Shown here: in pieces, positions 1 through 64,000 of the stretch
Position numbering within the stretch: the first letter of the stretch is position 1
Layout of the letters: the number at the start of each line of letters is the position of its first letter
Assembly: GCA_017517305.1 (NCBI GenBank)
Contig: JAFWZV010000020.1
Span: 111,634-175,633 of the forward strand
Length of the DNA: 64,000 nt
Direction: 5' to 3'
Source: Lachnospiraceae bacterium
GTDB taxonomy: Bacteria > Bacillota > Clostridia > Lachnospirales > Lachnospiraceae
Translations under genes and position numbers: made by a program
Notes under the pieces: model-generated
What the model was told of the DNA's origin: nothing
Seen by the model: the letters and a program-made list of their open reading frames with translations, nothing else
The model's database searches: none

Positions 1-348
1 TGGAGTAGTGCTGAAACTTTAGAGAGTGGTGCTATGAATGGTGCAATTTTAGAAAATTATGTGGTTGCAGAGATTATGAAAACTTACTTGAATTGTGGAA
101 AGGAACCTTACATTTACTATTATCGAGATAAGGATTATAAGGAAATAGATATTGTTCTAGAACATGATGGGGTTTTGAATCCAATAGAAATTAAGAAAAC
201 TTCCAATCCTGGAACAGAGCTGACAAAGGTATTCGGTTTACTGGATAAGTCATCAACACCACGTTCGAAGGGGGCTGTTATATGTATGAAGCCAGGTCTT
301 AGTGCAATTGATAGAGATAATTATATTGTTCCTGTTTGGATGATATAG
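1..348 (+). CDS. C-terminal fragment of an ATP-binding protein with DUF4143 domain
   Basis: The reading frame is open from the first base of the window, so the gene starts upstream and only its last 115 codons are seen. The visible part reads like the DUF4143 nuclease-like C-terminal domain that follows an AAA ATPase in a large prokaryotic family: an 'ESGAMNGAILENYVVAEI' helix, then 'YYYRDKDYKEIDIVLEHDG' and 'NPIEIKKTS', which match the D...E-x-K strand pattern of PD-(D/E)XK-like folds. Family members are predicted ATPases of unclear function, often in accessory regions. The ATPase part cannot be checked here. Family call fairly confident, biological role unknown. Confidence 0.7.
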   Translation, partial: WSSAETLESGAMNGAILENYVVAEIMKTYLNCGKEPYIYYYRDKDYKEIDIVLEHDGVLNPIEIKKTSNPGTELTKVFGLLDKSSTPRSKGAVICMKPGLSAIDRDNYIVPVWMI

Positions 349-530
349 TTGATAAATGGCTATATGTTGGATGATTGATGTTTAGTGAATCAAGTAGCCA
401 ATGCCACGGCAGCATCGGTTGTTTGAGGTGAGAAGATAGGAATATAAAGGGTTTGAGGCGGTGTAAAGGGCATTTTATGCCAGGTTTATGCCAGAAAAAT
501 TAGATAGGGTTGTGGCGTAGTGTGGAAAAG
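349..530. other. intergenic stretch without a recognisable gene
   Basis: I see no coding frame with a plausible start here. It contains a short direct repeat TTTATGCCAG at 474-483 and 485-494 (11-bp period). The stretch may be decayed sequence between the ATPase gene and its terminator-like hairpin. Confidence 0.4.
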
Positions 531-566
531 CAATCTCAGCTGCTGAGGCGGTTGAGGTTGTTTTTT
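531..566 (+). terminator. intrinsic terminator candidate
   Basis: CAATCTCA (531-538) pairs with TGAGGTTG (553-560) with one G-U pair, followed by a run of T to 566. An alternative inner hairpin, CTCAG/CTGAG, lies inside it. It would end transcription about 180 bases after the DUF4143 gene. Confidence 0.55.
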
Positions 567-640
567 ATAAAATTATATAGAGTGTGATTTGATGAAACAT
601 ATCAGTCTAACTTCAAGGGGCTGACTGGATATTGAAATGA

Positions 641-669
641 TTGAGAGAATGAGAACAGTTTGATATAAT
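641..669 (+). promoter_or_regulatory. sigma-A type promoter for the gene at 758
   Basis: TTGAGA at 641-646 and a perfect TATAAT at 664-669 are separated by 17 bases. The distance to the next start codon (758) leaves a leader of about 80 bases. Confidence 0.6.
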
Positions 670-757
670 TTGAATTAGAAAAAATTATGGACAAGTTGAA
701 CCATATCATTATGTAAGTGAGAAAATAAAAAATGCAGTAAAAAGGAGAATTATATTT

Positions 758-1528
758 ATGACGAAGGAAGAAATATTAGAATACTTTTATTGTGAAACAG
801 AAGGGATTGTTGCAACAGAAGTTGTTTTAGTGGAGACAAAATCATCCTATCTATGGCAAATGGATTGTTATAAGATAAGTACAGAGCAAGGAACGTGTTT
901 TTATGTATTTGATAGTGATATGCTTCCGGTAAACATATATCCAATTAGAGAGGGTGAAACATTGGATGAATGTTATTATAAACACATCGGTTTCATGACG
1001 GAGTTGTGCTCGTCGTCTATTGATAATAATTTTATTTTTAATTTTATTGAAGACTATTCTATTTTTCCTATATTAGATAGGCGTATTAATGAAATTGAAA
1101 AAGATATTACGTTAGATAAAAATGCTAATCAGTTTTCTGGCATTGCTAATCAAATTAGGGATTGTTATTTGAATCTTACTGATTATTTAATGAACAGAAT
1201 GCGAACGAACAATCCTGAATTTAAAAATGATAATTTTACTTCGAATTTAGAAGAATTTTTGAAATTAATCATTCCGGGAAAACAATCTGAAACTCGAAGA
1301 AATACAATTAACGGTATTGCTCAAAAAGGATGGAAATTCAACTCGGAACTGGTACATAAAGATTCAATTACAGTGTTTGATATACTTATTTCAATAAATA
1401 TTTTACGCTTGTTGGTGTCAACGGTTAGTAATTTAATTGTCGGGAATAATATGCCTTTTAACAAGGTGAAATGCCCTCATTGTCATAGTGAGAAATATAC
1501 TATGGAACAAAATTCAATGTTTTATTAG
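758..1528 (+). CDS. protein of unknown function with C-terminal CxxC motif
   Basis: This 256-residue protein is not recognised. The N-terminal half contains beta-like stretches (residues ~15-85). The C-terminal half is helical and includes 'NSELVHKDSITVFDIL', a layout reminiscent of small helical nucleic-acid or abortive-infection proteins, and ends with a half zinc-ribbon 'CPHCHSE' near residue 238. No signal peptide is seen; one hydrophobic helix (~215-232) could be a core helix. The start is supported by AAGGAG about 12 bases upstream. The gene has its own promoter and precedes a HEPN-type gene on the same strand, which suggests an accessory or defence role but does not prove one. Confidence 0.55.
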   Translation: MTKEEILEYFYCETEGIVATEVVLVETKSSYLWQMDCYKISTEQGTCFYVFDSDMLPVNIYPIREGETLDECYYKHIGFMTELCSSSIDNNFIFNFIEDYSIFPILDRRINEIEKDITLDKNANQFSGIANQIRDCYLNLTDYLMNRMRTNNPEFKNDNFTSNLEEFLKLIIPGKQSETRRNTINGIAQKGWKFNSELVHKDSITVFDILISINILRLLVSTVSNLIVGNNMPFNKVKCPHCHSEKYTMEQNSMFY

Positions 1529-1597
1529 AAGAAATTATGAAAAAGATATAAATAATATATAGTTTTGTTGAAATTTAATCTTGATATGTTCGATTTG

Positions 1598-1627
1598 TTG
1601 AAAAATGGATAAGTAGCTTACTATAAG
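1598..1627 (+). promoter_or_regulatory. promoter candidate for the HEPN gene
   Basis: TTGAAA at 1598-1603 and TATAAG at 1622-1627 are 18 bases apart, placed just before the GGAGG ribosome-binding site of the gene at 1654. Confidence 0.4.
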
Positions 1628-1653
1628 ATTAGTATTTGTTCGGAGGGATGTAA

Positions 1654-2322
1654 ATGCGTTTGTATGATAAAGGAGAGGTTATAGATTACATATGGCAATA
1701 TTCAAGGTTTTATGGCAATAAATTAGGAGAATGTGAAAGATATTTTGCAGATGGAGAAGGTCATACAGCAATAATCTTGCTATTTGAAATAACGGAAAAT
1801 ATCTGCAAATCTGTTGTGGGGGATTATGAGAGCAGTTTTTACAAAATAGTTTGTAAATTAATGGAAAAAGGGGTTATAACAGCAGATGAGGAAGTGTTTT
1901 TAAGTAGTGGGGAGAATAGTGTGCGTAATATTAGAAATCTTTTTGCACATGCTAATCTAATGACGATAAATATTGTAAATGTTGAAGATGAACAAGAAAT
2001 ACTGTATCCGCTGACGGAGGAAGATAGTTGTTTGCTTTTGTATGAAAAAATATCATATCTTCTATTTAATATGCTTCTTAAAATTGTTGTGATAGGGAAA
2101 ATAAATATTGAATTGGAATTTGATTTTGGGGAAATATTAAAGGCATTTGAATTGCGAATAAGAAAATTAACATCAAGTGAGATGCTTCGTTATTTGGGTT
2201 TGAACCAAAATACAATTGAAAGTATGAAAGCACTTGTGGATGAAAAAGATTTGCAACGTCTAGCAGATAATAGTAGCAATGTTAATGTATTGAAAGCAAT
2301 TTTTGAAAAAATCAAAGGGTGA
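1654..2322 (+). CDS. HEPN-like protein (putative RNase or RNA-binding)
   Basis: This is a 222-residue, mostly helical protein. Residues ~36-55 ('GHTAIILLFEITENICKSVV') look like the first HEPN helix. 'RNIRNLFAHAN' at 91-101 contains R94-N-L-F-A-H99, an exact Rx4H motif as in HEPN ribonucleases. The C-terminal third is a separate helical region. HEPN domains act as metal-independent RNases or RNA-binding modules in toxins, abortive infection and CRISPR effectors. No MNT nucleotidyltransferase antitoxin is adjacent. The start has a good GGAGG site. The assignment rests on motif and helical pattern, not on a profile search, so function is inferred. Confidence 0.5.
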   Translation: MRLYDKGEVIDYIWQYSRFYGNKLGECERYFADGEGHTAIILLFEITENICKSVVGDYESSFYKIVCKLMEKGVITADEEVFLSSGENSVRNIRNLFAHANLMTINIVNVEDEQEILYPLTEEDSCLLLYEKISYLLFNMLLKIVVIGKINIELEFDFGEILKAFELRIRKLTSSEMLRYLGLNQNTIESMKALVDEKDLQRLADNSSNVNVLKAIFEKIKG

Positions 2323-2479
2323 AGGAATGCTAGATGAGAGAGTGTATGATTATTACATAGCCAAAGAACTGTAAGAGCTATTATGTTATGTTTTAATTAC
2401 TTCCACCACTCCCAGTATATTTTCCCCTCAAAATGTTATATAATATCCTCATAATAACCCACCAAGGAGGAACAATTGT

Positions 2480-3073
2480 ATGAAACTCACACCAACCCTA
2501 AACTACTACAACGAAAATGCTAAAGAATTCACAGCTAGCACAATATATGTGGACTTTACAAGCGTTCAGGACAAGTTCTTGAATAAACTCGCTTCAAGCT
2601 CATCCATATTGGATTTCGGTTGTGGAGCAGGGCGTGATACAAAGTATTTCCTGGAGAAAGGTTACATAGTTGAGGCAATAGATGGTTCGGAAGAACTATG
2701 TAAGCTTGCCAGTGAGTATACTGGAATAGAAGTGAAGCATATGCTTTTTCAGGAGCTTTATGATGTTGAAAAATACGATGGGATCTGGGCTTGTTCTTCC
2801 ATATTACATCTTCCGTACGAAGAATTGGTGGAAGTAATGAAGAAGATGAAAGTGGCACTTAAGGACACAGGAATCATCTACACATCCTTCAAATACGGAA
2901 GCTTTGAAGGTGTTAGAAATGGTAGATATTTTATAGATATGACAGAAAAATGTTTAGAGAAATTACTTCAGGATGTGGGTGGACTTGATGTAGAAGAGAT
3001 GTGGGTAACATCCGATGTAAGACCGGGTCGAGGTGAAGAAAAATGGTTGAATCTCTTTCTCCGAAAGAAATAG
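2480..3073 (+). CDS. class I SAM-dependent methyltransferase
   Basis: Motif I 'ILDFGCGAGRDTKYF' (residues ~43-57) gives the SAM-binding glycine loop; the acidic residue of motif II follows in 'VEAIDGSEEL', and 'YDGIWACSSILHL' is the motif IV region. The size (197 residues) suits a small-molecule or TehB-like methyltransferase rather than a DNA methylase: no NPPY or PC catalytic motif is present. A strong AAGGAGGAA site precedes the ATG, and TATAAT lies at 2439-2444. The 3' end overlaps the helicase gene by 31 bases, indicating translational coupling. Its substrate is unknown. Confidence 0.8.
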   Translation: MKLTPTLNYYNENAKEFTASTIYVDFTSVQDKFLNKLASSSSILDFGCGAGRDTKYFLEKGYIVEAIDGSEELCKLASEYTGIEVKHMLFQELYDVEKYDGIWACSSILHLPYEELVEVMKKMKVALKDTGIIYTSFKYGSFEGVRNGRYFIDMTEKCLEKLLQDVGGLDVEEMWVTSDVRPGRGEEKWLNLFLRKK

Positions 3074-5523
3074 TTGAATATCCAAATGGTGGAAAGAGTT
3101 ATTTCTATGTTGTTGATCAGACAGCAATTATTGTGGATGAGGGGATTTGCAAATGTAGTTCGGAAGAAGATGCATTTCCCTACACTTTGATTACTGAAAA
3201 GCAGAACTCTTATATGCATCGATATGGTAAGGTGTATAGATTTCTACGTGAAGACGAGGATGCTATTGAGAGCTTTTTGGAGAATGCTGATGACAATACA
3301 GACATTAATTTTTCTATACGCACTGTGAATCGTGAAGAAGACTCAAATGCATCACCATTGGAGTTTTTGTTCGAAGAGAAATTTACAAATGTATATGGCA
3401 TGGAAGGCCTAAAATATTTAAGGAAGGAATATGGCGTTGTTGATAAGGACGGTCATAATTTCTTTCTTGATTATTATGCCCAAAAGGATGATGGTGGAGT
3501 TGCGGTAGAAGAAAATGGTGTGTCATATCACCATCCACAGATAATAGGAATTGATAGATATAGAAACCAGTTGCTAAAGCAAAACACCTGTACCAAGTGG
3601 GGCATTAAGCTGTATAGATTTTCTACAGAGGATTGTCAGTTTGACAATCGTATAGAGGACGATATTCGTACATTCTTTGGAGATGATATAAGCAAATATG
3701 AAGAAAATGGATTGATTATAGATAGACCTGTGGAATTGTATGATCACCAGTTGGTTACTCTTCAGGCCATTGAGCAGAAGAGATTGGCGGGGGTAAAAAC
3801 ATTTCTGATTGTATTTCCAACGGCAAGTGGAAAGTCAAAGATTGTAGAAGAGGACATACAGGCATTTGCAGCGGGAAGAGAGAAGTTTAAGGCCTTGGTG
3901 TTGGCACCAAATATAAATATTGTAGAAGACTGGAGACATAGGATAGAAAATTCCTTGAAGAAATATAAGGACTGTATACAGGTAAAAACATTTGCGAACA
4001 TAGTAAGAAACTATACGAACATTTCGCCAAATGAGTATGATTACATAGTAATAGACGAGGCCCATCATGCAGTGGCACCTATGCTGAAGAGAGTGATACA
4101 GTATTTTACGCCAGAGTTTATGATAGGACTTACTGCCACGGACCAAAGACCGGACAAGAAAAAGCTTGAAAGTGTATTCGGTAGCTACAAGACTGGACTA
4201 TCCTTGGTTCAGGCCATGGAAGAGGGAATAGTGGCACAGGCAAATGTGTACCGTGTAGAGACCAATATCAATCTAAGTCAGGTGCGATTTAACGGTAAGG
4301 ATTATGTGAATGCAGACCTGGAGAAAAGCATTCGTGTTACTTCCAGAAATGAGTTGATTGTAAATGTACTTAAGGAATATTTTTGTGAAGGTGAAGTAGC
4401 TAATCGACAGGGTATTATATTCTGTGTAAATACTAAGCATACCATAGAGATGGAAAAGCTTTTAAATGAAGCTGGCATTAGTGCAAAATCCTATACAAGC
4501 AAGACAAAGAATGCTGATAAAGTGATGGCGGATTTTAAGGAGAAGAAGATTCGTTTTCTATGTGCTTGCAGCATGATTTCAGAAGGTTGGGATTACCCAG
4601 AGCTTGGGATTCTTGTTATGGCAAGACCAACCCTTTCTAAGGTGCTTTACTTGCAACAGATAGGTAGAGGCTTGCGTAAGACCGACACCAAGAAAAATGT
4701 ATTCATAATCGATGTGGTTGATGAGTATGGAGCTATGGCGAGACCATGTTCTATGCACAGTATATTTCAAAATGCTATGTATGTTCCATTTGGAAATATT
4801 ACAAACAGGTCCTACTCTGTGGGAGATATGATTGAGATTGACGGAATTAAAGAACGAGTAGAACGTATAGTAGAAATTGATATCAATAGCTTCGAAGATA
4901 AATATGGTGATTACCTAAGTCAGGAGCAGCTGGCTAGGGAATATTATGTCAGCACAGGCACCATAACAAGTTGGATAAAGAAGGGCAAGATTAAGCCTAC
5001 AGTTTCCTATCCGTTTGGTAATAAGCAGATATATCTATTTAGCCCAGAGGATGTAAATAACATAAGAAATGAATTAAACATCCCAGAGCATACCGAAGAA
5101 ACCATAAAGAAAGACTTCTTTGATTTCTTGGCTGAGAGAGATTATTCACTATCCTATAAAATGCCATTTTTGCTATCCTTTATTAAGAATATGAATTCCA
5201 TAGGGGATGCAAATATTGAGGCTGTGATGGATGATTATATTGCATTCTATGAGGATAGAATTGCGCGAGGTCTGCCGGTAGATAGACCATCCTGTCCATA
5301 TAATGCAGAGACATTGAAGGATAGGAAAATGATAAAAACAAATATGTTGACTAATCCTTTTGAAAAGTTTGAGAGAAAGAGATTCTTGTATCATTCCAAA
5401 GATTTGGGTGTTATCTCTATGAATCATGCACTGTTTTCACGTATGGGAGAGGAAGATTTTCAGAAGGTGAAGGAACAGATGCTGGAGGATGTGAAGAATT
5501 ACTATAGGGATATGGGTGTGTAG
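3043..5523 (+). CDS. superfamily II helicase with N-terminal nuclease-like and C-terminal HTH domains
   Basis: This is an 826-residue fusion. Residues ~105-215 look like a Vsr/DUF559-type PD-(D/E)XK fold: D143 in 'FLDYY', E156 in 'VAVEENG', then H163/H164 and 'RYRNQLLKQN'. The helicase core follows with Walker A 'PTASGKS' (259-265), a DEAH box 'IDEAHHA', 'LTAT', and motif VI 'QQIGRGLR'. After it comes a MerR-like helix-turn-helix ('EQLAREYYVSTGTITSWIKKGKI') and an uncharacterised helical C-terminus. The ATG at 3043 has AGGTGA six bases upstream, so the start inside the methyltransferase gene is believable. It probably acts on DNA, perhaps in defence or repair with the coupled methyltransferase. 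The helicase call is firm; the nuclease call is tentative. Confidence 0.8.
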   Translation: MVESLSPKEIVEYPNGGKSYFYVVDQTAIIVDEGICKCSSEEDAFPYTLITEKQNSYMHRYGKVYRFLREDEDAIESFLENADDNTDINFSIRTVNREEDSNASPLEFLFEEKFTNVYGMEGLKYLRKEYGVVDKDGHNFFLDYYAQKDDGGVAVEENGVSYHHPQIIGIDRYRNQLLKQNTCTKWGIKLYRFSTEDCQFDNRIEDDIRTFFGDDISKYEENGLIIDRPVELYDHQLVTLQAIEQKRLAGVKTFLIVFPTASGKSKIVEEDIQAFAAGREKFKALVLAPNINIVEDWRHRIENSLKKYKDCIQVKTFANIVRNYTNISPNEYDYIVIDEAHHAVAPMLKRVIQYFTPEFMIGLTATDQRPDKKKLESVFGSYKTGLSLVQAMEEGIVAQANVYRVETNINLSQVRFNGKDYVNADLEKSIRVTSRNELIVNVLKEYFCEGEVANRQGIIFCVNTKHTIEMEKLLNEAGISAKSYTSKTKNADKVMADFKEKKIRFLCACSMISEGWDYPELGILVMARPTLSKVLYLQQIGRGLRKTDTKKNVFIIDVVDEYGAMARPCSMHSIFQNAMYVPFGNITNRSYSVGDMIEIDGIKERVERIVEIDINSFEDKYGDYLSQEQLAREYYVSTGTITSWIKKGKIKPTVSYPFGNKQIYLFSPEDVNNIRNELNIPEHTEETIKKDFFDFLAERDYSLSYKMPFLLSFIKNMNSIGDANIEAVMDDYIAFYEDRIARGLPVDRPSCPYNAETLKDRKMIKTNMLTNPFEKFERKRFLYHSKDLGVISMNHALFSRMGEEDFQKVKEQMLEDVKNYYRDMGV

Positions 5524-5686
5524 GGAAATTAACGGCAATTGTAAGTGTTATATTTATAATTTTAAAAGTTCAAAAAAGAGATAAATAAGCCCATAAATGT
5601 ATAATATTCGAACGATAGTTTTCTTGTGGGATAATACTAATTATGATATTCTAATCTTCGATTGGAAAAGGAGGTGCTAATTATAT

Positions 5687-8074
5687 ATGATGAAAATAGT
5701 AGATTCAGGATATAAAATAGATTTGCATATACACTCTATTAGTTCAAGTTTGAAAGATAAAGCAAAAGTTTCTTTTAACACATTGCAAAATATTAATGTA
5801 TTAGCAGATAGATTAAATGAGAATGGCGTTCAAATATGTGCAATAACAGATCATGACACCTTCGATTATGATATGTATAAAGAATTAAAAAAATATGAAA
5901 AAGATGCAACCAGCTCAATGGAAAAAGTTTTTCCAGGGGTGGAATTTTCTGTAGAATTTGATGGAGATAATGGAAAAAATGTTTTACATGTCATAGCCAT
6001 TTTTAATGATGAAGATGAAACAAAAGTAAAATCAATACAAACTTTTTTGATAAATGAAAAAGGAACTGTTGCTTATGATAGAGGTATGTCGTTTTCGGAA
6101 GAAAAGTTTTTATCTATATTAAGAAATATTGATATTGATACGGTATTAATTGCACATCAAAAAAGCTCTTTAACATCTTCAAGAGCATATCAACATGATG
6201 CTAAAACTGTAGGGGATATTAAATTTAATGAATTTGTATATACAGATTACTTTGAGGCGTTTGAGTTTAGAAATAAGAAAAATGAAGTTTTTAACAAAAG
6301 CTTTTTGAATTTTACAAATCAAACAGAAGCTATTCGATTTATTACTGGCTCTGATTGTCATGATTGGAGATATTATCCTAAAACAAAGGAAAGTGATAAT
6401 GATGAATTCATATATACTTATGTTAAATGTTTGCCTACTTTTCGTGGATTGGTAATGGCTATTACGGATCATAGACGAATAAAAACTGTTAATAGCTTTT
6501 TTAGTTCAAGTGAAACGTACATAAAACAAATAGATATGAAAATCGATGGACAACCATATTCGATTCCGTTATCTAGAGGATTAAATGTAGTAATTGGTGA
6601 TAATTCCGTAGGAAAGTCATTGTTACTTCATAGAATGACAGGATATTGTAAGAAGCAAGAAAAACTGCTAAAAGCGTCAGTAATTGATGGATATACAAAA
6701 TATTTGAAAGAAAACAAAATAGAGATAGAAACTGAAATTTTAAATACAGATATATTTGCTTTTGATATGCAAGGTGAAGTGCGTGAAAAATTTGAGAAGA
6801 AAAAGATTAAATCAGTAGATTTTTTACGCACATACTATCCAGATCCAATTAGTGTTGAGTCATATAAGGAAAAGGTAAAAAGAAAACTTGAGAAAATTTT
6901 TACTTATTTGGAAAATAAATTTGAAATAGAAATTGCTGAAGCGAAACTGGGAAAATTTATTATTTATGACGAAGAATCGACAGGTGCTGAGAGTTTGACA
7001 TTTGTAGGGAATAAATCAAAAGATAATAAAAAAGTCTCAGGATACAAAGGAATTGTAGAGGATATTGACACCATAATTGAAAAAATTGAAGACTTAATGG
7101 ATGATAAATGGATTGAAGAAACCGATGTGAAAAGTTTGGAATATATTATTGAACAATTGGATGGAATTTCAATGAAGTACAATAAAAAGAGAAAAGAAGT
7201 GGAGTTCGAAAATGACAAAATAGCATTATTTCAAGCAGTTATGTTGGATTTTAAACAACAATATCAAGCATCTGTTTCTGACACTCAAAAGAAATTCTCT
7301 CTGTATAATGAAAATATCAACAAAGCGACGGAAAATATAACTGAGTTAATACGGAAAAGAAATGAAAATCTTAAACCGGATTTTTATATTGATACACAAA
7401 AAATAGATTTTCTAACTAACAGGGTATACAATTATGATTTCAATAGTCGTGTTTCGATTACGGAAATTAGCGAAGAATATATAAAAAGATTATTTGAGGC
7501 TGTTTTTAACAAAAATGTTAAATGCGTTTTAGATATGACACAATCGGAATTAGCTGAAGCAATATCATATTATGGTGGATTAGATTATGAAGCCTTAGAA
7601 GTCTTAAAGACCAAAATATATGAACAAATGGAAAAAGATTTTGCTAATAAGTTTACTATAACAGAGGCAGGAACTGATAGAACGAAAGAATTATCATCAG
7701 GATTCAACTCTAAAATTTATTTTGATTTATTATCGTATGAAAGTAATCATGAGGGGATATATATTATAGACCAGCCAGAGGATAACATTTCACAAAAATC
7801 CATTCGTGAATATTTGTTGGATAGATTCAAGGTAATGGGAGAAAATCGACAGGTGATTATTGTGACGCATAACCCACAATTTATTGTCAATCTAGATGTA
7901 GATAATGTTATTTATATAGGTAAAGATGATGGACGAGTAACTGTTCAATCTGGGGCATTGGAATACAAAAATGATAGATATAACATTTTAGACATAATAT
8001 CGAATCATATAGAAGGTGGGCTTGATACTTTGAAAAGGAGATGGAAAAGATATGAAAAGAATAATTCGATTTAA
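5687..8074 (+). CDS. PHP phosphoesterase fused to ABC/SMC-like ATPase
   Basis: All PHP-domain metal motifs are present in the first 230 residues: H14-x-H16, D55-H56-D57, E86, H157 and D223-x-H225. A RecF/SMC-like ATPase follows: Walker A 'GDNSVGKS' (304-311), a long charged, probably coiled-coil middle (~360-600), the signature-like 'ELSSGF', Walker B-like 'IIDQPEDNIS', and 'VIIVTHNPQF' as H-loop. PHP domains hydrolyse phosphodiesters or phosphate esters; SMC-like ATPases bind nucleic acid. Proteins of this layout, annotated I think as TrlF-like, occur in defence-type loci. ATG codons at 5687 and 5690 are both compatible with the GGAGG site. The 3' end overlaps the next gene by 23 bases. Substrate unknown. 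Confidence 0.8.
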   Translation: MMKIVDSGYKIDLHIHSISSSLKDKAKVSFNTLQNINVLADRLNENGVQICAITDHDTFDYDMYKELKKYEKDATSSMEKVFPGVEFSVEFDGDNGKNVLHVIAIFNDEDETKVKSIQTFLINEKGTVAYDRGMSFSEEKFLSILRNIDIDTVLIAHQKSSLTSSRAYQHDAKTVGDIKFNEFVYTDYFEAFEFRNKKNEVFNKSFLNFTNQTEAIRFITGSDCHDWRYYPKTKESDNDEFIYTYVKCLPTFRGLVMAITDHRRIKTVNSFFSSSETYIKQIDMKIDGQPYSIPLSRGLNVVIGDNSVGKSLLLHRMTGYCKKQEKLLKASVIDGYTKYLKENKIEIETEILNTDIFAFDMQGEVREKFEKKKIKSVDFLRTYYPDPISVESYKEKVKRKLEKIFTYLENKFEIEIAEAKLGKFIIYDEESTGAESLTFVGNKSKDNKKVSGYKGIVEDIDTIIEKIEDLMDDKWIEETDVKSLEYIIEQLDGISMKYNKKRKEVEFENDKIALFQAVMLDFKQQYQASVSDTQKKFSLYNENINKATENITELIRKRNENLKPDFYIDTQKIDFLTNRVYNYDFNSRVSITEISEEYIKRLFEAVFNKNVKCVLDMTQSELAEAISYYGGLDYEALEVLKTKIYEQMEKDFANKFTITEAGTDRTKELSSGFNSKIYFDLLSYESNHEGIYIIDQPEDNISQKSIREYLLDRFKVMGENRQVIIVTHNPQFIVNLDVDNVIYIGKDDGRVTVQSGALEYKNDRYNILDIISNHIEGGLDTLKRRWKRYEKNNSI

Positions 8075-8330
8075 TGAAGTAGATGACACTTATATTTGTA
8101 AGGAAAATGATGAAAATATTTTTTGTATCTCAAAATCTGAATTAAAATTTGATGTGAAAAAGTTTTATGATGCTTTTTATGGTAATGATAAAGATTTTAG
8201 TGAGATAGTTTTAGAGAACTGTATTCAGAGTGATAAATCTGCAAATAGAATTTTTAATTGTATTGAAAAATTGGTCAATGGAATTAATGAAAAACTATCT
8301 GAACTAGAGCAGGAAGATGTAGATGAATAG
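8052..8330 (+). CDS. small acidic partner of the PHP-ATPase
   Basis: A 92-residue protein that I do not recognise. It starts inside the 3' end of the PHP-ATPase gene (23-base overlap) after 'AAAAGGAGATGGAAAAGAT', a good ribosome-binding site. The sequence is lysine-rich in the middle ('SELKFDVKKFYDAFYGNDKDF') and ends in an acidic helix ('KLSELEQEDVDE'). There is no membrane segment and no cysteine pair. The tight overlap predicts equal expression and probably physical partnership with the ATPase. Confidence 0.65.
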   Translation: MKRIIRFNEVDDTYICKENDENIFCISKSELKFDVKKFYDAFYGNDKDFSEIVLENCIQSDKSANRIFNCIEKLVNGINEKLSELEQEDVDE

Positions 8331-8339
8331 AAGAAATGC

Positions 8340-8383
8340 TTAGTAGTCACTACCCCCTGTTTGACTACTAACCTGACTACTAA
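8340..8383. repeat. inverted repeat with two alternative right arms
   Basis: TTAGTAGTC (8340-8348) is complementary to GACTACTAA at 8363-8371 and again at 8375-8383. The left arm can pair with either right arm. No T-run follows, so it is not a normal terminator; it could be an operator or a switchable hairpin between the PHP-ATPase operon and the phosphatase gene. Confidence 0.5.
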
Positions 8384-8408
8384 GAGGCGGTAATAGCTTG
8401 CTGAAATT

Positions 8409-8417
8409 TGCTATAAT
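8409..8417 (+). promoter_or_regulatory. extended -10 promoter for the phosphatase gene
   Basis: TGCTATAAT matches an extended -10 element (TG-N-TATAAT). No good -35 hexamer is seen 17 bases upstream. Confidence 0.4.
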
Positions 8418-8511
8418 CTGCCTCGACGACACACTAACAAAAGATATGAAAAATAGCCAAGAAACCCCGCAAAACTGGGCATTTCACGGCATTTTAAGGA
8501 GATTGAAATCT

Positions 8512-8988
8512 ATGATTAAAATATTATTCATCTGCCACGGCAACATTTGCCGTTCACCTATGGCAGAATTCGTCCTAAAGGACATGACCCAAAAACAAAA
8601 TATCTCCCACCTATTCCACATAGCCTCCTGCGCCACCAGCACTGAGGAAATCTGGAATGGAGTAGGAAACCCAGTGTACCCACCAGCTAAAAAGGAACTA
8701 GCTAAGCATGGAATTTCCTGCGAGGGAAAGCGAGCAGTTCAGCTTCGCAAGGACGACTACAGCAAGTATGACTATTTAATCTGTATGGACTCTGCAAATG
8801 TTCGCAACTCCCTTCGAATCCTTGGAGGTGACCCTGATAACAAAATCAAGATGTGCCTAGAGTTTGCAGGTATTAATCGTGATGTGGCGGATCCTTGGTA
8901 CACAGGTCGCTTTGAGACAACCTATAATGATGTGGTTATGGGTTGTGAGGGGTTACTGGATTATCTTCGTAAGCAAGGGAAGATATAA
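8512..8988 (+). CDS. low-molecular-weight protein-tyrosine phosphatase
   Basis: The P-loop 'FICHGNICRSPMAE' near the N-terminus matches the CX5R(S/T) active site, with HGNIC in place of the common LGNIC. The catalytic aspartate is in 'DVADPWYTG' near the C-terminus, followed by the usual Y/F-containing helix. The length of 158 residues is normal for the family. The frame is open for 38 codons further upstream, but AAGGAG ten bases before the ATG at 8512 and homology to the family N-terminus decide this start. The enzyme dephosphorylates phosphotyrosine or arginine; in Firmicutes it can act on stress or capsule regulators. The neighbours give no specific partner. Confidence 0.9.
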   Translation: MIKILFICHGNICRSPMAEFVLKDMTQKQNISHLFHIASCATSTEEIWNGVGNPVYPPAKKELAKHGISCEGKRAVQLRKDDYSKYDYLICMDSANVRNSLRILGGDPDNKIKMCLEFAGINRDVADPWYTGRFETTYNDVVMGCEGLLDYLRKQGKI

Positions 8989-8991
8989 GGT

Positions 8992-9005
8992 TGGTTAATT
9001 AACCA
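8992..9005. promoter_or_regulatory. 14-bp perfect palindrome upstream of membrane protein pair
   Basis: TGGTTAATTAACCA is a perfect palindrome immediately before the ribosome-binding site of the gene at 9016. It shares GTTAATTA with the inverted repeat before the RiPP precursor at 11254-11282. It could be an operator; the binding protein is unknown. Confidence 0.35.
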
Positions 9006-9015
9006 GAGGAGGACT

Positions 9016-9732
9016 ATGATGATGGATAATCTGGAAGATAGAGTATATACAACCTGTGATGTGTCCTTTCAGCATGATTTGGATTATGTGATGAATAAAT
9101 CCCTACGAGGCTATTCCTTTAGAGAAAGCAAGGATAGCTCTTTGGTTCAGGTGGACTCTAAGAAGAATCAACTTCAAAGTTATGAGAGGACCAAGCAAAA
9201 CAACAAATTTGTGGTGGGTGCTGCAACGCTTGTGGTGATGTTTGGGTCTGCAGGTATATTAGAGCTGTTTCATCTGACTGATAATACAGTGGGCGTTGTG
9301 GTTGTGATAGCTTTAACAATTATAACAGCGGTGGTGTCACATTTGATGGTGAGTGGCCCTAGTGATGTGTTTGTAATGAAGATTGATAACACTAATTGTA
9401 GACTGTACCAGCTTAGAGTTTTGGCCGATGATAAGTGGTGTATAGTCTGTGGTGCCAATTTTGATCACCATAATAATTTGATAAACCATGATTTTATAGC
9501 TGAGGTTGAGGCAACCTATTCTGATTTAATTATAATGGATCAGATGGAATCAGTTGAGGAAACTGATGAAGGTATTATTATTCATGCCAATACAATTCTT
9601 AGAAAGTATGAGCCAGACAAGCCATTTAACAAGTATACAGAGTTAGAAGGTATGCTTCGGATGGATATAGTTATACAGCGTGGAGTATATCCAGAGAACA
9701 TGCTTGACGAAATTGCAGAAGAGATAAAATAG
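9016..9732 (+). CDS. membrane protein of unknown function, paralogue 1
   Basis: A 238-residue protein with an amphipathic N-terminal region (~1-55), two closely spaced transmembrane helices (~57-78 and ~84-105), and a soluble C-terminal domain with 'ADDKWCIVCGANFD', 'YSDLIIMDQMESV' and 'VIQRGVYPENMLDEI'. The next gene encodes a paralogue with the same layout. Three in-frame ATGs occur at 9016, 9019 and 9022. Spacing from GGAGG (ending 9012) favours 9019 or 9022. No enzyme motif is seen. The role is unknown; a small membrane-anchored pair beside a tyrosine phosphatase is all that the context offers. Confidence 0.6.
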   Translation: MMMDNLEDRVYTTCDVSFQHDLDYVMNKSLRGYSFRESKDSSLVQVDSKKNQLQSYERTKQNNKFVVGAATLVVMFGSAGILELFHLTDNTVGVVVVIALTIITAVVSHLMVSGPSDVFVMKIDNTNCRLYQLRVLADDKWCIVCGANFDHHNNLINHDFIAEVEATYSDLIIMDQMESVEETDEGIIIHANTILRKYEPDKPFNKYTELEGMLRMDIVIQRGVYPENMLDEIAEEIK

Positions 9733-9756
9733 TACATATAGATATGGAGAAATACT

Positions 9757-10491
9757 ATGTCAAATAACCTAATTAGCAAACCATATACTCAAGCTCCAAC
9801 TACCTTTCAGCAGGACTTGGATGCATTGCTTAACACCTCCACACAGGCCTACACATTGGTTGAAAGTCCAGAGCATCCAGTTCAGGCTATTAATAGAAAG
9901 AGGCGTTGGAGTGAATTGCAGGAAAAATATGATAACACCCGATACTTATGGGCTTCTACAATTGGTGGAGTTGGAATAGCATCAGCCTGTGTGTTGTTGT
10001 TTATGTTTTTGTCCAATGTGATGTATGGAAAGGACATTGATTCACTTGTTGCCATTACATGTCTCATTTTTGCATTAGCTTCTCTGGCAACTGTGACAGT
10101 GCTGAATCTTTTAAAATGTAACCAATTTGATATATTCATAACTAATCAAAATGATGAGTTTTATCAGTTTAGATTTTTGCCTGATGACAAGCTTTATATC
10201 ATAGGTGGTGCTAATTTTGACGAGAATGGTGATACCTTGGCTATGAACTATATTACAGAGATGGAGCCTATATATTCTGACTTAATTATTATGGATAAAA
10301 TCAAAAGTATAAGTCAAGACAGTGATGGAGCTGTAATTAAGGGTATTGCCAACTTCAGATCCTATAGGATTAATAACGGCGCCAGAGTATACATTGAATT
10401 GGAGAAGAAACAGCATATGACTATATTCATTCAAGATGGAATCTATCCTGAGGATATGCTGGAAACTATTAAAGGTAAATATAATATTTAA
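9757..10491 (+). CDS. membrane protein of unknown function, paralogue 2
   Basis: This 244-residue protein is a diverged tandem copy of its upstream neighbour: shared features are 'FQ(H/Q)DLD', the two-helix membrane hairpin, 'LYQ(F)R.L.DDK', 'GANFD', 'YSDLIIMD' and 'I..G(V/I)YPE(N/D)ML'. The first cytoplasmic stretch has 'NRKRRWSELQEKY', giving a positive-inside membrane anchor. It lies 24 bases after the first copy and is followed by a strong terminator, so the two form one transcript. Function unknown. Confidence 0.6.
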   Translation: MSNNLISKPYTQAPTTFQQDLDALLNTSTQAYTLVESPEHPVQAINRKRRWSELQEKYDNTRYLWASTIGGVGIASACVLLFMFLSNVMYGKDIDSLVAITCLIFALASLATVTVLNLLKCNQFDIFITNQNDEFYQFRFLPDDKLYIIGGANFDENGDTLAMNYITEMEPIYSDLIIMDKIKSISQDSDGAVIKGIANFRSYRINNGARVYIELEKKQHMTIFIQDGIYPEDMLETIKGKYNI

Positions 10492-10499
10492 GCACTCTC

Positions 10500-10538
10500 A
10501 AAGCTTCGACGAAAATTATCGTCGGAGCTTTTTATTTT
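10500..10538 (+). terminator. intrinsic terminator of the paralogue pair
   Basis: A 13-bp stem (10500-10512 with 10519-10531, one G-U pair) is followed by TTTATTTT. It ends the transcript just before the LytTR regulator. Confidence 0.8.
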
Positions 10539-10635
10539 GCTCTCTTATTTCTACATATTTTTCAATTAATTTCCCTTATACTCCCTATACGTCCATATTT
10601 TTCGGTGGAGGATATATTCGTGGGAGGTATATATA

Positions 10636-11160
10636 GTGTTTGTCATAGGGATTCCCCGCGGCAGTTCCGAAGCTACCGCGGAGCTAGAGGACAAGCTTTC
10701 AGGCATATGCGAAAGCTTCGGCTTCAAGCACCGAATTTGCACTTATGATGATACTGAAGAACTAAGGACATTTCTTGAAAATGTATATATAGAGGAGGGG
10801 GATTCATCATCACAGGAAAATGAACATAACCAATACATAGAACTTTTTTATCAGAGATTCAAGTACCGAATAAGGCGTAAGGATATTAAATATATAGAGG
10901 CGTATAACGGCTACACTGAATTCCTTGTGGGGAACAAACGATTCAGAAGAGAAGAGTCGCTTAAGGAGATAGAACAGATGCTGGATATGTCTTTATTCGT
11001 TAAAATCCAGAGAGCCTATATAGTTAATTTGGCACACGTAAAAAGCTACGAGAATATGGAGGTTTTGGTAGGTGAAGAAAGACTTGCAGTGTCTCGCAGA
11101 AGGAGACGGGCCTTCGAGGAAATCTACACCAAATACCACATTTCTACAGAGGGGAAATGA
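10636..11160 (+). CDS. LytTR-domain transcriptional regulator of the RiPP locus
   Basis: Residues ~75-170 form a LytTR DNA-binding domain: 'RFKYRIRRKDIKYIEAYNGYTEF', 'SLKEIEQMLD', 'FVKIQRAYIVNLAHV' and 'LAVSRRRRRAF'. The first ~70 residues are too short for a full response-regulator receiver and show no clear phospho-acceptor aspartate. The start is GTG at 10636, set by GGGAGG eight bases upstream. LytTR proteins (AgrA, ComE) commonly control peptide production through quorum sensing. It sits directly before the precursor peptide, so it is the likely local regulator. No histidine kinase gene is nearby. Confidence 0.85.
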   Translation: MFVIGIPRGSSEATAELEDKLSGICESFGFKHRICTYDDTEELRTFLENVYIEEGDSSSQENEHNQYIELFYQRFKYRIRRKDIKYIEAYNGYTEFLVGNKRFRREESLKEIEQMLDMSLFVKIQRAYIVNLAHVKSYENMEVLVGEERLAVSRRRRRAFEEIYTKYHISTEGK

Positions 11161-11253
11161 ACAAAACTGACCATTTAAGGACTTATGGAACCACTAAAGG
11201 AGTTATCATTGAACAGCTAAAATCACCTTGCTACAATCCTATATAGAAGATGA

Positions 11254-11282
11254 AGTTAATTACACAAAACAAGTAATTAACT
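11254..11282. promoter_or_regulatory. inverted repeat upstream of RiPP precursor (candidate operator)
   Basis: AGTTAATTAC (11254-11263) and GTAATTAACT (11273-11282) form a perfect 10-bp inverted repeat with a 9-base spacer, about 80 bases before the precursor start. Its position suits a regulator-binding site, possibly for the LytTR protein. LytTR sites are more often direct repeats, so this is uncertain. Confidence 0.45.
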
Positions 11283-11361
11283 AGGGGAAATCTTTTATGG
11301 GGATTCTATTATCGGCTTTAAGGAGGTCGGTATTATAGGATAAATAAAGTGGAAAGGAGAA

Positions 11362-11523
11362 ATGGCTATGGGTTGTTCAAATGACGCAGCAGTAGTTGCA
11401 AGCTGTGGTATCGCTTGTTTAGCAGGATGTGGCGCAAGTGCTCTTTTAACTTTAGGAATGGGTACAGCAGTTCTTGCAGTAGCAGGTACTTCAGGCGGAG
11501 CTTTAGGTTCAGTAACAAGCTAG
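11362..11523 (+). CDS. Cys-rich RiPP precursor peptide (sactipeptide-like)
   Basis: A 53-residue open frame with an excellent ribosome-binding site (AAAGGAG), lying between the LytTR regulator and the radical SAM maturase. It begins MAMGCSNDAAVVASC and has cysteines at residues 5, 15, 19 and 23. The last three give the C-x3-C-x3-C pattern of thurincin CD peptides. After it comes a hydrophobic Gly/Ala/Thr/Ser-rich tail (residues ~24-53) that could accept thioether links to alpha carbons. The possible leader is very short (~10 residues) and has no Gly-Gly cleavage site. If matured it would be a hydrophobic cross-linked peptide, probably antimicrobial or a signal. Precursor call strong from context; chemistry inferred. 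Confidence 0.85.
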   Translation: MAMGCSNDAAVVASCGIACLAGCGASALLTLGMGTAVLAVAGTSGGALGSVTS

Positions 11524-11549
11524 TAATAGCTACATAGTAACCTGAGATG

Positions 11550-11587
11550 GGCGGACAGGCTTCCTTGATACATTGGATCTGTTCGCC
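11550..11587 (+). terminator. hairpin between precursor and maturase (attenuator-like)
   Basis: GGCGGACAG (11550-11558) pairs with CTGTTCGCC (11579-11587) through nine pairs with one G-U. Only TAATTTC follows, so termination would be partial. Such hairpins after a precursor gene usually keep precursor mRNA more abundant than enzyme mRNA. Confidence 0.55.
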
Positions 11588-11619
11588 TAATTTCAAATAT
11601 GAATATACGGGGGTGAAGA

Positions 11620-13134
11620 ATGAGTAACAAGAGCCTTTATTATGACAGGTTTAAAACACTGTCGGGGAATACATATTTATATGATGGAGTTACCTCAGTG
11701 GTAGTTCCGGACAATGGTATATTAGAACAAATTATTAGATTAAAGCATCAGGGAAGTAGTGACCAGGAGGTTATGAGTCAGTTGTCTGACACAGATATCT
11801 CCCCTAAGGAGCTTGAAAGCGCATTGATGTTTTACAATAGATGGGAGAGAAATTTTCAAGGCTTTTCTCTAGCTAGAAAGGAGCATCACATTCCGAAGGT
11901 TACAGCCCAGGATATAAAGGACACTTTAGATCAGGGAGACATTTACATATTGATTCTAAATGTAACTGAGGATTGTAATTTTCGTTGCAAATATTGCTAC
12001 CTGTCTGAAGCCTATGACTACACCAGGAACAGGACGACTAAGCGAATGAGCTTCGAGACAGCTAAGGCTGCTATAGATTATTATTACAAGCTTTTAGATG
12101 ACTATAAATTTAAGAAGCCTAATAAAAGGGTGAATATCAATTTCTTCGGTGGAGAGCCACTTTTGGAGTTTGAGCTCCTTAAGAAGTGTGTGGAATACGC
12201 AAAGGCTAATACCACCAGGGAAGTGGCATTTAACATTACTACCAATGGTTATCTTTTGACGGACAAAATCAGTGACTTTTTGGTGGAGAATAATTTTTAC
12301 ATATCAGTAAGTCTTGATGGAGCTAGAAAGAATAACACACAGAGGGTTATGGCAAATGATATTCCTACCTTTGACCGAATAGTGGACAATCTTAAGAGTT
12401 TTAAGAAGCGTTATCCGGATTACACAAATATTGGAATATTGTCTGTCTATGATATTAATACGGACCTAGATGAGAATGTGGATTTCTTTGGTGACCCTGA
12501 GCTTCCACCTGTGCTAAGAGCAACAGGTGTGTCAAATAATAATACAGATTATTATGACCAATTTCAGGATTCGGATTATGAAAAATTTAGAGAGACTATG
12601 TATAGACTTCGTAAGGAGTATCTTGATAAGAAGATGAAAAGTCAGCCTATGTCGGGATACCTTCAGGTGTTCTTTGAATCGGAGCTTTTCACTGTTCTTA
12701 TGAGAAAACGCCACAGAGATGATAATACGGGATCCATAATTCCATATACCGGAACCTGTGTGCCAGGCATAAGACTAAGCGTTAGAGCAGATGGTACATT
12801 GGATATCTGTGAGAGGATGAATCAGGAGTTCCCTATCGGAAATGTGCATACGGGTTATAACTACGAAGCCCTAGCGAATATCGTTAACAAGTACAATGAG
12901 AGCATTACCGCAAGCTGTCGTGAGTGTATCGGCAACAAGATATGTCAGATATGCTTTGCTCAGGTTGCCGGGGACAAGTGCTTTAATTATAAGCCGGAGA
13001 TATGTAAGCAGATTCAGGAGATGATTAAGAATGGTAATTCCATAATATACAGCATTCTTGAGGAGAATCCGGAAGCCTACACTCTCGAGGGTATGGAAAA
13101 GGTAATCGAGAATATGATTAAGTTTGAGGGATAA
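11620..13134 (+). CDS. radical SAM/SPASM peptide maturase
   Basis: A 504-residue enzyme. Residues ~15-85 have the size and pattern of a PqqD-like recognition element that would bind the precursor. The radical SAM core carries C119-N-F-R-C123-K-Y-C126 for the SAM-binding [4Fe-4S] cluster and 'FFGGEPLL' (~176-182) for SAM contact. The C-terminal SPASM domain has Cys-x11-Gly-x4-Cys ('CVPGIRLSVRADGTLDIC'), then 'CRECIGNKICQIC' and two further cysteines for auxiliary clusters. It would form carbon-sulfur links in the adjacent precursor. A GGGGGTGA site precedes the ATG. It is followed without gap by the second SPASM gene. Confidence 0.9.
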   Translation: MSNKSLYYDRFKTLSGNTYLYDGVTSVVVPDNGILEQIIRLKHQGSSDQEVMSQLSDTDISPKELESALMFYNRWERNFQGFSLARKEHHIPKVTAQDIKDTLDQGDIYILILNVTEDCNFRCKYCYLSEAYDYTRNRTTKRMSFETAKAAIDYYYKLLDDYKFKKPNKRVNINFFGGEPLLEFELLKKCVEYAKANTTREVAFNITTNGYLLTDKISDFLVENNFYISVSLDGARKNNTQRVMANDIPTFDRIVDNLKSFKKRYPDYTNIGILSVYDINTDLDENVDFFGDPELPPVLRATGVSNNNTDYYDQFQDSDYEKFRETMYRLRKEYLDKKMKSQPMSGYLQVFFESELFTVLMRKRHRDDNTGSIIPYTGTCVPGIRLSVRADGTLDICERMNQEFPIGNVHTGYNYEALANIVNKYNESITASCRECIGNKICQICFAQVAGDKCFNYKPEICKQIQEMIKNGNSIIYSILEENPEAYTLEGMEKVIENMIKFEG

Positions 13135-13147
13135 AGGAGGAGATAAA

Positions 13148-14404
13148 GTGAGCTGGTTAAGATTTTATCCGGATGTAATTTTGAAGAAGGGATATGTTAA
13201 TTCCACCCTTTATTTTCTCGGTGAGAAGAAGACCATTGTTCTTACCGGAAGAGAAAGTGAATTGCTGAATTATCTACTGGACCACTCTGTGGAAGATGCC
13301 AAGGAGGCTTTTGGGGATGAACTTGTGGATGTTGCCGTGGACAAAGTACTTTCTAGTGGTATGGGAAATCTATATTCAGCAAAGGTTTTCGCAGAGAAAT
13401 ACAAGCCCAATATAGACTTTTTCGTGGAACAGTTTTTCCAGGATAGCTTCGGAATATATGAGTTTTGTGTCCAGCTTCCCGTGGAAGAGCATTCAGAGTA
13501 CAGAGCCCCCAAGGACGTGTTAATTCACGAGGGTTGTAACTCCTATTTTGTTCAAGATATCGATGTTATGTCAGCCCAAAATTACAGGGAATTGCTAAGT
13601 AATAATTTGAAGCTGATACGAGGAGTGGCTGTCAATCATTTCACTATACAGGGCGGCAATCCTATGCGTAACTGGCCTCTCGTAATAGAACTTTTAGATG
13701 AGGTGTCAGAAGGCTTCAGATGTATGACTGAACTTGTATTCCCTAATGTTCCTATAGACAGACACTACATAGAACAGCTTAAGTCATACAACGTGATGAT
13801 TAAGCTAAGTGTCATGGCAGGGGATATTGTATTAGGTGACCAAACCTTTATAGATAATGTGAATATGTTATTTCAGGAGGATATGGATGTTAAGGTCAAC
13901 GTTATCTATGATACAAAGACAAACATTTATCCAAATGGGGTTAATGAGATATTGAATCAGATGGGAATTGATAATACGGACTGTACCCATCTGATTGCAA
14001 ACCCAAAGGACAAGCTACTTGCCCTTAGCACAGGCATAGATAGAGTGGAGAATATAGGTCCTGAAATCTATTACAGAAAGCGAAGCTGTATGTTTGGCAG
14101 GATTGCGGTTACGGCAGATGGCTATATTAGACCATGTAGTTTCAGCTCTCACGTAATAGGATATCTAAGTCATGGTATCATGACGGTGTTTGAAAAGGAC
14201 TTCCACAGCAAGTACTGGAGGCATTCCAAGGAGGATGTGTCTAGATGCAGTGGCTGCGAGAATCGTTTCGCCTGCATGGACTGTGCCAACATAGAGGAAC
14301 TTATCGAAGGACAATGTGACTACCTGAAGGTGTTATGTGATTACAATCCGGAGGAAGGTCAATGGGCTAATGAGAATATCAGAGAGGAGGCGTTCGCATG
14401 GTAG
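13148..14404 (+). CDS. pseudo-radical-SAM SPASM protein (maturase partner)
   Basis: A 418-residue protein with the overall layout of a peptide-modifying radical SAM enzyme but without the CxxxCxxC motif. At the expected site it reads 'HEGCNSYFVQDID', keeping only the first Cys, and the SAM-contact GGE is changed to 'QGGNPM'. The SPASM cysteines remain: 'SCMFGRIAVTADGYIRPC' (Cys-x10-Gly-x4-Cys) and 'CSGCENRFACMDC'. It therefore probably cannot cleave SAM but may hold auxiliary clusters, bind substrate or activate the true maturase. The start is GTG at 13148 with AGGAGG seven bases upstream; a TTG at 13124 in frame is less likely. It overlaps the ABC gene by seven bases. Confidence 0.8.
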   Translation: MSWLRFYPDVILKKGYVNSTLYFLGEKKTIVLTGRESELLNYLLDHSVEDAKEAFGDELVDVAVDKVLSSGMGNLYSAKVFAEKYKPNIDFFVEQFFQDSFGIYEFCVQLPVEEHSEYRAPKDVLIHEGCNSYFVQDIDVMSAQNYRELLSNNLKLIRGVAVNHFTIQGGNPMRNWPLVIELLDEVSEGFRCMTELVFPNVPIDRHYIEQLKSYNVMIKLSVMAGDIVLGDQTFIDNVNMLFQEDMDVKVNVIYDTKTNIYPNGVNEILNQMGIDNTDCTHLIANPKDKLLALSTGIDRVENIGPEIYYRKRSCMFGRIAVTADGYIRPCSFSSHVIGYLSHGIMTVFEKDFHSKYWRHSKEDVSRCSGCENRFACMDCANIEELIEGQCDYLKVLCDYNPEEGQWANENIREEAFAW

Positions 14405-15129
14405 TTGCAGATGTGTCAGGTCTTTCGAAAAGCTATAAGAATAAAAAGGTTTTGGATAATATTTCTTTTCAGCTCAACAAGGGCGATATAGTAGGCTATT
14501 TGGGCAAGAATGGTTCCGGCAAAACCACAACCATCAACATACTTGTGGGCTTGCTTGGGTATGACGCAGGAAATATTTCTATACTGGGTTATGATATATC
14601 TAAGGATTACAACAGTCTCTACGGCAAGCTAGGTATTATGTTTGACGAAAATGGCCTATATAACAAGATGACTGTGAAGCAGAATCTGGACTATTTTGTT
14701 AAGCTGTATAAGGTTGACTTAAGGAGAAATAAATCCTTTGTATCAGAGCTATACAAGGAGATGGATTATGAGAGCATTAAGAATATCCAGGTGTCCAAGC
14801 TCTCTAAGGGAATGAAGCGAATGGTAGCCCTGGTCAGAACTCTTATGATGTGGCCCGAGCTCCTTATCTTAGACGAGCCCTTCGATGGTATCGACATAGA
14901 AAATAGATGTAGTTTTATCAATCTTATAAAGAAGTATTATCAGGCAAAAAAGCCTACCATCATCTTAACGTCACATGTAATGGCTGATATTGAAGAGCTA
15001 GCTAACCGTATAATAATTCTTAAGGATAGCAGGATAATTTTAGATCAGTCCATAGAAGATTTTAAGGCTCAGGGAGCTGATGACGCTAAGTCACTAAGCG
15101 AGATTTATCTAAGCAAGATTTGCGGTTAG
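14398..15129 (+). CDS. ABC transporter ATP-binding protein (RiPP export or immunity)
   Basis: A 243-residue ATPase with Walker A 'YLGKNGSGKTTTIN' (~34-47), Q-loop region 'GIMFDENGLYNKMTV', signature 'LSKGMKRMVALVRTL' (Ser-Lys-Gly in place of the usual Ser-Gly-Gly), Walker B 'LLILDEPFDG', and 'ILTSHVM' as H-loop. This is the drug/bacteriocin self-resistance type of ABC-2 transporter. The ATG overlaps the end of the SPASM gene and has GAGGAGG upstream, so it is translated with the maturases. It works with the permease that follows to pump the product or protect the producer. Confidence 0.9.
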   Translation: MVVADVSGLSKSYKNKKVLDNISFQLNKGDIVGYLGKNGSGKTTTINILVGLLGYDAGNISILGYDISKDYNSLYGKLGIMFDENGLYNKMTVKQNLDYFVKLYKVDLRRNKSFVSELYKEMDYESIKNIQVSKLSKGMKRMVALVRTLMMWPELLILDEPFDGIDIENRCSFINLIKKYYQAKKPTIILTSHVMADIEELANRIIILKDSRIILDQSIEDFKAQGADDAKSLSEIYLSKICG

Positions 15130-15138
15130 GAGGAGCAT

Positions 15139-15858
15139 ATGAAGAATGATGTGTATATGATTAGAGTTATTATCAAAAAAGAAATTGTAGACACCTTTAG
15201 AACTCTAGGATTATTTTTAGTTGCCCTTACACTTTGCTTTAATCTATGTATTTATATCACTGATACTCAGATAATAGAGCTTGGACTTCCTGCTGATGTG
15301 GTGCCATATCAGCTAGGGCTCAGTATGATGTATCTTATGGCTATGACCGCACTCTTTTTAGGTACAACCCTAACCAACAAGATGATATATGAGGAAAAAC
15401 GTACTAAGACCATGCATATGATTTTAGGTATGGGTGTGCCTAAGGAGGTTATGTGGCTAGGTAAGATTTTAGCCATAGTTATTATGTGTGCCTTGTTCGG
15501 AGTGATGAATATTTTGGTTCATGTATTATTTGTATGGGTAAAATTTGGCATATTAATGAAGTTTAATTCCATGGCTATTACTATGGTGTTTATTACAGTT
15601 CCTTTGCTATGCTATGGCTTTATAGCTTTGGCTTCAGTGGCATATATGTATTTTAGCCGTATGAACATCGTGGGAATGTTTATCCAGATAGTCCCTTATC
15701 TGGCTGTATGGGAGGTGTCTTCAGAACTTATAAAATTTACCCAGGTTCCAATTTACGTGATGCTATTAAGCTTGGGAATTGGTGTGGTGGCTCTTTTGGT
15801 GTCTATGCTTCTTGTTTGCGGAATGTCTAAGGAAAGGATAGTGAGTAGAGTTGACTAA
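15139..15858 (+). CDS. ABC-2 type permease of the RiPP locus
   Basis: A 239-residue membrane protein with about six hydrophobic segments (~18-38, ~63-84, ~105-128, ~140-165, ~172-190, ~200-228) and no enzyme motif, as expected for an ABC-2 permease. It starts nine bases after the ATPase gene with TTAGGAGG upstream. A conserved-looking loop 'NKMIYEEKRTKTMHMILGMGVPKEVMWLGK' between helices 2 and 3 matches the coupling region of CcmA/NodI-type transporters. Together with the ATPase it forms the export or immunity pump. Confidence 0.85.
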   Translation: MKNDVYMIRVIIKKEIVDTFRTLGLFLVALTLCFNLCIYITDTQIIELGLPADVVPYQLGLSMMYLMAMTALFLGTTLTNKMIYEEKRTKTMHMILGMGVPKEVMWLGKILAIVIMCALFGVMNILVHVLFVWVKFGILMKFNSMAITMVFITVPLLCYGFIALASVAYMYFSRMNIVGMFIQIVPYLAVWEVSSELIKFTQVPIYVMLLSLGIGVVALLVSMLLVCGMSKERIVSRVD

Positions 15859-16303
15859 TATTGTGACAGAGAAAAGATATGTGGATCAGTTATATGGATT
15901 TACCATTGATATTCCTACTGGGTGGAGTATTAATCAAAATATAGAAGATATGAGATTATTTATCTGTAGGGAAAATCCTCAGGAGATGATTACATCTAAT
16001 TTGAACATGTGTGTCTTCGAGAATCTTAATGGGGGCACCATAGAGCAGATTCTCAGAAAAACACGAATAGATGTAAGGCGAATGGTTCAAGATTTTAAAG
16101 CCATAGAAACTAAGAAGATAGATGATAATTTGGGCAGCTTTATGTGTAAAGCTATCTATCAGGGAAAGGAATATATTTACCATCAAAATATATATCTAAT
16201 GGAGGATGAAATATATTGCTTTACATCCTGTTATTGTTGCCAGGATGACAAATGGGTAGAAGAACAGTTGGAGTATATGTTGCTCTCAGTAGACTTTAGT
16301 TAG
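15851..16303 (+). CDS. small DcrB/PsbP-like protein in RiPP operon
   Basis: A 150-residue soluble protein with 'YGFTIDIPTGWSINQ' near the N-terminus, the typical opening of DUF1795/DcrB and PsbP-like beta sandwich domains, and a closing 'EEQLEYMLLSVDF'. There is no signal peptide. The proposed start is TTG at 15851, overlapping the permease gene by eight bases; GTG at 15863 is an alternative, and neither has a strong ribosome-binding site. Its place in the operon suggests immunity or accessory function. The cysteine-rich 'CFTSCYCCQ' near residue 130 is unusual. Confidence 0.6.
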   Translation: MTNIVTEKRYVDQLYGFTIDIPTGWSINQNIEDMRLFICRENPQEMITSNLNMCVFENLNGGTIEQILRKTRIDVRRMVQDFKAIETKKIDDNLGSFMCKAIYQGKEYIYHQNIYLMEDEIYCFTSCYCCQDDKWVEEQLEYMLLSVDFS

Positions 16304-16313
16304 GAGGTATGAT

Positions 16314-16508
16314 ATGACTACAGCTTTTTGTTGGATTATATGTATAGCCATATTGCTTGGGGTGGATGTGTTTTTCGGTAAGCGTGACAAAGTGAAGGAT
16401 ACAGATGAAACTCCTAGGGAGAAAAGAGTTAGGACAGTAAAGGGAATTATTCTTGCAGCTGCCATGGTGGGACTTGCCTGTGCTATATCATATTTTGTAA
16501 GAAAATAG
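16314..16508 (+). CDS. small two-helix membrane protein (possible immunity)
   Basis: A 64-residue protein with hydrophobic helices at ~4-20 and ~43-60 separated by a charged loop ('KRDKVKDTDETPREKRVR'). TAGGAGG lies eight bases before the ATG. It is the last gene before the terminator at 16529. Small membrane proteins at the end of bacteriocin operons often give self-immunity; that role is only an inference here. Confidence 0.6.
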   Translation: MTTAFCWIICIAILLGVDVFFGKRDKVKDTDETPREKRVRTVKGIILAAAMVGLACAISYFVRK

Positions 16509-16528
16509 AATATAATGTCAGTGTGTAT

Positions 16529-16576
16529 AAAATATCCCCATTTCAGGTAAAAATTACTTGAAGAGGGGATATTTTT
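16529..16576 (+). terminator. terminator of the RiPP operon
   Basis: AAAATATCCCC (16529-16539) pairs perfectly with GGGGATATTTT (16565-16575), followed by further T. The 25-base loop is long but the stem is strong. Confidence 0.75.
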
Positions 16577-16609
16577 ACATATTACTCAAATGAGTCCTCG
16601 AGGAGGTGT

Positions 16610-18214
16610 ATGGTGATCAAAAAGGAAAGGTTTTTAATTCACGCAGTTATACTAGCTGTGGCCGGCTTCGTATCCCGAGCTTTAGGGCTACTTTACGCGG
16701 TTCCCTTGTACCACATAATCGGTGAGGAGGGAAATGGATACTACGGCACAGCCTATGAAATATACAATATGCTTCTTCTTATCACTGCCTACAGTATGCC
16801 CATGGCAATATCTAAGATAATGTCTGTGTATGTGGCAGAGAAAGATTATGTAAACTGCAAAAGACTGTTTAGAACCTGTCTTTTTTACGTGATTGTAGTA
16901 GGTGGAATAGGTGCTATTGTTACTTACATTTTCGCAGATAGTTTTGTTATAGTCCCGGCGGCTCTTTCTCTTAGGGTTATGGCGCCAACTATATTTTTCT
17001 CTGGGTTGCTAAGTGTGCTTAGAGGCTACACTCAGGCCCATAACACCATGGTTCCAACGGCTTTGTCTCAGATTGTGGAGCAGATTTTCAATGCTATATG
17101 CAGCATTATTTTTGCCTATGTTTTGGTCGGGTATGCTACGGATAATAAGACTGTAAATCTACCACCTACAGCCTACGGTGCCATGGGAAGCGCGTTGGGA
17201 ACTCTAATTGGTGTGCTGGTAGCTTTGACATTTATGATTATATACATTATGTTAACTAGAAAAAGCAGGAAAATGCTGTATCAGAAAAACACTTCTCCTG
17301 ATGTGGTGGATTCTCGTAATAAGCCAAAGGAGCCGGAGCCCTATTTTACATTGTTTAGAGTTATATTTGTGTACGCATCCCCTATAATTTTAACCAGCTT
17401 TTTATATAACCTATGTACAACCTTGGATATGAAAATCTTCTGGGATTGGGCTCTTGATAATGGTTATTCTCAGGAAACAGCAGCAAGGGTATTCGGTATA
17501 TTTTCCAGACAGTATTTGGTTTTAATCAATGTTCCAATAACTATAGCCTCTGCCATTTCCTCCTCCATGGTGCCTGGGTTATCTGTTGCATTTTCCTCAG
17601 AAGATATGACGGAGGTAAAGTTTAGAATAAGCAAGGCTGTAAGGACAGTGGTGTTATTTGCAGTGCCTTCAGTGGTGGGTCTTTCGGTTTTGGCTAAGCC
17701 TATTATGCAGCTGTTGTTTAAGGGCACCAACGATGCTGCATCAGATGCATTGATACTAGGAAGCATTTCTGTGCTGTTCTTCTCTGTGGGAACGGTTTTA
17801 ACCAGCGGACTTCAGACCATGGGCAAAAGCTTTATAGCAATCAAAAATGTAGCCAGAGCCCTTATTATTCACATCCTGTATCTAGTGGGAATGCTCAAAT
17901 TGTCTGGTAGCATCATGGGAATTTTGGTTACAGGCTCAGTGCTTTATTCTATGGTTATGTGCTTTGCGAATATTAAGTCCATGGAGAAAATCTTTGACTG
18001 CAAATTAAGGCTTATAAGCGTTATGGGAAAGCCTGTTTTAGCATCCCTGCTTATGGCATTGGTGGCAGCTATAGGAGTGAAAGTTTTAGATAGCTGGGGA
18101 TTTAATAATTTTTGGAGTGTATTAATAACCATAGTTGTATCAATATTAGTTTATTTTATGATGTTCTATTTTAACAGAGATTACAAAGATAAAGGTATCT
18201 TTTATAATTTATAA
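16610..18214 (+). CDS. SpoVB/MurJ-type polysaccharide or lipid flippase
   Basis: A 534-residue membrane protein of the PST/MOP superfamily with about 14 hydrophobic helices. 'FVSRALGLLYAVPLY' in the first helix and 'GYTQAHNTMVPTALSQIVEQIF' around residue 145 are hallmarks of the SpoVB/YtgP/YkvU family. These proteins flip undecaprenyl-linked cell-wall precursors across the membrane. AGGAGG is only three bases from the ATG at 16610 and six from an in-frame GTG at 16613, so GTG may be the true start. It stands alone between the RiPP terminator and rubrerythrin. Confidence 0.85.
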   Translation: MVIKKERFLIHAVILAVAGFVSRALGLLYAVPLYHIIGEEGNGYYGTAYEIYNMLLLITAYSMPMAISKIMSVYVAEKDYVNCKRLFRTCLFYVIVVGGIGAIVTYIFADSFVIVPAALSLRVMAPTIFFSGLLSVLRGYTQAHNTMVPTALSQIVEQIFNAICSIIFAYVLVGYATDNKTVNLPPTAYGAMGSALGTLIGVLVALTFMIIYIMLTRKSRKMLYQKNTSPDVVDSRNKPKEPEPYFTLFRVIFVYASPIILTSFLYNLCTTLDMKIFWDWALDNGYSQETAARVFGIFSRQYLVLINVPITIASAISSSMVPGLSVAFSSEDMTEVKFRISKAVRTVVLFAVPSVVGLSVLAKPIMQLLFKGTNDAASDALILGSISVLFFSVGTVLTSGLQTMGKSFIAIKNVARALIIHILYLVGMLKLSGSIMGILVTGSVLYSMVMCFANIKSMEKIFDCKLRLISVMGKPVLASLLMALVAAIGVKVLDSWGFNNFWSVLITIVVSILVYFMMFYFNRDYKDKGIFYNL

Positions 18215-18282
18215 CTTTATTTTGCAGGTATAATTTGGTAAAATATGGGTACATTTTCTATAGAAAGGAAGGTATATAAAAT

Positions 18283-18822
18283 ATGGAATTAAAGGGTTCA
18301 AGAACAGAGGCCAATCTTATGGCTGCATTTGCAGGAGAGTCACAGGCTACTAACAAGTACAGATACTACGCTTCAAAGGCAAAGAAGGATGGCTATGTGC
18401 AGATTGCAAATATATTCGAGGAGACTGCAAATAACGAGAAGGAGCATGCAAAGCTTTGGTTTAAGCTTCTTCATGGAGGAGCAGTTCCAGGAACTATTGA
18501 GAATCTTAAGGATGCTGCTGCAGGTGAGAACTATGAGTGGACTGACATGTATGCAGAGTTTGCTAAGGTAGCTAGAGAGGAAGGCTTCGAGGATATTGCA
18601 AGACAGTTTGACGGTGTTGCAGCTATCGAGAAGGAGCATGAGGAACGTTATAGAAAGCTTCTTGCTAACATCGAGGGAGATCTTGTATTCTCTAAGGATG
18701 GAGATGTAATCTGGCAGTGTATCAACTGTGGACACATCTGCATCGGACAGAAGGCACCTGAGGTTTGTCCAGTGTGTGCTCATCCACAGAGTTACTTCCA
18801 GGTAAAGGCTGAGAATTACTAA
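18283..18822 (+). CDS. rbr: rubrerythrin
   Basis: A 179-residue protein. The first ~135 residues form a ferritin-like diiron domain with the paired E...ExxH signatures ('[14 protein letters not shown]', '[12 protein letters not shown]'). The C-terminal rubredoxin-like domain has 'CINCG' and '[11 protein letters not shown]' (two CxxC). It reduces hydrogen peroxide in the cytoplasm of anaerobes using electrons from reduced pyridine nucleotide via rubredoxin. The codon usage is strongly biased to GAG and AAG, as in highly expressed genes of this genome. It is followed by a very strong hairpin. Confidence 0.97.
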
Positions 18823-18975
18823 GCATTAGCAACGAGCCATGCACACATAAAAAGGAACTCATACACAAGCTTGCTTAAGTGTATGAGTTCCTTTTTATGT
18901 GTATACGGCGACTGCCGCGATACCAATCATGCAAGCATTGCTTGCATGGTTGGGAAGCATGGCTCGTTGCTATGC
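18823..18975. repeat. multi-armed palindromic intergenic element
   Basis: Outer arms 18823-18842 and 18957-18975 are complementary apart from one missing base. Between them lie three hairpins: perfect 24-bp arms at 18843-18866/18879-18902; GTAT-CGGC/GCCG-ATAC at 18901-18923; and 14-bp arms at 18923-18936/18940-18953 with one G-U pair. The right outer arm covers the stop codon of the convergent diguanylate cyclase gene. It may be a mobile palindromic repeat or a structured transcript end. Confidence 0.7.
18843..18902. terminator. bidirectional terminator between rubrerythrin and diguanylate cyclase
   Basis: Perfect 24-bp inverted repeat with a 12-base loop; the stem carries AAAAAGG on the left and CCTTTTT on the right, so both convergent genes can terminate here. 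Confidence 0.8.
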
Positions 18976-20022
18976 ACAAACAACCCTATTTCTTCCACTT
19001 TCCTTAGCTTCATACAGTGCCTTGTCTGCATCTGTAATAGCATTTTCATAATTTACACCATCATATTTTGCAACTCCAAGAGATATGGTTACAGGGCATA
19101 CATCATTGTCGGTAACCGCAACCTTTTCCCTGATTCGTTCAGCTACATTAACAGCTTGCTCTATAGGACAGCTTGGCATGATTACTACGAATTCCTCGCC
19201 ACCCCAACGTATTATGTAGTCGTTTGAACGAGTACAGCTTTTGATTACAGCTGCAACAGTAGCCAGCACCTGGTCACCCTTATCATGTCCATAGGTGTCA
19301 TTAATATTCTTGAAGAAATCTATGTCAGCCATAAGAACACTAATGGAGTCTATATTTTCAAAATTGAATTTCCATCCGCTTACAATAGAAGGAAGCTTGT
19401 GACGGTTGTACACCTTAGTAAGTGGATCCATAACCAAAGAATCCTCTAGCTGATGCTTGGTTGTATATGTATCATAGTAAACTCCACACATAACATAATT
19501 GGTTGCGATAATACCAATCATACAAGGAAGTCCCAGCGAGAACATTAAGTCGATATTCTCATAATGATTAAATTGGTGGGATATGATTATATTTAGGAAC
19601 ACCCCACAATGAGAAATAGTGCTTAACCAAAATGGTGAGGCAAAGGTACAGGCCATAAATACTATATGCATAATGATAAAGCCCTCACTGGCGTGGGTTT
19701 TGTCTGGCAAATAGTATATGGCACCAATGGTACACCACATCATCATATGAGCCATAAACTGGGAGAAGATAGACATTATGACATAGTTAGTACATTTGGC
19801 GTTAACTATAAGAAATGCTATGAGGGGAACTAGAATAAAAGTTCTCTGAAACAGAGTCTCCCAGGCAAAACGCCCAAATAGCTGGCAATCCGATATAAAA
19901 TATGTAATTGAGGCAAGGGATGCGAAGAAAACCACGTATGTATTAAACTTTCTGTAATACAAAAACTTCGATTGCAGAAAGTTCTTCTTTTCATCGCCCT
20001 TAAGTTTTAGATATGTGTTCAT
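18970..20022 (-). CDS. membrane diguanylate cyclase (GGDEF)
   Basis: A 350-residue protein with about six N-terminal membrane helices (residues ~28-185) and a C-terminal GGDEF domain. The active site reads 'RWGGEEFVV', with the metal-binding aspartate in 'VLMADIDFFKNIND' and the substrate asparagine in 'DPLTKVYNRHKL'. 'RSND' lies five residues before GGEEF and fits the RxxD inhibitory site, so product inhibition is expected. It makes cyclic di-GMP from GTP at the membrane; the sensor ligand is unknown. No EAL domain is present. The gene faces rubrerythrin and stands alone. Confidence 0.93.
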   Translation of the reverse strand: MNTYLKLKGDEKKNFLQSKFLYYRKFNTYVVFFASLASITYFISDCQLFGRFAWETLFQRTFILVPLIAFLIVNAKCTNYVIMSIFSQFMAHMMMWCTIGAIYYLPDKTHASEGFIIMHIVFMACTFASPFWLSTISHCGVFLNIIISHQFNHYENIDLMFSLGLPCMIGIIATNYVMCGVYYDTYTTKHQLEDSLVMDPLTKVYNRHKLPSIVSGWKFNFENIDSISVLMADIDFFKNINDTYGHDKGDQVLATVAAVIKSCTRSNDYIIRWGGEEFVVIMPSCPIEQAVNVAERIREKVAVTDNDVCPVTISLGVAKYDGVNYENAITDADKALYEAKESGRNRVVCA

Positions 20023-20139
20023 AATATAGACCTCATTTGATGATACATAAATAACAAAGCATCAAAAAACATTTAAAAGATACTAGTATTTTATCATAAT
20101 TTATATAATTTATCGACACAAAATAGTTTAAAATTAATG

Positions 20140-20670
20140 TTATTTTCCTGAAACTATAGGAAAGCTTTCTGTGCCCTGTGGAAATGGATAAAAAATTCCC
20201 ACAGTAGGTGATTTAAATGTGAATACTCCAAATGCTATGGTGAATAATACAAATGTAGCCAAAGCGGTATATGCGCTATAAACGTTATCCTCTGGAGCAA
20301 GAATATTATCTAAAACCAAAGTTGTTAATAAGCCTATGAAAAATGTAGCCACATTAAACCACTCTATAACTCTGCCTGTAATCCCAAAGACTGTGAAGAA
20401 AAGTACCACTATAACTAACATACCACCCATTATGGACAGTATACGTCGCTTTAAAAATCCGGGGCCTGTATTACCACGGAAGCTATCCCAGATAGTTGCG
20501 AAAAGCATTGGGAAAAATAATAGCTTAAGGTGCTCCCAAGTGGATTCATTGGTTGCTGAAAAAAGTCCTATAATTTTATTTTGGCCTGACCAATCATAGG
20601 CAAAATGAAGCAATACCCCCATTGCCGCAAGAATGATATATCTAATCAGCCCATTTTTTGTTTTGTTCAT
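20140..20670 (-). CDS. DUF6512-like membrane protein
   Basis: A 176-residue protein with five or so hydrophobic helices. 'LLHFAYDWSGQNKIIGLFSATNESTWEHLKLLFFP' around residues 20-55 resembles, from memory, the conserved block of DUF6512 proteins of Lachnospiraceae and Clostridia. The frame continues 20 codons upstream, but AGGTAA eight bases before the ATG at 20670 and the start of the hydrophobic helix favour this shorter form. No function is known for the family. It is divergently oriented from the Nudix gene. Confidence 0.65.
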   Translation of the reverse strand: MNKTKNGLIRYIILAAMGVLLHFAYDWSGQNKIIGLFSATNESTWEHLKLLFFPMLFATIWDSFRGNTGPGFLKRRILSIMGGMLVIVVLFFTVFGITGRVIEWFNVATFFIGLLTTLVLDNILAPEDNVYSAYTALATFVLFTIAFGVFTFKSPTVGIFYPFPQGTESFPIVSGK

Positions 20671-20748
20671 TATATTTACCTGCTTAATAATATTTTTCAT
20701 AGTATATGAAATTCTCGTAAAAAAATGCATTACTTTGCATCTGATTTA

Positions 20749-20757
20749 TGCTATACT
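20749..20757 (+). promoter_or_regulatory. extended -10 promoter for the Nudix gene
   Basis: TGCTATACT fits TG-N-TATAAT with one mismatch and lies about 40 bases before the start at 20798. A -35 hexamer is not clear. Confidence 0.35.
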
Positions 20758-20797
20758 ATTATAGCTTAAATTTATGAAAGGTAAGTCAGTTCGTCTT

Positions 20798-21259
20798 ATG
20801 AAGCTAACCACACTTTGTTATATTGAAAATGATGATAGCTATCTTATGATGTATCGCAATAAGAAAAACAAGGACCAAAGCCAGGGCAAATGGCTGGGTG
20901 TAGGTGGCAAGCTAGAGGAGGGTGAAAGCCCTGAAGAATGCGTCCTTCGTGAAGTATTTGAAGAGACAGGACTAAGGCTTACAAGCTTTACATCTAGAGG
21001 AGTAATAACATTTATCTCAGATATCTGGGAGGACGAGCTTATGTTTATGTTTACTGCGGATGCATATGAAGGGGACATAAATAAAACCTGTGATGAAGGA
21101 GAGCTGGCCTGGATTAAAAAGTCAGAGATTATGAATTTAAACCTGTGGGAGGGTGATAGAAACTTTCTTCAGGATTTGATAGATGGTAAGCCCTTGGTTA
21201 ATATGAAGCTTACTTACGAGGGAGACAAGCTTGTTTCCTGTGAGAAATATTACGATTAA
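20798..21259 (+). CDS. Nudix hydrolase, MutT/8-oxo-dGTPase type
   Basis: A 153-residue protein with a complete Nudix box: 'GGKLEEGESPEECVLREVFEETGL' follows Gx5Ex7REUxEExGU. The N-terminus 'MKLTTLCYIENDDSYLMMYRNKK' matches clostridial 8-oxo-dGTP diphosphatases, which remove oxidised nucleotides. An ATG eight codons upstream (20774) is in frame, but homologues begin at MKLTT; neither start has a strong ribosome-binding site. Substrate specificity is inferred from family resemblance. Confidence 0.85.
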   Translation: MKLTTLCYIENDDSYLMMYRNKKNKDQSQGKWLGVGGKLEEGESPEECVLREVFEETGLRLTSFTSRGVITFISDIWEDELMFMFTADAYEGDINKTCDEGELAWIKKSEIMNLNLWEGDRNFLQDLIDGKPLVNMKLTYEGDKLVSCEKYYD

Positions 21260-21332
21260 GGGTCAGTGGACGGTATACAGAAGCTGTTGCTTACCTTAAT
21301 CTGAACACACATTATGTAAACTAGAAAGGAGA

Positions 21333-21410
21333 ATGCCGAATATAGCTAGGAACATGGTTATAACTAGAAAATGTCCTTATGCTAATGCTATAACTCGGCA
21401 GATAAGATAA
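21333..21410 (+). CDS. 25-codon small ORF upstream of zinc-ribbon gene
   Basis: ATG at 21333 has a strong AAAGGAG site and opens a 25-codon frame (MPNIARNMVITRKCPYANAI...) that stops two bases before the ATG of the next gene. The next gene itself has a poor ribosome-binding site, so translation of this leader may feed ribosomes into it. It could be a real micropeptide, a coupling leader or chance. Confidence 0.35.
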   Translation: MPNIARNMVITRKCPYANAITRQIR

Positions 21411-21411
21411 T

Positions 21412-21678
21412 ATGTATTATGTACCAGATGGCACTACAAAGTGCGGATATTACCAATGTGAAAGCTGTGGGGAGAAGTTTCTTTCCCTTCAGACTATGAA
21501 TACTATAGATTGCATCTACTGTGAGCAGGATGTGGATCTTGAGATTGGTCCAGACGAGGATATGAGTACCTTGAAGGATACAGCAAAGCTTATTCAGGTG
21601 CTTGAAGGTGAGGATGTGGAAAAGATGGATACGCTTCTTAGCCTTGCTATTACAGGTGGTAATTACGACTGGATTTAG
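21412..21678 (+). CDS. small zinc-ribbon protein
   Basis: An 88-residue protein with 'CESCGEKF' and 'CIYCEQD' about 17 residues apart, a four-cysteine zinc ribbon, followed by an acidic helical tail ('GPDEDMSTLKDTAKLIQVLEGED'). No other motif is seen. It is 13 bases upstream of the prephenate dehydratase start, so co-transcription is likely. Function unknown. Confidence 0.65.
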   Translation: MYYVPDGTTKCGYYQCESCGEKFLSLQTMNTIDCIYCEQDVDLEIGPDEDMSTLKDTAKLIQVLEGEDVEKMDTLLSLAITGGNYDWI

Positions 21679-21691
21679 AGAGGATTTACAC

Positions 21692-22561
21692 ATGAAGATA
21701 GGAATACTTGGACCGGAAGGAACATTTAGCGACAAGGCATATATGGAATATTGCAAAAAGATTGGGGCAGAGCTTCAAGGTGAATACTACCCAACTATAG
21801 ACGAGGTATTTGAGGCGGTTTGCTCTGACAACGATATGGGAAATGAAGAGTCTTGCGACCTATGCATAGTTCCTATAGAGAATACCTTAGATGGCTATGT
21901 GCAAAGAACCTTAGACCTTCTTCTTGAGAAAAATGTATGCATCATCGATGAGAACAAGGTATCAGTTCAGTTTTCTCTTGTTGGAAATGTTAAGAGCTTG
22001 GATGAAATCAAAACTCTCTATGTTCAGTTCAAGGCAAATGGACAGTGCAGACAATTTATTAATTCTCTTAAGGGCGCCAAAATAATTTCCACAGAAAGCA
22101 ATATGGAATCCTACTACAAGCTTGGAGATGAGGAGGGGGCAGCAGCCATAGTTCCTCATCACATAGCAGTGAAGGAAACCGGCAGATTTGTAGTGGAAAA
22201 TGTTACTGATTCTGACCACAATCATACTAGATTTTTAATTGTAAAGAAGGGCTTGGCTAAGGATAACAAGGCAACCAATGCGCCTACTAATCCAAATGTC
22301 AAGGAAAAGGTTAGGGTACCTATATATGTTATGCCGGTGGAGGACAGACCTGGTATTCTCTTTGAGCTTCTTAAGAGCTTTAACGATAACAAGATTAATA
22401 TGATATCTATTATGTCCAGACCTACTAAGCAGGAGCTGGGAACCTATAATTTCTATATCGAAATCGATGGCAGAATGGAACGCTTAGATGTGATATTAGA
22501 TACTTTGGATGAAATCAGAAAGAGCAGTGATGTTAAGGTGTTGGGAATATACAAGGAATAG
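21692..22561 (+). CDS. pheA: prephenate dehydratase
   Basis: A 289-residue enzyme starting 'MKIGILGPEGTFSD'. The catalytic domain (1-~190) holds 'VPIENTLDGYV' and the TRF motif in 'NHTRFLIV'. The C-terminal ACT domain (~215-285, 'DRPGILFELLKSFNDNKINMISIMSRP') has MSRP where many have ESRP, the phenylalanine-binding element. It converts prephenate to phenylpyruvate, the committed step to phenylalanine, with feedback inhibition by Phe expected. The frame is open 30 codons upstream through the zinc-ribbon gene, but GAGG nine bases before the ATG at 21692 and homology set the start. It is the monofunctional form without chorismate mutase. Confidence 0.95.
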   Translation: MKIGILGPEGTFSDKAYMEYCKKIGAELQGEYYPTIDEVFEAVCSDNDMGNEESCDLCIVPIENTLDGYVQRTLDLLLEKNVCIIDENKVSVQFSLVGNVKSLDEIKTLYVQFKANGQCRQFINSLKGAKIISTESNMESYYKLGDEEGAAAIVPHHIAVKETGRFVVENVTDSDHNHTRFLIVKKGLAKDNKATNAPTNPNVKEKVRVPIYVMPVEDRPGILFELLKSFNDNKINMISIMSRPTKQELGTYNFYIEIDGRMERLDVILDTLDEIRKSSDVKVLGIYKE

Positions 22562-22596
22562 TAGCTTTAACAGATAATAGATGAAAGGAAGATGGT

Positions 22597-23034
22597 ATGG
22601 CAGAGAAAGATAATCAGGCTATAGAATCCCTGTCTCTTAACAAAGAGGACATTCTGGCTAAGCTTAAGGAAAAGGGACTAAGACTGACTGAACAGCGCAA
22701 GCTAATAGTTGATATAATTGCAAATGAAGAGTATTCATGCTGTAAGGAAATATATATATTGGCCCACAAGAAGGATGAAAGTATTGGTATAGCTACAGTG
22801 TATCGTATGTTAAATGTACTTGAGGAAATCGGCGCTGTCAGCAGGAAGAATATTCAGAAGGCTGCTTGCTCAGGACGATGCTGTGACATGAGTGGTGGCT
22901 GTACTGTTGTAACTGATAGTAAGAAGATTATTCTCTCTGAAGCAGATTTGCAGGAGGCATTAAAGTACATCATGGAGAAGAATGGCTACGAGAAGGCTGA
23001 GGAGATTAAGGCTGTACTCATTAATCAGGAGTAG
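22597..23034 (+). CDS. Fur-family regulator with Cys-rich, non-canonical C-terminus
   Basis: Residues ~15-90 form the Fur winged helix ('KGLRLTEQRKLIVDII', 'IGIATVYRMLNVLEEIGAV'). The usual C-terminal dimerisation domain with its HHDH metal site is missing. In its place is 'ACSGRCCDMSGGC' at ~99-111 with four cysteines, then a short helical tail. It may sense metal or oxidation through these cysteines, so it is neither a standard Fur, Zur nor PerR. An AAAGGAAG-type site precedes the ATG. Targets are unknown. Confidence 0.8.
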   Translation: MAEKDNQAIESLSLNKEDILAKLKEKGLRLTEQRKLIVDIIANEEYSCCKEIYILAHKKDESIGIATVYRMLNVLEEIGAVSRKNIQKAACSGRCCDMSGGCTVVTDSKKIILSEADLQEALKYIMEKNGYEKAEEIKAVLINQE

Positions 23035-23117
23035 TGTGTAGATTACATTAGAAATATGATCTGGCCTGAATAAGAGGAATGTGATTCGCCTTTTAGGCAG
23101 ATAGTGAGGAGTATATT

Positions 23118-23873
23118 ATGAAATTTATATCATGGAATGTAAATGGTCTTAGGGCCTGCATGACAAAGGGCTTTATGGACTTTTTCGATAAAATGGATGC
23201 AGATTTTTTTTGCTTGCAGGAGATTAAATTATCTGAGGGACAGATAGAGTGGGAGAAGGAAGGTTACCATGCATATTGGAATTACGCTGAGAAGAAGGGA
23301 TATTCCGGAACAGCTATATTTACCAAGCATGAGCCTATAAGTGTGGCATATGGCATAGGCATAGATGAGCACGACCATGAGGGAAGAGTTATAACCCTAG
23401 AGTATGAGGATTTCTATATGGTTACCTGTTACACACCAAACTCACAGAACGAGCTTGCAAGACTTGACTACAGAATGGTGTGGGAGGATGATTTTAGAGC
23501 TTATCTAAATGATTTGAAGGCTAAGAAGAGTGTATTAATCTGTGGCGACTTAAATGTGGCTCACAAGGAAATCGACCTTAAGAATCCTAAAACTAATCGT
23601 CGTAACGCCGGCTTTACAGATGAGGAGAGAGAGAAGATGACAGTTCTCCTAGAGTCAGGCTTTATAGATACATTTAGACATTTCTACCCTGATATGACAG
23701 ACATCTATTCCTGGTGGTCATATCGCTTTAAGGCTAGAGAGAAGAACGCAGGGTGGCGTATAGATTATTTCCTTGCTTCAGAGGACTTAAAGGACAAGCT
23801 TAAATCGGCTGCTATTCATACAGATATACTTGGATCAGACCATTGTCCGGTTGAGGTTCAGGTTGAGCTGTAA
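23118..23873 (+). CDS. xth: exodeoxyribonuclease III
   Basis: A 251-residue member of the exonuclease-endonuclease-phosphatase family. Motifs include 'SWNVNGLRA' (Asn), 'CLQEIKLS' (catalytic Glu), '[13 protein letters not shown]' (Asp and Asn), 'YSWWSYR' and '[10 protein letters not shown]' (Asp-His). It removes 3' blocking groups and cuts at abasic sites in base excision repair. TGAGGAG precedes the ATG. It stands alone, with a terminator 60 bases downstream. Confidence 0.95.
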
Positions 23874-23931
23874 TAGCAATTGGAGTATGGGTACAAACTG
23901 TAACATTGATTGTAATGAAATTACAGACAAT

Positions 23932-23979
23932 TGTCAGGCGTTAGCCGGTTTTATAACCTGCTACTGCCTGACATTTTTT
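23932..23979 (+). terminator. intrinsic terminator after exonuclease III
   Basis: TGTCAGGC (23932-23939) pairs with GCCTGACA (23966-23973), with a partly paired interior, followed by TTTTTT. Confidence 0.75.
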
Positions 23980-24048
23980 ATTAATTGGTGAATATAAATT
24001 AATTATGCATGCATTTGTATAAAATATCTAAAAAATATTTGATTATGG

Positions 24049-24076
24049 TTGAAATATACGACAAATGTTATATAAT
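24049..24076 (+). promoter_or_regulatory. sigma-A promoter of the phosphofructokinase gene
   Basis: TTGAAA at 24049-24054 and TATAAT at 24071-24076 with a 16-base spacer, about 50 bases before the start codon. Confidence 0.6.
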
Positions 24077-24128
24077 GGACATAGGGGTTTTTAAACACGT
24101 ACAATTACATTTAAGGAGGTAGCAAGAC

Positions 24129-25031
24129 ATGATTTATACCGTAACTTTTAATCCATCACTTGACTACGTAGTGACAGTTCCAGACCTTAAGGTTGGAAGC
24201 TTAAACAGGGCATCATCAGAGAAGGTTCTGCCAGGTGGTAAGGGTATCAACGTATCTATTGTTCTTACTAACTTAGGTATAGAGAACAAGGCTATAGGCT
24301 TTATCTCAGGATTTACCGGCAAGGTTCTTAAGGACTTGCTTAGAGAGCGCGGAATCAATTCTGATTTCATTAAGCTTGACAGAGGTCTTACAAGAATCAA
24401 TGTTAAGGTTAGAGGCGAAGAAGAGACTGAGATTAACTGTCAGGGACCACGTGTAGATGATGTGTATATCGGAGAGCTTTATGAGAAGCTTGATTATCTT
24501 GACGCTGATGATTATTTGGTTCTTGCAGGTAGTATTCCAGATACCATGCCTAAGTCACTTTACCAGGAGATTCTCCACAGACTTAAGGACAATGGTCTTA
24601 AGGTTATCGTTGATGCTACAGGCGAGCTACTCTTAAATGTACTTCCATATAAGCCATTCCTTATTAAGCCAAACGATGTTGAGCTTGGCAATCTCTTCGA
24701 TGTAGAGATTAATACTAAGGATGACGTTATTACATACGCTAAGAAGCTTCAGGAGAAGGGAGCTAGAAATGTTCTTGTTTCAAGAGCTGAGAAGGGCGCT
24801 ATTCTTGTAACAGAGGATGGAAATGTATATGAGCACGCAGCACCACAGGGAGAGGTTCTTAACTCAGTAGGAGCAGGAGACTCTATGTTGGCAGGCTTCC
24901 TTGCAGGCTATACAGCTGATGGCGATATGGATAAGGCTCTTAAGCTTGGTATCTGCGCAGGTTCAGCAAGTGCATTCTCAGAGGATTTAGCTACTCAGAG
25001 AGAAGTAGATGCTTTGATGGCTAGCTTCTAA
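24129..25031 (+). CDS. fruK: 1-phosphofructokinase family sugar kinase
   Basis: A 300-residue PfkB/ribokinase-type kinase. 'MIYTVTFNPSLDYVVTVPDL' and 'PGGKGINVSIVLTNLG' are typical of FruK/LacC, and the catalytic 'NSVGAGDSMLAGFLAG' near residue 250 holds the general base aspartate. It phosphorylates fructose-1-phosphate (or tagatose-6-phosphate) with ATP. No PTS or DeoR regulator gene is adjacent, which is unusual for fruK, so its substrate is less certain. Codon usage looks highly expressed. AAGGAGG precedes the ATG and a strong terminator follows. Confidence 0.85.
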   Translation: MIYTVTFNPSLDYVVTVPDLKVGSLNRASSEKVLPGGKGINVSIVLTNLGIENKAIGFISGFTGKVLKDLLRERGINSDFIKLDRGLTRINVKVRGEEETEINCQGPRVDDVYIGELYEKLDYLDADDYLVLAGSIPDTMPKSLYQEILHRLKDNGLKVIVDATGELLLNVLPYKPFLIKPNDVELGNLFDVEINTKDDVITYAKKLQEKGARNVLVSRAEKGAILVTEDGNVYEHAAPQGEVLNSVGAGDSMLAGFLAGYTADGDMDKALKLGICAGSASAFSEDLATQREVDALMASF

Positions 25032-25045
25032 ATCAAAGATTTTAT

Positions 25046-25077
25046 ATCCCGGCACTAGATAGTGTCGGGATTTTTTA
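25046..25077 (+). terminator. intrinsic terminator after the sugar kinase
   Basis: ATCCCGGCACTA (25046-25057) pairs with TAGTGTCGGGAT (25060-25071) with one G-U pair, followed by TTTTTT. Confidence 0.85.
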
Positions 25078-25092
25078 TTAAAAATTGTTTTA

Positions 25093-25131
25093 GATACATT
25101 TCAGATACATTTCTATGTTAAGATGCTATCT
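25093..25131 (+). promoter_or_regulatory. lipoprotein regulon box 1 (11-bp direct repeats) and promoter
   Basis: Two GATACATTTC repeats start at 25093 and 25104, exactly 11 bases apart. TGCTATCT at 25124-25131 is a likely extended -10. The second repeat lies where the -35 hexamer should be. The helical-turn spacing is typical of OmpR/PhoB-family response regulators. Confidence 0.6.
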
Positions 25132-25178
25132 GTAAATGTGTGTGTTTATGTTATACGGGGACAAAAAGGAGAAATGAA

Positions 25179-26588
25179 ATGAGAAAAAACACTTTAAAAC
25201 TAGGCATAGCCTGTCTATCACTAGGGCTACTTTGTGGCTGTAACCAAAAGAAACAGGTTGAATATACCAGTCAGACCAGTCAGGATACAGTTCAGTCAGT
25301 AGAGAATACTCTGGAAGAAATTCCCATAGAGTCGGAAGAGAGTATATGCCCAGAAATACTTAACTATCAGATAACTGGGGAACAATCTGATGTTACAGTA
25401 GTTGCAAAAACAAAGGTTCCTAGGAATCATGATAGGTGTCCTATAGTGGAATTTACCACAAAGTACATAGAGGACAAGGACATTCTAATTTATGCAGATA
25501 TGGTATTTGATAAGAATAGTTATTTCCTTTATATGCCATATGATAGTGAGCAAATCGGCGAACTAAGGAATAAGCTTACAACCATCAAGGACGAGACAGC
25601 GGACAGTGAGCTTAGGAATGCTATAGAGGAGTATCATTTGCCAAATATGGATTTTCGCTTACAAAATCTTAGTGGACAGAGCGAGACCATAGCTGGTGAC
25701 TTTAGCTTCTACAGCGTACATAGTGCAGATTTGAATAACCTTAACGGAATCATGGAATATAACGGAAGCTTTGAATATGTAGATGCCTGTGGCTTGGCAG
25801 GTACTATTAATGGGGAATATTATACTATGAATTTTCAGAAGGCTGGAAATAATTCTTGTATATTGATTGATAGAATGGATACCTATTGTAATGTAAGTGA
25901 TATAGGCTCTGAAAGCTTTGATGTAAAGCTTGAGGGTAATCCATGTACCTATAGTCAGGAGGAGGCAAATGAGCTGGCTGCCGAATTTGTTAAGAAGCTG
26001 GGCTATGATAATATGACAATGATTCAGTCTAATGATGTTAGGAAGAGCATTATTACAGAGGATGAATATATAGGGGAAGAAAGCTATAGCATAGAAGGCT
26101 ACAATGTATACTTTGCCAGAGGCTATGAGGATTATTCCTTAGCCTTTAACAGTATGTATTTTGAGGGCTGGTTAAGTGGCGCATATATTTTCGATGAAGA
26201 TGGAAATATGATGATAGGAAGCTACCAGTGTCCGGAATCTATTCGTGTGTATGTGGACAGCCAGGGAGTATGCCAGCTTGAGCTTTGGAATCCTTGGGAG
26301 GAAAAGGGTATTATAACAGACAGTGCAAATATGATTGACTTTGAGGATGTTGACGAAATAGCAAAGAGCGAATTTAAAAATTACACAGATAATTATATCT
26401 CAGGCTATACCATAGATGAGGTGGTGCTTGGATATACAGTGGTACGTGATGGAGACAGTGTAACCTTGGTACCGGCATGGTATTATTACGCAGATATATG
26501 TGATGAAAATGACGTGATGTTTTTCAAGAATGCCAAGGTGATAATCAACGCCTTAGATGGAACGTTGGAGTATAGCTTTAGATATTAA
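25179..26588 (+). CDS. array lipoprotein 1
   Basis: A 469-residue secreted lipoprotein: lipobox L18-C-G-C21, then a short Ser/Thr/Glu-rich linker. It defines the array family: an N-terminal domain ending in 'YFLYMPYDSEQI', a short helical insert, 'GTINGEYYTMNF', a 'TYSQEEANELAAEFVKKLGYDNM' helix, 'GYNVYFARGYEDYSLAF', 'IRVYVDSQGVCQLELWNP', and a C-terminal 'LVPAWYYYADI...INALDGTLEY'. The last elements recall YycH/YycI and PepSY-like folds, an inference only. I suspect DUF6034 but cannot confirm it. The start at 25179 rests on AAGGAG and the signal peptide; the frame extends 13 codons upstream. Likely on the outer face of the membrane. Confidence 0.8.
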   Translation: MRKNTLKLGIACLSLGLLCGCNQKKQVEYTSQTSQDTVQSVENTLEEIPIESEESICPEILNYQITGEQSDVTVVAKTKVPRNHDRCPIVEFTTKYIEDKDILIYADMVFDKNSYFLYMPYDSEQIGELRNKLTTIKDETADSELRNAIEEYHLPNMDFRLQNLSGQSETIAGDFSFYSVHSADLNNLNGIMEYNGSFEYVDACGLAGTINGEYYTMNFQKAGNNSCILIDRMDTYCNVSDIGSESFDVKLEGNPCTYSQEEANELAAEFVKKLGYDNMTMIQSNDVRKSIITEDEYIGEESYSIEGYNVYFARGYEDYSLAFNSMYFEGWLSGAYIFDEDGNMMIGSYQCPESIRVYVDSQGVCQLELWNPWEEKGIITDSANMIDFEDVDEIAKSEFKNYTDNYISGYTIDEVVLGYTVVRDGDSVTLVPAWYYYADICDENDVMFFKNAKVIINALDGTLEYSFRY

Positions 26589-26600
26589 AGGAGTGGTTTT

Positions 26601-27278
26601 ATGAGAACATTTAAAAAATCAATTCTAAATGGAGTAATACTTTGCTCATTACTTTTTGTAGCTACTGGATGCGGGGACAAGGAAAATACTGAAGCAACAA
26701 CTAGTGAAATCATAACAGAAGCAACCACAGAAGCTACAACAGAAGCCACTACGGAGGCGACAACTGAAACAACAACTCAGGCTACCTCAGAGGAGGTTGT
26801 AGAAAGTGTAGACATATTTGCAGATAGTGGATTGGCTACATTTGAGTTATCCTCAGAGGATTTGCATGATGGTGCTTGGGATCCTATTATTTCTAGCGTG
26901 GATGATGGACAAAATGTATCGCCCCAGCTTTCTTGGGAGCCGGTTCCGGAAGCAAGCTGTTACGTAATATATATGGTGGATAGTTCAGCAGGCAACTGGC
27001 TTCATTGGAAGTCTAAGAATGTGACAGAGACAGAGCTTGCTCAGGGTTGGGCTCCAGAAGAGGAGTATGTGGGACCATATCCTCCAGGAGGAACACATAG
27101 CTATGATATATATGTATTTGCCCTTAAGGAGCCAGTGGAGAGAGTGCAGGGAGCATTCAATACCAGCAATTCAATATTCTACAACAACGCTATGAAGCTT
27201 GACGCTGTGGAGGAAGGAGCAAGTGGTAATATAGTGGGATATGGATATTTGCCTGGAACATATACAAGGGTAGAGTAA
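26601..27278 (+). CDS. PEBP (YbhB/YbcL-type) lipoprotein
   Basis: A 225-residue lipoprotein with lipobox Ala-Thr-Gly-Cys (Cys24), a low-complexity linker of tandem Thr-Glu-Ala-Thr units (~32-65), and a phosphatidylethanolamine-binding-protein domain. The domain shows 'DGQNVSPQLSWEPVPEASCYVIYMVD' and 'NWLHWKSKNV', the anion-binding pocket, then 'GPYPPGGTHSYDIYVFAL'. Bacterial PEBP proteins bind small ligands and may modulate signalling, but their function is poorly known. It lies 12 bases after lipoprotein 1 and is the only unrelated member of the array, so the two may act together at the cell surface. Confidence 0.85.
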   Translation: MRTFKKSILNGVILCSLLFVATGCGDKENTEATTSEIITEATTEATTEATTEATTETTTQATSEEVVESVDIFADSGLATFELSSEDLHDGAWDPIISSVDDGQNVSPQLSWEPVPEASCYVIYMVDSSAGNWLHWKSKNVTETELAQGWAPEEEYVGPYPPGGTHSYDIYVFALKEPVERVQGAFNTSNSIFYNNAMKLDAVEEGASGNIVGYGYLPGTYTRVE

Positions 27279-27285
27279 GGATAAT

Positions 27286-27335
27286 AAAAAGATTAAGGAC
27301 TTGAAAATGTATTTTTTGGTCCTTAATCTTTTTTT
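27286..27335 (+). terminator. intrinsic terminator of the first lipoprotein operon
   Basis: A 15-bp perfect stem (27286-27300 with 27319-27333) with A-rich left and T-rich right flank. It could work in both directions. Confidence 0.85.
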
Positions 27336-27385
27336 GATGTATTTCAGATACATTTTAGATACATTTTGGTGTTATTCTTTATAAT
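27336..27385 (+). promoter_or_regulatory. lipoprotein regulon box 2 and promoter
   Basis: Three repeats with 11-base period: GATGTATTTCA (27336), GATACATTTTA (27347), GATACATTTTG (27358). A perfect TATAAT lies at 27380-27385, 22 bases after the start of the last repeat. Confidence 0.65.
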
Positions 27386-27410
27386 GAGAAAGAATATTAT
27401 GGTGGATTTT

Positions 27411-27805
27411 GGGCATATAGATGAAAACTTGCTCATACTGCCCGGAAAACCAGTGGTGAACAGGTGGAGAACAGGAAAAGCCGGGCATATAGAAGAAAAC
27501 TTGCTCATACTGCCCGGAAAACCAGTGGTGAACAGGTGGAGAACAGGAAAAGCCGGGCATATAGAAGAAAACTTGCTTGTACTGCCCAGGAAAACTAATG
27601 GTGAAATGATAGTGTATATGGAAATCAGGGCATATAGAGGAAAACTTGCTTGTACTGCCCGGAAAACCAGTTGTGAACAGGTAGCGTATAGGAAAAAATC
27701 GGGCATATAGAGGAAAACTTGCTTGTACTGCCCGGGAAACCAGTGGTGAGTAGGAAGTGTATAGGAAAAGCTGGGCATATAGAAAAAAACTTGCTCGCAC
27801 TACCC
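27411..27805 (+). repeat. six tandem hairpin repeats (72-73-bp period)
   Basis: Six 33-base units of the form GGGCATATAGA-AAAACTTGCT-ACTGCCC start at 27411, 27483, 27555, 27628, 27701 and 27773. The ends GGGCA/TGCCC pair; in the last copy TGCCC is TACCC. The ~40-base connectors (GGAAAACCAGTGGTGAACAG...) are also repeated but drift more. The array sits in the leader of the second lipoprotein operon, between its promoter and the ribosome-binding site, so it would be transcribed. Confidence 0.85.
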
Positions 27806-27832
27806 GGGAAAACATATTAGGAGGAATGTATT

Positions 27833-29248
27833 ATGAAGAAAATAGCAATCGCAGGATTAATTACAATAGCTATGTTATCTCTTGTCGCATGTAGTGGCAA
27901 GGAACAGGTAGATTATGATGTAACAGAAGCTACATCATCGGATGGGGTAGATACTGAATCAGCTACACAGTCATCCGGAGAGGACGAAGCAGCACATACC
28001 ACAGAACAAAATAATGAAGTGGGTGACACTAACCAAGCTTCATCCGTTGTAACTTCTGAGTGGCAGGTTCCGGAAAAGCTGGAAGTAAAAATTACCGGAG
28101 AGGAAAGAGATGTCAATATATACGCGGATATTACTGTTCCTGATGCATATAAGAAATGTCAGGTGGTAGAGCTTGTGAGAGACGACTTTACAGATGAGGA
28201 TATAGTCAGTATGGCGGAGAAAGTATTTGATGAAGGAAGTTACTTTTTATGTATGCCTTCATGGCCATGCACTGCGGAATATTATGCTGAAGTTCATCTA
28301 AAGTTAACTCATATTAGGGATACCATTTCAGATGAAGGAAATGCATTGATTGAGATTAATCAGGCTATAGGGAGCTACGAACAAAATCAACTGGAAACCT
28401 CTGAATTTGATAATCAGGAGGAGACGGATGGAACAATTAGATTTTACACTTCCAACAATGGAGAGTTTGTGGACAAGGAATGCTGTGAAATCGTGGGAAC
28501 CATAGATGGAGATTATTATACATTGGTTTTCGAGAAGAGTAAGGGAGCTTGTTATGCATGGTTGTTTAAGTATGGTATGAATGAGGATACTAGTGAGGTG
28601 GGTTCAGATAATATCGATGTGAAGCTAATGGGTAACACTTGCATATACTCCGAAGAGGAAGCTACTGCCATTGCTGTAGAGTATTTAGAGAAGCTTGGAA
28701 TTACTGATATGGTTCCAGTTCATGTGAATCATGTTGTAAGACGAGAAGATGTGAATGGTTATAGTGTGTATTTTGGTAGAAAATATGAAAATTATCATCT
28801 GACCTACACAACAGCTAATTTTACTATAAACAGATATTCTTATTTGACCAACGATGAGGCAAATGATTTTGGTGGATATACAACTATGGAGTGTATTAGA
28901 ATAGAAATTGGCGATGATGGTGTTAGGGAATTTGAGATATCAAGTCCTATGAAGCAAGGCGAAATAATGACAGAAGATGCAGTGCTTCTTCCTTGGGATT
29001 CAGTGAATAATTTAGCTTGTGAAACTCTTTCTAAAGCGGCAGATGACCAAAGCAAGAATATTGTTATAGAACAGATTGAACTAGGCTATGGTATAGAAAA
29101 GAAAGACAATAGGGTTGCACTTGTTCCGGTGTGGTATTATTTTGATATTAATGCAGTAGATGATTCCTATAGATATACAAAAACATCAATTCTAGAGATT
29201 AATGCCTTAGATGGTAGTATAATAAAAGATGTACCTACGGAACAGTAG
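27833..29248 (+). CDS. array lipoprotein 2
   Basis: A 471-residue paralogue with lipobox Leu-Val-Ala-Cys (Cys20) and a longer Ser/Thr/Glu linker (~25-75) than its siblings. The family block that usually reads YFLYMPY is 'YFLCMPSWPCTAEYY' here, with two extra cysteines. 'GYSVYFGRKYENYHLTY' and 'ALVPVWYYFDI' are intact, and the protein ends 'INALDGSIIKDVPTEQ'. TAGGAGG precedes the ATG. It is the first gene behind box 2 and the hairpin array. Confidence 0.8.
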   Translation: MKKIAIAGLITIAMLSLVACSGKEQVDYDVTEATSSDGVDTESATQSSGEDEAAHTTEQNNEVGDTNQASSVVTSEWQVPEKLEVKITGEERDVNIYADITVPDAYKKCQVVELVRDDFTDEDIVSMAEKVFDEGSYFLCMPSWPCTAEYYAEVHLKLTHIRDTISDEGNALIEINQAIGSYEQNQLETSEFDNQEETDGTIRFYTSNNGEFVDKECCEIVGTIDGDYYTLVFEKSKGACYAWLFKYGMNEDTSEVGSDNIDVKLMGNTCIYSEEEATAIAVEYLEKLGITDMVPVHVNHVVRREDVNGYSVYFGRKYENYHLTYTTANFTINRYSYLTNDEANDFGGYTTMECIRIEIGDDGVREFEISSPMKQGEIMTEDAVLLPWDSVNNLACETLSKAADDQSKNIVIEQIELGYGIEKKDNRVALVPVWYYFDINAVDDSYRYTKTSILEINALDGSIIKDVPTEQ

Positions 29249-29286
29249 GTAATGATATAGAGTGTGAAGTGTGCAAGGAGATACGT

Positions 29287-30666
29287 ATGAAAAAGAAATT
29301 GATTATGAAAATGGCGGTTTTATCTTTGACAGCATTTACTATGCTACCCTTAACCGCCTGTGGCAATAAAAAACAAGTGGATTACACCACTGAAGCAACA
29401 GAGGAAGCTGTTGACGCTATGGTAGAAGCAGAAATTCCAGACAAGGTATCTTATGAGCTTATGGGAGAGGGTGGAACCATAATAGTAGATGCTGACATTA
29501 TCCTGCCTGAAAACCATGACAAATGCTCTGTGGTGGAGTATTCTATTAAGCGATTTACAGATGAGGATGTGAAAGGCCTGGTTGAAAAGATATTCGACAA
29601 GGACAGCTATTTCCTGTATATGCCTTATTCTGAGGAACAGATAGAGATTGCAAAGGACAAGCTTACCAGCATAAGGGATGCATCAACAGACGAGAGGGAA
29701 AGATACACACTGCAAAATGAGCTACTCAATTTGGATAATCGTATAAAAAATCTAAGTCCTGCCTTTAAGGATATGGAACAAATAGAAGAGCTTAAGCTTT
29801 ATACCATACCGGAAGAGGACGGGTGGCATCCTGAGATTGAAAAATGCTGTCTCATAGGAGCCATAGATGGAAGGTACTATTATATGCTAATAGCTCAGAG
29901 CGCAGATAAGGGAAATGTAATCATGAAGCTACAGCTGCTTAGAGACATGAATAATGATGCAAATGGTAATCTAGGCCCGGACAGCTTAGATGTTCAGATA
30001 TATGAAAATAAGTGTGTGTATTCTAAGGATGAAGCAAAGAAGCTTGCCACAGATTACATACAGTCATTGGGGTATACAGATTATGAAGCTATAGAAGTAT
30101 TTGACTGTAAGGAAAATAATTATGCCCCAAGTCAGGATATTAGGGAAATGAATAGCTATAATATATACTTTGGTAGGAAGATAGATGGATATAATCTGAC
30201 ATTTAACACATCAAACTGCCCAGACTTTTTTATAGATGTAGTAGGGGACAGCTATATAGCTGGTAATAACATAGCTACGGAATACATAAAGGTAAATGTA
30301 GATAGCGATGGAATAAGTGAGCTACTGATATTCAATCCTATGAAGGAGGAACGGATATTAGATAATCACGCTAAGCTACTGTCCTTTGAAAATATAGATA
30401 ATATAGCTAGGGAGGACCTACAAAGCTATATTGATTATACCTTCGATGGAATGCAGATTAAGACAATAAATATTAATGAAATAGAGCTGGGTTATGGTTA
30501 TACCTATGATCAGGAAACTGATAGGTATGCACTAATCCCCGTATGGTTTTACATGGTTGATGAGGATAGAAGTAATTTTGATTTTGGAAGAATGGATTTT
30601 ACCAACTATAATGCCATGGATGGTTCACCTAAGGATATAAATGCATTTAGCGTAACTATATATTAA
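29287..30666 (+). CDS. array lipoprotein 3
   Basis: A 459-residue paralogue. The signal peptide ends in Leu-Thr-Ala-Cys (Cys25), followed by the shared 'NKKQVDYTTE'. 'YFLYMPYSEEQIEIAKDKL' is well conserved. The end diverges: 'ALIPVWFYMVDED' and 'YNAMDGSPKDINAFSVTIY', so the final strand is lost or replaced. GGAG seven bases before the ATG at 29287 sets the start; a GTG six codons upstream is also in frame. The gap to the previous gene is 38 bases, same operon. Confidence 0.8.
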   Translation: MKKKLIMKMAVLSLTAFTMLPLTACGNKKQVDYTTEATEEAVDAMVEAEIPDKVSYELMGEGGTIIVDADIILPENHDKCSVVEYSIKRFTDEDVKGLVEKIFDKDSYFLYMPYSEEQIEIAKDKLTSIRDASTDERERYTLQNELLNLDNRIKNLSPAFKDMEQIEELKLYTIPEEDGWHPEIEKCCLIGAIDGRYYYMLIAQSADKGNVIMKLQLLRDMNNDANGNLGPDSLDVQIYENKCVYSKDEAKKLATDYIQSLGYTDYEAIEVFDCKENNYAPSQDIREMNSYNIYFGRKIDGYNLTFNTSNCPDFFIDVVGDSYIAGNNIATEYIKVNVDSDGISELLIFNPMKEERILDNHAKLLSFENIDNIAREDLQSYIDYTFDGMQIKTININEIELGYGYTYDQETDRYALIPVWFYMVDEDRSNFDFGRMDFTNYNAMDGSPKDINAFSVTIY

Positions 30667-30700
30667 CTTTTTCTATAAAAGCTTACAAGGAGGTTTCACC

Positions 30701-32071
30701 ATGAAACGAAAATCAATATACCTGGCATTAGCAACAATTTCACTAATTGCCCTTGCTGGCTGTGGCAAGAAGCAGGTAGACTACAACGTGACAGAAACTC
30801 CAGGTGGAGCAGAGATTACAGAAGCTGCTGACAACCCACAGGCTATAGAGTCAGAAATCCCAGAGACCTTAAACTATGAATTAGTCGGTAAGATGTCAAC
30901 TATTAGAGTTAATGCCACCGTAAAGCTTCCTGACAAATACACCCAGTGCTCAGTAGTGGAGCTTGGTAAGAAGTCTTATGAGGATGCAGACATAAAGTAT
31001 TACGCAGATAAGATATTCGATAAGGGAAGCTACTTCCTATATATGCCTTATAGCGCAGAGCAGATTGCGTACTGCAGGGACAAACTTAATGAGATATTAG
31101 AAGGAACTGATGATGAGGAACTAAGGCATGTTATTGAAGACGGATATTTGATTAATATAGGCTTTCGTGAAAGTTATCTGACTGGAGATGAGGAAATCGA
31201 CGGAACACTTAAGTTTAATACAGTTCGCCCATATCCTGAAGATGCAGATATTCAGGAATTCACTAATATGTGTCAGATAATAGGTACCATAGATGGACAG
31301 TATTATATGCTAGTTTTTGAGAAGAATGATATAAACTACCATATGTACCTTCACCGTTTAGAGGATTATTCTATTCAAGAGGTGGGAGCAGAATCCTTTG
31401 ACATGAAGCTAACAGGAAATCTATGTGAGTACACGCAGGAAGAGGCAGAAAAGCTTGCCAGAGACTATGTGGAAATGCTAGGGTATGGAGATCTTAGCAT
31501 AGTCAAATCCATCAATGCCGAGAAGGCATATTATACAGTGGAGAACGCAACCGGGGAGAAGAACTATGCCCAAGAAATCCAAGGCTATAACATATATTTC
31601 GGTAGAAAATATGGTGGATATTCCGTAACCTATACTGATGATAACTATTGTAGGTACCAAGGGTTTGGACAGTATTCTACCTTTGATGGTGACCCGGAGT
31701 GGATTACAATTACTGACATGAAGGAGTTCATCCGTGTTTATGTAGATAATAACGGAATATGCGAGGTTGATATAGTAAATCCTATGATTGAGGATAGTAT
31801 TGCAACTGAAAATGCAATTCTTCTTGACTTTGACTCTATGCTTCAGGCTGCAAATTCTGAGCTTCAAAGCTACGCAGATGATTATAAAAACAGCTTTATA
31901 ATAGAGGAGATAGAGCTTGGTTACGGCATAGAGCAAAAGGACGGTAAGACCTCCTTGGTACCAACCTGGTATTTCTTCGATAATAGCTACGGAGAGGACA
32001 GACAACATTACTTTAGACACCCATGTCTTATGATAAATGCACTAGATGGAAGTGTACTATACAGATATTAA
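30701..32071 (+). CDS. array lipoprotein 4
   Basis: A 456-residue paralogue with lipobox Leu-Ala-Gly-Cys (Cys21) and 'GKKQVDYNVTE'. The motifs 'YFLYMPYSAEQIAYCRDKL', 'GYNIYFGRKYGGYSVTY' and 'SLVPTWYFFDNS' are present, and it ends 'INALDGSVLYRY'. AAGGAGG lies eight bases before the ATG. It is the last gene of the second lipoprotein operon; the terminator with the structured insert follows. Confidence 0.82.
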   Translation: MKRKSIYLALATISLIALAGCGKKQVDYNVTETPGGAEITEAADNPQAIESEIPETLNYELVGKMSTIRVNATVKLPDKYTQCSVVELGKKSYEDADIKYYADKIFDKGSYFLYMPYSAEQIAYCRDKLNEILEGTDDEELRHVIEDGYLINIGFRESYLTGDEEIDGTLKFNTVRPYPEDADIQEFTNMCQIIGTIDGQYYMLVFEKNDINYHMYLHRLEDYSIQEVGAESFDMKLTGNLCEYTQEEAEKLARDYVEMLGYGDLSIVKSINAEKAYYTVENATGEKNYAQEIQGYNIYFGRKYGGYSVTYTDDNYCRYQGFGQYSTFDGDPEWITITDMKEFIRVYVDNNGICEVDIVNPMIEDSIATENAILLDFDSMLQAANSELQSYADDYKNSFIIEEIELGYGIEQKDGKTSLVPTWYFFDNSYGEDRQHYFRHPCLMINALDGSVLYRY

Positions 32072-32080
32072 AAAACGATG

Positions 32081-32206
32081 AGGACCAAGAAAAAACTTTA
32101 TTCCGGCCGCGACAGGGTCCCACTAAGCTGACCGTTATAGTGTCAGCGCGGTGGGAACCCTAGGCAGGCCGGCCAGTAAAGTACATAATTGGTCCTTAAG
32201 TTTTTT
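32081..32206 (+). terminator. terminator carrying structured insert, copy A
   Basis: AGGACCAA (32081-32088) pairs with TTGGTCCT (32189-32196), followed by a T-run (32201-32206). The loop holds a structured element: CCGGCC/GGCCGG (32103/32167), GGG/CCC (32115/32158), CCCAC/GTGGG (32119/32151) and a GCTGAC/GTCAGC apical hairpin (32127/32142). Its unpaired CGACAGGG and CCCTAGGCAGG are identical to those of copy B at 41.3 kb. Confidence 0.75.
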
Positions 32207-32257
32207 GATACAATTCGGATACATTTCGGATACATTTCCATGCTACTATGCTATTAA
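32207..32257 (+). promoter_or_regulatory. lipoprotein regulon box 3 and promoter
   Basis: Three repeats 11 bases apart: GATACAATTCG (32207), GATACATTTCG (32218), GATACATTTCC (32229). TGCTATTAA at 32249-32257 supplies an extended -10, at the same distance from the last repeat as in box 1. The first repeat begins right at the end of the terminator T-run. Confidence 0.65.
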
Positions 32258-32291
32258 GTGATAATGTATATACTATTAGGAGGATTAATTT

Positions 32292-33641
32292 ATGAGAAGA
32301 AAAACAGCTATGGTTGTAGTAGGTATTATGCTTTGCTCTTTAATGGGCTGTGGCAAGAAAGAGGTGGATTACTCGGATGCTACAGAAAGCGCAAATGGTG
32401 AGGTGCAGGTAGAAAGCCAAACCACAGAGGCGGAATCCATTGAGATTCCTGAGAACATAGAGTACACCATCACAGGTGCCAAGGGTACTATAGAGGTTGC
32501 GGCAGAGATTAAGGTGCCGGAGGATTATGAGAAGTGTACTGTTATGGAGCTTTCAAGAGTTGTCTATGAGGATGAGGACATTAAGGCCATGGCAGACAAA
32601 ATCTTCGATGAGGGAAGTTATTTCCTATATATGCCTTATAACGAGGAGGCTAGAGCCAATCTTCGCGATAAGCTGACAACAGCCTCAGCAAATGCTGCAA
32701 ATGATTGGGATGCAGCTACATTTGAATATGTATTAGGAAAATTTGATGAGGAAGATTTCTTCTCCACATCAGATGAAAGCTTTGATGAACTTAAGTTCTA
32801 CCAAGTGGATGAAGATGATAACTTTTGTAAAGTACTTGGTGCTATAGATGGAAGATACTATGTTCTTTCCTTTGAGAAGAATGGTAATAATTGTGGCGTG
32901 AAACTTGTGAGATGGGACAGAACCATTGGTTTTCAGCTAGCTGATTATAGTGCAGATTCCATAGATGTGAGAACATCAGGTAATGCTAGTATCCATTCTC
33001 AGGAAGAATCAGAAGCTATGGCTATGGAATTTGCCATGAAACTTGGATATGAAGGATATGGAGTAGTGCAGTCAAATGTGGCTTTTTATGCATGTACATT
33101 ACCAAAGGATGAAAGTACTATAGATAGAGAAGATTTTATTCAGGGAGTAGATGGTTATAATGTGTACCTTGGTCGCAATTATAATAATTATTCTATGGCA
33201 TATTCATCAGAAAACTGGATAATGGAGTATCTTGATATTGATGGTAGTGAAATAGTATATGAAGATTTTCCTGTAGAAAAATTTGAGAACACAGAGTGCA
33301 TAAGAGTATATGTAGATGGACAGGGAATCTGTGAGATGAAGGTATACAATCCTATGGAGGAGGTAGGTCCTATGAATGAGGACATAGTCTTCCTTCCATT
33401 TGATAAGGTGGACGGTATTGCTCAGGATGAGTTACAGGCCTATGCTGATGCAAATAGCGGAAAGTTTAAGATTGAGTCAATTCAGCTTGCATATGGTATG
33501 GTGGATGAGGATGGTAAGAAGGCTTTAGTTCCTGTGTGGTATTATTTCGGTAAGGATGCTTTGAACAATCAGAGCTTCTATCAGCAGAACGCAATTGTTA
33601 TGATTAATGCCTTAGACGGAACAGTTATCACTTATGAATAA
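32292..33641 (+). CDS. array lipoprotein 5
   Basis: A 449-residue paralogue with lipobox Leu-Met-Gly-Cys (Cys20) and 'GKKEVDYSDATES'. 'YFLYMPYNEEARANLRDKL', 'GYNVYLGRNYNNYSMAY' and 'ALVPVWYYFGKD' are intact; the C-terminus is 'INALDGTVITYE'. The helical insert between the first two blocks is shorter and acidic ('KFDEEDFFSTSDES'). TAGGAGG precedes the ATG. First gene behind box 3. Confidence 0.82.
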   Translation: MRRKTAMVVVGIMLCSLMGCGKKEVDYSDATESANGEVQVESQTTEAESIEIPENIEYTITGAKGTIEVAAEIKVPEDYEKCTVMELSRVVYEDEDIKAMADKIFDEGSYFLYMPYNEEARANLRDKLTTASANAANDWDAATFEYVLGKFDEEDFFSTSDESFDELKFYQVDEDDNFCKVLGAIDGRYYVLSFEKNGNNCGVKLVRWDRTIGFQLADYSADSIDVRTSGNASIHSQEESEAMAMEFAMKLGYEGYGVVQSNVAFYACTLPKDESTIDREDFIQGVDGYNVYLGRNYNNYSMAYSSENWIMEYLDIDGSEIVYEDFPVEKFENTECIRVYVDGQGICEMKVYNPMEEVGPMNEDIVFLPFDKVDGIAQDELQAYADANSGKFKIESIQLAYGMVDEDGKKALVPVWYYFGKDALNNQSFYQQNAIVMINALDGTVITYE

Positions 33642-33721
33642 AAGCAATTTATATTTACTATTATTTGGGATTAAATTAAAATGGGGATAAACAAATTTAA
33701 GACATTATCAGGAGAAATGTA

Positions 33722-35116
33722 ATGATTAATAATAAAATAAAAAGGAACTATAAGAAAATAGCCATAGCACTAGCAATTGTAATGCTTTGCCCGCTATCAG
33801 GCTGTGGCAAGAAGCAGGTGGATTATTCAGAGGCTACAAAAGGACAGACAGAGGTTGTAGAGGATGGCATACCACAGCATTTAGAATACACTATTACAGG
33901 AGAAGCGACGGATGTTGTGGTAAATGCTGATGTGGTGGTTCCTGACGCTTATAAAAGCTGTACTGTTATGGAGCTAACTAAGAAAACATTTGAGACATCA
34001 GATATAGAGTACTATGTGGATTATTTATTTGATGAGGGCACAGACTTTTTGTATATGCCATACAACAAGGAAGAGATGGCCGAGATAAAGGGAAATATGG
34101 AGCCACTTTTAAAGCAGGCAACAGACCCAAAAGTGATAGATGCATTTGAATGTGCTATGGAAGAGCCGGAAAGCTATCCTGAGACAGAAGAGGAAATGTT
34201 TGACGAGTATAGATTCTATAATATGATTACTGATGAGAGATGTCAGATATTTGGCGCTATAGATGGGGAATACTATGTGCTATCCTTTTTCAAGGATGAT
34301 CGTAATTGTGTTATGATGCTAGAGAGATTTGATAATACTTCACCCAACCTATGGCTAGAGGATGTAGCAGAAGATGATTACTATCTTAGAACAAGTGGTA
34401 ATATCTGTACATACACCCAGGAGGAAGCCGAGAAGCTTGCATTGGATTATGTGAAAGAACTTGGGTATGAAGATTTCAGTGTTATTCAGACAAACAACAC
34501 CCAAAGTGAATACTGGTTTAAGGAGGGAGACAAGGAGGTTGCTGTAGACGGATATAGTATTTATCTGGGACGAACCTATGATAATTACTCTTATTTATAT
34601 TCGACAAGCTACTGTCCGGATTACAGCACTGATGGACAGATTGTGTTCGGGGAAAATGGTTCTTTCAAAGAAAAGATACATGAGTATATTAGAGTCTATG
34701 TTGATAGCAAGGGAATTAGACATATGTATTACTTTAATCCTATGGAAGAGGTAGGTGCTCTGTCTGATGAAGTTGCGTTTCTTGATTTTAGTAAGGTTCA
34801 AGCTGTGGCTGATGAAAACTTTGAACGCATGGCAGATCTTGAAATATATGGATATGGTACGGATGTAAATATATCTGAGATAAGACTAGGCTATGGCTAT
34901 GTCAGTGATGGAGACAATTGGACTTTAATTCCTATGTGGTATTTCTTTAGTGAAATCACAGGTTTTTTTGGTGGGAATATTGTTGAGCTTAGAATAAATG
35001 CCATTGATGGTAGCATAGTGTTGGATGCTGATAATGTGATGTATATAGAAGATATAGAAAGTTTAGAAGAGCTGGAGAATCTAGAAGATGTGGAAGTTAT
35101 TATAGATGAGGAGTAA
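33722..35116 (+). CDS. array lipoprotein 6
   Basis: A 464-residue paralogue with lipobox Leu-Ser-Gly-Cys (Cys28) and 'GKKQVDYSEATKG'. The first block is shifted to 'DFLYMPYNKEEMAEIKGNM'; 'GYSIYLGRTYDNYSYLY' and 'TLIPMWYFFSEI' are recognisable. After 'INAIDGSIV' it carries an acidic extension of about 30 residues ('SLEELENLEDVEVIIDEE') absent from siblings. AGGAG precedes the ATG. Confidence 0.8.
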   Translation: MINNKIKRNYKKIAIALAIVMLCPLSGCGKKQVDYSEATKGQTEVVEDGIPQHLEYTITGEATDVVVNADVVVPDAYKSCTVMELTKKTFETSDIEYYVDYLFDEGTDFLYMPYNKEEMAEIKGNMEPLLKQATDPKVIDAFECAMEEPESYPETEEEMFDEYRFYNMITDERCQIFGAIDGEYYVLSFFKDDRNCVMMLERFDNTSPNLWLEDVAEDDYYLRTSGNICTYTQEEAEKLALDYVKELGYEDFSVIQTNNTQSEYWFKEGDKEVAVDGYSIYLGRTYDNYSYLYSTSYCPDYSTDGQIVFGENGSFKEKIHEYIRVYVDSKGIRHMYYFNPMEEVGALSDEVAFLDFSKVQAVADENFERMADLEIYGYGTDVNISEIRLGYGYVSDGDNWTLIPMWYFFSEITGFFGGNIVELRINAIDGSIVLDADNVMYIEDIESLEELENLEDVEVIIDEE

Positions 35117-35126
35117 TAGTTAGCTG

Positions 35127-36470
35127 GTGTTTGAATTGAAATTGAAATCAACAATTGCATATAGCGTACTAGCCTTGTCTCTAATCCTAGGATTAACTGG
35201 TTGCGGCAAGAAGCAGGTGGATTATTCGGATGCTACAGAAGGGGTACATGGAGATACTACATCAGATGCATCTCAATTGAGTGAGGAAGATAATATACCA
35301 GAACACATAGAGTATGTTATACAGGGTGAATTGGGAGATATTACAGTTTACGCTGACATAAAGCTTCCTGATGCTTATAGGAAATGTGCTGTGGTAGAAC
35401 TTGAAGAGACACCATTTGAGGATGAAGATATTAAGAAATATGCAGACCTTATCTATGATGAGGGAAGCTATTTTCTATACATGCCTTATAATGATGAAGA
35501 GGTAGCATTTCTCAAGGATAAATTGAGTAATTTATCCCAATTTGCCACCACAGATAGAGAACGCACAAAATTTGATGAAACTATTGGTTGGTTAGAAACT
35601 GCATATTTTACAGAAGAAGATGAAACTGATTATGAGGAGTTGAAGTTTTATAATCCACGTGTTCCTAAAGAGGGAGAATGCACCTTGCTTGGAGAAATAG
35701 ATGGGAGATGTTATATACTGCGATTCATGTATGATGAAAATAATTCTCTTATGACATTGGAACGATGGGAGAGTTATGAGGATATTTTTGCTCAGGATAC
35801 AGGACAAGAATCTATAGATATGAGGTTAGAGGGCAACAACTGCATTTATTCCCAGGAAGAGGCGGAGGAGCTTGCTATAGATTTCGTAAGACAAATAGGT
35901 TTTGAGGATTATGATGTGGTGTGTACTAATAATGTGTACTGCACTGAGTATAATTATGATCCTACTCATCAGAGCTATGATTCTAGAGTTGAAGGGTATA
36001 ATGTCTATTTGGGAAGGACATATGATAATTATTCCATTACATATTCATCAAGTAATTATCCGAGAAACATATTTAATAGCTTAGTTTTGGATGAAGATGG
36101 TAATGCTACCACTATAGATGGATATGAATATGTTAGAGTGTATGTAGACAATCAGGGTTTATGCCAGGCAGAAATTGTTAATCCTATGTTGGAAACAGGA
36201 AATGTTACGGATGATGTTGCCTTAATGCCATTTGAGAAGGTTGATAGTGTAGCCCAGGAAGTTCTCAAGGATTATGCTGACAGCTCTAATAATAATTTGT
36301 CTGTAATGGAGATAGAGTTAGGTTATGGAATGATTAGACAGGACGGTAAGGTTGCCCTAGTACCTATGTGGTATTATTTCCAAGGTGACTACAGTAAGGA
36401 AGCAGCTTACTCAAGACTATGTTTTGTGAAGATTAATGCATTGGATGGAAGCCCGGTGTATGATTATTAA
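35127..36470 (+). CDS. array lipoprotein 7
   Basis: A 447-residue paralogue with lipobox Leu-Thr-Gly-Cys (Cys26) and 'GKKQVDYSDATEG', closest at the start to copies 5 and 6. 'YFLYMPYNDEEVAFLKDKL', 'GYNVYLGRTYDNYSITY' and 'ALVPMWYYFQGD' are intact; it ends 'INALDGSPVYDY'. The start is probably GTG at 35127, ten bases after the previous stop, with GAGGAG overlapping that gene's end; TTG at 35136 is possible. The weak start hints at coupled translation. Confidence 0.78.
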   Translation: MFELKLKSTIAYSVLALSLILGLTGCGKKQVDYSDATEGVHGDTTSDASQLSEEDNIPEHIEYVIQGELGDITVYADIKLPDAYRKCAVVELEETPFEDEDIKKYADLIYDEGSYFLYMPYNDEEVAFLKDKLSNLSQFATTDRERTKFDETIGWLETAYFTEEDETDYEELKFYNPRVPKEGECTLLGEIDGRCYILRFMYDENNSLMTLERWESYEDIFAQDTGQESIDMRLEGNNCIYSQEEAEELAIDFVRQIGFEDYDVVCTNNVYCTEYNYDPTHQSYDSRVEGYNVYLGRTYDNYSITYSSSNYPRNIFNSLVLDEDGNATTIDGYEYVRVYVDNQGLCQAEIVNPMLETGNVTDDVALMPFEKVDSVAQEVLKDYADSSNNNLSVMEIELGYGMIRQDGKVALVPMWYYFQGDYSKEAAYSRLCFVKINALDGSPVYDY

Positions 36471-36482
36471 GATTTTTATTTT

Positions 36483-36514
36483 GATACATTTTAGATACAT
36501 TTCTATAATATAAT
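36483..36514 (+). promoter_or_regulatory. lipoprotein regulon box 4
   Basis: Two repeats, GATACATTTTA (36483) and GATACATTTCT (36494), 11 bases apart. Overlapping TATAAT sequences occur at 36504-36509 and 36509-36514, so the -10 lies closer than in boxes 1-3. No terminator separates it from the preceding gene, so it may be an internal promoter. Confidence 0.55.
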
Positions 36515-36632
36515 ACAAAATGTGGGAAACGCCTAAAGTGAATACTTAATTACAAAGGAGGCGAAAAGGGAGATTCTATATTTATACACTTGGGGAAATT
36601 AAAATACAAATTATAAAATAAGGAGAAATAAT

Positions 36633-38060
36633 ATGAAGAAAAATGGAATAAAAGCATTAGCATGCTTAATGGTCATGGCTACAACTCTTACCGCCTGTGG
36701 GGAGAAGAAGGAGGTAGATTATGTAGATAATCAAAATGTTAGCGAGAGCTCAGCATCTATGGATGAGGTTTCAGGAGGAACTTCTAGTGAAGCTGATGGG
36801 GAGGTAGTGTACGAAGAGGCGCCTGAACACATAACCTATGATGTGGTTTGCGATAGAGTTACTGTAACAGTGGATGCGGATGTTAGCTTGCCACAGAAGT
36901 ATGAGCAGTGTAAGGTGGTTGAACTAGAAAAGTCTGTTATGTCAGATGAGGAGTTAAAAAGCTACGTAGAGAGCACATTTGATGAGGGTAGCTACTTCTT
37001 GTATATGCCTTATAGTGAGGACGAAATTGCAAATGCAAAGGACAAGCTTATTAACATTGCAGCTCAAACTGCAGATGAAAGGCTTAGTAGTGTAATAAAT
37101 GATGTGATAATACCACAGCTTGATGCAAGTGTTGATACATATGCTGATAGTGATAATACTATTGCTGACGAGATGAAATTCCAAAGTTTAAATGTGATAG
37201 CAGGAATGGGTAATGAGCTGGTGCCATGTGAGATGTGTAATGTCATAGGAACCATTGATGGAGAGTATTACCTTATTGAAGCTTATAGAGATAAGACAAA
37301 TCAGTTTGTCAGATTAAGCAAGTTAAGCGATGCCGGTAAAGCTGCTACAGATGTGGGGCCTGGTTACGCTGAGATGACAGGTGAGGCTAATTCCTGTGAA
37401 TACAGTAGGGAAGAGGCTCAGCAGCTGGCACTTGACTATGTAAATGGACTTGGTATAGAGAATATGTCAGTAGTATATACTGCAGATGTTTTAAGTAGTA
37501 GCTATGATGCTGGGGAGGAAATCGTTTATATAGGAGAGGGCTATGATAACTCATCAAAGCTTGAAGGTTATAATGTATATCTGGCTCGTAGCTATGATGA
37601 CTACAAAACTGTATTTACTTCAGAACAGTTTATGAATTGGTATGATGTGGCTTATGAGGATGCAGCTTCAGGAGAATTAGTAACTATGAGAGGAAGCGAG
37701 TTCATAAGAGTATGGGTAACCAGTGATGGTATAGCGGCCTACGAAAACTGTAATGAATTAACTGAGGTAAATGTTACGGCGGAAGCGGCTAATCTCTTAG
37801 ATTTCAATTCTGTTAATGAGGTGGCAAAGGATTACATAATGGATTTTGCCAATAACTATGAAGCCGCATTTGATGTTGATAGAATTACCCTAGGATATGC
37901 AATGGTGGAACAGGATGGAAAATATGCAGTTATTCCAGCATGGTATTACTTTATGTCAGATGGAGATGTTAATAACATCGATGCATATGAATTTCCGGTT
38001 GTGGTTATCAATGCATTAGATGGAACTATAGTAGAGCTTGTGACAAGTTCTTTGCAGTAG
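36633..38060 (+). CDS. array lipoprotein 8
   Basis: A 475-residue paralogue, the longest of the set. The lipobox is Leu-Thr-Ala-Cys (Cys22), then 'GEKKEVDYVDNQ' and a Ser/Glu-rich linker. 'YFLYMPYSEDEIANAKDKL', 'GYNVYLARSYDDYKTVF' and 'AVIPAWYYFMSD' are present, ending 'INALDGTIVELVTSSLQ'. It shares the ARxY variant with copy 1 rather than GRxY. AAGGAG precedes the ATG; a strong terminator closes the array at 38158. Confidence 0.82.
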   Translation: MKKNGIKALACLMVMATTLTACGEKKEVDYVDNQNVSESSASMDEVSGGTSSEADGEVVYEEAPEHITYDVVCDRVTVTVDADVSLPQKYEQCKVVELEKSVMSDEELKSYVESTFDEGSYFLYMPYSEDEIANAKDKLINIAAQTADERLSSVINDVIIPQLDASVDTYADSDNTIADEMKFQSLNVIAGMGNELVPCEMCNVIGTIDGEYYLIEAYRDKTNQFVRLSKLSDAGKAATDVGPGYAEMTGEANSCEYSREEAQQLALDYVNGLGIENMSVVYTADVLSSSYDAGEEIVYIGEGYDNSSKLEGYNVYLARSYDDYKTVFTSEQFMNWYDVAYEDAASGELVTMRGSEFIRVWVTSDGIAAYENCNELTEVNVTAEAANLLDFNSVNEVAKDYIMDFANNYEAAFDVDRITLGYAMVEQDGKYAVIPAWYYFMSDGDVNNIDAYEFPVVVINALDGTIVELVTSSLQ

Positions 38061-38157
38061 AAGTTACAGTAGAAATGTGGTTTGTAAAATATAGATGATT
38101 TTTAATTGTTAATTGTAAATAAGATGAACCCTCCATGGATTTAATGTGTGTATTATA

Positions 38158-38189
38158 CAGCAGGAAGCTTATGCTTCCTGCTGTTTTTT
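38158..38189 (+). terminator. terminator at the end of the lipoprotein array
   Basis: CAGCAGGAAGC (38158-38168) pairs perfectly with GCTTCCTGCTG (38173-38183), followed by TTTTTT. Confidence 0.9.
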
Positions 38190-38203
38190 CGTGGTGAGGC
38201 TTG

Positions 38204-38427
38204 CGCGGGTATGTGGCTCTGGAAACTAAGCTGTATACCCGCGGGAAGCAAAAAAGCAAGCTGGCGAGGGTATGTGTAACCAGAAGCTAAGTCGTATACC
38301 CAGCGAAAGTAAAAAAGCAAGCTGGCGTGGGTATGTGTAACCAGAAGCTAAGTCGTATACCCGCGGGAAGCAAAAAAGCAAGCTGGCGCGGGGATGTGGA
38401 ATCAGAAACTAAGCCCCATACCCGGCG
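38204..38427. repeat. four tandem hairpin repeats (60-61-bp period)
   Basis: Units at about 38204-38243, 38264-38304, 38325-38365 and 38386-38427 have the form GCG-GGGTATGTG...CTAAG..GTATACCC-GCG; the ends pair. Connectors (GGGAAGCAAAAAAGCAAGCTG) are also repeated. The layout matches the 27.4 kb hairpins (GGGcAT...TActgCCC) and the pair at 51.4 kb. It lies between a terminator and the ABC-F gene. Confidence 0.8.
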
Positions 38428-38543
38428 AAAGAAAAGAACCTCCCAGGGGAATTTAATTGAAAAAACATAGCGCCTCATATATAATAACAACAATAATTCA
38501 ATCCAATTAATTTAAACAACAATACAATAACAGGAAGCAAACT

Positions 38544-40406
38544 ATGAACATATTAACAGTAGACAACATTACAAAAGCATATGGAGTAAGAAAAATCTTT
38601 GACAATGCATCCTTCTATCTTCAGGAAGGTGAGAAAGCAGGAATTATCGGTATCAATGGAACAGGTAAGACTACACTTCTTAAGATTATTGCAGGTATAG
38701 AAAGTCCTGACACAGGAAGTGTAATTATGGCCAACAACCTGACGGTCAGATACCTTCCTCAGACTCCAGTGTTCAATGATTCTGATACTGTGCTTCAGGC
38801 AGTGGTTAGAGATAATAAGACTGAAGATAATCAGTGGACCATAGAAAGTGATGCTAAGTCCATGATGACTAAGCTTGGAATAGATGATTTTGATGAGCTA
38901 TGTGGACATTTATCAGGTGGACAGAAGAAGAGATTGGCACTTGTATCTGTGTTACTTGCAAAGCCAGATATATTGCTTTTAGATGAGCCTACAAACCATT
39001 TGGATAACGAGATGTCTACTTGGCTTGAGGAACAGCTTAAGAGCTATCGAGGGTCCATAATTATGATTACTCATGATAGATATTTCTTGGATAGTGTGGC
39101 AACTAGAATCATAGAGGTGGATAAGGGAAGCATATACTCTTACGAGGAGAATTATTCAGGTTATCTTAATCTTAAGACTTTGAGAGAGGATATAGCAGAC
39201 GCACAGGAGAGAAAACGTCAGTCCATTTTAAGAGTTGAGCTAGAGTGGGTAAAGCGTGGCGCTAGAGCCCGTTCAACCAAGCAGAAGGCAAGACTTGAGA
39301 GATATGAGGAACTAAAGAATACAGCAGCACCTGTAAAGGATGAAAGTGTGGAGCTTGGTTCCATGGCATCTCGCCTTGGTAAGACCACCATAGAACTACA
39401 TAATATAAGCAAGAGCTTTGATGGAAGAACAATAATTAAAGACTTCTCTTACAACTTCCTAAAGAATGACCGCATAGGAATTATCGGTCCAAATGGTGCG
39501 GGAAAATCTACTCTTCTTAAAATGATAATGGGCGAGTACACCCCTGATGCAGGAAGTATAGAGATTGGACCAACTGTAAGAATCGGATACTTTGCTCAGG
39601 AGGTAAAGCTTGGTGAGGATATGGATCCAAACCAGAGAGTAATAGACTATATAAGAGATGTGGCGGAATTCGTTGAAACCGAAGATGGAAGGATTACTGC
39701 AACCAGGCTTTTGGAGAGATTTTTATTCAAGGGAGAGGACCAGTATGGACTTATAGGGAAGCTGTCTGGTGGAGAGAGAAGAAGGCTGTATTTGTGTAAG
39801 GTTTTGATGTCTGCACCTAACGTGCTAATTTTAGATGAGCCAACAAATGATTTAGATATTACAACCTTAACAGTGCTAGAAGATTATTTGGATCACTTCA
39901 ACGGAATAGTGATTACCGTATCCCACGACAGATACTTCTTGGATAGAGTGGTAAGAAGAATATTTGCCTTTAATTCAGATGGAACTCTTAGACAAAGTGA
40001 GGGTGGATATACCGACTATGAAATTAGAGTGGAGTTTGAAAAGCGAGAGCTTGGAAATGTAAATGTTACCGGAGGAAAAACAAACTCCTCAAAAGCTAGT
40101 GGAGGAAACAACCAAGCACCGGAAACTCCTGCTGATAACTGGAAGCAAAAGCCTCGAGAGAAAAAACTGAAATTCTCCTACAATGAGCAGAAAGAATACG
40201 AGACCATCGAGGAGGATATTGCAAAGCTGGAGGATAAGCTTGCGTCAGTGGAAAGTGACATAACCAAATTCGCTAGAGATTTTGCAAAGCTAAATGATTT
40301 GACCAATGAAAAGGAAAAGCTAGAAGAAGAACTCTTAGAAAAGATGGAGCGCTGGGAGTACCTAGAGGAGCTGGCAGCAGCAATTGAAGCACAAAAACGA
40401 AGCTAA
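38544..40406 (+). CDS. ABC-F family ATPase (Uup/YdiF-like)
   Basis: A 620-residue soluble protein with two ABC domains and no membrane segment. First domain: 'GINGTGKTT' (~36-44), 'LSGGQKKR', 'LLLDEPTNHLD'. Second: 'GPNGAGKST', 'LSGGERRR', 'LILDEPTNDLD'. Between them lies the charged linker that contacts the ribosome ('ELEWVKRGARARSTKQKARL'). The C-terminal coiled coil (~550-615) points to Uup/YdiF rather than EttA. ABC-F proteins rescue or tune stalled ribosomes; some give antibiotic resistance. The ribosome-binding site is weak (AGGAAG). Confidence 0.93.
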   Translation: MNILTVDNITKAYGVRKIFDNASFYLQEGEKAGIIGINGTGKTTLLKIIAGIESPDTGSVIMANNLTVRYLPQTPVFNDSDTVLQAVVRDNKTEDNQWTIESDAKSMMTKLGIDDFDELCGHLSGGQKKRLALVSVLLAKPDILLLDEPTNHLDNEMSTWLEEQLKSYRGSIIMITHDRYFLDSVATRIIEVDKGSIYSYEENYSGYLNLKTLREDIADAQERKRQSILRVELEWVKRGARARSTKQKARLERYEELKNTAAPVKDESVELGSMASRLGKTTIELHNISKSFDGRTIIKDFSYNFLKNDRIGIIGPNGAGKSTLLKMIMGEYTPDAGSIEIGPTVRIGYFAQEVKLGEDMDPNQRVIDYIRDVAEFVETEDGRITATRLLERFLFKGEDQYGLIGKLSGGERRRLYLCKVLMSAPNVLILDEPTNDLDITTLTVLEDYLDHFNGIVITVSHDRYFLDRVVRRIFAFNSDGTLRQSEGGYTDYEIRVEFEKRELGNVNVTGGKTNSSKASGGNNQAPETPADNWKQKPREKKLKFSYNEQKEYETIEEDIAKLEDKLASVESDITKFARDFAKLNDLTNEKEKLEEELLEKMERWEYLEELAAAIEAQKRS

Positions 40407-40543
40407 TTCATAGTATAGAAGATATCGAGACGGAAAAGAATCTAATCCACAAGTACTCGAAATTTATTAGAGCTTAATTATTGATACAATAAGATAATAC
40501 AATCAAATAATAGAAAGGAGCGAGTGCTAGAAGAGGTGTGAAG

Positions 40544-40612
40544 ATGCAAGCATATGTATCCAACTTCTCCGTAGCACTTAAAGAATATGAAAGTAATATT
40601 GTTAAACGGTAG
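40544..40612 (+). CDS. 22-codon leader ORF overlapping the flavoprotein start
   Basis: ATG at 40544 with GAGGTG upstream opens a 22-codon frame (MQAYVSNFSVALKEYESNIV...) ending at 40612, inside the flavoprotein gene whose own start (40587) has a weak site. Translational coupling or a regulatory uORF is possible; chance is not excluded. Confidence 0.3.
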   Translation: MQAYVSNFSVALKEYESNIVKR

Positions 40613-41207
40613 CCCACGTGGAAAGAAGTGTACCTACACAGCATTAGAAGTAATTGCAAACAGATTAAACGCACAAGGTATAGAAACAGAGATAATAGAC
40701 ATTGGAGCAAAACCAGTAGCAGGCTGTATCGGCTGCGCATCCTGTGTTAACACTGGAAAATGCTTCGTAGATGATGGAGTAAATGAATTTGTAGCTAAGA
40801 TGAGAGAGGCAGATGGTCTTATCGTAGGCTCACCAGTACACTATGCTGGCGCCAGTGGACATGTAACCTCATTCTTAGACAGAGCATTCTATTCAGGAAG
40901 CTCGGCTATGCAGGGCAAACCAGGTGCAGTCATTGTTAGCTGCAGAAGAGGTGGTGCATCAGCAGCCTTTGACCAGCTCAACAAATATTTCACTATATCC
41001 AATATGCCAATAGTATCTTCAAACTACTGGAATCAGGTACACGGTAATACACCAGAGGAGGTATTAAAGGATGAAGAAGGAATCCAAACCATGGAGATAT
41101 TAGCAGACAACATGGCATGGCTATTAAAGTGTATAAAGGCCGGCAAGGATGCAGGAATCAACCTCCCAGAACGCTCCCCAAAGATAAGAACAAACTTCAT
41201 TAGATAA
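40587..41207 (+). CDS. flavodoxin-family NAD(P)H-dependent oxidoreductase
   Basis: A 206-residue protein with the FMN phosphate loop 'LNGSPRGKKCTYTALE' (6-21) and 'VGSPVHYAGASGHVTSFLDR' (~80-99), typical of the NADPH-dependent FMN reductase fold. 'CIGCASCVNTGKC' at ~47-59 contains four cysteines, as in iron-sulfur flavoproteins (Isf-like), so an iron-sulfur cluster is possible. It may reduce quinones, nitro compounds or other acceptors. The convergent AraC-type regulator is the only neighbour that might control it. Confidence 0.85.
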   Translation: MKVILLNGSPRGKKCTYTALEVIANRLNAQGIETEIIDIGAKPVAGCIGCASCVNTGKCFVDDGVNEFVAKMREADGLIVGSPVHYAGASGHVTSFLDRAFYSGSSAMQGKPGAVIVSCRRGGASAAFDQLNKYFTISNMPIVSSNYWNQVHGNTPEEVLKDEEGIQTMEILADNMAWLLKCIKAGKDAGINLPERSPKIRTNFIR

Positions 41208-41270
41208 AAGGAGCCCGACGCAAAGTAAGGAAAATATAATTAATAATATAGGACGGACTAAATTATAAGA

Positions 41271-41390
41271 GGATGTGCGCCATTACATTTCATACCGACC
41301 ACGACAGGGTTTAGCGGAGCTGACCGTTTTAAGTGTCAGCGAAGCTAAATCCCTAGGCAGGTCGGCCAGTACAGTAAAATGCGCACATCC
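41271..41390. terminator. terminator carrying structured insert, copy B
   Basis: GGATGTGCGC (41271-41280) pairs with GCGCACATCC (41381-41390), between convergent genes. The loop carries the same element as copy A at 32.1 kb: CCGACC/GGTCGG (41295/41360), GGG/CCC (41307/41351), TTAGC/GCTAA (41311/41344) and GCTGAC/GTCAGC (41319/41335). Helix sequences changed in a compensating way, while CGACAGGG, CCCTAGGCAGG and CGGCCAGTA stayed identical. Confidence 0.75.
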
Positions 41391-41398
41391 ATTTATTA

Positions 41399-42157
41399 TT
41401 ACCCGAAAATTTTCTTATTATATTTATCTCTATACTTCTTTGGCGTAATCTTATAATACTCTGTAAACGAAGCCGTAAAGTGACTCTGTGATGCAAAATG
41501 ATAATATTCCGAAATATCAGTTATACTTAAATCACTATACTGAAGCATATTTGCCGCAGCCTTAAGCTTCTCCTCCTTGATATAAACAGATATGGATTGT
41601 CCTGTTTCCTTCGAGAAAAGCTTGGACAGATAAGATGAGGTAACATTTAACTCGTCGGCAATATCCGTAAGAGTAATTCTTGTGTTAAGATTATTGCTAA
41701 TATAATCAATAGCCTTGGCAGTCTGTCTGGAGTAAGACTGACTCTTCTTGGTATTGTGCATAGTGTTAGTGTAGTCATTGACCATCTTATCTCTAAGCTC
41801 GTAAATCTGACTAACTGTCGTAAGTGTATCCACCTTTTGAATATACAGGTCACTCATACCATAGGCAACCTCTCTGTCAAGTCCCTCCTCCAAGCACAGC
41901 CTTGATATAAGGGCTGCAAGGATTGCAAAGTGATACTTTTGACTTTGGACAGGATCTTCAGATAACATTCCTTGTAAATGTTCATTTTCCTCAAAGTTGT
42001 TGCTTTGTGCGAATAAAATCTTATATTCTTCAACCATAGCCTTATTTCCAGTGGCTATGGCTTTGTAAAAACCGAATTCGTGATCTAGCTCAGGGTGCTT
42101 AATATTATGTTCTCTGTTCTTGAAAATACTAACATTTAATTCCTTGCTTATACTCAT
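41399..42157 (-). CDS. AraC-family transcriptional regulator
   Basis: A 252-residue protein whose last ~100 residues form two helix-turn-helix units: 'ITLTDIADELNVTSSYLSKLFSKETGQSISVYIKEEKL' and 'SITDISEYYHFASQSHFTASFTEYYKITPKKYR'. The N-terminal part is helical, without a cupin pattern, and so is a different sensor domain. No ligand can be assigned. It converges on the flavoprotein gene and is transcribed away from the candidate ncRNA. Confidence 0.9.
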   Translation of the reverse strand: MSISKELNVSIFKNREHNIKHPELDHEFGFYKAIATGNKAMVEEYKILFAQSNNFEENEHLQGMLSEDPVQSQKYHFAILAALISRLCLEEGLDREVAYGMSDLYIQKVDTLTTVSQIYELRDKMVNDYTNTMHNTKKSQSYSRQTAKAIDYISNNLNTRITLTDIADELNVTSSYLSKLFSKETGQSISVYIKEEKLKAAANMLQYSDLSITDISEYYHFASQSHFTASFTEYYKITPKKYRDKYNKKIFG

Positions 42158-42320
42158 AATAAAAATCCTTTAACTATGTTTGGTTTTATAGTACGTTATT
42201 TGAACTTTAGTGTGTTTTATATGCATATAATATCATATTTTTTACATAGTACAACAAAAAAATGAAAAAAATAATATAAAAATGATATAAAAAGAATGTT
42301 TAATTTTGTAAAATAATAAC
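42158..42320. other. AT-rich intergenic stretch
   Basis: Very AT-rich leader of the AraC-type gene (minus strand) and upstream region of the candidate ncRNA (plus strand). Several TATAAT-like sequences occur; I cannot choose a single promoter. Confidence 0.3.
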
Positions 42321-42487
42321 GAACTGAGGAAAGTTCGGTACTTAATAATGCGTATCGCAGGGTAACACCTGTGTATATAAATATGGAATCCCCCCAAGAT
42401 TCATATTAGTGTCTTTTAAAGACACACATTTCTCCTTCGCGTTATAATATAACGCAGAAAAATCCGCTCTCCCCAAGCGGATTTTTT
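42321..42487 (+). ncRNA. candidate structured non-coding RNA
   Basis: About 165 bases without coding potential form a series of hairpins: GAAC/GTTC (42321-42336), CAGG/CCTG near 42360, ATAT-GAATC/GATTCATAT around 42385-42407 with a C-rich loop, GTGTCTTT/AAAGACAC (42409-42425), GCGTTATA/TATAACGC (42439-42454), and a final terminator (42461-42487). Several helices in a row ending in a T-run suggest an independent transcript or a riboswitch-like leader cut off by its terminator. It matches no family that I can name. Confidence 0.45.
42461..42487 (+). terminator. intrinsic terminator of the candidate ncRNA
   Basis: AATCCGCT (42461-42468) pairs with AGCGGATT (42476-42483), followed by T to 42487. 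Confidence 0.8.
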
Positions 42488-42523
42488 ACTTTAGATGAAA
42501 ATCTTAAGACACCAAAGATGAAG

Positions 42524-42560
42524 ATAGCGTCAGGCTAATGCCTGACGCTATTTTAGTTTT
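42524..42560. terminator. terminator hairpin near the end of the TetR gene
   Basis: ATAGCGTCAGGC (42524-42535) pairs perfectly with GCCTGACGCTAT (42540-42551), followed on the plus strand by TTTTAGTTTT. It lies just past the stop of the minus-strand TetR gene and may insulate both directions. Confidence 0.65.
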
Positions 42561-42566
42561 ACCATA

Positions 42567-43109
42567 TTAATATTTTCCTTTATAGGAATTGTTAACAATA
42601 TTTGTAATGTCTGTAATTATCTTTACAACACGCTCCTGGTCGATGGTTTTGTACTGCTGATAAGCATTGTAACAACCATGTACTAGGTAGGTTATATAAA
42701 TATTTGTTTTTAAATCTGCACGAAGCTCAGGATGCTGCTTATAAATAGCTGCCTTAACGCCTGACTCAATACCTGAGGTAAGGATACCAGTTCTTGAACC
42801 GCTGAATAAAGTCTTAAATGGCTGCCCTAAGGCTAGGGCTCTGTTGAATATATCGAAAGCTATTGCACTTAAGCTCTCCAGTACATTTTCAGGGTATTCA
42901 ACATCCTTCATAATGTCAGCAATAAGCTCCTGCTCAATCTGCTCCGTAAGATCATAAATATCCTTATAGTGAAGATAAAAGGTCTGCTTACTAATCTGAG
43001 CTTTGTCAGTAAGCTCCTTAACCGTAATCTTTTCGATTGGCTTTTTCTCCCTAAGCTCTATGTATGCATTGAAAATGTTGTTCTTAGTTTTTTGAATTCT
43101 TAAGTCCAT
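42567..43109 (-). CDS. TetR-family transcriptional regulator
   Basis: A 180-residue protein with an N-terminal helix-turn-helix ('IEKITVKELTDKAQISKQTFYLHYKDIYDL', ~20-50) and a helical C-terminal domain like the DhaS/TetR_C type. An inverted-repeat-rich intergenic region lies just upstream and is probably its own operator. The divergent gene is the HD-domain protein, about 240 bases away. No ligand can be assigned. Confidence 0.9.
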   Translation of the reverse strand: MDLRIQKTKNNIFNAYIELREKKPIEKITVKELTDKAQISKQTFYLHYKDIYDLTEQIEQELIADIMKDVEYPENVLESLSAIAFDIFNRALALGQPFKTLFSGSRTGILTSGIESGVKAAIYKQHPELRADLKTNIYITYLVHGCYNAYQQYKTIDQERVVKIITDITNIVNNSYKGKY

Positions 43110-43147
43110 TGACTAAAACCTCCAAATCATCAAATAATTGTCTTAAT

Positions 43148-43223
43148 AATTTTGACAGTAAAAAAACTGACTATAGTAAAAATATAGTCAATTATAGTAC
43201 ATTAGACAAAAAAAGTCAAAATT
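43148..43223. promoter_or_regulatory. nested inverted repeats, candidate TetR operator
   Basis: AATTTTGAC (43148-43156) is complementary to GTCAAAATT (43215-43223), and inside TGACTATA (43168-43175) is complementary to TATAGTCA (43183-43190). The position, about 40-110 bases upstream of the TetR start, suits autoregulation and control of the divergent operon. Confidence 0.5.
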
Positions 43224-43346
43224 ATACTGTGGTAAAGATTTCTTTAGATGAAAAAATATATATTTTTATAATTACATTTATGTATATTTCTGTTAAGATA
43301 TGGGTTAAGAAGCGAAAAATGTGTTTGTTAGGTGAAGGAGAAAAAT

Positions 43347-43784
43347 ATGTTATACACAAAGCTTACAATTAAAGCTATGAGACTTGCCTATGAAGCTCAC
43401 AAGGAGCAGTTTGATAAGGGTGGAGTTCCTTATATCTTCCATCCATATCATATTGCGGAGCAGCTTGATGAAGAATATGATGTTTGTGTAGCATTGTTAC
43501 ATGATGTGGTGGAGGATACAGAGGTTACTTTGGAGGATCTTGAAAATGCTGGATTTCCAAAGGAAGTGGTAGAAGCAGTTGGTCTTATGACTAGAGATAA
43601 GGAAACTAATTATCTGGATTATGTTAGAAGGCTTAAGTCAAACCCTATAGCTAAGAAGGTTAAGCTACTCGACTTAGCACATAATACTGACCCCACTAGG
43701 TTAGTTGAAGACAAGGAGAAAAGTGCAAGTCTTCTTGATAGATATGCCAAGGCAAAGGCAATACTTTTAGACGAAATGGAATGA
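43347..43784 (+). CDS. HD-domain phosphohydrolase (SpoT-like hydrolase fold)
   Basis: A 145-residue protein with the metal-binding HD arrangement of the SpoT hydrolase domain: 'AMRLAYEAHKEQFDKGGVPYIFHPYHIAEQL' (His and His), 'VALLHDVVEDT' (His-Asp), and 'KLLDLAHNTDPTRL' (Asp). It has no synthetase or TGS domain and resembles small alarmone hydrolases, which cut ppGpp, but a different phosphate ester is possible. AAGGAG seven bases before the ATG at 43347 decides the start; a GTG at 43332 is in frame. Endonuclease III follows four bases later. Confidence 0.8.
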   Translation: MLYTKLTIKAMRLAYEAHKEQFDKGGVPYIFHPYHIAEQLDEEYDVCVALLHDVVEDTEVTLEDLENAGFPKEVVEAVGLMTRDKETNYLDYVRRLKSNPIAKKVKLLDLAHNTDPTRLVEDKEKSASLLDRYAKAKAILLDEME

Positions 43785-43788
43785 TGAG

Positions 43789-44424
43789 ATGACTAAGAAG
43801 CAGCGTGCCCTAGAGGTGATAGAGCGACTAAAAAAGGAATATCCATTGGCAGAATGTACATTAGAGTATGATGAGGCATGGAAGCTTTTGGTGGAGGTGC
43901 GTCTGGCAGCTCAGTGTACAGATGCCAGGGTAAATGAGGTGGTGAAAGGCTTGTATGCCAAGTATCCTACTGTTAAAGCACTTAGCGAAGCTAGTGTTGA
44001 GGATATAGAAGCCATAGTAAGACCGTGCGGCTTGGGAAGAAGTAAGGCTAGAGATATAAGTGCCTGTATGAAGATTCTCCATGAAAAATATAATGATGTT
44101 GTGCCCTCGGATTTTGATGAGTTACTTTCTCTGCCAGGAGTAGGCAGAAAAAGTGCCAATTTAATTGTTGGAGATGTCTATGGTAAACCGGCTATAGTTA
44201 CAGACACACATTGTATTAGAATTACTAACCGCATAGGTTTAGTTGAGGGAACTAAGGATCCTAAGAAGGTGGAGATGGCTCTTTGGAAGATACTTCCACC
44301 AGAGGAGGGAAATGATTTCTGTCACAGAATTGTATATCATGGAAGAGCAGTATGTACTGCCAGAACTAAGCCTTACTGTGACAAGTGTTGTTTAAATGAT
44401 ATATGTAAAAAGGTTGGAGTATAG
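43789..44424 (+). CDS. nth: endonuclease III
   Basis: A 211-residue DNA glycosylase/AP lyase. The helix-hairpin-helix 'LPGVGRKSANLIV' carries the catalytic lysine, and 'VTDTHCIRITNRIGLV' the catalytic aspartate. The C-terminal [4Fe-4S] ligands read 'CTARTKPYCDKCCLNDIC', with seven residues between the first two cysteines instead of the usual six. It removes oxidised pyrimidines. It belongs to an operon running from the HD gene to glycerol kinase, with very short gaps. Confidence 0.95.
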   Translation: MTKKQRALEVIERLKKEYPLAECTLEYDEAWKLLVEVRLAAQCTDARVNEVVKGLYAKYPTVKALSEASVEDIEAIVRPCGLGRSKARDISACMKILHEKYNDVVPSDFDELLSLPGVGRKSANLIVGDVYGKPAIVTDTHCIRITNRIGLVEGTKDPKKVEMALWKILPPEEGNDFCHRIVYHGRAVCTARTKPYCDKCCLNDICKKVGV

Positions 44425-44447
44425 ATAATTTACTAGGAAGAAAAACT

Positions 44448-45146
44448 ATGAGTGATTTTAAGTTAGAGGATATAATTGGAGTAATATTTGATTTTAATGG
44501 AACCATGTTTTTTGATTCTGAGAAGCATATCAAGGCGTGGACCATGTATATAGAGGAGTTAACAGGGGAAGAGTTAACTGAAAAAGAGATTAATAGATAT
44601 GTTAAGAATATGTCTGGAAGACAGCTTATAGAGTATTATCTGGGCTATGACATATCAGATGATATGTACGAGCAGTTATCTGAGGAAAAGGAAAACATTT
44701 ATAGAAGACTTTGTATAGCGGATAAGGATAACCTACATTTGGCTCCAGGGTTGGAGAAGTTCTTGGATTATTTGGCAGAGTATAATATTCCAAGAACCAT
44801 AGCAACTACTGCACCTATGTCAAATGTGATGTTTTATTTTGAAACCTTTGACTTGTATAGATGGTTTGACACAGATAAGCTGGTTTTTCATGATAAGAGA
44901 CTAAGAGATAAGCCATTTCCAGATCAGTATTTGGTGGCTTGTAAAATGATTAATAAAGAACCTGGAAAATGTATGGTTTTCGAGGATTCTGAGTCAGGAA
45001 TTAAATCTGCTACTGCAGCAGGAATAAAATATATTATTGGAGTTAGTGGTGATAATCCTATGCTTGATGCAACCGCTTATGATACTGTCAAGGTGGTAAT
45101 TAAGGATTATGAGGAGCTTGGACAGGACTTTGACCTGCCTACATAG
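44448..45146 (+). CDS. HAD-superfamily hydrolase (phosphoglucomutase-like)
   Basis: A 232-residue HAD protein: motif I 'FDFNGTMFFDS' (Asp nucleophile), motif II threonine in 'RTIATTAP', motif III lysine in 'KRLRDKPFPD', motif IV 'VFEDSESGIKSATAAG'. The cap lies between residues ~20 and 90. It is of the beta-phosphoglucomutase/phosphatase class; substrate unknown. Its first motif has Asn in place of the more common Asp (DFNGT), as in many phosphatases of this branch. Confidence 0.85.
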   Translation: MSDFKLEDIIGVIFDFNGTMFFDSEKHIKAWTMYIEELTGEELTEKEINRYVKNMSGRQLIEYYLGYDISDDMYEQLSEEKENIYRRLCIADKDNLHLAPGLEKFLDYLAEYNIPRTIATTAPMSNVMFYFETFDLYRWFDTDKLVFHDKRLRDKPFPDQYLVACKMINKEPGKCMVFEDSESGIKSATAAGIKYIIGVSGDNPMLDATAYDTVKVVIKDYEELGQDFDLPT

Positions 45147-45165
45147 TGTGAAAAGGGGGAACATA

Positions 45166-46089
45166 ATGTCATACAGATATCAGCAGTTTAAAATATTTTC
45201 TACAAGAGACAATCTTCAGCTAGATGCACTGGCTTGTATACCAGATAAGATAGTGGGAGTTCTTCAGATTACTCATGGAATGTGCGAGATGAAGGAACGA
45301 TACAAAACATTTATGGGCTATATGGCTGATAAGGGATATCTCTGTGTTATTCACGACCATAGAGGACATGGTGAAAGTATAAAATCAGATGAGGATTTGG
45401 GATATTTTTATGATGGCGGATATAAGGCTATGGTTGAGGATATATTTACAATTATGGGGGCTGTAAAGGCTCATCTTGCACCTGATATTCCTTATGTTTT
45501 GTTAGGACATAGTATGGGTGCTTTGGCTTCTAGAGTTTTTATGAAGAAATATGATTATCACATAGATAAGCTGATTTTAATTGGTAATCCATCCAAACCA
45601 TTTCTCACAGATTTTGGAAGCTTTTTGGCTAAGATAATAGGTGATGTGAAGGGTAAGAAGCAGCATTCTAAGCTTTTGGATTGGATTACTATAGATTCTC
45701 CTTATGAGAGCAAATTCAAGGAGGATGGAATAAAGTTTGCTTGGATGACTTCAGATTTAGAGGAGGTAAAGCGTTTTAATGCTAATCCAAAATGTGGATT
45801 TCCATTTACCATATCAGGCTATGGTGAGCTGGCTAAGTTGACACATGATGCTTACACCAAGGACGGCTGGGGACTTAAGAATCCAGACATTCCTATACTT
45901 ATTGCTTCAGGTAAGGAGGATCCTTGCCATATGGGACCTAGAAGCTTTGGTAAGAGTGTTCATCATCTAAAGGCAGTGGGGTATAATAATATAAAAGCAA
46001 GACTGTATGGAAGAATGCGCCACGAAATTCTGAATGAAAAGGATAAAATAAGGGTATATAAGGATATATATAATTTTATCAAGGAATAA
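45166..46089 (+). CDS. alpha/beta hydrolase (lysophospholipase/monoacylglycerol lipase type)
   Basis: A 307-residue soluble hydrolase. The oxyanion strand is in 'QITHGMCEMKERY', and 'DHRGHGES' and the nucleophile elbow 'LGHSMGAL' (catalytic Ser) follow; the acid is probably in 'ASGKEDPC' and the base is the histidine of 'RMRHEILNE'. The layout is that of Hydrolase_4 lipases. Position upstream of glycerol kinase fits release of glycerol from lipids, which is an inference. AAGGGGGA precedes the ATG at 45166; the longer frame starting inside the HAD gene is not supported. Confidence 0.88.
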   Translation: MSYRYQQFKIFSTRDNLQLDALACIPDKIVGVLQITHGMCEMKERYKTFMGYMADKGYLCVIHDHRGHGESIKSDEDLGYFYDGGYKAMVEDIFTIMGAVKAHLAPDIPYVLLGHSMGALASRVFMKKYDYHIDKLILIGNPSKPFLTDFGSFLAKIIGDVKGKKQHSKLLDWITIDSPYESKFKEDGIKFAWMTSDLEEVKRFNANPKCGFPFTISGYGELAKLTHDAYTKDGWGLKNPDIPILIASGKEDPCHMGPRSFGKSVHHLKAVGYNNIKARLYGRMRHEILNEKDKIRVYKDIYNFIKE

Positions 46090-46099
46090 GGTGGAATAA

Positions 46100-48272
<2,173 letters not shown>

Positions 48273-48296
48273 TACAAATATTAAGGGGATAAAATA

Positions 48297-49004
48297 ATGA
48301 GTGGTAATGGAAAAAATAAAGTTTCAGATGCAATATTATCTATAGTGTTTTTGATGTGGTTTGTGGCATCTATAGTGTTGCTGATATATTTTGCTAAAAC
48401 AGGTAAGACAGCCCTTACATTAGCTGTGTTTGGACAATACTTTTTGGTGTTTGGTATAATTGGATTGGTAAGTACAATATCTAATAATGGATTTAAGCTT
48501 AGATGTCTTCCTATTCTTTTGTTCCCGTTGGTAGGCTTAGGTGGAATAGCAGGTGGAATAATTATTCAGTATGGCTCTGAGGAGTTTAAGAAAAGGTGCA
48601 CAGATGCTGTACCAATGATATTCATTGTGTTGTTTATTGTAATAGGTGTATTCCTAATAATAGCAGGGTTATACAGTTCCTTATTCCTTAAGCTTACCTG
48701 CACAGAGTATGTAAATGCTGAGTGTGTAGAGGTAAAAAAACAGTATACTAGTAATCATTATGAAACATACTGTCCTGTATACAGCTTTAGCTACAATGGG
48801 CAGAATTATATGGTATGTAATGATATATATACAAATCGTTTCATTCCAGCAGTTGGGCAAAGCTATGAAGTGTACATAAATCCAAACAATCCTATGAAAA
48901 TATATGAACCCCTTAGGTCTATGCACACAGGACTGTATATGGCTATATTGGGCGTGTTTATAGTATGCTTTATGGGCTTTGTGCTATATATGATGAACAA
49001 ATAG
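48297..49004 (+). CDS. DUF3592-type membrane protein
   Basis: A 235-residue protein with two N-terminal hydrophobic helices (~13-34, ~38-60), a further pair around 65-85 and 100-125, a soluble loop with 'YETYCPVYSFSYNGQNYMV' and 'VGQSYEVYINPNNPMKIYEP', and a last helix at ~208-230. The loop matches the DUF3592 pattern. Function unknown. Confidence 0.7.
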   Translation: MSGNGKNKVSDAILSIVFLMWFVASIVLLIYFAKTGKTALTLAVFGQYFLVFGIIGLVSTISNNGFKLRCLPILLFPLVGLGGIAGGIIIQYGSEEFKKRCTDAVPMIFIVLFIVIGVFLIIAGLYSSLFLKLTCTEYVNAECVEVKKQYTSNHYETYCPVYSFSYNGQNYMVCNDIYTNRFIPAVGQSYEVYINPNNPMKIYEPLRSMHTGLYMAILGVFIVCFMGFVLYMMNK

Positions 49005-49049
49005 GAAGGGTCAAGGACCTGTATTATTTTATGAAGAGGAGAATTAATT

Positions 49050-49274
49050 ATGAATCCTATGGCATTAATGAAGATAAAAGGATTAGTTGATAAGTTTAAA
49101 AGTAATCATCCAAAGGTTCCGCTATTTTTTAATGATGCAGCTAGAAGCATTGGAGAGGGCAGTATTATAGAGATTAATATAACTACTGCTGAGGGCAGAA
49201 ACCTTTGTACAAATATGAGAGTTACTAAGGAAGATTTAGAGCTGGTGGAGCAACTTAAAAACTTGAATAATTAA
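49050..49274 (+). CDS. small conserved-looking protein of unknown function
   Basis: A 74-residue soluble protein starting 'MNPMALMKIKGLVDKFKSNHPKVPLFF' and containing 'EGSIIEINITTAEGRNLCTNMRVTKEDLELVEQL'. Similar short proteins occur, as I remember, in many Lachnospiraceae, but no function is known. GAGGAG precedes the ATG. It lies between two membrane-protein genes in the same direction. Confidence 0.65.
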   Translation: MNPMALMKIKGLVDKFKSNHPKVPLFFNDAARSIGEGSIIEINITTAEGRNLCTNMRVTKEDLELVEQLKNLNN

Positions 49275-49296
49275 TTACAGAAGAGAAGGATATAAT

Positions 49297-50349
49297 ATGA
49301 TATTAGGTGACGTATCAACAGGTAGAGAAAATAATCTAAATTTTATGAGATTTGTGGCGGCTTCATTGGTTATATTCAGCCATTGTGTACCCTTTAGCTT
49401 AGGAAAAGGCAATTCAGATGTGTTAAATACCTTCTCTAAAGGGGAGATGACCTTTGGTGGTCTTGCAGTTAGTTTGTTCTTCTTCTTTGGAGGCTTTTTA
49501 ATTGCTAGAAGTGTGCAGAGAACAAAAACAGCAAAGGATTATTTTAAGGCCAGACTTATTAGAATAATACCTTGCTTGTTCGTGGTGGTAGCCCTATGTG
49601 CTTTGGTTCTTGGCCCCATTATCACAACTTTATCTTTGAAGGAATATTACACCAATGTAGGGACTTATAAATATTTGTTGAATTCAGTGTTTATATTAGT
49701 ACATAATCTTCCTGGAGTTTTTACTGAAAATGTATTTGATGCATCGGTAAATGGTCCTCTATGGACTTTACCAGTTGAGTTTTTGTGCTATGTAGCATGC
49801 TTTGTAGTATACAAGCTGGGACTTCTTGATGAGAAAAAATTAAAATGGACAATACCTGTTGTGCTTGTGGGCTATGTGGGAGTTTGGTATATATTCCATA
49901 CTAATACTGTATTGTTTGCAGCAGTAAGACCAGCTTTGTTATTCTATATAGGTATGCTTTGCTATGTTTATCGAGATAAGATTAAGCTTAATGGCAAGGT
50001 GGCTATGCTTTGTGTTGTAGGCTACTTACTTAGCTGTATGTTAGGTATCCTAAAGATAACTGTATATTTTCTACTGCCATATATATTTCTTTGTTTGGCT
50101 TTTGGAACTAAGAAAAAGCTTAGCAAATTTGGAAGTAAGGCAGAGATATCCTATGGTATGTACCTCTTAGGAAGTCCTATTCAGCAGACTATTACTATGT
50201 TGTTTGGTGGTTCTATGATTCCGGCAGTTAATTTCGTAATAGCATTGCCTATAGATATATTGCTGGCATACCTGCTTTGGATGTTGGTTGAGCGTCCAAT
50301 TAATAAGTTTATTCACAAATCTAATAAGAAGGAACAAGCTAATGGCTGA
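49297..50349 (+). CDS. acyltransferase 3 family membrane protein
   Basis: A 350-residue integral membrane protein with about ten helices. The N-terminal 'NFMRFVAASLVIFSHC' carries the conserved Arg and His of acyltransferase-3 enzymes, and 'FFGGFLIARS' and 'NGPLWTLPVEFLCYV' are further family marks. These enzymes O-acetylate surface polysaccharides or lipids. The substrate cannot be inferred from neighbours. It overlaps the next gene by eight bases. Confidence 0.9.
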   Translation: MILGDVSTGRENNLNFMRFVAASLVIFSHCVPFSLGKGNSDVLNTFSKGEMTFGGLAVSLFFFFGGFLIARSVQRTKTAKDYFKARLIRIIPCLFVVVALCALVLGPIITTLSLKEYYTNVGTYKYLLNSVFILVHNLPGVFTENVFDASVNGPLWTLPVEFLCYVACFVVYKLGLLDEKKLKWTIPVVLVGYVGVWYIFHTNTVLFAAVRPALLFYIGMLCYVYRDKIKLNGKVAMLCVVGYLLSCMLGILKITVYFLLPYIFLCLAFGTKKKLSKFGSKAEISYGMYLLGSPIQQTITMLFGGSMIPAVNFVIALPIDILLAYLLWMLVERPINKFIHKSNKKEQANG

Positions 50350-50692
50350 TAAAGATAAGTTGGTAAAAATATCAGATATAATACTGTTTGTAGTGATTTT
50401 AGCAATAGGTATAATTGGGCTTATATATATTATTTCCAACAAAGAAAAAGGAGCCCAACTTCGAATATCTGTTGATGGTGAAGTTGTGGAGGAGTTTTAT
50501 CTATCAGAGGATATAGAACACAAGATAACTACCAAGCAGGGGATAAACCTTGTTGTAGTAAAAAATGGCGTTGTGGATGTTGTGGATGCAGATTGCCCTG
50601 ATAAAATATGTGTACATCACGTGCCTATAGATTCTGTGGGAGAGACTATAATATGTCTGCCTCACAAGCTTGTTGTGGAGATAGTAGAGTAG
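50342..50692 (+). CDS. NusG domain II-containing membrane-anchored protein
   Basis: A 116-residue protein with one N-terminal helix (~10-30) and an outside domain with 'ISVDGEVVEEFYLSEDIEHKI', 'NLVVVKNGVVDVVDADCPDKICVHHVPI' and 'ICLPHKLVVEIV', the NusG_II (DUF1312) pattern. The 'DCPDKICVHH' segment holds a Cys-x4-Cys pair. In clostridia this gene frequently stands with a Gx transporter, ApbE and rnf genes, as here. AAGGA precedes the ATG at 50342. Confidence 0.85.
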   Translation: MADKDKLVKISDIILFVVILAIGIIGLIYIISNKEKGAQLRISVDGEVVEEFYLSEDIEHKITTKQGINLVVVKNGVVDVVDADCPDKICVHHVPIDSVGETIICLPHKLVVEIVE

Positions 50693-50736
50693 TGTTTTTT
50701 ATATCAGCATAAGAAACAGTAAAATCATAGAAAAAT

Positions 50737-51321
50737 ATGAGTATGAAAAACAGTAAAATTGTGGAAAACAATATGAACACAGATATGAAGACAGAAGATA
50801 CTAAAAATTCAATATCCCCCAAAAAATACTCTGGTAAGTCCAATAAAGAAATTGCCCTTACTGGAGTTTTTATTGCACTAGCCATGATTTTATCTTATTT
50901 GGAAAGCTTGGTTCCTATAAGCTTTGCAGTGCCAGGTATAAAGCTTGGTTTGGCTAATCTGGTTACTATAGTTGCTTTGTACAAGCTAGGTCTTAAGGAC
51001 ACTATAATCATAAGTGTAGGAAGAATTCTTCTGTCAGGAGTTCTCTTCGGAAATATGATGGTGATAATCTATAGCTTAGCTGGAGCATTTCTAAGTATAT
51101 TAGTGATGGTGCTGGTGAAAAGGACGAAGATATTCTCAGCTACCGGAGTGAGCATATGTGGAGCTATAGCACATAATTTTGGCCAGATAATTGTTGCAGT
51201 AATAACTCTAGAGAATATGAATATAATGTACTACATGATAGTACTTGCCATAGCAGGAGCAATTACTGGTGCAGTTATAGGAATTCTTGCAGGGATGATA
51301 ATACGTAATATACGAATGTAA
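50737..51321 (+). CDS. Gx transporter family protein (Hpre_diP_synt_I)
   Basis: A 194-residue protein with a charged N-terminal ~45 residues and five or six helices. 'VFIALAMILSYLESLVPI', 'PGIKLGLANLVTIVAL' and 'GRILLSGVLFGN' match the Gx-transporter (heptaprenyl diphosphate synthase component I) family, related to energy-coupling S components. The substrate is unknown; linkage to NusG-II and rnf genes is conserved in clostridia. The exact start is uncertain since no clear ribosome-binding site precedes ATG 50737. Confidence 0.82.
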   Translation: MSMKNSKIVENNMNTDMKTEDTKNSISPKKYSGKSNKEIALTGVFIALAMILSYLESLVPISFAVPGIKLGLANLVTIVALYKLGLKDTIIISVGRILLSGVLFGNMMVIIYSLAGAFLSILVMVLVKRTKIFSATGVSICGAIAHNFGQIIVAVITLENMNIMYYMIVLAIAGAITGAVIGILAGMIIRNIRM

Positions 51322-51351
51322 ATAATATGATAAGTGAAATTAAGCAACTGT

Positions 51352-51449
51352 GGGTATATGAGGTTGCAAAACATGCTATATACCCCAAAAATAAATAAGA
51401 GATATGTGTCGCGGGTATGTGGGATGAAATATGTTCCTGTATACCCGCG
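51352..51449. repeat. two hairpin repeats of the dispersed family
   Basis: Unit 51352-51385 (GGGTATATG...TATATACCC) and unit 51410-51449 (CGCGGGTATGTG...TGTATACCCGCG) have the same ends as the 38.2 kb units and a ~60-bp period. They lie between the Gx transporter gene and the rnf promoter. Confidence 0.7.
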
Positions 51450-51547
51450 ATTTATAAAATAGCACATTTAGTAAACAAATCCCAATATTTCCACGAAAAA
51501 ACACTAAATATAGTAAGTAACTAGCTTAATTATGTTGTAAAAATAGG

Positions 51548-51608
51548 TATAATGTATTAAAATATTGAGAGAATTTATCAAAATGATTAAATATATTAAT
51601 CATTTTTT
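51548..51608 (+). promoter_or_regulatory. rnf promoter with leader terminator (attenuator candidate)
   Basis: TATAAT at 51548-51553 is a likely -10. Downstream, AAATGATTAA (51581-51590) pairs perfectly with TTAATCATTT (51596-51605) followed by T to 51608, a terminator-like hairpin 50 bases before the rnfC start. This suggests that rnf expression may be set by attenuation; the AT-rich stem is weak. Confidence 0.45.
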
Positions 51609-51657
51609 CATTTTGATATAGTTTGTAAAAATTATCAAACATAGTGGGGTCGATAAG

Positions 51658-52980
51658 ATGAAGTTTACATTTAAAGGTGGAATTCATCCTTATGAGGGTA
51701 AGGAGCTTACTGAGGATAAGGATGTAAAGGAATATCTTCCTAAGGGAGATATGGTGTATCCACTAAGTCAGCATATTGGCGCTCCTGCGAAGCCTGTGGT
51801 TAAAAAGGGCGACAGAGTTTTGGTGGGACAGCTTATAGCTGAGGCAGGTGGATTTGTGTCGGCGAATATTCATTCGTCAGTATCAGGTACAGTTAAGGTA
51901 ATTGAAAATCGTTTAACCTCTTCAGGTTCAAAGGTTAATTCCATTGTAATTGAAAATGATGGACAGTTTGAGGAAGCAGACTTTGCAACTAATGCTATTA
52001 GTAAGCCTTTAAATGAGCTTACTAAGGAGGAAATTTTAGAGGCCATTAAGTCAGCTGGTGTAGTTGGTATGGGTGGAGCCGGTTTCCCAACACACGTTAA
52101 GCTTAGTCCAAAGGAGCCTGATAAGATTGACACTATTATTGTGAATGCATCAGAGTGTGAGCCTTATCTTACTTCAGATTACAGAAGAATAATAGATGAA
52201 GCTGATAAGGTAATTGGTGGTCTTGAAATTGTACTTACTATGTTCCCTGGTGCTAAGGGAATTATCGGTATAGAGGACAATAAGCCTAAGGCTATAAAGC
52301 TTCTTAAGGAGAAGCTTGCAGGTAGAACTGATATTATTGTCAATGCTCTTAAGACCAAATATCCTGAAGGTGCAGAGCGTCAGCTTATCTATGCTAATAC
52401 AGGTAGATATATTAACTCTAATATGCTTCCTGCAGACGCAGGCTGTATCGTACATAACGTTGATACAGTTTATGCAATTTACGAGGCAGTTAGAGAGGGA
52501 AGACCTCTTATAGATAGACTTGTTACAGTGTCAGGTGATGCCATAACAGAGCCAACTAACTTTGTGGTTAGAATGGGTACCTCATATAAGGAGCTTATAG
52601 AGGCAGCAGGTGGCTTTAAGGGAACACCTGACAAGGTTATTGCTGGTGGTCCTATGATGGGTAAGGCAATCTATGAGCTTGACCTTCCTGCAACAAAGTC
52701 TTCATCAGCAATTCTTTGTATGTCAAAGGATGAGGTGGCAGAGTATGAACCAAGTGCATGTATTAGATGTGGTCGTTGTGTGGACGTATGTCCTGGAAGA
52801 GTTATGCCTAATGCACTGGCAAATGCAGTGGAACGAGATGATATGGATACATTTATGTCCTTAAATGGTATGGAGTGCTGTGAGTGCGGTTGCTGCTCAT
52901 ATATTTGTCCGGCCAAGAGACATTTGACACAGACTATAGCTGGAGCAAGAAAGCTAGTTCTTGCAAGCCGTAAGAAATAG
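51658..52980 (+). CDS. rnfC: Rnf complex subunit RnfC
   Basis: A 440-residue peripheral subunit of the ferredoxin:NAD+ oxidoreductase. The N-terminal 'FKGGIHPYEGKELT' and 'GMGGAGFPTHVKL' (flavin/NAD-binding, Nuo51-like) precede an SLBB region. Two ferredoxin-type [4Fe-4S] motifs follow: 'CIRCGRCVDVCPGRVMP' (~366) and 'CCECGCCSYICPAKRHL' (~405). RnfC is the NAD+ reducing site. The complex couples ferredoxin oxidation to Na+ or H+ export. First gene of a tight operon. Confidence 0.95.
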   Translation: MKFTFKGGIHPYEGKELTEDKDVKEYLPKGDMVYPLSQHIGAPAKPVVKKGDRVLVGQLIAEAGGFVSANIHSSVSGTVKVIENRLTSSGSKVNSIVIENDGQFEEADFATNAISKPLNELTKEEILEAIKSAGVVGMGGAGFPTHVKLSPKEPDKIDTIIVNASECEPYLTSDYRRIIDEADKVIGGLEIVLTMFPGAKGIIGIEDNKPKAIKLLKEKLAGRTDIIVNALKTKYPEGAERQLIYANTGRYINSNMLPADAGCIVHNVDTVYAIYEAVREGRPLIDRLVTVSGDAITEPTNFVVRMGTSYKELIEAAGGFKGTPDKVIAGGPMMGKAIYELDLPATKSSSAILCMSKDEVAEYEPSACIRCGRCVDVCPGRVMPNALANAVERDDMDTFMSLNGMECCECGCCSYICPAKRHLTQTIAGARKLVLASRKK

Positions 52981-52991
52981 GAGGAACCGTA

Positions 52992-54632
52992 ATGGAAGAG
53001 ATGAATTTAAAAATATCCGCTTCTCCTCATGTGAGAAGTAAGGCAACTACATCTGACATTATGTTTGATGTAATACTTGCTTTAGTTCCTGCTACAGCCT
53101 TCGGTGTATACCAGTTTGGTGTATCAGCAGGAATATTGGTTGCAGTGTGTATAATTACTGCAGTTTTGGCAGAGCTAATTTATCAAAAGGCTATGCACAA
53201 GAAGGTGACAATTGGAGATTATTCAGCAGTGGTAACAGGCTTACTTCTTGCTCTTAACCTTCCACCTACCCTTCCTTGGTGGATGGCTATGCTTGGTACA
53301 TTATTTGCCATAATAGTGGTTAAGCAGTTATTCGGTGGTTTGGGACAGAACTTTATGAACCCAGCCCTTGCAGGTAGATGTTTCCTGGTACTATCCTTTG
53401 GCTCATATATGACCAAGTTTATGCTAGACGGTGTTACACAGGCTACACCACTTGCTAATCTTAGAAATGGATTGCCTATAAATATCAAGGATATGTTCTT
53501 TGGATATACAGCAGGTACTATAGGAGAGACTTCAGCCCTTGCCCTTTTAATAGGTGCAGCTTATCTCCTTATCAAGAGAGTTATCAGTCCAAAGATTCCT
53601 GTGATTTATATTGGAAGCTTTGCAATATGTATAGCTATTTATGCAGCAACTAAGAACTATGATGTAGTGGACTTTACTCTTGCTCATCTCTGCGGTGGTG
53701 GTCTTATGCTTGGTGCATGGTTCATGGCAACAGACTATGTTACCTCACCTATTACTTCAAGTGGTAAGATTATCTTTGGTATATTGCTTGGACTACTTAC
53801 CTTTGTATTCCGTATATTTGGAGGAACACCAGAGGGCGTATCCTATGCAATTATTATATCAAACCTTTTAGTTCCACTTATTGAGAAGGTTACAGCTCCA
53901 AAGTCCTTTGGATATGGCGCTGATGTTAGCAAGGACGATAAGAAGTCTAAGAAGGAAGAAGAGAAAGAAGAAAAGCCAGCTGAGATTACCCAAAAGGAGT
54001 CTGAGACTAAGCCTTCAAGGTTTGATGCTAAGGGCTTTGTAAATGCAATAGTTGTGCTTTGTGCAATTACAGTAATAATGGGTGCAGCTCTTGGAGTAGT
54101 AAACAATATTACTAAGGAGCCAATAGCCAAGGCTAAGCAAGAGGCTAAGGAGGCTGCTTATAAGGAGGTATTCCCAACTGCAGCTAAGGTGGCTACAAGC
54201 GATAAGATGGACGACTATACAACTATTAATGATTTAGTGCATCAGATGGGATATCCAACAGTTGATATAGACGAGCTTGCAGTTGCTCTTGATTCCTCAG
54301 GAGCTCAAGCTGGATATGTTGTTACTGCAACTACATCAGAAGGATATGGCGGTGATATACAGGTTATGGTTGGTATCAGCATTGATGGCACAGTGCAAGG
54401 CATTGATTTCCTTGTGTTAAATGAAACCGTAGGCTTCGGTCTTAATGCCAAGGAGCCAGAATTTAAGGATCAGTTTGTAGGTAAGAAGGTTCTCGCCTTT
54501 GAGTACACTAAGACTGGTGCAACCGGTGATAGTCAGATAGATGCAATCTCAGGTGCTACAATTACCACATCAGCAGTTGTTGATGCAATCAATGCAGCCG
54601 TAATGATTGTTAACTTGTTAGGAGGTGTGTAG
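52992..54632 (+). CDS. fused RnfD-RnfG subunit of the Rnf complex
   Basis: A 546-residue protein with two normally separate subunits. Residues 1-~310 are RnfD: about ten helices, 'GLGQNFMNPALAGRCF', and 'DGVTQATPLANLRNG' with the FMN-carrying threonine. A charged Lys/Glu linker (~312-345) leads to RnfG: one membrane helix (~347-370), then a periplasm-side FMN domain with 'GYGGDIQVMVGIS', 'TVGFGLNAKE' and the FMN-attachment 'SGATITTSAVVDA' near residue 519. No stop or frameshift separates the parts. The usual rnfG is missing, so the fusion is functional. A nearby ApbE flavin transferase is not in the window. Confidence 0.93.
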   Translation: MEEMNLKISASPHVRSKATTSDIMFDVILALVPATAFGVYQFGVSAGILVAVCIITAVLAELIYQKAMHKKVTIGDYSAVVTGLLLALNLPPTLPWWMAMLGTLFAIIVVKQLFGGLGQNFMNPALAGRCFLVLSFGSYMTKFMLDGVTQATPLANLRNGLPINIKDMFFGYTAGTIGETSALALLIGAAYLLIKRVISPKIPVIYIGSFAICIAIYAATKNYDVVDFTLAHLCGGGLMLGAWFMATDYVTSPITSSGKIIFGILLGLLTFVFRIFGGTPEGVSYAIIISNLLVPLIEKVTAPKSFGYGADVSKDDKKSKKEEEKEEKPAEITQKESETKPSRFDAKGFVNAIVVLCAITVIMGAALGVVNNITKEPIAKAKQEAKEAAYKEVFPTAAKVATSDKMDDYTTINDLVHQMGYPTVDIDELAVALDSSGAQAGYVVTATTSEGYGGDIQVMVGISIDGTVQGIDFLVLNETVGFGLNAKEPEFKDQFVGKKVLAFEYTKTGATGDSQIDAISGATITTSAVVDAINAAVMIVNLLGGV

Positions 54633-54634
54633 TA

Positions 54635-55315
54635 ATGGGTAAGCTAACAGAGAGATTATATAATGGTATAGTCAAGGAAAATCCAACCTTTGTGCAGATG
54701 CTTGGTATGTGTCCAACACTTGCTGTTACTACATCAGCAATTAATGGTATAGGAATGGGTCTTGCTACTACAGTTATTCTTACACTTAGCAACCTATTTA
54801 TATCAGTGCTTAGAAAGGTGATTCCAGACAAGGTAAGAATACCGGCATATATTGTAATAATTGCTTCATTTGTAACAATAGTTCAGTTTATTATGGAGGC
54901 ATTTGTTCCAAGCCTTTACGCAAGCTTAGGTATCTTCATACCTCTTATAGTTGTAAACTGTATTATTCTTGGTAGAGCTGAAAGCTATGCTTCTAAGAAC
55001 AAACCACTTCCTTCAGTTTTTGATGGAATTGGTATGGGCCTTGGATTTACTATAGGTCTTACATGTATAGCTGCAGTGAGAGAATTTCTTGGTAGTGGAA
55101 GTATATTCGGTTTTGAAGTATTTTCAACACCAATTGCTATATTTATTAACCCACCAGGAGCATTCTTTGTATTGGCGTTCTTAATAGCATTTCTTAATTA
55201 CAGAAATATTAAGAAGGCTAAGAAGACAGGAGAGAAGCCAGAGCTTTGTAAGCTTGCTGACTGTGCTAACTGTCAGAATCACGCCTGTGCAGGCAAGATA
55301 GGAAAGGAGGACTAA
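54635..55315 (+). CDS. rnfE: Rnf complex subunit RnfE
   Basis: A 226-residue membrane subunit with six helices. 'ENPTFVQMLGMCPTLAVTTSAINGIGMGLATT' holds the conserved cysteine at the iron-sulfur site shared with RnfA, and 'VVNCIILGRAESYASKN' the second. The C-terminus has an extra tail 'LCKLADCANCQNHACAGK' with four cysteines, beyond the ~200 residues of typical RnfE. It starts two bases after rnfD-G. Confidence 0.92.
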   Translation: MGKLTERLYNGIVKENPTFVQMLGMCPTLAVTTSAINGIGMGLATTVILTLSNLFISVLRKVIPDKVRIPAYIVIIASFVTIVQFIMEAFVPSLYASLGIFIPLIVVNCIILGRAESYASKNKPLPSVFDGIGMGLGFTIGLTCIAAVREFLGSGSIFGFEVFSTPIAIFINPPGAFFVLAFLIAFLNYRNIKKAKKTGEKPELCKLADCANCQNHACAGKIGKED

Positions 55316-55318
55316 GCT

Positions 55319-55891
55319 ATGAACGTAATATTATTTGCTATATCAGCAGCACTTGTTAGCAATGTAGTACTTAGCCAGTTTATGGGAATTTGTCCTTTCC
55401 TTGGAGTATCTAAGAAGGTAAGTACTGCAGCAGGAATGGGAGCAGCGGTTATATTCGTTATGACTATAGCTTCAGCAGTTACCAGTACTATTTACTATCT
55501 AGTTTTAGTGCCATTTGAATTAGAGTACCTTAACACCATAGTGTTTATATTAGTTATTGCCGCATTGGTTCAGTTTGTAGAGATGCTTCTTAAGAAGATG
55601 GTGCCAAGCCTTTATCAGGCTCTTGGTGTGTATCTTCCACTTATTACAACCAACTGTGCAGTACTTGGTATAGCACTTGTAAATGTACAGAAAGAGTTAA
55701 GCGTATTAATGAGTACCTTAAATGGATTGTTTTCAGCACTAGGTTTTGCTATAGCTATAATAATCCTTGCAGGTATTAGAGAGAAAATTGAGCATAATGA
55801 TATACCGGAAAGCTTTAAGGGAGCACCTATTGTTCTTATTACAGCAGGACTTATGGCTATGGCTTTCATGGGACTTTCAGGTATGATATAA
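55319..55891 (+). CDS. rnfA: Rnf complex subunit RnfA
   Basis: A 190-residue membrane subunit with six helices, inverted in topology relative to RnfE. 'NVVLSQFMGICPFLGVSKKV' and 'PLITTNCAVLGIALVN' carry the paired cysteines for the buried [2Fe-2S] cluster between RnfA and RnfE. It begins three bases after rnfE with a GGAGG site inside that gene's end. Confidence 0.95.
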   Translation: MNVILFAISAALVSNVVLSQFMGICPFLGVSKKVSTAAGMGAAVIFVMTIASAVTSTIYYLVLVPFELEYLNTIVFILVIAALVQFVEMLLKKMVPSLYQALGVYLPLITTNCAVLGIALVNVQKELSVLMSTLNGLFSALGFAIAIIILAGIREKIEHNDIPESFKGAPIVLITAGLMAMAFMGLSGMI

Positions 55892-55903
55892 GGAGGAGAT
55901 AGG

Positions 55904-56692
55904 ATGGATGTAATGTCAATTGTAATTGCAGCAGCTGTAATTGGTGCAGTTGGTATTCTTGCAGCTGTTCTCCTCGGAATAGCTAGCGAGAAGTTTAAAG
56001 TAGAGGTAGATCCTAAGGAAGAGGCTGTTAGAGAGGTTCTTCCGGGTAATAACTGTGGTGGCTGTGGATATCCAGGCTGTGATGGATTGGCAGCAGCTAT
56101 TGCAAAGGGGGAGGCAAAACCAGACGCCTGTCCTGTAGGTGGCCCAGAGGTGGCTGAAAAAATTGCCCAGATAGTTGGTGGAGAGGTATCAGCTACCAAA
56201 AAGGTTGCATATGTAAAATGTGCAGGAAACTGTGAGAAGGCAAAGGATGCATACCAGTATGTAGGCCCACAGGATTGTAGAATAGCATCAAATTCACCTG
56301 GTGCAGGACCTAAGGCCTGCTCCTATGGATGTATGGGCTATGGCTCTTGTGTTAAAGCATGTCAGTTCGGAGCAATCTCAATTATTGATGGAATTGCAGT
56401 AGTAGATAAGGACAAATGTAAGTCTTGCGGTATGTGTGTTGCTGCTTGCCCTAGAAATATTATTGAGATGGTTCCATATGATGCAGGGGCTAAAGTTCAG
56501 TGTAATTCTAAGGATTTTGGTAAGGACGTTAAGGCTGCTTGCTCAGTAGGCTGTATAGGCTGTGGAATCTGTGCGAAGAACTGTCCGGAAGGAGCTATAA
56601 CAGTTGAAGGCTTCCTGGCAAAGGTGGATTACTCAAAATGTACAGGCTGTGGAACCTGTAAGGAAAAATGTCCTGTAAAGGTGATTGAGTAG
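55904..56692 (+). CDS. rnfB: Rnf complex subunit RnfB
   Basis: A 262-residue subunit that takes electrons from ferredoxin. One N-terminal helix (~5-28) anchors it. 'NNCGGCGYPGCDGLAAAIAKGEAKPDAC' is the first iron-sulfur site. Further clusters are in 'CSYGCMGYGSCVKACQFGAI', 'CKSCGMCVAACPRNI', 'GCIGCGICAKNCPEGAI' and 'CTGCGTCKEKCPVKV'. The last genes of the operon end here. AGGAGGAG precedes the ATG. Confidence 0.95.
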   Translation: MDVMSIVIAAAVIGAVGILAAVLLGIASEKFKVEVDPKEEAVREVLPGNNCGGCGYPGCDGLAAAIAKGEAKPDACPVGGPEVAEKIAQIVGGEVSATKKVAYVKCAGNCEKAKDAYQYVGPQDCRIASNSPGAGPKACSYGCMGYGSCVKACQFGAISIIDGIAVVDKDKCKSCGMCVAACPRNIIEMVPYDAGAKVQCNSKDFGKDVKAACSVGCIGCGICAKNCPEGAITVEGFLAKVDYSKCTGCGTCKEKCPVKVIE

Positions 56693-56795
56693 CTGATTAG
56701 GTTATTGATAAAATTACTTAGTAGGCGAAGAAAAATGTAACTAATTAAGAGGCTTATTAATAAACAGTTTGGCTGTCATTTGAATGGGAGAGTAA

Positions 56796-57668
56796 ATGAT
56801 GAGAGAATATGTGATAATAGCGGATTCAACCAATGATATGCCGCCAGAGTTTGCGGTAGAAAACAATGTAGATATAGTGAAAATTATATATCAGCTAGAT
56901 GATGAGGTGTATGGTATTGACAGACAGCTTTCAATGAAGGAATTCTATGATGGGATGAGAGCTGGTAAGATGACTAAGACAGCGGCACCTAATATTCATC
57001 AGCTTAAGGAACACTTTGAAAGGTGGGCCAAGGAAGGTAAGGATATATTATTTATGTGTCTTTCTTCAGGCATAAGTAGTACTGTTAACAATGCATTTAT
57101 TGCAAAAGATGAGGTTGCTGAGGAGTATCCAGATGTGGATATTTGTGTAATGGATTCAATATGCTGCGCAGGTGGTCAGGGAATGCTTTTGTATCATGCT
57201 GTTAATAACAAGAAAAATGGTATGTCTGCCCGTGAGAATATGGAAAGTCTTGAAGAAATCAAGCACCATATAATTCAAAAATTTACTGTAGATGATTTAA
57301 CCTACCTTCAAAGAGGAGGAAGAATATCTAAGGCGGCAGCTACCATAGGAACTGTAATTAATCTAAAGCCTCTACTTCATGTGGATGCAGAAGGAAAGCT
57401 TGGAGCAGAGCAAAAGATTAGAGGTAGAAAGAAGGCGCTTAATCAGCTGGTTGAAAATATGGGACCTGCTATGGGAAGCTATAAGGATAAGCAGGATATG
57501 ATTCTTGTGTGTCATGGAGACTGTGACGATGATGTAGATTATTGTATTAAGCTTATAGAAGAAAAGTATAAGCCTAAGGAAATAATAAAAAGCTACATAT
57601 CACCAACCATAGGAGCTCATACTGGACCAGGTGGGTTGGCAATATTCTTTATGGGTGACGTTAGATAA
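56796..57668 (+). CDS. DegV family fatty-acid-binding protein
   Basis: A 290-residue protein with 'YVIIADSTNDMPPEF' at the N-terminus, 'CLSSGISSTVNNA' (lipid head-group contact), 'DDLTYLQRGGRIS' and 'SPTIGAHTGPGGLAIFFMG', all DegV marks. In Firmicutes such proteins bind fatty acids and present them to fatty acid kinase FakA. No fakA gene is near. ATGs at 56796 and 56799 are both possible. Confidence 0.93.
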   Translation: MMREYVIIADSTNDMPPEFAVENNVDIVKIIYQLDDEVYGIDRQLSMKEFYDGMRAGKMTKTAAPNIHQLKEHFERWAKEGKDILFMCLSSGISSTVNNAFIAKDEVAEEYPDVDICVMDSICCAGGQGMLLYHAVNNKKNGMSARENMESLEEIKHHIIQKFTVDDLTYLQRGGRISKAAATIGTVINLKPLLHVDAEGKLGAEQKIRGRKKALNQLVENMGPAMGSYKDKQDMILVCHGDCDDDVDYCIKLIEEKYKPKEIIKSYISPTIGAHTGPGGLAIFFMGDVR

Positions 57669-57708
57669 GATAACTGAATATAATATATAAAAAGTAATAG
57701 GTAGTAAT

Positions 57709-57990
57709 ATGCGATTTTTAGAGTTAAGAGAGAAGGAAGTAATAAACTGTAAGGATTGCAAAAGACTAGGCTGTGTGGCTGATATTGAATTTGATCCCTG
57801 TACAGGAAGAATAATAGCAATAGTTGTTCCAAGTCCTGGAAAGTTTTTTTCCTGCTTTGGAAGCTGCACAGAGTATTATATACGCTTTAAGAATATCGTT
57901 AGAATTGGACCGGATATTGTGCTGGTAGATATAGATGCTTGCGATATTAGAAAAGTAGATGACAGAAGATGTAATGATAAAAACTGCTGA
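57709..57990 (+). CDS. YlmC/YmxH family sporulation protein
   Basis: A 93-residue PRC-barrel-like protein: 'RFLELREKEVINCKDCKRLGCVADIEFDPCTGRI' is the family opening, with 'IVRIGPDIVLVD' near the end. Homologues are linked to sporulation in Bacilli and Clostridia; the molecular role is unclear. It has extra cysteines ('FFSCFGSC'). The start has a weak ribosome-binding site (AATAGGTAG). Confidence 0.85.
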   Translation: MRFLELREKEVINCKDCKRLGCVADIEFDPCTGRIIAIVVPSPGKFFSCFGSCTEYYIRFKNIVRIGPDIVLVDIDACDIRKVDDRRCNDKNC

Positions 57991-58043
57991 TTGTAAATGC
58001 TACTTACAGACAGCAATATGTTTGGAAGAAGGAGATAAAGTAT

Positions 58044-58499
58044 ATGAAGTGTCCATTTTGCGGTGATGATAACACCAGAGTAATTGATTCAAGACCTGCT
58101 GATGACAATGAAGCCATAAGAAGAAGACGTCAATGTGATGAGTGTGGCAAGAGATTTACAACCTATGAGAAGGTTGAGACTATACCACTTATTGTAATTA
58201 AGAAGGATAAGAATAGAGAAACCTATGACAGAGCTAAGATTGAGTCTGGAGTAGTTCGTTCTTGTCACAAGCGTCCAGTGTCTGTAGATCAGATAGAGGA
58301 TTGTATTGATAATATCGAGAACAAGATTTTTACGCTTGAGGTTAAGGAAATCGAAAGCAAGAAAATCGGTGAGATAGTTATGGACGAGATAAAAAACCTA
58401 GATCAGGTTGCTTACGTAAGATTTGCGTCAGTGTATAGAGAGTTTAAGGATGCAAATACATTTATGGATGAGCTTAAGGAATTACTGGGTAATAAGTAG
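58044..58499 (+). CDS. nrdR: transcriptional repressor NrdR
   Basis: A 151-residue protein of standard length. The N-terminal zinc ribbon has 'MKCPFCGDDNTRVIDSR' and 'RRRQCDECGKRFTTYE'; the ATP-cone follows ('IVIKKDKNRETYDRAKIESGVVRSC'). NrdR represses ribonucleotide reductase genes when dATP is high. GGAG precedes the ATG. It is nine bases from yigZ and likely co-transcribed. Confidence 0.96.
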   Translation: MKCPFCGDDNTRVIDSRPADDNEAIRRRRQCDECGKRFTTYEKVETIPLIVIKKDKNRETYDRAKIESGVVRSCHKRPVSVDQIEDCIDNIENKIFTLEVKEIESKKIGEIVMDEIKNLDQVAYVRFASVYREFKDANTFMDELKELLGNK

Positions 58500-58508
58500 G
58501 AGACTTTT

Positions 58509-59129
58509 ATGTTAGAAAGCTATATTAATCTTATAAAGGGTGGAGAGGGAGAAATCGTAGAGAAGAAATCCCGTTTCATAGGCCAAATTGAGGTTGTTAA
58601 GACCGAGGATGAGGCTTATGCCTTTATAGAGAGGATTAAGAAAAAGCATTATGATGCAAGACACAACTGCTTTGCATTCTCCATAGGAGAGGATATGCCC
58701 CTTCAGAGATTTTCTGATGATGGGGAACCACAGGGAACTGCAGGAAAACCAATTCTTGAGGTTATAAATGGTTCGGGCATTCATAACATTTGTATAGTTG
58801 TTACTAGATATTTTGGAGGGACTTTGCTTGGCACAGGTGGCTTGGTTCGTGCCTACACTGATGCCAGTAAGGAAGCTTTGAAATATTGCGAGACCAAATT
58901 AATGCAGAGACTGATTCCGGTGGACATAGTTACCAACTATACTGATATGGGTAAGATTCAGTACATTCTTAACACTGCAGGAGTTAATATAGTGGACACT
59001 GTATTTACTGATGAGGTTTTGATAAAAGTAGAGCTTCCATTGGACGCACATGGTAAAATCATAGGTGATATTACCGAGGCAACGGGAGCCAGAGCCAATC
59101 TAACTTTATATGATGAAATATTTGGTTAG
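58509..59129 (+). CDS. YigZ/IMPACT family protein
   Basis: A 206-residue protein. 'EKKSRFIGQIEVVKTEDEAYAFI' and 'ARHNCFAFSIGED' begin the UPF0029 domain, with the signature 'FSDDGEPQGTAGKPILEVI' and 'VVTRYFGGTLLGTGGLVRAYTDA'. A small C-terminal domain (DUF1949-like) follows. Homologues regulate translation or act on RNA. The stop overlaps by four bases with the stop of the convergent permease gene. Confidence 0.93.
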   Translation: MLESYINLIKGGEGEIVEKKSRFIGQIEVVKTEDEAYAFIERIKKKHYDARHNCFAFSIGEDMPLQRFSDDGEPQGTAGKPILEVINGSGIHNICIVVTRYFGGTLLGTGGLVRAYTDASKEALKYCETKLMQRLIPVDIVTNYTDMGKIQYILNTAGVNIVDTVFTDEVLIKVELPLDAHGKIIGDITEATGARANLTLYDEIFG

Positions 59130-60073
59130 ATAAGAGTTTTAATAAATACTGCTATTAGAGCAGTTAACATTATAAGAGGAAGCACCTTTTCTAAGAGGGT
59201 GCTTTTTCTTATGATTAGACTAAGTACCATAGTGATAACAAAGCTAAGTAATGCTACCAAAGATGCAAATACCAGATGCAAACCGAATCCAAAGCTTATG
59301 CCTAAGCTGATAATACCTACCAATGCCACTGGAAGAATTGAGGTAAGTATAGATAAAGCCTTTACCTGAGATAGCTCCTTCTTAGGAAGTGATACATATA
59401 TTTTCTTTTCCTGGTCGTGAAGAAATAGTAGAAGTCCTAGAAGTCCAGCGAAAAGTAGTAAAACACTTACTATCTCGGTTATAGGCAGGTCTATGTGATA
59501 CACCATATTTTCAAAGGTAAATTCCCCTGAGGTGGTGTCTGCTATTGTGAACACATCCTGACTATTTCTGTAGTGCTCAAGTCCATCCTTAAGCTCTTGG
59601 TTCCATGCTGGTTTATTCACAGCGTGCAATAATACATCCTCAGCACACACACTTAGTAAAGCACTGAAAATGGTTTCGTTGATTACTGTGTGGAAGGTTG
59701 AGGCGGGAGTGACATAAAGGGTTATGGGATTATCCCATGCAGTGCCAAGAGCGTAGTCTATGAAGAATCCCTCTGGAATTACATAACCGCACTCTGCGTA
59801 GCCAGATTTTATATCCTTTAAAAGCACTTCCTCCGTATCTACAGTATAAAATGTATATATGGAATTAAGGTCTTCTAGGTAGGTAATAAGTTCATCATAG
59901 TAGTCCGATGATTCTTCACTGTAAAGAGCTACCTTAATATCTGCACTTTGGCTCTTAGCAGGTAGAAGCTTGTATACACCTGTTATGACAATGATTAAGG
60001 CCAATAAAGCTATATACATTTTCTTGCATAATATTCTTTTTGTTAATGCTATAAATCTGTTAGCTGTTTTCAT
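59126..60073 (-). CDS. ABC-2 type permease, second subunit
   Basis: A 315-residue membrane protein with one N-terminal helix (~18-38), a large outside domain (~45-195), and five C-terminal helices (~200-312), the layout of ABC-2 permeases related to drug or peptide exporters. The C-terminal region contains 'LLLFAGLLGLLLFLHDQEKKIYVSLPKKELSQ'. It is the third gene of a minus-strand operon and starts nine bases after the first permease. The exported substrate is unknown. Confidence 0.82.
   Translation of the reverse strand: MKTANRFIALTKRILCKKMYIALLALIIVITGVYKLLPAKSQSADIKVALYSEESSDYYDELITYLEDLNSIYTFYTVDTEEVLLKDIKSGYAECGYVIPEGFFIDYALGTAWDNPITLYVTPASTFHTVINETIFSALLSVCAEDVLLHAVNKPAWNQELKDGLEHYRNSQDVFTIADTTSGEFTFENMVYHIDLPITEIVSVLLLFAGLLGLLLFLHDQEKKIYVSLPKKELSQVKALSILTSILPVALVGIISLGISFGFGLHLVFASLVALLSFVITMVLSLIIRKSTLLEKVLPLIMLTALIAVFIKTLI
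59180..59207 (+). terminator. terminator inside the convergent permease gene
   Basis: AAGCACC (59180-59186) pairs with GGTGCTT (59198-59204), followed by TTTT. It would stop plus-strand transcription from yigZ within the antisense 3' coding end of the permease gene. Confidence 0.6.
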
Positions 60074-60082
60074 AGTAACCTC

Positions 60083-61204
60083 TTATAAGCCGAATAGGGA
60101 AGTGGCTATATTCTGTATAATAAACTTTCCTGGTGTAATATTTGATAGCTGCTGCACTATGCTAGGAAGCATAGCACTAGGCATTATTCCACCACCTACG
60201 TAGGCTATGAAAATGCCTATGATTAGCATGGTCATATTTGCAGCAAAGATGCTTTTGGTAATATTAGCAACAGCTGAAATAATGAAGCCAATAATCACTA
60301 TAGTTGGAATAACAGTAATAAGTCCCATAGGATTAAAGCTTTTGGTAATTATACTAATTCCTATAAAGCAAGGTATAAAGCTAAGGTAAAGTCCGGCCAT
60401 AGAGCTTATCCATCCACTCAGTAGTATATGGAATCTGTTTAAGCCTAAGGTGTTAAGCTTGATTTGCATGGAACTGTTGTAACCCTGAAGATGAGGCATA
60501 AGTACAAAGCTCATAAATATAAGACTAAGCATTACTGCTGAAGCTAAGTAATGCTGAAGCAAAGATGCCTGCCCCTCTCTTGAACCATCTACAATTTCGA
60601 AGAAGGAATCCTTGTTAAGTGACCTGTCTAAAAAGGTTAGGTTTACATTGGTTCTTATAGGATTTCTTTCCTCCTTAGTAAGCCCATGATTATATGCGGC
60701 GTCAATAGTGCTATAAACTGCTGACTGAGCTAATCCTAAATATTTGGCGTAGGATATAAACATTTCATTGGCAATGTATGAGGAGATGGAAGAATTGTCC
60801 CACACTATAATTTCCAATGGAGTATTAGTTCCGTTCATAATACTGGAAATGAATTTCTCGGGAACAATAATAAGGTACAGAATTTCCTCTTGCTCAAGAA
60901 GCTTATAGCCCTCTTCAGGAGAACTTACCTGTATAAGAGTAGCAGTATCCTTCATACTTTCCATATCCTGTAGCATACTAATGCCCATATTGTTCATATC
61001 TTCCTTGCCGTCAGCAGGTATGTAATATCCGATTCCGATAATTTCCTTTGTGCCTGATTTGTATATGTTCTTGGCAATAATGCTACCTGCTACACCACAT
61101 ATGGATGCGATGATAAGTGTGGCTATAAGGATAGATGCTATGTAATTTTTGAGTCTTTTCAGGTCTGTTAGGATTAGACGACCTATAAATTTTGATTTGC
61201 TCAT
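60083..61204 (-). CDS. ABC-2 type permease, first subunit
   Basis: A 373-residue membrane protein with one N-terminal helix (~18-40), a large extracytoplasmic domain (~45-225) and about five C-terminal helices, with 'IIGFIISAVANITKSIFAANMTMLIIGIFIAYVGGG' near the end. It pairs with the next gene as a heterodimeric ABC-2 permease. The outside domain has 'LLEQEEILYLIIVPEKFISSI', as in YhgE/Pip-like and drug exporters. Substrate unknown. Confidence 0.85.
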   Translation of the reverse strand: MSKSKFIGRLILTDLKRLKNYIASILIATLIIASICGVAGSIIAKNIYKSGTKEIIGIGYYIPADGKEDMNNMGISMLQDMESMKDTATLIQVSSPEEGYKLLEQEEILYLIIVPEKFISSIMNGTNTPLEIIVWDNSSISSYIANEMFISYAKYLGLAQSAVYSTIDAAYNHGLTKEERNPIRTNVNLTFLDRSLNKDSFFEIVDGSREGQASLLQHYLASAVMLSLIFMSFVLMPHLQGYNSSMQIKLNTLGLNRFHILLSGWISSMAGLYLSFIPCFIGISIITKSFNPMGLITVIPTIVIIGFIISAVANITKSIFAANMTMLIIGIFIAYVGGGIMPSAMLPSIVQQLSNITPGKFIIQNIATSLFGL

Positions 61205-61228
61205 ATTGAATTATTCTTTCTTACAATT

Positions 61229-61858
61229 TTAATTTCTCAGCATATCAATATAGCTGATTCCCTGTGCTGCTAAGTCCTTGGTATCTATAAGAGCTCCATC
61301 CTTGAGAAGAAATACTCTGTTGCAGAAATTGAAAATTTCTTCCTCGTGGGAGGCAATTATTATACTGCCACCTTGGTTTAAAAATGCACCCATATATCTT
61401 AGAATATCCTGCTTGGCAAGAAGGTCTAAGGCTGCAAATGGTTCGTCTAGCAGAAGCACCTGAGGACAATTAATTAAAACTGAGGCCAAACTAACACGCT
61501 TTTTCATACCACCGGACATAGATTTTACAGGAGTATCAAGAAAATTAGATATTCCAAGCTCGCTTAAAGGTGGAAGGGAGAGAGCCATAGCAATCTGTGA
61601 ACGGTTAAGGCTAGTCCACATTCTTATATTATCCACAGGCTTAAGCTCGTCGAATAAAGGATTTTCTTGAGGAACGTAACCAAGCTTTAAATCACTGTTT
61701 GCTGGATAAAGCTTTGCTATACAGCTAAGTAGAGTGGATTTTCCGGAACCATTTATACCTAGAATACCCACAGCTTCTCCTGGAGCAACCTCTATAGAAA
61801 TATCCTTAAGAATTTCCTTATCCCCATAGCTTTTTGATATATTTTCAAGTTTAAACAT
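61229..61858 (-). CDS. ABC transporter ATP-binding protein
   Basis: A 209-residue ATPase: Walker A 'GILGINGSGKSTLLS' (~32-46), Q-loop 'GYVPQENPLFDEL', signature 'SMSGGMKKRVSLASVL', Walker B 'VLLLDEPFAALD', H-loop 'IIIASHEEEIF'. It is short, as is usual for ABC-2 exporters, and is the first gene of the minus-strand operon with the two permeases. Its start faces the chemoreceptor gene across 175 bases. Confidence 0.93.
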   Translation of the reverse strand: MFKLENISKSYGDKEILKDISIEVAPGEAVGILGINGSGKSTLLSCIAKLYPANSDLKLGYVPQENPLFDELKPVDNIRMWTSLNRSQIAMALSLPPLSELGISNFLDTPVKSMSGGMKKRVSLASVLINCPQVLLLDEPFAALDLLAKQDILRYMGAFLNQGGSIIIASHEEEIFNFCNRVFLLKDGALIDTKDLAAQGISYIDMLRN

Positions 61859-61965
61859 GTTTATTCACCTCAAATAATAAAACTATGTATAAAGATAACA
61901 TTTTTTATAGGAAAGCACAAGAAGATAAAGGGTGTATTATTATGTCTAAAATTCGGTAAAAATAA

Positions 61966-61994
61966 TAGACTTTGACTAAAATATTTGTTATAAT
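61966..61994 (+). promoter_or_regulatory. promoter candidate of the chemoreceptor gene
   Basis: TAGACT (61966-61971) and TATAAT (61989-61994) are 17 bases apart. A better-looking TTGACT at 61972 is too close (11 bases). No sigma-28 type promoter is seen. Confidence 0.4.
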
Positions 61995-62033
61995 TTGTAA
62001 GAATATAAGTATACGCCAAAGGAGAGTCTTTAT

Positions 62034-64000
62034 ATGAACGGAGCAAGATTAGCTAAGAAGAATGCATTGGCCGTTAAGGTAATGGTTGCTGTGGCCATAG
62101 CTAAGATTATATCTATGATTATAAATGTTAAGAATCAGGAGTGCTTTGCACTTTTGTTGGTTCTTTTTATATTGTTTGTAGCAGGTAATATTGTGTTTAA
62201 TTTTAAGGACGATAGAAGTGAGCTTACTAAGTTTTTATCTATCACGCTGTTTGCCTTGCTTGGCTCTATAAGTGTAATTATTACCAGAGAGCTTATAGAT
62301 GCACTTCCTCTGTTGGTGTGTATGGGTATGTGTATCCTATATATGGATGATTTCCATACTAAGATAACCTGTGGCATATCTTTGGTAGGTATATTGGTTA
62401 GTATGATTATTAACATAGTTGGTAATGGCTTTGGTGCATCAGCACTTTGGATTGAGTTCTTCTTACTTGGCGTTGTATTTACATTGGGACTTATCTATGC
62501 AACTAGTATTACCCTTAGAGAGCAGGAGACAGATAAGCAGGAGATTCAGTACCATGTTATGTATCAGGAAGAAATTACTGGTAATATGGTTAAGGTAGTG
62601 GATAGCGGTAATGCTCATATCGAGCAGCTTCAGTCCATGCTTGATAATTTCCAGTCAGCTACATCAGAGGTTACTAAGTCAGTAGACGCTATATCATATG
62701 GTGTTACAGAGTCTGCAGAGAATATGGAGAATTCAACCTCTATGACACAGCAGATTCAGGATATTATTGATAACCTTATCGATGTTAAGGATAACACAGT
62801 TGAATCAACTGACAAGGCTGTTGAGGCAGTAGAGACTGGTATGGAGATTATCAGTGGTCTTAAGGAAAAGTCAGAGGATATCAATGTTGCTAACGAGAAT
62901 GTTACAAGAGTATCTGAGGAGCTTTGTGAGAAGATAGCTTCCGCAGAGGAGATTACTCGTATTATATATAACATTTCCACTCAGACAAACCTTCTTGCCT
63001 TGAATGCTTCTATTGAGGCTGCAAGAGCTGGAGAGGCTGGTCGTGGATTTGCAGTAGTTGCTAATGAGATTCGTAAATTGGCAGATGATACTAGAAGTTC
63101 TATTGATAGTATTACTGAGCTCCTTAAGGGAGTTACAGATCTTGCCAATCATACCTCAGAGCTTGTAGGAAAGAGTGTACAGGCTGTAGAGGAGCAGTCA
63201 AAGTATATTGATGCTGCTGACACTTCCTTCCAGAGCATATCAGAGATGGTTAATGCGCTTGATGGCAATATGAAGCAGCTTGATAAGCTTAGTGGAACCC
63301 TTGATGCATCCAATAATTCAATTATAGATGGTCTTGCTAATCAGCAGGCAGCCAGCGAGGAAATCGCTGCAAATGCCCAGTCATCAGCAGACCTTTGTCA
63401 GACCAATCTTGAAGAGCTTACCAATGTTATCAACGAGCTTGATCAGATTGCAAAGATTATAGGAAGTCTTAAGAATGGTGACTTAGATGAGATTAACGAA
63501 ATGTTAGAAGCAACCAGACTTGAGACAGAGGATGAGAATGAAGACAACACAGATTACTCAGAGTATTTCTCGGATGAGGATGAGGAAGAGGAATATGCAG
63601 AGGATGAAGCAGTAGCTGAGGAAGAGGAAGAAGCTCAGGAAGAATATGAGGATGAAGAGTCCTTTGATGAGGCTGAAGACCTTGAAGCTGAGGCAACTGA
63701 AGAGTATGAAGAGTCTGAGACAGCTGAGGAAGACATTTATACTGAGGAATCTGTAGATGAATATAATGAAGATACAGAAGAGTATGTTGAAGAAACTGAA
63801 GAGGAAGATGAAGAGGTTGCAGAGGAAGAGTATGCTGAAGTAACAGAAGAGGAATACGAAGAAGCTGCAGATGAAGAAACTTCATGGGACGAGGAAGAAG
63901 TAGAAGAGACATACGAAGAGGAGTATTCAGAGGATACAGAGGAAGAGTATGCTGAAGAAGCAGAAGAGGAATATGAAGAAGCTGCAGATGAAGACGCTTC
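62034..64000 (+). CDS. methyl-accepting chemotaxis-type protein with polyacidic tail (partial)
   Basis: The frame stays open for 655 codons to the window end, so the C-terminus is missing. AAAGGAGAG precedes the ATG. Residues ~12-160 contain about five or six short hydrophobic helices with no large outside sensor and no clear HAMP. A coiled-coil signalling domain follows, with the hairpin tip '[36 protein letters not shown]' near residue 315-350, which docks CheA/CheW. From residue ~482 onward at least 170 residues are nearly all Glu/Asp/Tyr/Ala, with internal repeats such as 'EEEY.E...[10 protein letters not shown]'. This tail is abnormal for the family. Its function is unknown. Confidence 0.88.

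Follow-up and report, generated by a model that had tools for sequence, protein, structure and literature searches.

A discrete cassette at ~10.5-16.5 kb of the window (the whole 64,000-nt stretch of Lachnospiraceae DNA analysed here), with all of its parts on the + strand, probably makes a sulfur-bridged peptide. Its placement among the two-enzyme systems of the thuricin CD/huazacin kind is supported, because homologous two-protein cassettes with Cys-rich peptides recur and one of these has a precursor of the curated huazacin family. To this extent, a sequence-only reading of the locus as sactipeptide-like and of thuricin CD type stands, but the second protein lacks the CX3CX2C motif. Judged from sequence, this loss and a first cysteine close to the precursor N-terminus are the two features that set the locus apart from the known thuricin CD/huazacin systems. 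The parts that the reading listed, from the LytTR gene to the two small genes, were all recovered by sequence and profile scans:

10636..11160, +, LytTR DNA-binding regulator (PF04397, 57.4 bits, residues 78-163)
11170..11237, +, two direct repeats 20 bp apart (11170, 11190) and a promoter-like TTGAAC-17-TACAAT (11209-11237)
11362-11523, +, Cys-rich precursor ORF, 53 aa, Cys 5/15/19/23 (51 aa from ATG 11368)
11548..11589, +, hairpin between the precursor and enzyme genes
11620..13134, +, radical SAM/SPASM maturase, 504 aa, CX3CX2C present (PF04055, 67 bits)
13148..14404, +, second SPASM protein, 418 aa, radical-SAM-derived, CX3CX2C lost, SPASM cysteines kept
14398..15129, +, ABC transporter ATPase (PF00005, 100.7 bits)
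15139..15858, +, ABC permease, four hydrophobic segments predicted by hydropathy (tblastn to the G178 permease, E 6e-10)
15851..16303, +, 150-aa protein with a PsbP/DcrB/EagT6-like predicted fold, candidate chaperone or immunity protein
16314..16508, +, 64-aa protein with two hydrophobic segments (hydropathy), candidate immunity protein

The cassette, its site and its relatives

The cassette of one relative, SIG296 (L005), lies at the same locus as in the window, and the empty site is seen in two cassette-free relatives. The terminator that had been counted as part of the locus is present as a terminator-like hairpin at ~16532-16572, but it belongs to the ancestral site, as it precedes murJ in both cassette-free relatives looked at. 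Rfam at gathering thresholds gave no match across 9700-17000.

Cassettes with both proteins adjacent number nine, and eight of them encode a Cys-rich precursor. Beyond the window and SIG296 there are seven, each with a homologous enzyme and a second protein. Six of them have a Cys-rich peptide gene; in G224, where the contig breaks off ~0.4 kb past the second protein, none was recognised. Conservation of the short ORF beside homologous maturases, on which the sequence-only reading had staked its case, is thus borne out. The scan of genome contigs returned SIG296 and three other loci: L006, which is a true CcpM locus, and the weaker L007 and L008. In a 397-genome family search, the enzyme profile matched 16 genomes at E up to 1e-60 (22 listed matches), and seven of these 22 were examined: the window's own, G178, G197, G368, G224 and two in G235, the second of which (L052) lacks a neighbouring second protein of the window type. 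Among viral contigs, profile A5 found no relative and A6 one weak locus (L026). Among plasmids, the only matches to the second protein were weak ones, to two Elizabethkingia grasp-with-spasm records; the enzyme matched 33 records, of which the top two, R. albus and Sarcina, were examined. Searching phages with the R. albus enzyme returned 58 records, all at <60% identity.

The 504-aa enzyme is 93.5% identical to its SIG296 counterpart and carries CX3CX2C, as do the first enzymes of all nine cassettes. In a 5-row alignment, C119/C123/C126 are invariant together with C380, C397, C433, C436, C442, C445 and C462. The locus thereby has the maturase of a sactipeptide cluster, with CX3CX2C and SPASM cysteines, next to a conserved Cys-rich precursor. 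The nearest curated enzyme family is CcpM (TIGR04068, found with TIGR04066), yet the score is 234.2 bits against a cut-off of 500; the true CcpM locus reaches 560 bits and, unlike the window, has TIGR04066 as partner. Scores and partner type together rule out CcpM/TIGR04066 membership.

The R. albus 7 plasmid pRUMAL03 (L017) shares with the window, and with huazacin/thuricin Z, the order precursor, radical SAM enzyme, second protein, ABC ATPase and permease. Its precursors, annotated 'huazacin family', exceed the cut-off of the huazacin model, and its enzyme is 31% identical to that of the window over 84%. Unlike the window, it carries the precursor in two copies, with 18 Cys-free residues at the N-terminus, a second protein with intact CX3CX2C, a CPBP protease, and a full LytTR regulator with a GHKL kinase.

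A second SPASM protein without CX3CX2C

The sequence-only reading had two SPASM enzymes side by side. Two adjacent SPASM proteins are indeed present, but the second lacks CX3CX2C in both the window and SIG296 and therefore, as it stands, is not a radical SAM enzyme. The locus thus has one mark of the two-enzyme subtype, an adjacent second protein of radical SAM/SPASM descent, and lacks another, the CX3CX2C of that protein. The motif is kept in 10 of 13 homologues of the second type, the third without it being that of G224. On the trees, the starred branches force at least two separate losses, with G224 as a separate one; presence or absence of the motif does not cluster beyond shuffles on either tree, where G224 forms a long branch. 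The protein keeps seven SPASM-type cysteines, invariant in a 6-row alignment.

The descent of this protein is seen in a radical-SAM barrel in its predicted fold, although the AlphaFold model is weak (mean pLDDT 48.2, better only at ~170-290), so that the fold matches rest on ~170-290. In hhalign, the two-row profile A2 (the window pair) was insignificant against A6 (probability 4.7), and only the six-row A5 gave 97.4. There was no match among PDB sequences. SPASM-bearing pseudo-rSAMs also stand beside another enzyme in the TIGR04148/TIGR04150 and grasp-with-spasm (TIGR04193, SPASM_w_grasp) systems, but the window protein scores only 15.3 bits against TIGR04150 (cut-off 250) and 39.1 bits against TIGR04193 (cut-off 175). 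Pseudo-rSAMs are reported to have no experimentally assigned function (PMC10352776). Degenerate second proteins are already in print: according to a 2011 paper, the TrnD homologue of C. difficile 630 lacks CX3CX2C, and a Petrotoga protein of 430 aa shows GG motifs only (PMC3132745).

A decaying, functionless gene might be read from the loss of CX3CX2C and from an identity to SIG296 of 75.6%, below the 93.5% of the first enzyme. We consider this highly improbable: length and frame are equal in the window and SIG296, the SPASM cysteines are kept, and a rough estimate, with saturated dS, puts dN/dS at about 0.06. Instead, the protein looks like a natural non-catalytic partner, because the equivalent site of TrnD is dispensable in thuricin CD. 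TrnD is reported to cleave SAM, yet crosslinking with TrnC remains complete when the SAM-cluster cysteines of TrnD are mutated (PMC12093266). Going by published descriptions, thuricin CD (TrnA/B, TrnC/TrnD) resembles the window in a Cys-x3-Cys-x3-Cys peptide, an active radical SAM/SPASM enzyme next to a second such protein, and transporter genes (PMC12093266; PMC3132745). TrnD differs in having CX3CX2C and a SPASM domain described as truncated, with three cysteines (PMC12093266), against seven in the window protein, so the two may not be strictly equivalent.

The invariant SPASM-type cysteines of a protein that has lost its SAM site could also point to an electron relay or a second tailoring enzyme acting through the SPASM clusters, and not mainly to a substrate holder. 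TrnD, however, is described as binding TrnC and the precursor, and we regard the relay or tailoring role as unlikely; auxiliary-cluster double mutants also lost activity in the same work, so holding and relay are not separated (PMC12093266). Mutation in the 2025 thuricin CD work is reported to show that a SAM site is dispensable in one member of a cooperating radical SAM pair (PMC12093266); the present locus suggests that evolution did likewise, in two separate lineages by these trees, with the auxiliary-cluster cysteines kept. A natural enzyme/partner pair makes the role of pseudo-rSAM partners in RiPP clusters directly testable.

The precursor and its possible leader

The ORF proposed as a 53-residue precursor, with Cys 5/15/19/23, holds up, but ATG 11368 is the likelier start, because GGAG ends 8 nt before it versus 2 nt before ATG 11362; the peptide would then have 51 aa and begin MGCSN. 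The SIG296 peptide has equal length, 49 of 53 residues the same and all four cysteines. The ORF is more than a chance one: between the two, third codon positions differ at 8/53 sites in the precursor and at 203/504 in the gene for the enzyme (p 2.8e-4, Fisher test). The peptide has an N-terminal Cys cluster and a Ser/Thr/Gly/Ala tail without a charged residue. It had no match to the huazacin model NF037972 (cut-off 35 bits) at E up to 1, and none among PDB sequences. The hairpin downstream of it has z-scores of -4.4 in the window and -5.0 in SIG296 over short segments (51 nt in the window), and of -1.8 and -2.5 over longer ones.

An unusually short leader had been noted before; this is correct but understated, since the likelier start leaves two residues before the first cysteine (residue 3 or 5, by the start chosen). 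Thuricin CD, with its Cys-free acidic leader, differs here, and the window has a single precursor. The first cysteine lies at residue 2-5 in 4/4 peptides of the window clade versus 17-25 in the other cassettes, and no acidic residue precedes it in the clade. As the sequence-only reading also had it, no peptidase was recognised by Pfam among the eight window cassette proteins; for the short-leader cassettes, the scan covered all eight of these, four G178 ORFs and a single G197 ORF, with none taken from SIG296. Of the four long-leader cassettes, two (R. albus and G368) have a peptidase by annotation or match, a weak link between leader and peptidase.

Because the first cysteine is at 2-5 and no recognised peptidase is encoded in the cassette, the precursor may be nearly leaderless. 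In its full form, which we hold to be possible but doubtful, the whole ~50-residue peptide would be core, folded as one long hairpin with up to four bridges, the first cysteine included. No proteolysis would be needed, and one active radical SAM enzyme would depend on a radical-SAM-derived partner without a SAM site, the partner and not a leader giving substrate recognition. RiPP precursors normally carry leaders, and we give an even chance to an ordinary one, in which the N-terminal 12-20 residues hold cysteines, only the later cysteines are bridged and the protease is encoded elsewhere. In its favour, the last CX3C of G197 and G178 comes after Gly-rich stretches (AGG, SG); the first cysteine at 2-5 throughout the clade, the lack of a preceding acidic residue and the missing peptidase in the window speak against it. 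A search of titles and abstract openings found no leaderless sactipeptide, which does not prove absence, with most subscription papers outside its coverage. True leaderlessness would raise the question of how radical SAM maturases can recognise a leader-free substrate.

Proposed maturation and the accessory genes

As a whole, the locus is best explained, rather probably, by a hairpin peptide with thioether bridges, of the thuricin CD/huazacin kind and made with a non-catalytic second protein. The 504-aa enzyme, holding the SAM-cleaving cluster, would take hydrogens off residues in the Gly/Ala/Thr/Ser-rich tail and then link these residues to the N-terminal cysteines. The 418-aa protein, a radical SAM/SPASM descendant that lost its SAM cluster site and kept its SPASM ligands, would be needed as a partner that holds substrate and enzyme in a complex, as TrnD does for TrnC. 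The bridges could instead be non-alpha-carbon thioethers (ranthipeptide type), or mixed, and not sactionines: families of both kinds are near the enzyme, the RumMC sactipeptide maturase (NF035951) at 171.8 bits, under its cut-off of 720, and the PapB ranthipeptide family at 147 bits, also below cut-off. The N-terminal Cys cluster with its uncharged tail, as in hairpin sactipeptides, and the huazacin annotation of the R. albus relative make this rather unlikely.

For the thioether-bridged hairpin product, we infer an antibacterial role; the two-gene ABC transporter would export it and/or protect the cell, and the two small proteins may confer immunity. The LytTR protein presumably drives the promoter. 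It has no Response_reg (receiver) match by Pfam, and a receiver is present in its counterparts in G178 and G235. The direct repeats at 11170/11190, a candidate LytTR binding site, are kept in SIG296 with their spacing and TACAAT, although the promoter scan overall was at chance level (19 found versus 20.6 expected). The window has a strongly folded 5'UTR (z -5.8); the SIG296 segment does not (z -1.6). Among the downstream products, the permease has Pfam matches below cut-off only, the 150-aa protein finds PsbP as its best Foldseek match (E 2.1e-4, from a low-confidence model with pLDDT 58.7), and the 64-aa protein has 46 of its 64 residues conserved in SIG296.

Cassette content and borders

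The cassette lies on contig C20 of a 2.72-Mb genome in 25 contigs. It is genuine and conserved, and belongs to a known type of RiPP cassette.

Cassette genes in the window, from the ORF list and family scans
10636-11160, +, LytTR protein
11362-11523, +, Cys-rich peptide (precursor)
11620-13134, +, radical SAM/SPASM enzyme
13148-14404, +, SPASM protein (second protein)
14398-15129, +, ABC ATPase
15139-15858, +, permease
15851-16303, +, small gene 1
16314-16508, +, small gene 2

Scans against NCBIfam, Pfam and PHROGs gave no convincing match for the precursor or either small protein, and none of the eight cassette proteins scanned matched transposase or integrase families (NCBIfam, Pfam). The precursor and the second protein are present in the same two of 145 relatives' genomes (own counted), namely its own and G003, which includes a contig of Lachnospiraceae SIG296 (L005) with identical cassette gene order. 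The flanking genes, going by their sequences, are ones we take to be lmwPTP, murJ and rubrerythrin. In the two cassette-free relatives examined (G009 and G018), lmwPTP adjoins murJ, with u2 also between them in G009, and this site carries the terminator-like hairpin found 3′ of the window cassette. Given this empty site and the restart of nucleotide similarity to both relatives at window 16541, the cassette therefore spans ~10.49-16.53 kb. Between lmwPTP and the cassette, window 9016-10491 encodes two related proteins (u1 and u2), each with two hydrophobic segments; this type of gene occurs at that place once in SIG296 and G009 and not in G018.

Related cassettes and the second protein

When the second protein and the enzyme were used as queries against genomes (sets of 397, 398, 391 and 397) and, in one search, plasmids, seven more cassettes came to light in which the two are adjacent: G178 (L013), G197 (L014), G664 (L016), Ruminococcus albus 7 pRUMAL03 (L017), G368 (L049), G224 (L050) and G235 (L051). 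With the window and SIG296, this makes nine, eight of which have a Cys-rich precursor ORF; a search of the G224 cassette found none. The R. albus cassette has two precursor copies, whose annotation places them in the huazacin family of RiPP peptides, and its precursor scores 50.1 bits against NF037972 (cut-off 35). The G664 peptides score 34.4 and 9.5 bits, and those of the window, G178 and G197 do not match this model. Two distinct G368 precursors (L049:6899-7326) have 7 and 8 Cys, mostly at every third residue, whereas a spacing of four residues is common in the other cassettes.

Judged by its sequence, the second maturase is degenerate and SAM-site-free, an unusual feature of the cassette. 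PMC3132745 already describes degenerate second proteins in thuricin CD-like clusters, so the window cassette is a variant and not a new kind. By analogy, the first enzyme would be the one catalyst and the second protein its non-catalytic partner, an arrangement that looks like the mutant state of thuricin CD, in which the SAM site of TrnD (one of its two radical SAM enzymes, with TrnC) is dispensable, fixed by evolution. An electron-relay role for the second protein stays a live rival, because TrnD is described as having a truncated SPASM domain with three Cys (PMC12093266), whereas the window protein has seven SPASM-type Cys.

Four further second-type homologues from outside such pairs were included (G622, G902, G932 and G1168). 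The absence of a partner at G622 and G1168 is uncertain, because these loci are short or contig-end stretches. G902 (L025:6873-8824) and G932 (L023:4873-6138, after a Cys/Pro-rich repetitive ORF) encode a solitary second-type radical SAM protein with no first enzyme nearby, possibly belonging to another peptide system. On pRUMAL03, WP_013483961.1 (L017:7347-8588), annotated 'hypothetical protein', has CDNNCFFC and SPASM-type Cys; it seems to be the huazacin-like cluster's second radical SAM protein, missed in annotation.

Precursor start, leader and conservation

A GGAG (11356-11359) lies 2 nt from ATG 11362 and 8 nt from ATG 11368, with identical spacing in SIG296. The likelier start is ATG 11368, which yields a 51-residue peptide that opens with MGCSN, compared with MACSN in G197. 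The first Cys is residue 5 (3 from the likelier start) in the window and SIG296 peptides, 2 in G178 and 3 in G197, and falls at 17-25 in seven peptides from G664, R. albus, G368 and G235. In the enzyme tree, the cassettes of this short-leader group are those of the starred clade. Thuricin leaders, as described in PMC3132745, are Cys-free with frequent Glu and Asp, whereas the window-group peptides have no acidic residue ahead of the first Cys. The precursor would thus be nearly leaderless, a second unusual feature of the cassette, but an ordinary leader that contains Cys is about as likely. The short group has 30-31 residues after the last Cys, a tail that would be long enough for a hairpin taking in the first Cys (span 18-22 plus turn). 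Two long-leader cassettes encode a peptidase, of the CPBP type in R. albus and the S41 type in G368; the short group yielded no recognised peptidase, the window being its one member with all cassette proteins scanned.

Against SIG296, the precursor is identical at 49/53 residues (dN 0.035, dS 0.19; NG86), the enzyme at 471/504 (dN 0.040, dS 1.65) and the second protein at 316/418 (dN 0.17, dS 3.1), the two high dS values being saturated. Third positions differ in 8 of 53 precursor codons and 203 of 504 enzyme codons (p 2.8e-4). The precursor DNA is unusually conserved, silent sites included, with third positions much better preserved than in the adjacent genes, perhaps through high expression.

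Regulation and accessory proteins

The region 5′ of the peptide gene contains a pair of direct repeats at 20-bp spacing as well as TTGAAC-17-TACAAT, a putative promoter (the whole promoter scan was no better than chance); SIG296 keeps both repeats, their spacing and TACAAT. No receiver domain was recognised by Pfam in the window LytTR regulator; its G178 and G235 counterparts have one, and the SIG296 frame begins later. For the 150-aa protein (small gene 1), the predicted fold resembles PsbP, DcrB and EagT6 (low confidence). EagT6-type proteins shield hydrophobic segments, with which structure entry titles agree; a candidate chaperone or immunity function is only a guess. Elsewhere, window 27833-38060 holds seven consecutive ORFs (447-475 aa), all seven matching DUF6034 (PF19499), a tandem family with a domain of unknown function.
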